From positions 1 through 27,460 of the IMG/VR virus record IMGVR_UViG_3300006616_000062: a stretch of DNA of 27,460 nucleotides; one strand, 5' to 3'. Made by a program: the position numbers and the translations under genes. The DNA comes from a virus. Below the pieces are notes generated by a model that worked only from the letters and a program-made list of their open reading frames with translations, did no database searches and was not told the DNA's origin. Below, one piece after another: positions 1 to 27,460 of the stretch. Each line of letters opens with the position of its first letter. Position 1 is the stretch's first letter.

Positions 1-33
1 AAGAAGAAGAATAAATGTAAAAAAGTATTATGA
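1..33 (+). CDS. C-terminal tail of an upstream gene (partial)
   Basis: The window opens in a frame that reads ten codons rich in lysine (KKKNKCKKVL) and then stops at TGA 31-33. That stop overlaps the ATG of the next gene in an ATGA arrangement, the same type of junction seen further on between the terminase and portal genes, which is why I read it as the end of a real gene. Nothing about its function can be said from ten residues. Another frame also runs a short way in, so this call is tentative. Confidence 0.3.
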   Translation, partial: KKKNKCKKVL

Positions 34-251
34 GTGGTAATATTCCTATAGACAACCCTGCTATCAGAACTTATTGGATAGCTTATGAAAACTCAATGAA
101 GGAAGTAGTTGAAGGTTATGGATTTGTAGATCCTCATCAAAAGCTTTTGTCTAAATGGTTTATTGATGAAAGTATAGACGAAGACGAGTGGATAGCTGAG
201 TTAAAAGAACATGGTATAACGCCTGATCCTGTACCAGAACCACCAGAATAA
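30..251 (+). CDS. small acidic hypothetical protein, 73 aa
   Basis: I do not recognise this protein. It begins at an ATG that overlaps the stop of the upstream frame by the ATGA arrangement and ends 25 bases before the next start. The product is acidic, with a Glu/Asp-rich C-terminal half (ESIDEDEW) and a proline-rich tail (PDPVPEPPE), and has no signal peptide or membrane segment. It lies first in a series of tightly packed small genes leading into the terminase, so it is probably co-transcribed with the packaging genes. Function unknown. Confidence 0.55.
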   Translation: MSGNIPIDNPAIRTYWIAYENSMKEVVEGYGFVDPHQKLLSKWFIDESIDEDEWIAELKEHGITPDPVPEPPE

Positions 252-276
252 AATAAATACAATTAAATTAAATCAA

Positions 277-525
277 ATGAAAATTAAAGAAGAAGAATTA
301 AAAACTATTCAAGAGCAACAAGCAAAGCTTAATGAATTAGTTCATAACATCGGTTTATTAGAAAGCCAAAAGCATGGTTTATTACACGATATAGCCGGTG
401 TTAATAAAGAAGTAGAAGACTATAAAGAAACATTAGAAAACGAATATGGTCCTGTAGAGATTAACCTAGAAGATGGTACTTATACTAAGATAGAAAAAGA
501 TGTCGAAAGTAATAAGGAAGATTAG
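277..525 (+). CDS. small coiled-coil protein, 82 aa
   Basis: The first 60 residues are a continuous charged helix with heptad-like hydrophobic spacing (LKTIQEQQAKLNELVHNIGL, then further Leu, Ile and Val), followed by a short segment containing NLEDGTY and a charged tail. This is what a small dimeric or trimeric coiled-coil protein looks like. From memory, similar short proteins sit just upstream of the terminase in other marine phages, but I know of no assigned role. The start follows an A/T-rich leader without a Shine-Dalgarno sequence. The 3' end overlaps the next gene by 26 bases, which suggests translational coupling. Confidence 0.7.
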   Translation: MKIKEEELKTIQEQQAKLNELVHNIGLLESQKHGLLHDIAGVNKEVEDYKETLENEYGPVEINLEDGTYTKIEKDVESNKED

Positions 526-727
526 TATAGGTTCTGACTATAAGAATGATGCAATGCATTATTCAACTGGTCAGGAAGTATATGGCGGACACATAATTAG
601 TGATATTCTTTTTGAAGACAAAGATCAGTCGTATAATATTTATATAACTAAAAACAACGAAGTTTTGCCTTGGAAAAAGTTTAATGCTAATATGTCAATA
701 TCTGTAGAATATGATCTTAAGTATTGA
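500..727 (+). CDS. conserved small hypothetical protein, 75 aa
   Basis: The protein starts MSKVIRKISIG and is predicted to be mostly beta strand: a basic N-terminal strand, a Gly-rich turn (GQEVYGGHIISD), then alternating strands ending in SISVEYDLKY. It starts inside the previous gene, and its TGA stop shares one base with the ATG of the following gene (TGATG at 725-729), so the cluster is probably translated in a coupled way. From memory this short family recurs in marine phages next to structural or packaging genes. The function is unknown; a small virion or assembly factor would fit the position. Confidence 0.65.
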   Translation: MSKVIRKISIGSDYKNDAMHYSTGQEVYGGHIISDILFEDKDQSYNIYITKNNEVLPWKKFNANMSISVEYDLKY

Positions 728-1320
728 TGAAAAGCTTATATAGCTTTATTGTTAAACCACTAGAAGAAAGGTATGACAATATACGAAGAATTGATGGTAA
801 TAACCTTATTATCAATACTAGCATTGAAAACCATAGATTTATTAGTAAAAAAGCTGTAGTAGTTTCAACTCCTGCAGCTTATGATACTAAAATAAATATA
901 GGAGATGAATTATATGTTCATCATAATATATTTAGAAGATGGTATGATCAAAAAGATAGAGAACGCAATAGTTCAACTTATTTTAAAGATGATTTATACT
1001 TTGTTTCACCTACACAAATCTATATGTATAATTTAAAATCACATTTAGATTATTGTTTTGTAAAACCACTTAAAAACCAAAACTTATTAGAGAACAGGAA
1101 AGAACAGCCTAATGTTGGTATAGTAAAATATACTAATAATGCCTTAGAAGCCATAGGAATCACTCCTGGAACACTTATTACGTTTACCCCTAACTCTGAA
1201 TTTGAGTTTGTTATAGAAGGTGAACGACTTTATTGTATGAAATCAAATGATATAGCTTTAACTCATGAATACCAAGGAAACGAAGAAGAAAATAATCCAA
1301 GCTGGGCAAAGAGCAATTGA
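727..1320 (+). CDS. GroES-like co-chaperonin, apparent tandem double domain, 197 aa
   Basis: The true start is taken as ATG 727, overlapping the previous stop by one base (TGATG), rather than the TTG one codon earlier. The sequence reads as two GroES-like units. Unit 1 (about residues 6-101) has IVKPL, a 30-residue loop, the strand AVVVSTP, then GDELYVHHNIF and DLYFVSPTQIYMY. Unit 2 (about 107-179) has CFVKPL, GIVKYT, GTLITFTPNSEF and RLYCMKSNDIAL. The order matches GroES: R-P-L strand, mobile loop, GD turn, and the final 'LIM-ESDILAI' strand. A phage co-chaperonin would help the host GroEL fold the capsid protein, as T4 gp31 does. Unit 2 has a shorter loop than unit 1, so only one half may bind GroEL. 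The 3' end overlaps the next gene by 56 bases. Gene reality is nearly certain; the GroES assignment is by motif order only. Confidence 0.6.
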   Translation: MKSLYSFIVKPLEERYDNIRRIDGNNLIINTSIENHRFISKKAVVVSTPAAYDTKINIGDELYVHHNIFRRWYDQKDRERNSSTYFKDDLYFVSPTQIYMYNLKSHLDYCFVKPLKNQNLLENRKEQPNVGIVKYTNNALEAIGITPGTLITFTPNSEFEFVIEGERLYCMKSNDIALTHEYQGNEEENNPSWAKSN

Positions 1321-1540
1321 GGAGTTAATTAAGGTAGCAAAAGAAAAGATTGTGGACTCAGACGACGATGTTAGCGCTGATAGATTAAAGAACGCTGCCG
1401 CCACTAAAAAACTAGCTATAATGGATGCTTTTGAAATATTAGCTAGAATACAGGAAGAGGAAGATATGTTAAACGAAAAACCTAAAGAAGTTAAAGATCA
1501 AAAAACTTTTAGAGGTTTTGCAGAAGGAAGAAGTAAGTGA
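1265..1540 (+). CDS. putative terminase small subunit, 91 aa
   Basis: A short helical protein lying directly before, and overlapping by four bases (GTGA), the large terminase gene. The first half is basic and helical (TKKKIIQAGQRAIEELIKVA); then comes an acidic loop (DSDDDVSADRLKN), a second long helix (AATKKLAIMDAFEILARIQE) and a charged tail. Position, size and helical make-up fit a small terminase subunit or a packaging recognition protein, but I see no clear helix-turn-helix signature, so the name rests mainly on context. It begins 56 bases inside the GroES-like gene, an unusually long overlap for this region; the next in-frame Met is far downstream and would remove the first helix. Confidence 0.5.
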   Translation: MNTKETKKKIIQAGQRAIEELIKVAKEKIVDSDDDVSADRLKNAAATKKLAIMDAFEILARIQEEEDMLNEKPKEVKDQKTFRGFAEGRSK

Positions 1541-3765
1541 GTTACAAGCAAACTCTTTGGAAAGAAATTAAGGACGTTGTAAATCCTAAGATATTAGCTA
1601 AAAACAATAGATTTAAAAAATGGGATTATGGTTATAACCCTGATTATGATTTTATAGTAATAAGCAAAACAGGTAAAATTGGACAGATCATTGAAATACA
1701 GAATCTCAGGATTGCTTTACCAGCAGCAGATGAACCGTTTAAACGAAGCGAAAAGAAAGCTGAACAATACTGGGAAAAACAAGAATACCCAAAAGAGTTA
1801 AATAGAATTAAATCAAGATTTGACTGGGAAGAATATCCATCAGATTTTAAAGAAAAATGGTATGACTATATCGACGAAGAATTCAAAAGAAGAGAAGATG
1901 GTTATTGGTTTTACAATAACGGTTTGGTTACTTACATTACTGGTACTCATTACATGTACCTCCAATGGTCAAAGATCGACGTTGGAGCACCGGACTATAG
2001 AGAAGCAAACAGACTCTTTTTTATATTCTGGGAAGCGTGCAAAGCAGATAACAGATGCTACGGAATGTGCTACCTTAAAAACAGACGATCTGGATTCTCT
2101 TTTATGTCAAGCGCGGAACTTGTCAACCAAGCTACAATATCTTCCGACTCTAGATTCGGTATATTGTCCAAGTCTGGTGCAGATGCCAAAAAAATGTTTA
2201 CGGATAAAGTTGTCCCCATATCAGTTAACTACCCGTTCTTTTTTAAACCCATTCAAGATGGTATGGACCGGCCAAAAACTGAATTGGCTTATAGAGTTCC
2301 AGCATCTAAACTTACTAGAAGAAAGCTTGAGTCGAATGAACAACTTAGAGAACTAGATGGACTTGATACAACTATTGACTGGAAAAACACTGGTGACAAC
2401 TCTTACGATGGTGAAAAGCTAAAATTATTAGCTCATGATGAAAGTGGTAAATGGGAAAGACCTGATAATATATTAAATAACTGGAGGGTTACAAAAACTA
2501 CACTGCGTCTAGGATCAAAGATCGTAGGTAAATGTATGATGGGCTCAACTTCAAATGCTTTAGACAAAGGTGGAGAAAACTTTAAAAAACTTTACAACAA
2601 TTCAGACGTTACTAAAAGAAATAGAAACGGACAAACATCTTCTGGACTCTATAGCTTGTTCGTTCCTATGGAATGGAACTATGAGGGATTCATCGATACT
2701 TATGGACTACCTGTATTCGTTGGAGGTAAAGATCCAGTCAAAGGAGCAGATGGTTACGACATTACAACAGGAGTTATTGAACATTGGGAAAACGAAGTTG
2801 AAGGACTTAAATCTGACCAAGACAGCTTAAACGAATATTATAGACAGTTTCCAAGAACTGAGGCTCATGCATTTAGAGATGAGACTAAATCTAGTTTGTT
2901 TAATCTTATAAAGATATATGAGCAAATAGATTTTAATGATGAGATAAACAATAAAGCTAATGTTACACAAGGTAAGTTTATTTGGGAAGCAGGAATTAAA
3001 GACTCTAGGGTTCAGTTTGTTCCTGATTTGAAAGGTAGATTTAACATTAGTTGGGTGCCTTCAATAAATTTATGCAACAAAATAATAGTAAAAAATGGAG
3101 TTAAATATCCAGGTAACGAACATATTGGAGCTTTCGGCTGTGACTCTTACGACATTAGCGGTACTGTTGATGGTAAAGGTTCTAATGGAGCACTACACGG
3201 ATTAACGAAGTTTTCTATGGAAGATGCTCCGCCTAATCATTTTTTCTTAGAATATATAGCTAGGCCTGAAACAGCTGAAATGTTTTTTGAAGATGTTTTA
3301 ATGGCTTTAGTTTTTTATGGAATGCCTTTGCTTGCTGAAAACAATAGACCTAGGCTTTTATATTATTTAAGAAGAAGAGGTTATAGAGGCTACTCTATGA
3401 ATAGGCCTGACAAAGTATGGAATAGATTATCTGTTACAGAAAAAGAAATAGGTGGAATACCTAATTCAAGTGAAGACATTAAACAAGCACACGCCGCAGC
3501 CGTTGAAGCTTATATTGAAAACTACGTTGGTATAACTGACAATGGCTTTGGTACAATGTATCATCAAAAAACACTGCAAGACTGGGCTAAATTTAATATT
3601 AATAATAGAACTAAGCATGATGCTTCTATAAGCTCTGGTTTAGCTATAATGGCTTGTAATAAAAACAATTATAGACCTAATTCAATTAAAAATAAACAAC
3701 CTTTAAATTTAAATTTTTCAAAATATGATAATGAAGGTTATGTTTCAAAAATTAAAAATACATGA
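1537..3765 (+). CDS. terL: terminase large subunit, 742 aa
   Basis: This is the ATP-driven DNA packaging motor with a C-terminal headful nuclease. It starts at GTG 1537, overlapping the upstream stop. ATPase domain: a deviant Walker A (KNRRSGFSF, residues 181-189), a Walker B (KLLAHDE, with D301 and E302) and a coupling motif GSTSN (336-340). Nuclease domain (RNase H fold): probable metal ligands D536 (in GAFGCDSYD), E601 (in PLLAENN) and D695 (in KHDASISSG). All expected elements are present in order and there is no frame break. The stop overlaps the portal start (ATGA). The length, above 700 residues, is at the long end for the family, with about 170 residues before the ATPase core. GC content in parts of the ATPase half is higher than in neighbouring genes (see findings). 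Confidence 0.92.
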   Translation: MSYKQTLWKEIKDVVNPKILAKNNRFKKWDYGYNPDYDFIVISKTGKIGQIIEIQNLRIALPAADEPFKRSEKKAEQYWEKQEYPKELNRIKSRFDWEEYPSDFKEKWYDYIDEEFKRREDGYWFYNNGLVTYITGTHYMYLQWSKIDVGAPDYREANRLFFIFWEACKADNRCYGMCYLKNRRSGFSFMSSAELVNQATISSDSRFGILSKSGADAKKMFTDKVVPISVNYPFFFKPIQDGMDRPKTELAYRVPASKLTRRKLESNEQLRELDGLDTTIDWKNTGDNSYDGEKLKLLAHDESGKWERPDNILNNWRVTKTTLRLGSKIVGKCMMGSTSNALDKGGENFKKLYNNSDVTKRNRNGQTSSGLYSLFVPMEWNYEGFIDTYGLPVFVGGKDPVKGADGYDITTGVIEHWENEVEGLKSDQDSLNEYYRQFPRTEAHAFRDETKSSLFNLIKIYEQIDFNDEINNKANVTQGKFIWEAGIKDSRVQFVPDLKGRFNISWVPSINLCNKIIVKNGVKYPGNEHIGAFGCDSYDISGTVDGKGSNGALHGLTKFSMEDAPPNHFFLEYIARPETAEMFFEDVLMALVFYGMPLLAENNRPRLLYYLRRRGYRGYSMNRPDKVWNRLSVTEKEIGGIPNSSEDIKQAHAAAVEAYIENYVGITDNGFGTMYHQKTLQDWAKFNINNRTKHDASISSGLAIMACNKNNYRPNSIKNKQPLNLNFSKYDNEGYVSKIKNT

Positions 3766-6200
3766 TAGAAACTAGTTATGGAAGTTCATTTCCGGATCAG
3801 GTAGTGCCTGATGCAGTTAAAGCGTCTTATGACTATGGTTTAAAAGTAGGGCAAGCAATAGAAGGTGAGTGGTTTAGTGGTACTAGAACAGGAGCTGGAG
3901 GATATAGATTTGCTACTAACTACAATAATTTCCATCAATTAAGATTATATGCTAGAGGAGAGCAGTCTGTTCAAAAATACAAAGATGAACTATCCATAAA
4001 TGGTGACTTGTCTTATTTAAATTTAGACTGGACTCCTGTGCCTATTATTTCTAAATTTGTAGACATTGTTGTAAATGGAATGTCACAGAGAAACTATGAT
4101 ATTAAAGCTTATGCTCAAGATCCTTCTTCTACTGGTAAGAGATCTGCTTATGTACAAGGCTTAATGAAGGATATTTATGCTAAAGAGTACATAGCAAAAG
4201 CGAAAGCTCAATTAGGTTTAGATGTTTCAACAGGTGGTGGTAAAACGAATATGCCAACAAACCCTGATGAAGTATCTGTTTATATGCAGCTTAATTACAA
4301 ACAAGGAATTGAAATAGCTCAAGAAGAAGCCATTAACTATGTTTTAGATTACAATAAGTATGATTTAGTTAGAAGAAGATTAAATTATGATTTAACTGTT
4401 TTAGGTATTGCTTGTTCTAAAACTGAATTTAATTTACAAGAAGGTGTTGGTGTAGAATATGTTGATCCAGCTAACTTAGTATATTCATATACAGAAGATC
4501 CTAATTTTGAAGATATATGGTATGTAGGTGAAGTAAAAGGATTAAGCATGGCTGAACTCAAAAAACAGTTTCCAATGCTCACACCTGAAGAGTTAAAAGA
4601 AATAGAAAAATATCCAGGTAATTCTAACTATAGAAATGATTGGAATGGTAGATATTTTGATGATAAAATACAAGTAATGTATTTTGAATATAAAACATTC
4701 ACCAATCAAGTATTTAAAATAAAAGAAACTGCAAACGGCTTAGAAAAAGCATTAGAAAAAACAGATGCTTTTAATCCGCCTGAAGAAGTTAATTTTAGCA
4801 AAGCATTTAGATCAATAGAAGTACTATACAGTGGAGTAAAGATATTAGGTCACCCACAAATGCTTAGGTGGGAAATGGCACAAAATATGACTAGACCAGC
4901 TGCTGATACTACAAAAGTTAATATGAACTACAACATATGTGCTCCTAGAATGTATAAAGGGCGTATAGACTCACTGGTTAATCGTATAACAGGTTTTGCT
5001 GATATGATTCAATTAACACATCTTAAGTTACAACAAGTATTGTCTAGAGTAGTTCCTGACGGTGTTTACATGGATGTAGATGGTTTAGCTGAAGTAGATT
5101 TAGGTAATGGTACAACATACAATCCTCAAGAAGCTTTAAACATGTATTTTCAAACTGGTTCTATTGTAGGTAGATCATTCACCCAAGACGGTGACATGAA
5201 TCCAGGTAAAGTTCCGATACAAGAATTGCAAAGTGGTAATGGTGGAGCTAAAATACAAAGCCTTATACAAACTTACCAATATTACTTACAGCTTATTAGA
5301 GATGTGACCGGGTTAAATGAGGCTAGAGACGCTAGTAATCCTGATAAAAATTCTTTAGTAGGGTTACAGAAAATAGCTGCCGCTAATTCAAACACCGCAA
5401 CTAGACACATACTGCAAGCTAGCTTATATTTAACGCTTAAAAATTGTGAAAATATATCATTAAGAATAGGTGACGCTTTAATGTTTCCACTTACTAGATC
5501 AGCTTTACAAACTAGTATAACTAAGTTTAATGTAGCTACACTAACTGAGCTCATGGATAAAAATATATATGATTTTGGTATATTTTTAGATCTTGAACCA
5601 GATGATGAAGAAAAAGCTAAACTAGAGGAAAATATACAAATAGCTTTAAAAACTGGTGGTATTGATCTAGAAGATGCTATAGACATCAGAGAAGTTAAAA
5701 ATTTAACTTTAGCTAATCAACTATTAAAACAACGTAGACAGCAGAAACAAGCAGCTGAGCAAGCTATGAAGCTACAACAAATACAACAACAAGCTCAATC
5801 ACAAGCAGAAGCTGCTGAAAAACAAGCATTAGCTGAAACTCAAAAACAACAAATACTTACAGAACAAAAAGTACAGTTTGAACAAGCTAGAGTGCAATTT
5901 GATGTTGAAAAGTATAGGCAAGAAGCTGAAGTCAAAATAATGATTATGAATCAACAACATAAATTTGATTTAGAATTAAAACGTATGGAAGTTGAAGGTG
6001 CTAAAGCTAAAGAAAAAGAAATTGAAGATCGTAAAGATGAAAGAGTACGTATTGAAGGCACTCAGCAATCTCAACTAATAGACCAAAGACAAAACGATTT
6101 ATTACCAACAAGCTTTGAAACAAACTCGTTTGAAAAAGAAGCATCTGCTCCTGACCAAGCAGAATCTATGGCCATTGGAAATCCATTTGATCCTAGATAA
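3762..6200 (+). CDS. portal protein, 812 aa
   Basis: The protein directly after the large terminase, starting at the ATG that overlaps its stop, is the dodecameric ring through which DNA enters and leaves the head. Features fitting a portal: an N-terminal segment with LNLDWTPVPIISKFVDIVV, a long alpha/beta body, a crown-type helix near residues 500-560 (SLIQTYQYYLQLIRDVTGLN followed by ASNPDKNSLVGLQKIAAANS), and a long helical C-terminus. From about residue 650 to 775 the chain is a Gln/Ala/Glu/Lys-rich coiled coil without strong hydrophobic segments; this could be a barrel extension reaching into the head. I am confident in the call from position, size and these segments; individual residues cannot be assigned. 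Confidence 0.88.
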   Translation: MIETSYGSSFPDQVVPDAVKASYDYGLKVGQAIEGEWFSGTRTGAGGYRFATNYNNFHQLRLYARGEQSVQKYKDELSINGDLSYLNLDWTPVPIISKFVDIVVNGMSQRNYDIKAYAQDPSSTGKRSAYVQGLMKDIYAKEYIAKAKAQLGLDVSTGGGKTNMPTNPDEVSVYMQLNYKQGIEIAQEEAINYVLDYNKYDLVRRRLNYDLTVLGIACSKTEFNLQEGVGVEYVDPANLVYSYTEDPNFEDIWYVGEVKGLSMAELKKQFPMLTPEELKEIEKYPGNSNYRNDWNGRYFDDKIQVMYFEYKTFTNQVFKIKETANGLEKALEKTDAFNPPEEVNFSKAFRSIEVLYSGVKILGHPQMLRWEMAQNMTRPAADTTKVNMNYNICAPRMYKGRIDSLVNRITGFADMIQLTHLKLQQVLSRVVPDGVYMDVDGLAEVDLGNGTTYNPQEALNMYFQTGSIVGRSFTQDGDMNPGKVPIQELQSGNGGAKIQSLIQTYQYYLQLIRDVTGLNEARDASNPDKNSLVGLQKIAAANSNTATRHILQASLYLTLKNCENISLRIGDALMFPLTRSALQTSITKFNVATLTELMDKNIYDFGIFLDLEPDDEEKAKLEENIQIALKTGGIDLEDAIDIREVKNLTLANQLLKQRRQQKQAAEQAMKLQQIQQQAQSQAEAAEKQALAETQKQQILTEQKVQFEQARVQFDVEKYRQEAEVKIMIMNQQHKFDLELKRMEVEGAKAKEKEIEDRKDERVRIEGTQQSQLIDQRQNDLLPTSFETNSFEKEASAPDQAESMAIGNPFDPR

Positions 6201-6206
6201 TTTTTA

Positions 6207-6224
6207 TTAATTATTATATTATAT
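6207..6224 (+). promoter_or_regulatory. A/T leader element, copy 1 (TTAATTATTATATTATAT)
   Basis: These 18 bases just before the ATG of the scaffold-like gene are identical to positions 9237-9254 just before another start codon. In this copy one base separates the element from the ATG. It could be a late promoter or an initiation enhancer; the sequence alone does not decide. The A/T-rich background makes partial matches common, but an 18-base identity placed before two starts is unlikely to be chance. Confidence 0.45.
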
Positions 6225-6225
6225 T

Positions 6226-7383
6226 ATGTCAAAAGAAAAAGAAGAAGTAAAAGAGGCTCCTGATGGAACTCTAGAACAAGGTGACTTTAAAATTAAAAAG
6301 AAACCTAAAAAATTAGTTAAACAAGAGCCTACAGCAAAAGTAGATTTAACTAAAAAAGAAGAAAAAACAGAACAACCTGAAGAAGTAAAAGAAGAAAAAG
6401 TAGTAGAAGAAGTAAAAGAAGAAAAGGTTGAAGAAAAAGTAGAAACTAAGGAAGAGCCAGCTAAAGAAGAGGAAGAGTTTACTGTTATAAATGAAATAAC
6501 AGAAGAAGAAACTCCTGTAGAAAAGCCGGTTGAAAAAACACCTGAGCCAGTAGCTGAAAAAGTTGATTTACCAGAAAACGTAGAAAAACTAGTTGAGTTT
6601 ATGAAAGAAACAGGTGGAACAGTTGAAGACTATGTTAGATTAAATAGAGATTATACTAATGTAGAAGAAGACGTGTTACTTAGGGAATACTACAAACAGA
6701 CTAAACCTCACTTAAACAGAGAAGAAATAGAATTTACTTTAGAAGATAAATTTTATTTTGATCCTGAAGAAACTGAGGAACGTGAGCAAAAGAAAAAGAA
6801 ACTTGCTTACAAAGAAGAAATTGCTAAAGCCAAAAACTTTTTGGAGGAAACGAAAAAGAAGTATTACGACGAGATCAAGTTGAGACCGGGCGTTACTCAA
6901 GAACAACAAAAAGCAATGGACTTTTTCAATAGGTATAACAAAGAACAAGAGGTAGCAAAGCAAAGTCACGAAAGCTTTAAGACTGCAACTAAAGATTATT
7001 TCACTAATGATTTCAAAGGTTTTGATTTTAAAGTTGGTGAAAAGAAATTTAGATATGGTGTTAAAGATGCTAATGAAGTTGCTGAGGCGCAATCTGATCT
7101 AACTACATTTATTAAGAAGTTCTTAAATGAAGATGGTACAGTTAATGATCCAGGTGCATACCACAAAGCTATATACGGAGCTAGAAACATCGACACTATT
7201 GCTTCTCATTTTTATGAGCAGGGCAAAAGTGATGCTGTAAAAGATATTACTGCAAAATCAAAAAATATAAGTAAAGACGCTAGAACAGAAATTCCAGGTG
7301 ATGTTTATTTAAATGGTTTTAAAGTAAGAGCTATTTCTGGCGATACAAGTTCTAAGTTAAAAATAAATAAAATAAAAAAATAA
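6226..7383 (+). CDS. putative scaffolding / head assembly protein, 385 aa
   Basis: It lies between the portal and the major capsid gene, the usual place of the scaffold. The first 115 residues are low-complexity, rich in Glu, Lys, Val and Pro, and contain a tandem 9-residue repeat (EVKEEKVVE / EVKEEKVEE). The middle (residues about 118-230) is a charged helical region (FMKETGGTVEDYVRLNRDY, then KKKKLAYKEEIAKAKNFLEE), and the last third is mixed with a basic end (KLKINKIKK). No membrane or signal segments. Highly charged, helical, with a basic C-terminus is what phage scaffolds look like; the tail commonly touches the capsid protein. From memory this protein family is widespread in marine phages as an unnamed virion protein, so a structural role cannot be excluded. 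Confidence 0.65.
   Translation: MSKEKEEVKEAPDGTLEQGDFKIKKKPKKLVKQEPTAKVDLTKKEEKTEQPEEVKEEKVVEEVKEEKVEEKVETKEEPAKEEEEFTVINEITEEETPVEKPVEKTPEPVAEKVDLPENVEKLVEFMKETGGTVEDYVRLNRDYTNVEEDVLLREYYKQTKPHLNREEIEFTLEDKFYFDPEETEEREQKKKKLAYKEEIAKAKNFLEETKKKYYDEIKLRPGVTQEQQKAMDFFNRYNKEQEVAKQSHESFKTATKDYFTNDFKGFDFKVGEKKFRYGVKDANEVAEAQSDLTTFIKKFLNEDGTVNDPGAYHKAIYGARNIDTIASHFYEQGKSDAVKDITAKSKNISKDARTEIPGDVYLNGFKVRAISGDTSSKLKINKIKK
6382..6435 (+). repeat. 27-bp tandem repeat, two units
   Basis: Two adjacent 27-base units (6382-6408 and 6409-6435) differ at only three positions and encode EVKEEKVVE and EVKEEKVEE in the low-complexity N-terminus of the scaffold-like protein. It looks like slippage expansion in a purine-rich stretch that keeps the frame. 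Confidence 0.75.
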
Positions 7384-7400
7384 CTTAAACTAAAATAAAA

Positions 7401-8873
7401 ATGGGATTTTTAGATAATTCTGCAAGTGGCGGAGCATTTCCTCCATCGATTACTCCCATGCCGAAACAACAAGCTGTGGTTGATAACTATATCAATTTTC
7501 ACGATGCTAATTTTTCGACTTGGACACAACAATATCTACCTGAGCTTTACGAAGCTGAAGTAGAAAGATACGGAAACAGAACTTTATCTGCTTTCTTGAG
7601 AATGGTAGGCGCTGAAATGCCTATGACATCTGATCAAGTAATTTGGTCGGAGCAAAATAGATTACACATCGCTTATGAAGGTGTAACTAGAGCTAATGAC
7701 GTTTTAACTGTAACTGGTAATAACGCTGTAAGATTAAATCAAACTATTGTTATAGCCGATGGCTTTACTACTGTAAAAGCTTTAGTTATAGCTGTTTCTG
7801 GTTTAACTATTACCGCTGTGCCTTATGAAGCTGCTACTTTAACTGCTGCTGGATTAGGTACTACAGGATTAAAACTATTTGTTTACGGTTCTGAATTTGC
7901 TAAAGGAACTAGCCAAATGGTTGGATCTATTGAGCCTACTCCAGAAACTTTTTCAAACAACCCAGTTATCATTAAAGATAAATTTGAAGTGTCAGGTTCT
8001 GATGCTGCTCAAATTGGTTGGATTGAAGTTGCTACTGAAGATGGAACATCAGGTTATATGTGGTACTTAAAAGCTGAATCTGAAACAAGATTACGTTTTG
8101 AAGATTACTTAGAAATGACCTGCGTTGAAGGTGTAAAAGCTGCTGCTGCTTCTGGCGTTGCAACTGCTGATTACGCCACTACTTACCCTCTTACTCAATT
8201 TACATTAAATAACGCTGGTACTGACGGAGTTGCTCCAATAGGTACTCAAGGTTTATTTGATGCTATTGAAACAAGAGGTAATGTTTGGCAAAACTTCGCT
8301 GGTGCTGCTGCTCCTGGAGCTGGTGCATTAGGTGATTTTGATGCTATCCTTAAGCAACTTGATAAGCAAGGAGCTATTGAAGAAAACATGTTATTCTTAA
8401 ACAGAGCTACTGCTTTAGATTTTGATGATATGATTGCTGCTATGGCTGGCGGAGGTTATGCTGGTACGCAAGCTGCTTCTTACGGTTTGTTTGATAATGA
8501 ATCTGAAATGGCGCTTAACTTTGGTTTTTCAGGGTTTAGAAGAGGTTCTTATGACTTCTACAAAACTGACTGGAAATACTTAAACGATGCTACTACTAGA
8601 GGTTTAACACAAGATATTGACGGTGTTATGGTTCCTGCTGGTACTACTACTGTTTATGATCAAATGTTAGGATCTAACATCAGAAGACCTTTCTTACACG
8701 TAAGATATAGAGCTTCTCAAACTGATGACAGACGATATAAAAACTGGATTACAGGTTCTGTAGGCGGTGCTTATACTTCTGCTCTTGATGCTATGGAAGT
8801 ACACTTTTTATCTGAAAGATGTTTAGTAACTCAAGCTGCGAATAACTTCGTATTGTTTAAGTCTACTAACTAA
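7401..8873 (+). CDS. major capsid protein, 490 aa
   Basis: The main shell protein, expected to have the HK97 fold. It follows the scaffold-like gene and precedes a small protein and a strong terminator, which is typical. The N-terminal 90 residues are helical (ELYEAEVERYGNRTLSAFLR); residues about 100-165 form a Val/Thr/Gly-rich beta segment that looks like an inserted domain; about 206-239 hold a conserved-looking block (GWIEV, then GYMWYLKAESETRLRFEDYL) that I recall from capsid proteins of Bacteroidetes phages; the rest includes a long spine-like helix region and the ending RPFLHVRYRAS. Codon use is uniform with many GCT, ACT and GGT codons, fitting a heavily translated gene. No protease cleavage site can be assigned. 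The start has an A-rich upstream run (aaaataaaa) without a Shine-Dalgarno sequence. Confidence 0.88.
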   Translation: MGFLDNSASGGAFPPSITPMPKQQAVVDNYINFHDANFSTWTQQYLPELYEAEVERYGNRTLSAFLRMVGAEMPMTSDQVIWSEQNRLHIAYEGVTRANDVLTVTGNNAVRLNQTIVIADGFTTVKALVIAVSGLTITAVPYEAATLTAAGLGTTGLKLFVYGSEFAKGTSQMVGSIEPTPETFSNNPVIIKDKFEVSGSDAAQIGWIEVATEDGTSGYMWYLKAESETRLRFEDYLEMTCVEGVKAAAASGVATADYATTYPLTQFTLNNAGTDGVAPIGTQGLFDAIETRGNVWQNFAGAAAPGAGALGDFDAILKQLDKQGAIEENMLFLNRATALDFDDMIAAMAGGGYAGTQAASYGLFDNESEMALNFGFSGFRRGSYDFYKTDWKYLNDATTRGLTQDIDGVMVPAGTTTVYDQMLGSNIRRPFLHVRYRASQTDDRRYKNWITGSVGGAYTSALDAMEVHFLSERCLVTQAANNFVLFKSTN

Positions 8874-8899
8874 TTATTAACATTTAAAAGATAGAAATT

Positions 8900-9199
8900 A
8901 TGGCATATGTAAAATTACCAAAAGCCGCTGGTGCTTTTGATATATTACCTGCAGAAAATGTAGGTTCAGTAAAACTTAGTTCTGACACTAAGAAAGAAAT
9001 AGATGTTACGTATATGGGCGCTGATGCTAGTACTGACACTATCTCTATAGTTCCTGTTGGAAGTGGAGCTAGCGCTTCATTTTTGCAAGCTGATGTTCAA
9101 GCTTTAGTTGAAGCTATTGGACTAATCGGTGGTGGTTCAGGAATGATTAATGTTGACTTAAGCAAAGTTGTATTAGAAACTTCTGTTGGAGCATCATAA
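8900..9199 (+). CDS. small virion-associated protein, 99 aa (possible decoration protein)
   Basis: A small Ala/Gly/Ser/Val-rich protein 26 bases after the capsid gene and just before a strong terminator, so it shares the capsid transcript. The first half is beta-type (YVKLPKAAGAFDILPAENVG, then KKEIDVTYMG), the middle has a Gly/Ser/Ala-rich stretch, and a helix (QADVQALVEAIGLIGG) precedes a short terminal strand. Small proteins in this spot are often capsid decoration or stabilising proteins; I cannot match it to a named family, so that role is inferred from position and likely high expression only. Confidence 0.55.
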   Translation: MAYVKLPKAAGAFDILPAENVGSVKLSSDTKKEIDVTYMGADASTDTISIVPVGSGASASFLQADVQALVEAIGLIGGGSGMINVDLSKVVLETSVGAS

Positions 9200-9210
9200 T
9201 CAAAAATAAT

Positions 9211-9238
9211 AAGATCCCGTTTCGGCGGGGTCTTTTTT
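9211..9238 (+). terminator. intrinsic terminator after the capsid operon
   Basis: AAGATCCCG and CGGGGTCTT (9211-9219 and 9226-9234) pair as a nine-base stem with one G-U pair around a six-base loop, followed by a run of T. It starts 11 bases after the stop of the 99-residue gene. The GC-rich stem stands out in this AT-rich genome. Confidence 0.9.
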
Positions 9239-9254
9239 AATTATTATATTATAT
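9237..9254 (+). promoter_or_regulatory. A/T leader element, copy 2, probable promoter region
   Basis: The same 18 bases as 6207-6224, here overlapping the T-tract of the terminator and six bases before ATG 9261. Because a strong terminator lies immediately upstream, the next gene needs either read-through or a promoter close by, and this element is the only shared sequence in the short gap. It may instead act in translation initiation. No classical -35/-10 pair or Bacteroidetes -7/-33 pair is convincing. Confidence 0.45.
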
Positions 9255-9260
9255 CATATT

Positions 9261-10061
9261 ATGGAAACAAAAGAAAAGAAAAAGCCTGTGGCTAAAGCCC
9301 CAGCAACTCCTGAGGTAAAAAAAGATACTTGGGAATACAAGGATAGAACTTATTTTTTAAAAGGTTCAAAAGAGCCTTTAACATTTAAAATTCCTTCAAG
9401 ACATACTCCTAGACATCCAATGTTTTGGTTTGATCCTGTAAAAGGTTACAATAGAGAGTTGAGATATGCAACTAACCAAAAGTCTGTATTTGTTGACGAA
9501 CAACAAGGGCCAGTTACTTTAGAGCATATTGTTTTTGAAGATGGAACGTTATTTGTGCCAAAAGAAAAAGTTCAATTACAAAAACTATTATCTATATATC
9601 ATCCAGCTAAAGGAAAAGTTTATAATGAATTTGACAAAAAAGCTGTAGCTGTTGATGAGTTAGATATGATAGAGTTTGAAATTAAAGCATTAAATGCTGC
9701 TTCAGTAATGGATATTGAACAAGCAGAGGCAATATTAAGAGTTGAAAATGGTTCAGCTGTATCTAATTTGAGTTCTAAAGAACTAAAAAGAGATATATTA
9801 ATATTTGCTAAGAAAAACCCTAAATTGTTTTTAGATTTAGCAGAAGATGAAAATGTAATACTTAGAAACTTTGCCATTAATGCAACTGAATCAGGTATTA
9901 TTAAATTATCTCAAGATCAAAGAACTTTTACTTGGGGTACTAACGGTAGAAAATTAATGACAGTACCTTTTGATGAGAACCCATATTCAGCTATGGCTGC
10001 TTGGTTCCAGACAGATGAAGGACTTGAAGTTTATAAGTCTATCGATAAAAAACTTAAATAA
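9261..10061 (+). CDS. conserved phage protein of unknown function, 266 aa
   Basis: A gene isolated between two intrinsic terminators. The N-terminus is Lys/Pro/Ala-rich and probably disordered (KEKKKPVAKAPATPEVKK), followed by a beta-rich region (TYFLKGSKEPLTFKIPSRHT, then FWFDPVKGYNRELRYATNQK), a helical middle (residues about 140-200, including SSKELKRDILIFAKKNP) and a C-terminal strand-helix unit (LMTVPFDENPYSAMAAWFQT). I do not know its function, though I recall relatives near capsid genes in other marine phages. Being separated from both capsid and tail genes by terminators suggests its level is set independently. A virion or head completion protein is a guess from position. Confidence 0.6.
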   Translation: METKEKKKPVAKAPATPEVKKDTWEYKDRTYFLKGSKEPLTFKIPSRHTPRHPMFWFDPVKGYNRELRYATNQKSVFVDEQQGPVTLEHIVFEDGTLFVPKEKVQLQKLLSIYHPAKGKVYNEFDKKAVAVDELDMIEFEIKALNAASVMDIEQAEAILRVENGSAVSNLSSKELKRDILIFAKKNPKLFLDLAEDENVILRNFAINATESGIIKLSQDQRTFTWGTNGRKLMTVPFDENPYSAMAAWFQTDEGLEVYKSIDKKLK

Positions 10062-10076
10062 CAAGTGATTATAAAT

Positions 10077-10107
10077 AAGGGTGGTTTTATCGCCACCCTT
10101 TTTTTTT
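10077..10107 (+). terminator. intrinsic terminator before the tail module
   Basis: AAGGGTGG (10077-10084) pairs perfectly with CCACCCTT (10093-10100) around an eight-base loop, followed by a run of nine T. It follows the 266-residue gene by 15 bases. It overlaps the in-frame GTG at 10081, which is why that codon was rejected as the next start. Confidence 0.92.
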
Positions 10108-10119
10108 AAAAATATTAAA

Positions 10120-11187
10120 ATGGCAATAAACGTAAATGAAGTTTATAAAACGGTTTTATTAATATTAAACAAAGAGCAGAGAGGATATATAACTCCTGAT
10201 GAATTTAATAAAACAGGCACACAGGTTCAGTTGGAAATATTTGAAAAGTATTTTGAAGACTTGAATCAAAATTTACGTGTACGTCAAGACGAAACAGAAT
10301 ATGCTGATAGGGTTAAAAATGTAGATGATAAAATATCTATATTTAAAACTCAAGGTAATTGCACTTGGGATGGGGCCAATAAACTATTTACTACTCCCAC
10401 AGATTTACACAGAATAGGTACTGTTATATATAAAGATTCTACAGAGGTTGAAAGAGTACAGAGAAACGATTTATTGTATTTAAAACTTTCACCATTAACA
10501 AAACCTTCTGTTTCTTTTCCTGTATATTCATACGAGGATAAATTAACTACTACTCCAGATCCAAAGATATATATAGAGCCATCATCTATACAATCGGATA
10601 TTTCAGTAACATATATAAGAAAACCTAGTAACGTAAGGTTTGGGTATACTATTGGAGGTTTAGGACAATATTTGTATGACGGTAATGTATATATACCGAC
10701 AGGCTTGCCTGTTGTTAATAACTATTTATTTCAAAGTTTGACAACTAACTTTGTAGCTACATCTAGTACACCAACTAGTGTAAGTTGGACTGGTTTAACA
10801 ACTTCTTCTAATGGTATTACATACGAAGGAAGTGGCACTGGTTTGAAGTTTACTTTGACAATGAACTCTTCTGGAGTTATAACTAACATAAATGTTGACG
10901 AACCTGGAACAGGTTTTGCCGCTGGTGATACATTAACATTCGACTCAACTGTTTTTCAAGCAGGTGGCGGTGGTGGTGGTGGCACTAATGCTGTTATAAC
11001 TTTAACAGCTGCTAGTTTGTATAGTGGTACTACGTATGGTTCTACTCAATTTGAAATAGATAACACTGACCAAACAGAAGCTATATTAAATATATTAAAA
11101 TATTCAGGTATAGTTATAAGAGATCCACAAATAATAAATTCAGCACAACAAATGGCTGCAGCTGAAGATCAAAATGAAAAAAGTTAA
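10120..11187 (+). CDS. tail ring / adaptor protein 1, 355 aa
   Basis: The start is placed at ATG 10120 (MAINVNEVYKTVL), because the upstream in-frame GTG at 10081 lies inside the terminator hairpin. The N-terminal helical block (YKTVLLILNKEQRGYITPDE, then LEIFEKYFEDLNQ) is one I recall from ring (tail adaptor) proteins of crAss-like and other Bacteroidetes phages; such proteins dock under the portal. The C-terminal block (STQFEIDNTDQTEAILNILK, then SGIVIRDPQIIN) is typical of the same core. Between them, at about residues 215-300, sits a Thr/Ser/Gly-rich beta segment (SGTGLKFTLTMNSSG, then EPGTGFAAGDTLTF, then seven glycines in a row) that looks like an inserted domain. Assignment is by recall of the conserved blocks, not by a search. 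Confidence 0.65.
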   Translation: MAINVNEVYKTVLLILNKEQRGYITPDEFNKTGTQVQLEIFEKYFEDLNQNLRVRQDETEYADRVKNVDDKISIFKTQGNCTWDGANKLFTTPTDLHRIGTVIYKDSTEVERVQRNDLLYLKLSPLTKPSVSFPVYSYEDKLTTTPDPKIYIEPSSIQSDISVTYIRKPSNVRFGYTIGGLGQYLYDGNVYIPTGLPVVNNYLFQSLTTNFVATSSTPTSVSWTGLTTSSNGITYEGSGTGLKFTLTMNSSGVITNINVDEPGTGFAAGDTLTFDSTVFQAGGGGGGGTNAVITLTAASLYSGTTYGSTQFEIDNTDQTEAILNILKYSGIVIRDPQIINSAQQMAAAEDQNEKS

Positions 11188-11190
11188 TAA

Positions 11191-12369
11191 ATGGGACTAA
11201 TTACAGAAACTAATGAAGAGTATTACGCTGGTGAAAAAACATTTTTAGTACCTACTAACACTACTTCATTTGCTACAACTTTCAACACAGAACTAACTCT
11301 AGATTCTTCAATAGGTGACAGTAACTTTTTACTTGAAATAAGCACAGACTCAGGTGCTACCTACAATAAATATATAACATTATATCCAGCTGGAGTTATA
11401 TCTTTAAGTAATAATAATAGAACTGTAAATGTAAGTGTTGCTGTGACAGGATCTGCAACTACTATAGCGCGAATAACTTTAACTATAGGTGCTGTAGAAA
11501 ACAATTATGGTGGTTATCAATATGTTAAATTAAATGACATTATAAATACTTTTATAGCTACATATGTTGGTACAGGTAAGTTAATACCAAGTGTTAAAAG
11601 AACTGATGTTATATTCCACGCTAAAAGAGGCTTGCAAGAGTTCAGCTACGACACATTAAAAAGCATTAAGTCACAAGAAGTTTCAATAACACCTAGTTTG
11701 TCAATGATAATACCACAAGACTATGTAAATTATATAAGGTTGTCATGGACAGATGCTTATGGTATTAAACATATTATTTATCCATCTGATAACTTAACTA
11801 TAAAACCAACTGATGTGCCGTTGCAAACTGTAAATGGAGATTATATTCAAGATGAGTTTGGTTCAAATACTCAAGGAACTTCTGAAACTTCTAAAAATTG
11901 GGACAAATTAAACCAAAGAAGATTAAGTGGAGGTTTTGATGCTTATCAATTTGGAGTTGAAAATTATTATGGTGATAGTTACATGTTTGGGCCTCAGCAA
12001 TTAGGTATGAGATATGGAGCACTACCTGAAACTACTCAAGTTAACGGCTATTTTACAATGGATCCAGCAAGAGGTACTATATCTTTTTCTAGTGACATGA
12101 ATGGTAGGAAAGTTGTTTTAGAATATTTATCAGATGGTTTAGCTTATGACACTGATTCTAAGGTGCCTAAGATGGCCGAGGAGGCAATGTATATGCATAT
12201 AGCATATTCTATATTAGCTGGAAGATCTGGAGTTCAAGAATACATTGTTCAAAGATTTAAAAAAGACAGACGAGCGGCACTAAGAAATACTAAAATAAGA
12301 TTATCAGATATTAAATTAGATCAGATAGTTAGAATAATGAGAAACAAATCTAAATGGATTAAACACTAA
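11191..12369 (+). CDS. tail ring / stabilisation protein 2, 392 aa
   Basis: It follows the previous gene by three bases. Residues about 1-11 (MGLITETNEEY) and 105-392 look like one family core, while residues about 12-100 are a separate Thr/Ser-rich beta domain placed between them. The core contains LNDIINTFIATYVG, KRTDVIFHAKRGLQEFSYDT, SLSMIIPQDYVNYIRLSW and a C-terminal helical pair (EEAMYMHIAYSILAG, FKKDRRAALRNTKIRL). I recall this core in proteins of crAss-like and marine Bacteroidetes phages that build a ring between portal and nozzle (P22 gp4-like tail stabilisation or adaptor role). Position between ring protein 1 and the nozzle protein agrees. Residues for DNA gating cannot be assigned. 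Confidence 0.65.
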   Translation: MGLITETNEEYYAGEKTFLVPTNTTSFATTFNTELTLDSSIGDSNFLLEISTDSGATYNKYITLYPAGVISLSNNNRTVNVSVAVTGSATTIARITLTIGAVENNYGGYQYVKLNDIINTFIATYVGTGKLIPSVKRTDVIFHAKRGLQEFSYDTLKSIKSQEVSITPSLSMIIPQDYVNYIRLSWTDAYGIKHIIYPSDNLTIKPTDVPLQTVNGDYIQDEFGSNTQGTSETSKNWDKLNQRRLSGGFDAYQFGVENYYGDSYMFGPQQLGMRYGALPETTQVNGYFTMDPARGTISFSSDMNGRKVVLEYLSDGLAYDTDSKVPKMAEEAMYMHIAYSILAGRSGVQEYIVQRFKKDRRAALRNTKIRLSDIKLDQIVRIMRNKSKWIKH

Positions 12370-12371
12370 GT

Positions 12372-15300
12372 ATGGCTCAAGTTAAAAATACTTTTGTAAA
12401 GTCTAAGATGAATAGAGACTTAGACGCTAGACTTATACCTAATGGTGAATATAGAGAAGGTAGGAATATAGGTATTAGCAAGTCTGAAGGAGCTGATGTT
12501 GGTGCCTTAGAAAACATAAAAGGAAATGTTAATATTTTTCCAGGATTTATAAACAAGCTTAATGCTGGTTTGACACCTAATGAAAAGCCATTAGAAATAA
12601 TAGGCATGTTTACTCATGAAGATAGTTCTTCTATATACATGTTTTTAACTACATTTTCAGACGCTTCTAAAAATCAATTAGAAAATCATGCTAACTTTTT
12701 TAATTCGCATTGCTATATAACTAGAATTAAGTATAATGGTAACTTAACTATACCAGAAGAAAACAGATATGAAACTTCTATACTAGTTGAAGGTAGTTTT
12801 TTAAATCTTTCTAAAACACACCCTATATCAGGATTTAATATAATTGAAGATTTAATGTTTTGGACAGACAATAGAAATAATCCAAGAAAAATAAATATAG
12901 AAAAAGCAGCACAAAAAGCTCCAGGCGACACATCTAAACCTTTTTACTACAAAGAAGATCAAATATCTGTATCTAAATATTATCCTTATAACTCTTTTTC
13001 TTTAATTAGAAGAGACGGTAGTGATTATACTTCTACAGTTAAAAATACTACTACAGAATGGTTACCAATATCTTTGTCTGCTCCTTTAGATTCTATAAAA
13101 ACAGTTGGATCAAATACTGTTTTAAGTTTTCTCGATACTGCTCAACCACAGCCTGCACCTCCCGTAGGCAAACCTAACTGGACTGGTACAGGTGCTCAAA
13201 ACAGTAGTATTGGTAATTTCTTTTCAAAATCTGGAAGTAATGGTTATCCTATTGTAAGAGTTAAAAACGCTCAGAGACCAGGTTCTCAAGACTTATATAT
13301 TTATAATGTGACAGGCAATGAAGTGGGCGCAGCAATATCTCAATCAACACTAACTACTCAAGTTAATATACCAACAGCGCCTGATGGCACAGTATGGGCA
13401 GAGCCTGGTGATGTCATAATATTCCAATTAAAAAATCCAGACTTTGATATAAGCTTTGATGGTGACAGAGAGTTTTTAAAAGATAAATTTCCTAGGTTTA
13501 GCTATAGATTTAAATACACTGATAATGAATACTCGCTCATGGCACCATTTACACAACCCGTGTTTATGCCTGCTCAAGACGGTAGCATAACTTGGCAAGA
13601 TGAAGATGTAGCTACAAAAACTACTGAATTAGGATTTTTTGAAAATAGAGCTAGCGAAATAGGCTTAGTAATTAATCTACCTTACTATCCAGGTGGCAAC
13701 CATGCGGTTACACCTACATTTAATTTACAATTGCAAAGAGAATTACATGTAGATGGAATAGAAATATTGTTTAAGTCGTCTAATGATAATAATATATACA
13801 TTGTAGATAGTATAGATATAAGTGGCGCTGATGGTTGTCCTAGAGAAAATTTAGTTGCTCCTGACGGTCAGTCTACAGCTATAAGAAACCAATTTATATA
13901 TAAATATAAAGGTGCTAAACCTTATAAAGTAGTTCCTGAGTCAGACGTGACAAGAGTTAATGATATTATTCCAGTAAGAGCGTTAGCTCAAGAAACATCA
14001 GGTAATAGAATAATGTATGGGAATTATGTAGATAACCACGCTCTACCACCCTACCTATGGTATGAAGCGAATTCTTCTTTAAAAACGGGTTCATTTGCTC
14101 CAGACTTTAATGTAGCTAACAATCCACCTATAGCAACTACTATAAACAACAAGATTAAAGAGTATTATAACGCAACTTTAAAGCAAGGTAGAACATATCA
14201 AGTAGGGGTAGTATTAGCTGATAGATATGGTAGACAATCTACAGTAATGTTAGCTTCTGAAGCTGAAGACTATGGCAATAACAATAGGAATAGATCAACT
14301 GTTTTTGTGCCTTATAACAATGCTGGCGCAACTACTACCTTAAACTTTTTTGGTAGTTCATTAAAAATGGACTGGCACCTTAAAATACCTGATATAGATG
14401 ATTATAATGCTTTAAATTATCCTGGCTTGTACAATGCTACGCTTAGACCTAACGGTTGGTATAGTTATAAAATAGTAGTTAAACAACAAGAACAGGAATA
14501 TTACAATGTATATGCACCGGGAAGTATGTCTGGTAATGTTATATATAAAGATAATGAAACAAAATTAAATTATTCAGACTCTTGGAACACTTCTAACTTG
14601 TCTTTATATGGCGACAATATCAATAAAATACCTAGGGATATGACCAATGTTGGTCCTACTGATAGGATATACGGTAGTAAAGAGTCTTTATATTATAGGG
14701 TAGTTCAACCTAATTATAATTTTGTATCTCAAAGTACTCCAGCTACTGTATTAACTAACAGGTGGAACTCTAGACAAACAGTGCTTCCTGTATTAGAATC
14801 TACAGTTGTTTCTATACAGCCATTTTTAGATTTAGGTAAATGGGTTACTCAAAAAGGAGTTGCTAATTCTTTAGGTTACCCAGGCGCTTATGATAATTCT
14901 GGGACAACTGTGCCAGGAACTATAGATCCTTTAGTAAAATCAGATAACAATCCGTTTGTAGCTACTGTTAATAATAATGAAAATAAAGATAGAGTAGGTT
15001 TTTTAAATACAACTCAAATATCTAATAGTTCTACAGATTTAGCTAAATTTTCACAATCTTTAATAATTGCAGAAACTAAACCTAAGTTATCTAATTTAGA
15101 ACTTTATTGGGAAACAGCAACATCAGGTTTAATAAGTGATTTAAATGGATCTATATTAACGTCTGGAGACGCTACAGCGCCTAAAGATCTTACAACGTTT
15201 ATATTTACAGGTCAAGAAAGTATTGAGTATTCAGGCGCTAATTTAGCTAATTGTTTATTAAATAAAAATATAAATATCGTTACTAACTCAGGCGTAGAAA

Positions 15301-16499
15301 ATACAAATCCTAATTATAATATAGAAATAATAAGTGTTAAGTCTATAGACGCTAACGGACAAGAAGAGGATGCTACTCCTCTATTTGCTATAAAAGAATT
15401 TGCAGGCTCACCAAAAACTTACAACTTACATTTAACAGACGTTGCTAATACTAATAATCAAGGTTTAGAATACGCAAACCCAGATGGTAACAATGTTTGG
15501 AATAAAGAGTTTGTATTTAATTTTAAACTAACTATAGACGGTAAATTACCAGCGATAGTTTCTAAAAGAAATAACTTTTTTAGCAATGACGCGCCAACTA
15601 TGGGAGCTGTTCCTCAACAGTCTCCAGTAAATCCATCAGATACAGCTAACTGGGTTGGTGACACTTGGACTTTTAGTATAGGAGGTGAAGAACCAGACTC
15701 TGGTCAAACAAATTACAATTACATAAAACAAAATCCTTTATTTGATAAAGAAGTTATAAGTTTAAATACTTATTACAGAATAAATAATACTAGTAGAAAT
15801 AACGTAAGAAATAGAAATCAATTATTTTTTAACCAATACCAATGGGGATCGTATAATACTGGAACCCCACCATATCCAATATTTCCTACAGGCAAATCTA
15901 ATGTTGGATGGAATAATGGTAGTTTTGCCGGTTTAAATTCAGATACTGAACTTTACATAGAAAAATTAGAATGTGCTATAAACAAAGGAAACGACACTGA
16001 AAAGTTTGGTTTTCAAGAGTGGTGGACATTAAAGAAGTTAGGTGTTACAGAAGCTGACAGAGCTCAGGGTACTATTACTCCTGAACCTGATTGGTTTCAT
16101 CCTAATACTAATATATATGCTAACAATACTAATCCAACTATAGTAGATCTTAGTGGCAGTGCTTACGGTAGTCAAAATTTAAGATACACTTATTATGACT
16201 ATCCTTGGAAGCTAGAGTTTATAGAATACAACCCGTCTAATCCAGCTCCTTGGCTTAGTGGTAGTGGGTTTGATCCTTTTACTAGTGGTTGGTATTTACT
16301 AGCAAATGGTGATCAACCTCCTTTTGAATGGCAAGGTGCCGCTACTGAAAAAAATAACAATAGGTTTTGGGCTGAAGGATTTTTAAATGGTGGGCAATAC
16401 AGCGTACATAAACTAACTATAGGTGTAAGAGAAACATTTGCTAATGGTAAAAAGTCTCAAACTGGACAATTTGTTATTTACGTAAAACTTTATAGATAA
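12372..16499 (+). CDS. large tail nozzle (muzzle)-type protein, 1375 aa
   Basis: It begins MAQVKNTFVKSKMNRDLDAR followed by LIPNGEYREGRNI and ALENIKGN, an N-terminal signature I associate with tail nozzle or stabilisation proteins of podoviruses (T7 gp12 / P22 gp10-like beta-propellers; the muzzle of crAss-like phages). The chain is almost all beta, rich in Asn, Thr, Ser and Tyr, with no membrane segments and many aromatic-Gly-Asn turns, as in a propeller with inserted side domains. It is much longer than T7 gp12, so extra domains are expected. The TAA stop overlaps the ATG of the next gene by one base (TAATG). Role: forms the distal tube through which DNA passes. Function is from motif recall and position, not from an alignment. 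Confidence 0.62.
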   Translation: MAQVKNTFVKSKMNRDLDARLIPNGEYREGRNIGISKSEGADVGALENIKGNVNIFPGFINKLNAGLTPNEKPLEIIGMFTHEDSSSIYMFLTTFSDASKNQLENHANFFNSHCYITRIKYNGNLTIPEENRYETSILVEGSFLNLSKTHPISGFNIIEDLMFWTDNRNNPRKINIEKAAQKAPGDTSKPFYYKEDQISVSKYYPYNSFSLIRRDGSDYTSTVKNTTTEWLPISLSAPLDSIKTVGSNTVLSFLDTAQPQPAPPVGKPNWTGTGAQNSSIGNFFSKSGSNGYPIVRVKNAQRPGSQDLYIYNVTGNEVGAAISQSTLTTQVNIPTAPDGTVWAEPGDVIIFQLKNPDFDISFDGDREFLKDKFPRFSYRFKYTDNEYSLMAPFTQPVFMPAQDGSITWQDEDVATKTTELGFFENRASEIGLVINLPYYPGGNHAVTPTFNLQLQRELHVDGIEILFKSSNDNNIYIVDSIDISGADGCPRENLVAPDGQSTAIRNQFIYKYKGAKPYKVVPESDVTRVNDIIPVRALAQETSGNRIMYGNYVDNHALPPYLWYEANSSLKTGSFAPDFNVANNPPIATTINNKIKEYYNATLKQGRTYQVGVVLADRYGRQSTVMLASEAEDYGNNNRNRSTVFVPYNNAGATTTLNFFGSSLKMDWHLKIPDIDDYNALNYPGLYNATLRPNGWYSYKIVVKQQEQEYYNVYAPGSMSGNVIYKDNETKLNYSDSWNTSNLSLYGDNINKIPRDMTNVGPTDRIYGSKESLYYRVVQPNYNFVSQSTPATVLTNRWNSRQTVLPVLESTVVSIQPFLDLGKWVTQKGVANSLGYPGAYDNSGTTVPGTIDPLVKSDNNPFVATVNNNENKDRVGFLNTTQISNSSTDLAKFSQSLIIAETKPKLSNLELYWETATSGLISDLNGSILTSGDATAPKDLTTFIFTGQESIEYSGANLANCLLNKNINIVTNSGVENTNPNYNIEIISVKSIDANGQEEDATPLFAIKEFAGSPKTYNLHLTDVANTNNQGLEYANPDGNNVWNKEFVFNFKLTIDGKLPAIVSKRNNFFSNDAPTMGAVPQQSPVNPSDTANWVGDTWTFSIGGEEPDSGQTNYNYIKQNPLFDKEVISLNTYYRINNTSRNNVRNRNQLFFNQYQWGSYNTGTPPYPIFPTGKSNVGWNNGSFAGLNSDTELYIEKLECAINKGNDTEKFGFQEWWTLKKLGVTEADRAQGTITPEPDWFHPNTNIYANNTNPTIVDLSGSAYGSQNLRYTYYDYPWKLEFIEYNPSNPAPWLSGSGFDPFTSGWYLLANGDQPPFEWQGAATEKNNNRFWAEGFLNGGQYSVHKLTIGVRETFANGKKSQTGQFVIYVKLYR

Positions 16500-18292
16500 T
16501 GGCTTTTAATTTAGAAATATCTTATTTTAATTCTTTTTGGGTAAAAAAGACAAATAACCAATGGACAGAGTCACAATATCCTACAAGTGGCTATGGTAAT
16601 ATATCTAAAATACCTAATTGGCCAGGTGTGCCTTATAAAACTTATGGTACTACTGCAGCTACTAGACATTTAAACTATGTTTCCACTTCACAGATGTCTT
16701 CTATACCTAACCAAAGAGCAGATGTTAATTACTCTCCTGATTCAGAAGATTTAACATTAAATTGGCTTATAGAAGAGTCAAGAATAAGAGGCGCTTTTAA
16801 TGGTGACTCTACTGATTATGGAGTTAAAGCTTATTTATTAGATGATGAATATACTGCTGTAACTAGAAAAAACAATGTCATATACTCAGGCTTATTTAAC
16901 TCTAAAACAAACGTTAATGAAACAAATGTTTTTTCATCAGCTCAAAGCATAACTTTTGCAGCGCCAGAGCAATATGGATCTATACAAAAGCTATATAGTG
17001 AAGATACTAAACTATTATTTTTTCAAGAAAATAAAGTTAGTAGAGCTATGGTTAACAAAAATATTTTATATACAACTGAAGGAAGAGGAGCACCTGTTAG
17101 CTCACAAAATCTCGTAATAGGGGAAATAACTCCATTTGTAGGTGAATATGGTATTAGTAGGAATCCTTATTCATTTGCTCAATTTGGTAGAAGAAAATAC
17201 TTTACAGATAAAAATAGAAATGTAGTATTAAGACTATCGGACAATGGGTTAACGCCTATAAGTGATTATGGTATGGCTGATTTTTTTAGAGATAGATTAG
17301 CTGAAATAGATGATAACTTATATCAAAATATAGTAACAAGAAGTTTGTCAGGTGTGCGATCACCAACTTGGCCTTACAATACTGTTCAAACCATTGGAGT
17401 AGGAGAGCCTTATATAGAAATAAATAACCCAGGTGGTAATATTGGTGATCTTTTCACAGGAGTACCTATAGGAGCTTCAATCGTAATAGATGATATAGAT
17501 ACAGGTTGTTATGTTAGGAATGTAGATTTAACTAATGGTAGAGTGCAGTTGACAGAATTAATTCCTTTTGACTTTCCATCAGGCGCTACAGCTAGTTTTA
17601 TAACTTATGAAAAAGATAAAGTTATAGGTGCTTATAATACTTATACAGACAAATATGTTTTAAGTATGCAGAAAAGAGATGGTACTTACAACACATTATC
17701 TTTTGATGAAAAAGTATTAGGTTGGGTATCTTTTTATGATTACAAGCCTTATAATGCTAAAAGTTTGTTCAACAGATTTTATACTACAAGTCAAACTAAC
17801 TTATGGATGCATAACGCTGAAAATGTATTAAGAAATAGTTTCTATGGTAATGAGCCAGTAAACTCTTCTATAGAGTTTGTATTTAATGCTCAGCCAAACA
17901 TAGTTAAAACGTTTAAAACAGTTAACTACGAAGGTACCAATGGTTGGGAATTAACTAGTATGATAAGTGATCAAACAGGAGCTTTAGCAGCAGGTGGTGG
18001 CTTTGAAAGTTTTGAAGATGAAACAGCAGTCATAAGAAGTTATAATGAAGGATTGTATATTGAAGATGGTATACAATATAGAGCAGGATTTGATTTAAAA
18101 GAAAATAGATACGTAGCTAATGTTATTAATAATACACCTGCTCAACCAGGTGAAATAATAATAGGTGATCAAGCTAGTGGTATCAAAGGATATTTTACAA
18201 CATTGAAACTAACAACAGACGCAACAACAGATTTAGGTGGAACAAAAGAATTATTTGCCGTAGGATCTGAGTATGTCATGTCATCTTATTAA
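16499..18292 (+). CDS. second nozzle-type tail protein, 597 aa
   Basis: A beta-rich protein starting on the last base of the previous stop. Two blocks are familiar: YNTYTDKYVLSMQKRDGTYN, then LSFDEKVLGWVSFYDYKPYN (about residues 380-418), and SSIEFVFNAQPNIVKTFKTV with NYEGTNGW (about 460-485). I recall such blocks from C-terminal parts of nozzle/stabilisation proteins in crAss-like and related phages. It may therefore be the second half of a nozzle made from two chains, or a separate subunit paired with the 1375-residue protein. It has its own ATG and an intact N-terminal segment, so it is not simply a frameshift product. The C-terminal 90 residues may be a receptor-facing or capping domain, but nothing shows this directly. 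Confidence 0.6.
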   Translation: MAFNLEISYFNSFWVKKTNNQWTESQYPTSGYGNISKIPNWPGVPYKTYGTTAATRHLNYVSTSQMSSIPNQRADVNYSPDSEDLTLNWLIEESRIRGAFNGDSTDYGVKAYLLDDEYTAVTRKNNVIYSGLFNSKTNVNETNVFSSAQSITFAAPEQYGSIQKLYSEDTKLLFFQENKVSRAMVNKNILYTTEGRGAPVSSQNLVIGEITPFVGEYGISRNPYSFAQFGRRKYFTDKNRNVVLRLSDNGLTPISDYGMADFFRDRLAEIDDNLYQNIVTRSLSGVRSPTWPYNTVQTIGVGEPYIEINNPGGNIGDLFTGVPIGASIVIDDIDTGCYVRNVDLTNGRVQLTELIPFDFPSGATASFITYEKDKVIGAYNTYTDKYVLSMQKRDGTYNTLSFDEKVLGWVSFYDYKPYNAKSLFNRFYTTSQTNLWMHNAENVLRNSFYGNEPVNSSIEFVFNAQPNIVKTFKTVNYEGTNGWELTSMISDQTGALAAGGGFESFEDETAVIRSYNEGLYIEDGIQYRAGFDLKENRYVANVINNTPAQPGEIIIGDQASGIKGYFTTLKLTTDATTDLGGTKELFAVGSEYVMSSY

Positions 18293-18301
18293 AATTAAAA
18301 T

Positions 18302-19156
18302 ATGGGTTTATTAAACAACAATAATCATAGAAGAAATAAAAGAGCTAATTTAAGAAAGCAAAACACATTAGGTAGTGGTTCATTAGGTTATCAACCTGGT
18401 ACGTTTTCTACTCAAGGATTAGGAAGTTCTACTAGCCTTCTTGGTAGTGGAAATGCTTTTCAAAATTCTCAACCTAATCTTTCATTAAACGTAAGTCCAA
18501 TTAACACTGCAAACCCGTCAGCTAGTACTGGCCCGTCAGCTAGTACTGGTGGTGGTGGAAACATGATGGGTTATATGCAATTAGCGGCAGCTGCTACACC
18601 TATGGTTATGGGTTTTATACAAGGTAGACAGCAACAGGAACGATTTGAAGACTTAGAAGAAAAAAGACTTGTTAAAGATAAACAAATTCAAGGCATGTTA
18701 AATAATAGACAAGACATAAGAAACCCTTATGCTAACTTAGCTGTAGCTACTGAAGCGGCAGAGTTCCAAGCTCAACAGGTAGATCAATCACTTGCTAATA
18801 CTTTAGACGCTATGCAAGCTGGAGGTTTTGGAGCTGGTGGTGCTACTGCGTTAGCTAGAGAAGCTGCAAAAGCTAAACAAGGTATCTCAGCTGACATACA
18901 AAAACAAGAAGCTATGAATCAAAGAATGTTTGCTCAAGGTGAACAAGTTAGACAAAGCATGCAAGAACAAAGGTCTATTGATGATATTGATTTTGCTAGA
19001 GCTCAATCTGATAATTTAAGACAAATGGAGATGGATGCTTTAACAGCTAAATCAGCGGCACAACAAGGTGGAGTTGGTGGTAGTATGCAAATAGCTCAAA
19101 CTATTATGTCTAATCCAGAGGCGATGAAATCTATATCTGGATTATTTGGAAGTTAA
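18302..19156 (+). CDS. internal virion / ejection protein candidate, 284 aa
   Basis: The N-terminus is basic (NNNHRRNKRANLRKQN), followed by a Ser/Gly/Leu/Asn-rich linker with a PSASTG repeat, a hydrophobic Ala/Met-rich helix at about residues 88-108 (MMGYMQLAAAATPMVMGF) and then a long Ala/Gln-rich helical region to the end. A small basic, partly membrane-active helical protein placed right after the nozzle genes fits the internal core or ejection proteins of podoviruses (the place of T7 gp14). No sequence family is recognised; the function is inferred from order and composition. Confidence 0.55.
   Translation: MGLLNNNNHRRNKRANLRKQNTLGSGSLGYQPGTFSTQGLGSSTSLLGSGNAFQNSQPNLSLNVSPINTANPSASTGPSASTGGGGNMMGYMQLAAAATPMVMGFIQGRQQQERFEDLEEKRLVKDKQIQGMLNNRQDIRNPYANLAVATEAAEFQAQQVDQSLANTLDAMQAGGFGAGGATALAREAAKAKQGISADIQKQEAMNQRMFAQGEQVRQSMQEQRSIDDIDFARAQSDNLRQMEMDALTAKSAAQQGGVGGSMQIAQTIMSNPEAMKSISGLFGS
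18514..18549 (+). repeat. 18-bp perfect tandem repeat, two units
   Basis: CCCGTCAGCTAGTACTGG occurs twice without a gap (18514-18531 and 18532-18549) and encodes PSASTG twice inside the linker of the internal protein. The frame is kept. A perfect duplication suggests a recent event. Confidence 0.9.
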
Positions 19157-19166
19157 AAAATAAAAT

Positions 19167-20396
19167 ATGGCAACAAGAAGATCAAGATATACACCTAGGT
19201 TAGTTAGAGATCCAAGAGGCATGCAGGCTGCTAGATTTACAGCAGGTATGGGTAAAGCTTTTGCTGATACTTTAGGTACTATAGCTAAAACAAAAGCAGA
19301 TGAAAAAGCAGCTTTAAATAAATTAACTAAAGAAAGTTTAACACAATCACAAGCTTATTTAGATAAGATAAAAGATTTTAAAAGAACTAATAGCCCTTTA
19401 GATGAGCAGATAATAGGTTTAATAGAGGAAGATGCTAGAATGATTAGTGATGCTTATATGAAAGCTTATAGCCCTGATGGAACGCCTGAAGACATGATAG
19501 CTTATCAAAAACTAAATAATCAAACAAGTAGATCGCTAGATGATCTAACTATGATGATAGGCGCTATAGATATTGACAATGATGCTAGAGATTTAGCTAA
19601 ACAAGAAAATAGAATTATATATGATAAAGACTCTAATGGTAATATTATAAACAATGCTGATGAAGATATTTTTAAGTATGGCATAACTAACGGGGCTTCT
19701 GATATTAAACTTACTAGAGGTCCAAATGGTTTTGTTTTGTCAGGTAAAGCTGTAAAAGACGATGGAACAATGACAGGTGATGTTACTATGGACGTGGCTG
19801 ATTGGTCTGAAAGTTTAAGGAAAAATGGTAAATCATTTGAAGAAAAAAGTGCTAACTTGGACTTAACCTCAACTGATTATGGTAAAGGGTTAGTTGATAA
19901 ATTTAAAGATCAAATAGAGATAGACATAACAGGTGATGCAAAAATAGTAGATAATCCTAATTATTTAAAAGGTGGAGCTACTCCTGATCCTAAAAATCCA
20001 GGTTATGACACGGCTGGTAATAGAGCTAAAATGAAACAAACAGAATCTTACACCATAAAAGATCCTAAAAAAGCTAAGGAAGTTATATTAAATTATTTTA
20101 ATGACGCTGGTGGTATTGTTAGTTTTGACAAAAATAAATCCGTGCCTTCTGAAAAAGAGTTGTGGGCAATGTTGCAAGAGCAAGGTAGACTAGATTATAG
20201 CCTTCTTAATAGAACGCCTGGAAAAGTAAAAGAAAGTTGGAGTCAAATAAATCCTAGTATGATGGACGATGCTAAGCTATTACTACAAAGAGCTTATGCT
20301 GATTATATAGTTGAAACAATGTCTCCAACAGGTCAAGAAAAAACTAATGTAACTAAAAACTTTGGATCAGCAATTGATACAAGTAAATATCAATAA
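19167..20396 (+). CDS. putative internal virion protein, 409 aa
   Basis: I do not recognise a family. The N-terminus is basic (ATRRSRYTPRLVRDPRG) followed by long helices (residues about 30-145, including TIAKTKADEKAALNKLTKES and DDLTMMIGAIDIDNDARDLA), a mixed alpha/beta middle and a helical C-terminus ending in SAIDTSKYQ. There is no signal peptide or strong membrane segment. It lies between the Ala/Gln-rich protein and the giant gene, the slot where podoviruses encode core proteins ejected ahead of the DNA, so an internal virion role is inferred. The start is ATG 19167 after an A-rich leader (aaaaaataaaat). Confidence 0.5.
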   Translation: MATRRSRYTPRLVRDPRGMQAARFTAGMGKAFADTLGTIAKTKADEKAALNKLTKESLTQSQAYLDKIKDFKRTNSPLDEQIIGLIEEDARMISDAYMKAYSPDGTPEDMIAYQKLNNQTSRSLDDLTMMIGAIDIDNDARDLAKQENRIIYDKDSNGNIINNADEDIFKYGITNGASDIKLTRGPNGFVLSGKAVKDDGTMTGDVTMDVADWSESLRKNGKSFEEKSANLDLTSTDYGKGLVDKFKDQIEIDITGDAKIVDNPNYLKGGATPDPKNPGYDTAGNRAKMKQTESYTIKDPKKAKEVILNYFNDAGGIVSFDKNKSVPSEKELWAMLQEQGRLDYSLLNRTPGKVKESWSQINPSMMDDAKLLLQRAYADYIVETMSPTGQEKTNVTKNFGSAIDTSKYQ

Positions 20397-20399
20397 TAT

Positions 20400-23300
20400 A
20401 TGAACGAAGAAGCAATAGATTCAGCATTTACTTTATTCTCTGAAGCAGGGTATAATAAAGATAAAGCTAGTTATTTAAAGTTAATTCAAGAAAATGAAGA
20501 CGCTTTAAACGACTCTTTTTCCTTATTTAAAGAGGCTGGCTATAAAAACGACATTAACAACTTTAAAAATTTAATGGGTTTTGAAGTTGAAGATGAAGTA
20601 GAAGTTGTAAGCGATCCCAAAAAAGAAAAAGGTGTAGACGCTGAGAGCGTTATACAAGGCTTTGACTCATACTTAGAAGCACTTAGTAATGAAGATTATA
20701 GAGATGATAATATAAAAGACAATGATGCTAGATTAGCAGAAATTGAAAAAGTTAAAAAAGAAAAAGCTAATTTTAATTCTACTATAAATAAAAATCCTGG
20801 AATATTAGAATCTGCAAATGATATATTATCTTTAGATAAAGATGTTACAGAAGAAGAAATACAAGCAGAAGAAGTAGTTGGTAATTCTTATTTTGATGAT
20901 TTTGCTATAAAAAGAAAAAAAGAAGGTAAAAGCTTTTACGACAATGATAGAAAGAACGAAAGAAGGATGCAGGAGCTTTTGTTTGGTGAAGGAAAAACAG
21001 GTGCTGAAAATGATCCAATAAAAAACGAGTTTAATCAATACGCAGCATCGTTAATGGACATAACAAACGCTGCGAAAGAATTAGGTTTAAAACCAACAGC
21101 TGATAAAGAAAAAGCTAAAAAAGATAAATCTTACACTTACATACCTGATGTTTCTAGCGGTAATATAGATGAAATATCTTTAGAAGTATTAGAAAGAGCT
21201 AACTATAATCAGAAAAAGAAACAAGCTAAAGAAGGTAGGTTTAAAGCAATAAAGCCTGAATTAGATAAAAAACTTAACGAATTTGAACAAAAATTTGGAG
21301 CTACTAATGCTGAAAAAGCTTTATCCCTTGTAAAAACTCTTGGACAAGCCAGTACACTTCCTGGTCTTGCAAAGGTTGGCGTTCAAAAATATTTAGGTAT
21401 ACCTGATAAAGAGCATGTAAAATACACAGAAAATAGAGATAAACTTTATAATTTAGTTTCGTCAGGAGAAAAAGCTTCTAATTACAAACTAAAAAGTACT
21501 CTTTATAACATAGGGACTAGCGTGGAAGATGTTGCTTCTGTTAAAGCTGAGTTGCAGAGAGTTAGTAATAATATAAAAAATAATACTTACCCAACACAAG
21601 CTGATTATGATAAATACAATAGTTTAATTGAAGAGTTAAAAATTAAAAATGAGGCTATTGATGCACAAATATCTTTTTTAAATAGTATAGAAGTAGAATC
21701 TGATGTAATAAGTGAGATAGCTAAAGAAACTAAAAAAACATATGAAACTTTAGACGTTTACCAAAATAATATAGCGTCTAGCACTGTTAGACTAGCAGCG
21801 GGATTAGGAAATGTTGTTAATGAAACTTTAAACCCTATAAATTTACTAGAATGGACTGGCTATGATTTAAACAACGAGGAAGTTAGAAACAATGTAGCTG
21901 AAAAGCTTAGTGATATTACAGGTGTTAATGAAGATACTATAAAAGCAAATTTTAAATTACTAGATAAAGGTGATCAAAGCATAGATAAAGCTTTAAATGA
22001 TTTATCAGGTCTTGCAGAAGAAATAAAACAAAGAAACAGAGATCCTCAAAGATTTGATGAAATAAATAGTCTTGCGGAGTTTGCATCATGGAGTGGTGAA
22101 ATGTTGTCTGATCAAGTTGTTAACACTGGTATGTCTATAGTCATGCCTGGTTTTGGTTTAGTATTGTCGGCAGCGTCTGAAGCAGGTAACAAGATGCATG
22201 AGATGAAAACTGAGATTGGTGGAGAAGAGTGGGACGAGGGTACTAAAGCTTACATACAAGAGTTTAAGAAAGAGTTTGGTACAAATCCTTTTGGAATAGA
22301 TGCTGATGATAACTTTATGATAAAGCCTAAAGAATATAATGCATTGCAATTTTTTGCAACCGCAGGTGTTTATGGAGCTGCGGAATATTACAGTGAAAAA
22401 ATAGCTTTAAAGAACTTTGGTATGGGTTCTAAAAACCTTAAAAAAGCTTTTGACTTAGCTAGAAGATCAGGTGCAGATGACATTATTTTTAGTAATACTG
22501 GTAAGACTAATTGGGGTTATTTAAAAGATTTTGGTAAAGATTGGTTTAGAGGTGGTGTAGAAGAATCCGTAGGTGAAGGATCAGTTGCTTTAGCTGGTAA
22601 CTTTATGGATAGATTTATATTAGGTAAAACCGAAGTATCTATGCTAGATGGTGTGACAGAATCTATGGTATCTGGTTTTGTCATGAACTCAGCCTTTCAA
22701 TCTCCAGCTATAGCAGGTCAAGTTTACAACGCATTTAGACCAGAAGGAATAAATGCTAAAGTCGCAGCTACTGGAGCTGAAATGGTTAGGCTTAGTAAAA
22801 TAAGAGATGATTACAATTTAAGGTTAGGAGAGCTACAACCTGGAAGTAAAGAACACACAGACGTTGTTGCAGCTAAACAAACTGTAGAAGATCAAATACA
22901 TGATTTAGCTAAAGAACAATTAGAAAATTACGAAAAAACAAGTAATGATATAGTCGCTTTAACAAAACAAGATAGGCAGTCTTTAATAGATATTTTTAAT
23001 CGTGAGCATAAGTTAAGAGATGAAATAGACGGAATAAATAGTAATCCTGAACTTGATGAAAAAACTAAAGCTAAAGAGATTACCGCACTTCAGAAAAAAT
23101 TAGTTGTTGAAAATGCTTTTAAAGAAAGAGTATTAGCTAACTCAAAATGGAATGCTGATAAAGCTAGATCTAGTAAATTTGCTAATATGTGGCGAGCTAA
23201 AACTGGCACATTGAATCAAGTTGTTAATATAGCAGGTGATAATAATACTGACGCATTAGAGCAAGGTTTAAAACATATAGACAGCTTAGATAATCTTACG

Positions 23301-26300
23301 GCTGAAGAAAAGAATCAAGTTAAAGACCAAATGAAAGCTGAGTTTGAGAGAGCTAAACAAGAATCTAAAGGTGACTTTACTGTACATGGTATGGCTTTTG
23401 GTGATAATATCACTGTTCAAACTAAAAATGCAGATGGTTCTATGTCGAGCAGGAAGGTTAATATACCTATGAACTTTGCTATGAGTAGAGCAAATGCAAA
23501 TGTTCAGTCTCATGAAATGGGTCATCAAACTGTATTTAAAGAGTTTATGCAAAATAATCCTAATGCTATAGGATTAGTTAGTGACATGGAGTCTTATATT
23601 AAAAAGAATTTTAAAGGAGACATATTACAAGAGCTTAAAGAGGTAGAAGAAGCTTACAAAAATAGGCCTAAAGCAGAGATAGCTGAGGAAAAACTAGCTA
23701 GAATTAGTGACTTTTTAAGAGGAAGAAACATGAAAGGTGATAGAACCTTATATAATAAACTATTTGGTAGATTTCAAAAGTTTAATGATGGTTCTTCTCA
23801 GCAAATAAACACGGGTAAAGACGTGTTTGATATGATTACTAGCTACAACCAGTCTTTTGAAACAGGTACTCTCACAGGTTTAACTAAAGCAATTGCTGAG
23901 GGTAGAGTTGAAACAGATAAAAAACCAAGATCAACTAGAAGATCTATGACTAAAGCTGAGCAAAGTAAAGTTGAAGATGATCTTAATAATGCTCCAGGTG
24001 CTAGAAATAAAGACGGTAAATACACTATGACTAAAGCAGAATGGAGAGCTGATAAAAATAGAGCATTTAGTAAAGCATATAACATGCTTATGAATGGTGA
24101 TTTAGATGGTCTTATAATTGCTAAAATGGCTTCTGGTAAAGATATATATGGCCAAGCAAGGGAAGAGTTCTTAAGTGATGCTAGAGATAAAATAGGACAG
24201 CATATACTTAACTTTGATCCACAAATGCAAGATAGCTTATTTGGCTGGGTTAATTCTTACATAAGTAGAAAAGTTGGTGATGTAGCTAAAAAAGCTAAAA
24301 GAGAAAAAGAAAAGACGCCAGGTAAAAGAATATCTACAGATCAAAAAATAAGTGAAGAAGGTAGAACAGTTGCTGAAACTATTGAAGGTGATACAGCTAG
24401 TGATATAGAAGCTGCAGTCGATAGATCATTAAATGCTAAGAAAAAAGGTATTGATAATCTTAGAACTAGACTAGGTATTGAAAAAGGTGGTAAGATATAT
24501 AACAAAGTAGTTGACGCTGTTAAAAAAGTATTTGGAGCTAAACTACCTGAAGTATCTAATAAGAATTTTAAAGAAGCTCTTAAAAAAGATTTTAATACTT
24601 TATTATTTAAAGATATTAAAAATGATATAGGAACTAGAGCTAAATATAAAGAGTTTATTGAAGGTAATGTAACTTTTAAAGATGCAGATGGCAATACAAA
24701 GACAATGCCTCGTTGGGAAATGTTATATGATTATATTTCTCAGTCTACGTTTAATAAAAGATTTGAGCCATTTATAGAGCCTTTAATAGATCCAGCTACA
24801 GGAAAACAAGCTAGACCTGATAATAATCCTTTGTTTACTAAAAAGAAAATAACTAAACAACAATGGGTTGATTATTTTTTAGGTGATAATGTACAAGCAT
24901 CGACTAAAGGAACTAGAAAAGATGCTTTAGCTTCTGCCATAGCTCAAGAACTAGCTTTTGATGCTACAATGGAAACTATATCAGATCCAGATATACAAGC
25001 TAGAATAAAAGATATTTATGAGTCACAAGGTTTAAGACAAGTTGAAAACTATTTAGAGCAAGTAGCTAAAGAAATAGATAGAAAACCTGATAGTAAATTT
25101 AGTATAACTAAAAAACCTGTTGTAGAAAGATTACAAAAACACATGGAAGATTCTAAAGGTATTACACCTATTGAAGCTTTTGATAATTTTTACAACAAAC
25201 TAAATGAAAGCGACAAGCAAGCTATTATAAGCGAGAGATCGGCTATAGAAAATATTTCTAAAAAGGAGGCAAAAAGATTTAATAGAAAAATAAAAGAACC
25301 TAAATCTAAAAGAAAAGAAGAAAAAGGAGTTTTAGCTAGACAAGATCAAATAGTTGAAGAAGCAGGTTATAAACCTCTAGAAAGAAGAGGAGAGGGAAGA
25401 GCTAGTAGTATAAAATACTTAATGACTAATTTTTTTCCTAAACTTTTTAAAGAGTTTGGCGATGTTTCTTCTAAGTTTATAAATACCAGCAACTTATCAC
25501 CTTCTGGAAATGAGGCATTTTCTTATAAACCTGATGGAAAAATAAAAGGTGGTGCTATCAAAAGAGCTCAGTTATTTATAACTTCAGCTATTAAAACTAA
25601 AAAATCAATACCTGGAACTTTAAAAGCTATACAAGAAGGTAATTTAGAAACTGTTGATGCAGTTAAAAAACTTCAAAAAAATACAGATTTTAAAAACTTA
25701 CCAAATGAGAAAGCTAAAAACATAGAAGTATCTTTAAGAAAGCAAAAAACTAAAGATTTACAAAGAAATTTAAAAACTAGAGAACAGCACAAAAAAGGGT
25801 CTATGGCTTATCTTTCTCTTTTTAAGAAAATGTACGATGCTGATAATAACACACTGCCAGGTATTCAGTTTTTAAATTATAACCAAAACGCTAACGATGC
25901 TAATTATAGAAATTTAGCTCAATTAATAGGTGTAGAAAACGGTGTTAAAAAAGGTAGAGAAGAACACATATATCAAGCTGGGCCATGGAGCACTAGAGTA
26001 TTACAAGCAATAACAGCTAAGAACCCTAAAGTGTTTGAGGCTTTTAACAAGTGGCAAGCAGACAATTATTATCAAGAAACTATAGCTGAAAAAAATAAAG
26101 AAGGTACAAGCTCTGAAAGTTTAATTGATGGTACATACACCATGCCAGATGGTTCTACGTGGGAAGCAAAGTCACAAGAACATCCTATACTTAAAAAAGC
26201 TTTAGATGAAGCTATGTTAACTGGAGACTTTAGCAATGTTCCAAGTCCTGATATAAGAAAATATAATGAAGTATTTCATTTAAACCCTAATAATATAATT

Positions 26301-27460
26301 AGAGAGGGAGTTAGTGATGCTACACGTTACAATGTTGAAGTTGCTGAAGACTTAAGAAACATACCAGAAGTTGTAGAGCTACAAGCAGAGTTGATATTCT
26401 TGCAACTATCAGGTCAAATGGATGCTGCCACTGCTAAAGGTTATTTAGAGGCTGGATTACCTATTGCTAAAGCAAAATTTTCAGTAACAAAAGATAACAA
26501 GAAAATGCTTAATGATAGTGGAGTTGTTGATACTTCTACTGAATTAACAAACGCTGAAACTATAGAACAAGCTGGAATATTAGATGACGCTTTAGATGTA
26601 GCTAGAAATCCTAAAGCACCTATTAAAAAGATTAGAGTATTTGATTTTGACGACACATTAGCTAAAAGTAAAAGCTTAGTATTTTATAATAGACCTAACG
26701 AAAGTGGCAAACCTGTGCCTAATAACAAAGCTATATTTATGATAGGAGGACCTGGTTCTGGAAAGTCTAATATAGGTAAAGGATTACAATTAGGTAGAGA
26801 TGGTTGGAAAGTTGTTAATCAAGATATATTTATAGAAACTGAAAAAGCAAAAGCTGGATTACCAGAATCAGAAAAAGACTATACTAAAGAACAAAGAAGT
26901 AAAAGAGCTAAGATAGGTGCTGCAGGTAGGAAAGCTGCTGAAGCTAAGATGGATAAGTATACTAAAGCTGGAAATGGTATGGTTATAGATGGCACAGGTG
27001 CTAGCTACAATGCTACTATGAAAAAAGTTAATAAACTTAAAGAACAAGGCTATGAAGTATTTATGGTACATGCTAAGACATCTAATGAAGTAGCACTTGA
27101 AAGAAATAGAGCTAGAAAAGAAAGATCGTTACCTGACTTTATAGTAGAAAAAACACAGCAGTCTGTCAACAATAATATTGATCAATACAAAAATGATCTA
27201 GGTGATAACTTTATAGAAATAGATACTGAAACTATAGAATATGGTAAGCCTTTACCTAAGGAATTTGTAGACGATGCTAAAGCTAGATTTTATGCTACAG
27301 AGCGAGGTAAGTTAAATGCTGAAGAGTTTGCTGAGCAAGGATCTAGCTTAATAGACCAAGGCTTTGCAATGGACTTTTCTGATTTTAATATTGTAAGAGA
27401 AGGAGAAAAAGGACCTTTATTTAATGTTGCTAAAAAAATTCAAGAAGCAAGAGGTACAGA
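20400..27460 (+). CDS. giant multi-domain virion/polyvalent protein (3' end beyond window), more than 2353 codons
   Basis: One frame stays open from ATG 20400 to the window end. The start lies three bases after the previous stop, and no Shine-Dalgarno sequence is seen. Domains in order: a duplicated 30-residue module (7-59); charged helices; hydrophobic Gly/Ala-rich segments (about 578-593, 648-665 and 715-760); a zincin motif HEMGH (1038-1042); long charged helical stretches; a block with STFNKRFEPFIEPLIDPATG and TKGTRKDALASAIAQELAFD (about 1460-1530); a further conserved-looking region (EEHIYQAGPWSTRVLQ, about 1855-1870); HAD motif I (DFDDT, 2082-2086); a P-loop kinase (GGPGSGKS, 2116-2123); and what looks like resumption of the HAD domain from about 2303. 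The place after tail and internal proteins suggests a protein packed in the head and ejected. Giant phage proteins combining zincin, phosphatase and kinase domains belong to the 'polyvalent protein' theme; that link is inference. Confidence 0.9.
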   Translation, partial: MNEEAIDSAFTLFSEAGYNKDKASYLKLIQENEDALNDSFSLFKEAGYKNDINNFKNLMGFEVEDEVEVVSDPKKEKGVDAESVIQGFDSYLEALSNEDYRDDNIKDNDARLAEIEKVKKEKANFNSTINKNPGILESANDILSLDKDVTEEEIQAEEVVGNSYFDDFAIKRKKEGKSFYDNDRKNERRMQELLFGEGKTGAENDPIKNEFNQYAASLMDITNAAKELGLKPTADKEKAKKDKSYTYIPDVSSGNIDEISLEVLERANYNQKKKQAKEGRFKAIKPELDKKLNEFEQKFGATNAEKALSLVKTLGQASTLPGLAKVGVQKYLGIPDKEHVKYTENRDKLYNLVSSGEKASNYKLKSTLYNIGTSVEDVASVKAELQRVSNNIKNNTYPTQADYDKYNSLIEELKIKNEAIDAQISFLNSIEVESDVISEIAKETKKTYETLDVYQNNIASSTVRLAAGLGNVVNETLNPINLLEWTGYDLNNEEVRNNVAEKLSDITGVNEDTIKANFKLLDKGDQSIDKALNDLSGLAEEIKQRNRDPQRFDEINSLAEFASWSGEMLSDQVVNTGMSIVMPGFGLVLSAASEAGNKMHEMKTEIGGEEWDEGTKAYIQEFKKEFGTNPFGIDADDNFMIKPKEYNALQFFATAGVYGAAEYYSEKIALKNFGMGSKNLKKAFDLARRSGADDIIFSNTGKTNWGYLKDFGKDWFRGGVEESVGEGSVALAGNFMDRFILGKTEVSMLDGVTESMVSGFVMNSAFQSPAIAGQVYNAFRPEGINAKVAATGAEMVRLSKIRDDYNLRLGELQPGSKEHTDVVAAKQTVEDQIHDLAKEQLENYEKTSNDIVALTKQDRQSLIDIFNREHKLRDEIDGINSNPELDEKTKAKEITALQKKLVVENAFKERVLANSKWNADKARSSKFANMWRAKTGTLNQVVNIAGDNNTDALEQGLKHIDSLDNLTAEEKNQVKDQMKAEFERAKQESKGDFTVHGMAFGDNITVQTKNADGSMSSRKVNIPMNFAMSRANANVQSHEMGHQTVFKEFMQNNPNAIGLVSDMESYIKKNFKGDILQELKEVEEAYKNRPKAEIAEEKLARISDFLRGRNMKGDRTLYNKLFGRFQKFNDGSSQQINTGKDVFDMITSYNQSFETGTLTGLTKAIAEGRVETDKKPRSTRRSMTKAEQSKVEDDLNNAPGARNKDGKYTMTKAEWRADKNRAFSKAYNMLMNGDLDGLIIAKMASGKDIYGQAREEFLSDARDKIGQHILNFDPQMQDSLFGWVNSYISRKVGDVAKKAKREKEKTPGKRISTDQKISEEGRTVAETIEGDTASDIEAAVDRSLNAKKKGIDNLRTRLGIEKGGKIYNKVVDAVKKVFGAKLPEVSNKNFKEALKKDFNTLLFKDIKNDIGTRAKYKEFIEGNVTFKDADGNTKTMPRWEMLYDYISQSTFNKRFEPFIEPLIDPATGKQARPDNNPLFTKKKITKQQWVDYFLGDNVQASTKGTRKDALASAIAQELAFDATMETISDPDIQARIKDIYESQGLRQVENYLEQVAKEIDRKPDSKFSITKKPVVERLQKHMEDSKGITPIEAFDNFYNKLNESDKQAIISERSAIENISKKEAKRFNRKIKEPKSKRKEEKGVLARQDQIVEEAGYKPLERRGEGRASSIKYLMTNFFPKLFKEFGDVSSKFINTSNLSPSGNEAFSYKPDGKIKGGAIKRAQLFITSAIKTKKSIPGTLKAIQEGNLETVDAVKKLQKNTDFKNLPNEKAKNIEVSLRKQKTKDLQRNLKTREQHKKGSMAYLSLFKKMYDADNNTLPGIQFLNYNQNANDANYRNLAQLIGVENGVKKGREEHIYQAGPWSTRVLQAITAKNPKVFEAFNKWQADNYYQETIAEKNKEGTSSESLIDGTYTMPDGSTWEAKSQEHPILKKALDEAMLTGDFSNVPSPDIRKYNEVFHLNPNNIIREGVSDATRYNVEVAEDLRNIPEVVELQAELIFLQLSGQMDAATAKGYLEAGLPIAKAKFSVTKDNKKMLNDSGVVDTSTELTNAETIEQAGILDDALDVARNPKAPIKKIRVFDFDDTLAKSKSLVFYNRPNESGKPVPNNKAIFMIGGPGSGKSNIGKGLQLGRDGWKVVNQDIFIETEKAKAGLPESEKDYTKEQRSKRAKIGAAGRKAAEAKMDKYTKAGNGMVIDGTGASYNATMKKVNKLKEQGYEVFMVHAKTSNEVALERNRARKERSLPDFIVEKTQQSVNNNIDQYKNDLGDNFIEIDTETIEYGKPLPKEFVDDAKARFYATERGKLNAEEFAEQGSSLIDQGFAMDFSDFNIVREGEKGPLFNVAKKIQEARGT
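20418..20576 (+). other. duplicated 30-residue N-terminal module of the giant protein
   Basis: Residues 7-29 (DSAFTLFSEAGYNKDKASYL...) and 37-59 (NDSFSLFKEAGYKNDINNFK...) align with a 30-residue offset: F10/F40, L12/L42, F13/F43, E15-A-G-Y18 / E45-A-G-Y48, Y25/F55. The pattern is a short helix, a tight Gly-Tyr turn and a second helix. I recall similar small modules at the start of other Bacteroidetes phage proteins. It may be a docking or packaging tag. Confidence 0.75.
23382..23714 (+). other. zincin-type metalloprotease region
   Basis: HEMGH at residues 1038-1042 fits HExxH, with the two His as zinc ligands and Glu as catalytic base. It is preceded by beta-type sequence (FTVHGMAFGDNITVQTK) and sits in a helix (SRANANVQSHEMGHQTVFKE), as zincins require. 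A candidate third ligand is E1096 or E1097 in EEKLARISDF, which loosely recalls the NExxSD helix of gluzincins although the spacing to S1103-D1104 differs. The motif is short and could arise by chance, but the surrounding strand-then-helix order supports it. Confidence 0.6.
26625..27460 (+). other. HAD phosphohydrolase domain with an inserted P-loop kinase (incomplete at window end)
   Basis: HAD motif I is VFDFDDTLAKSK, with D2082 as nucleophile and D2084 as acid/base. About 30 residues on, a full kinase begins: Walker A GGPGSGKS (2116-2123), NQD2142 in the zeta-toxin/PNK substrate-Asp position, VIDGTG (2195-2200) and an Arg-rich lid RNRARKER (2235-2242). From about 2303 the sequence GKLNAEEFAEQG and then FNIVREGEKGPLFNVAKKIQ reads like the cap region that normally follows HAD motif I. 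HAD motifs II to IV must lie past the window. PNKP-type enzymes also combine the two activities, but side by side rather than nested. Confidence 0.7.

Follow-up and report, generated by a model that had tools for sequence, protein, structure and literature searches.

A complete P-loop kinase nested at the cap site of a predicted HAD phosphatase in a giant phage protein: a candidate unit for nucleic-acid end healing

In the giant protein encoded at the end of the analysed window (the whole stretch, namely the first 27,460 nucleotides of a virus record of 32,389 bases), a complete P-loop kinase is almost certainly nested inside a complete HAD phosphatase. Our preferred explanation, to which we assign a probability of about 0.4, is that the two form a nested bifunctional phosphoryl-transfer unit healing nucleic-acid ends in a Pnkp-like way, with the kinase at the cap site of the phosphatase and with probable delivery together with the phage genome. 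Both active sites are conserved, and kinase and HAD are very likely both catalytic; that their substrate is a nucleic acid is put forward tentatively, at somewhat less than even confidence.

The ORF read in the full record codes for 3195 aa (Table 1), and homologous giants in relatives reach about 1900-3600 aa, some of them being cut by contig ends. The original prediction, made from the letters of the window, described a DFDDT motif I followed by a complete nested kinase and proposed a search for HAD motifs II-IV in the bases downstream. The motifs do lie at their predicted places, the kinase scores above the Pfam cut-offs, and the contig continues the HAD as expected. Its sequence resumes at GKLNAEEF (residue 2303, base 27306), and at contig positions of about 27480-27660 motifs II-IV follow in frame: VFVLTARAPES with the LTAR of motif II, GLGKSTGEAKAQW including GEAKAQW with the motif III Lys, and FYFADD with the acidic pair of motif IV. 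The segment after the kinase had been taken for resumed cap-like sequence; it proved to be HAD core instead, and it is the kinase itself that stands at the C1-cap site. In the alignment of relatives the conserved motif III Lys is that of GEAK, the Lys of GLGKS being variable, and the T, R, K, D and D of motifs II-IV are kept in 171 distinct relatives, a single alignment gap in one row being the sole exception. On the N-terminal side, the first hairpin strand extends in the protein alignment to about 26711. Features characteristic of the HAD superfamily were thus found on both sides of the kinase, namely motif I at the end of the first Rossmann strand and motifs II, III and IV downstream, and the top structural matches of the AlphaFold2 model of the empty form are HAD phosphatases with the Rossmannoid fold. 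Judged from motifs I-IV, the HAD split by the kinase is predicted to be a complete phosphatase domain.

Table 1. Positions of the nested unit, its motifs and the neighbouring features in the window
Feature	Position	Strand	Basis
Genes collinear with the structural module of Cellulophaga phage phi38:1 (gp090-gp099), upstream of the giant gene	1537..20396	+	gene-by-gene blastp
Giant multidomain ORF with the nested unit	20400..27460, continues to contig 29987	+	ORF reading; homologous giants in relatives
HEMGH, zincin-type peptidase signature, same giant protein, upstream of the nested unit	23511..23525	+	HExxH count in giants
HAD N-terminal piece: first strand, motif I, start of flap hairpin	26622..26662	+	alignment to kinase-less HADs; blastn collinearity with L239 ends at 26662
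HAD motif I DFDDT, residues 2082-2086, predicted nucleophile Asp2082 and Asp2084	26643..26657	+	Asp pair in 171/171 distinct relatives; strand end in AlphaFold2 model
Inserted segment with P-loop kinase, about 600 bases net, absent in kinase-less relatives	26663..27305	+	blastn against L239
Folded P-loop kinase domain (AAA_33 / Zeta_toxin / PNK class), residues about 2105-2299	26712..27296	+	Pfam; AlphaFold2 model residues 36-230; structural match
Walker A GGPGSGKS, residues 2116-2123	26745..26768	+	Lys in 78/78 kinases
VNQD, residues 2139-2142; Asp2142 aligned to T4 Pnk Asp35	26814..26825	+	HMM alignment to T4 PseT; Asp in 78/78
VIDGTG, residues 2195-2200	26982..26999	+	DGTG in 78/78 kinases
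Arg-rich lid RNRARKERS, residues 2235-2243; Arg2239 aligned to T4 Pnk Arg126	27102..27128	+	lid Arg pair in 78/78; alignment
HAD C-terminal piece: second flap strand and core	27306..27460, continues past window	+	contig reading, alignment

Directly after the window end the record carries a run of ten N (27461-27470), a scaffold gap lying right behind the kinase, and one might suspect that the split HAD is an artefact of assembly or of this gap, or that DFDDT arose by chance in a domain of another kind. The contig protein shows 4 X at this place versus one residue in gap-free relatives, so the length of the ten-N gap is nominal, and the conclusion on the complete split HAD is based on the gap-free relatives. 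These show the nested arrangement themselves: the reading frame and every motif are preserved in the 72 distinct nested sequences, nearly all of which are free of a gap at this place. An artefact of the scaffold gap is thereby rejected, and the suspicion as a whole is hardly credible.

The relatives were collected from IMG/VR by a scan with the 293-aa segment (199 confirmed relatives, the best 80 of them being used), by a kinase-profile scan (best 80 of 103) and by a HAD-profile scan (best 80 of at least 549). After duplicate removal, at least 72 sequences are nested, at least 97 contain the HAD only and at least 2 carry the kinase at another place in the protein, these counts resting on the best 80 loci per scan and not being frequencies of the forms. 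In the latter two, L116 and L121, kinase and HAD stand unnested, side by side in one polypeptide; L117 and L119 possess the kinase with the HAD absent, and the HAD of L128 is unscored only since the contig ends there. The suggestion that similar nested pairs occur in other phage giant proteins was thus borne out. The spacing between motifs I and II, among relatives having both, is bimodal, 76-77 residues for the HAD alone versus 274-279 with the kinase inside and none between, and this distribution, together with the 72 distinct nested sequences, argues that the nested arrangement is not due to chance. The HAD halves match across the nested and HAD-only classes, the kinase block simply being missing from the latter. 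L239, a HAD-only locus, shows the empty site: it is collinear with the window contig through 4.7 kb ending at 26662 (79% nucleotide identity) and again through 3.2 kb beginning at 27306 (87%), and the interval amounts to 643 bases in the window versus 46 in L239. The break falls at the hairpin tip, which reads VLYTAPDGTNGKLNAEEF in L239 and VFYNRPN, kinase, ATERGKLNAEEF in the window protein. Cultured phage records gave no match to the HAD at E 0.01, and the genome collection gave 10 loci in metagenome-assembled genomes, mostly on short contigs taken as phage.

For modelling of the nested form with AlphaFold2 the gap-free relative L003 was used (91% identical over the scanned segment, 63 aligned sequences). 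The model (mean pLDDT 90.1, pTM 0.77) places DFDDT at the end of strand E8-13 and the kinase between strands E24-30 and E231-237; in the model of the kinase-less L036 (mean pLDDT 87.6) strands E24-28 and E34-38 make a plain hairpin. What had been expected of a structure prediction, DFDDT at a strand end and the kinase between the flap strands rather than beside the HAD, is what the models contain, and side-by-side domains in the window protein are rejected by motif order, empty-site collinearity and model alike. By a published definition (PMC8069645), a C1 cap is a distinct unit inserted midway in the HAD flap hairpin, and since the modelled kinase lies between the flap strands, the position that it fills at the hairpin tip is, according to the models, that of a C1 cap. 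Among the relatives examined no other inserts were seen at the hairpin that bears the kinase. Because the kinase holds the cap position, it probably shapes the access to the HAD active site. Most C1 caps known from HAD enzymes are helical or alpha+beta lids. In C1-capped HADs, P-type ATPases included, the extra domain is placed in mid flap hairpin after motif I just as in the window protein, and the C1 insert of P-type ATPases also binds ATP; in contrast to them, the window protein has as its insert an entire P-loop phosphotransferase, active site included.

Assignment of the inserted domain relies on several Pfam profiles, all above cut-off: AAA_33 (E 9.8e-12, 45.8 bits against a cut-off of 27), Zeta_toxin (E 3.6e-11, 43.3 bits against 22.3) and CPT (5.4e-7). 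PHROG 505, polynucleotide kinase, matches the kinase with E 1.1e-7, and NCBIfam returned weak matches only, including bacter_Pnkp (E 0.0088). With dN/dS of 0.02-0.15 between close pairs, the kinase sequences indicate purifying selection. Profile comparison ranks Pnkp first (2.7e-6) and zeta next (2.6e-4), and the best structural match is the kinase of C. thermocellum Pnkp (Z 17.8, 2.8 A over 165 residues), followed by O-phosphoseryl-tRNA kinase (Z 16.7) and then by zeta toxin and T4 Pnk (14.9). The HMM alignment to T4 PseT finds equivalents of T4 Lys15, Ser16, Asp35 (the general base) and Arg126 in the window kinase, the Ser16 equivalent (Ser/Thr) being Gly in 18 of 78 relatives. At the site of T4 Arg38, all 78 distinct kinases have Leu or Ile, followed in 77 of them by Glu, and with this equivalent replaced the nested unit is not filed as Pnkp. 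The Asp-xxx-Glu pattern is also present in the kinases of HTVC008M and Atu_ph07, so the domain is, by its sequence, a member of a phage kinase subfamily rather than a textbook PNK.

For the phosphatase half, the PDB sequence search with the HAD profile gave no HAD match, and comparison of folds was therefore needed. The kinase-less HAD model has the T4 Pnkp 3'-phosphatase (5uj0) as its top match (Z 9.1, 2.8 A over 114 residues) and bacterial Pnkp1 as the second (Z 8.7), the next HAD families scoring 8.4-8.0, less than one unit behind the top. Foldseek with the same model gave no significant HAD match; the PNK3P profile matches 4 of 48 HADs weakly (best E 0.012), and hhalign of the HAD to T4 Pnk detected no significant sequence match beyond motif I. 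The two halves, compared separately, both suggest Pnkp, the HAD only weakly. Repair of nucleic-acid ends, one of the functions originally proposed, is consequently retained as plausible: both halves find their best structural matches in Pnkp, but the lead of the HAD is marginal, Arg38 is replaced in 78/78 kinases and no RNA ligase of PF09414 was found above its cut-off.

As we envisage the preferred end-healing function, a complete P-loop kinase from the PNK/zeta class would have been inserted at the flap-hairpin tip of a HAD that is otherwise small-capped. The kinase would use ATP for phosphorylation of a hydroxyl, with the Walker A Lys binding ATP, Asp2142 acting as general base and the Arg lid closing over; the HAD would remove phosphate via an aspartyl-phosphate (Asp2082, with the Thr, the Lys and the Asp pair). 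Removal of 3'-phosphate and phosphorylation of 5'-OH would together amount to the healing of nucleic-acid ends, performed by a single domain within a polyvalent protein that would probably come in together with the genome of the phage. An ATP-dependent DNA ligase is found in 17 of 20 contigs longer than 55 kb, with or without the kinase, so that a sealing partner exists. A kinase-ligase link was considered and dropped, DNA ligase being equally common without the kinase once contig size is taken into account; RNA ligase PF09414 gave nothing above cut-off, its one sub-cut-off match overlapping the DNA ligase position. PADLOC returned nothing useful. Among the observations that touch upon end healing, the renewed pairing of kinase and HAD in one polypeptide in L116 and L121, although unnested, speaks for it, while the Leu/Ile at the Arg38 site, the weak likeness of HAD sequence and its small Z lead over other HADs, the equal ligase frequency without kinase, the lack of PF09414, the L117/L119 kinases having no HAD and the absence of a kinase from most of the recovered HADs, so that the phosphatase can do without it, speak against it.

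The evolutionary history of the unit is where the main competing explanation gains ground. A HAD tree was built without the kinase columns from nested and HAD-only rows (a quick tree with SH-aLRT support only); it needs 8 changes of kinase state, of which 4-5 are forced by well-supported branches. The HAD of the L015 locus is 90% identical to that of the kinase-less L031 and 83% to that of L244, and yet the kinases of L015 and L244 share only 53%. From the state changes and these discordant identities, the kinase appears to have entered or left the flap hairpin repeatedly, at least 4-8 times, and a single origin with vertical inheritance is not favoured. The hairpin might accordingly be a tolerant insertion port and the kinase an independent effector uncoupled from the HAD, for example a zeta-like enzyme acting on a nucleotide-sugar or other metabolite of the host. 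We consider this a possible explanation of perhaps one chance in three. The repeated gains and losses and the disagreement of kinase and HAD histories agree with it, as do the kinase placed elsewhere in L116/L121 or without any HAD in L117/L119, the Zeta_toxin match and the zeta-like kinases reported in polyvalent proteins (PMC5512222). Nevertheless, some coupling is suggested by the recurrence of independent entries at one hairpin and not at linkers and by the single chain that the two enzymes share in L116/L121; in addition, no other cargo was encountered at this hairpin in the relatives examined.

Coupling of another kind would be a switch resembling PFK-2/FBPase-2, in which kinase and phosphatase oppose each other on one small molecule or protein. 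The tight one-to-one fusion and the PFKFB entries among the Foldseek matches of the nested model could be read this way; those matches, however, are read as concerning the P-loop part only, and the phosphatase of PFKFB is not a HAD. The recurrence of HAD-only forms makes such a switch dispensable, and we regard it as improbable. About equally unlikely, though compatible with end healing, is a closer integration in which the kinase would serve as an ATP-driven C1 cap: nucleotide-dependent motion of the lid would gate the HAD, and 5'-kinase and 3'-phosphatase would share a composite cleft and heal both ends of one break. If true, the ATP-driven cap would represent the Pnkp topology reached by domain nesting and not by tandem fusion, as a module swappable between phages.

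Delivery of the end-healing unit with the genome is suggested by analogy. Genes upstream of the giant match Cellulophaga phage phi38:1 (Pervagoviridae) in the same order at 24-37% identity by gene-by-gene blastp, and residues 550-913 of the giant match phi38:1 gp101, annotated as a structural protein (25%, E 4e-12), which has 1691 aa versus 3195 in the window giant; a proteomics paper on phi38:1 does not mention gp101. Of 81 giants, 77 carry an HExxH signature upstream of the HAD versus 0.3 expected in shuffles, and Pfam gave no zincin profile match in the giant protein. According to Iyer et al. (2017; PMC5512222), polyvalent proteins are phage proteins of great size with many domains, zincin peptidases being the commonest and zeta-like kinases also occurring; the window giant resembles them in size and in its HExxH segment of zincin type. 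By this likeness the giant may be a polyvalent protein, probably entering with the phage genome, and the unit might then act on entry as originally suggested. A text search of that paper gave no "phosphatase" and, among the matching passages, no HAD-fold domain and no nested pair.

T4 Pnkp, bacterial Pnkp and mammalian PNKP likewise join a P-loop kinase to a phosphatase within a single polypeptide (5'-kinase, 3'-phosphatase). In T4 Pnkp, however, the domains are side by side with the kinase N-terminal, whereas in the window protein the kinase is inside the HAD, whose sequence is not recognisable as PNK3P; the Leu/Ile in place of Arg38 is a further difference. The kinase has kin among stand-alone phage zeta/AAA_33 kinases of the same subfamily, from Pelagibacter phage HTVC008M (AGE60463, 106 bits with the kinase profile), Methylophilales phage Melnitz and Agrobacterium phage Atu_ph07, which share the Asp followed by Glu at +4, DGTG or DSTG and the RN lid, but are not placed in a HAD and bear only the annotation "hypothetical" in the records examined. 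In BFVD the relatives are entered as uncharacterised proteins, one of them as UDP-N-acetylglucosamine kinase. Both component families and the insertion site, the cap site, are already known, and for the nesting itself no description of a P-loop kinase inside a HAD was found in the open-access literature.

The cap site of a HAD here holds a whole second enzyme, whose gain or loss apparently recurred at one and the same hairpin, and the unit may be viewed as a natural experiment in which one enzyme is inserted into another with both active sites conserved. It provides a candidate end-repair activity in a protein that may be delivered together with the DNA of the phage, and the natural set of forms, HAD alone, nested, unnested in one chain and kinase alone, makes the question of coupling between the two enzymes directly testable.

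Among the relatives of the giant protein, the kinase and the HAD phosphatase are also met in other arrangements. In two giant proteins (loci L116 and L121) the HAD domain is whole and uninterrupted, the kinase being located approximately 800-1000 residues upstream of it; at L117 and L119 both HAD halves are absent and the kinase occupies the expected HAD place. The same kinase subfamily is held by a different multidomain protein of Agrobacterium phage Atu_ph07 (AUZ94865, 778 aa; L257:721-3057).

Two giant HAD-kinase genes, L023 and L025, are oppositely oriented on the single contig IMGVR_UViG_3300025131_000066. Within the nested region they share 86.6% identity across 1.1 kb, but immediately downstream only 67%. 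Gene conversion, paralogy or chimeric assembly may account for this pair.

On the contig of the window itself, the nominal length of the scaffold gap is unreliable, because the four X it yields in the window record correspond to one residue in relatives. By eye only, the open-ended frame listed below resembles the C-terminal portion of a ribonucleotide reductase.

Features of the window's contig beyond the window
Feature	Contig position	Position in L002 (part of the same contig)	Strand	Basis
Ten-N scaffold gap	27461-27470			
ORF, open-ended	31481-32389	11481-12389	minus	inspection by eye only

As for the catalytic residues, Walker A reads GxxxxGKG in 18 of the 78 distinct kinases, a kinase clade comprising L134, L137, L130 and 15 others, where the Mg-binding Ser/Thr is replaced by Gly and the remaining checked catalytic residues are retained; these kinases may represent an active variant or have changed metal use.
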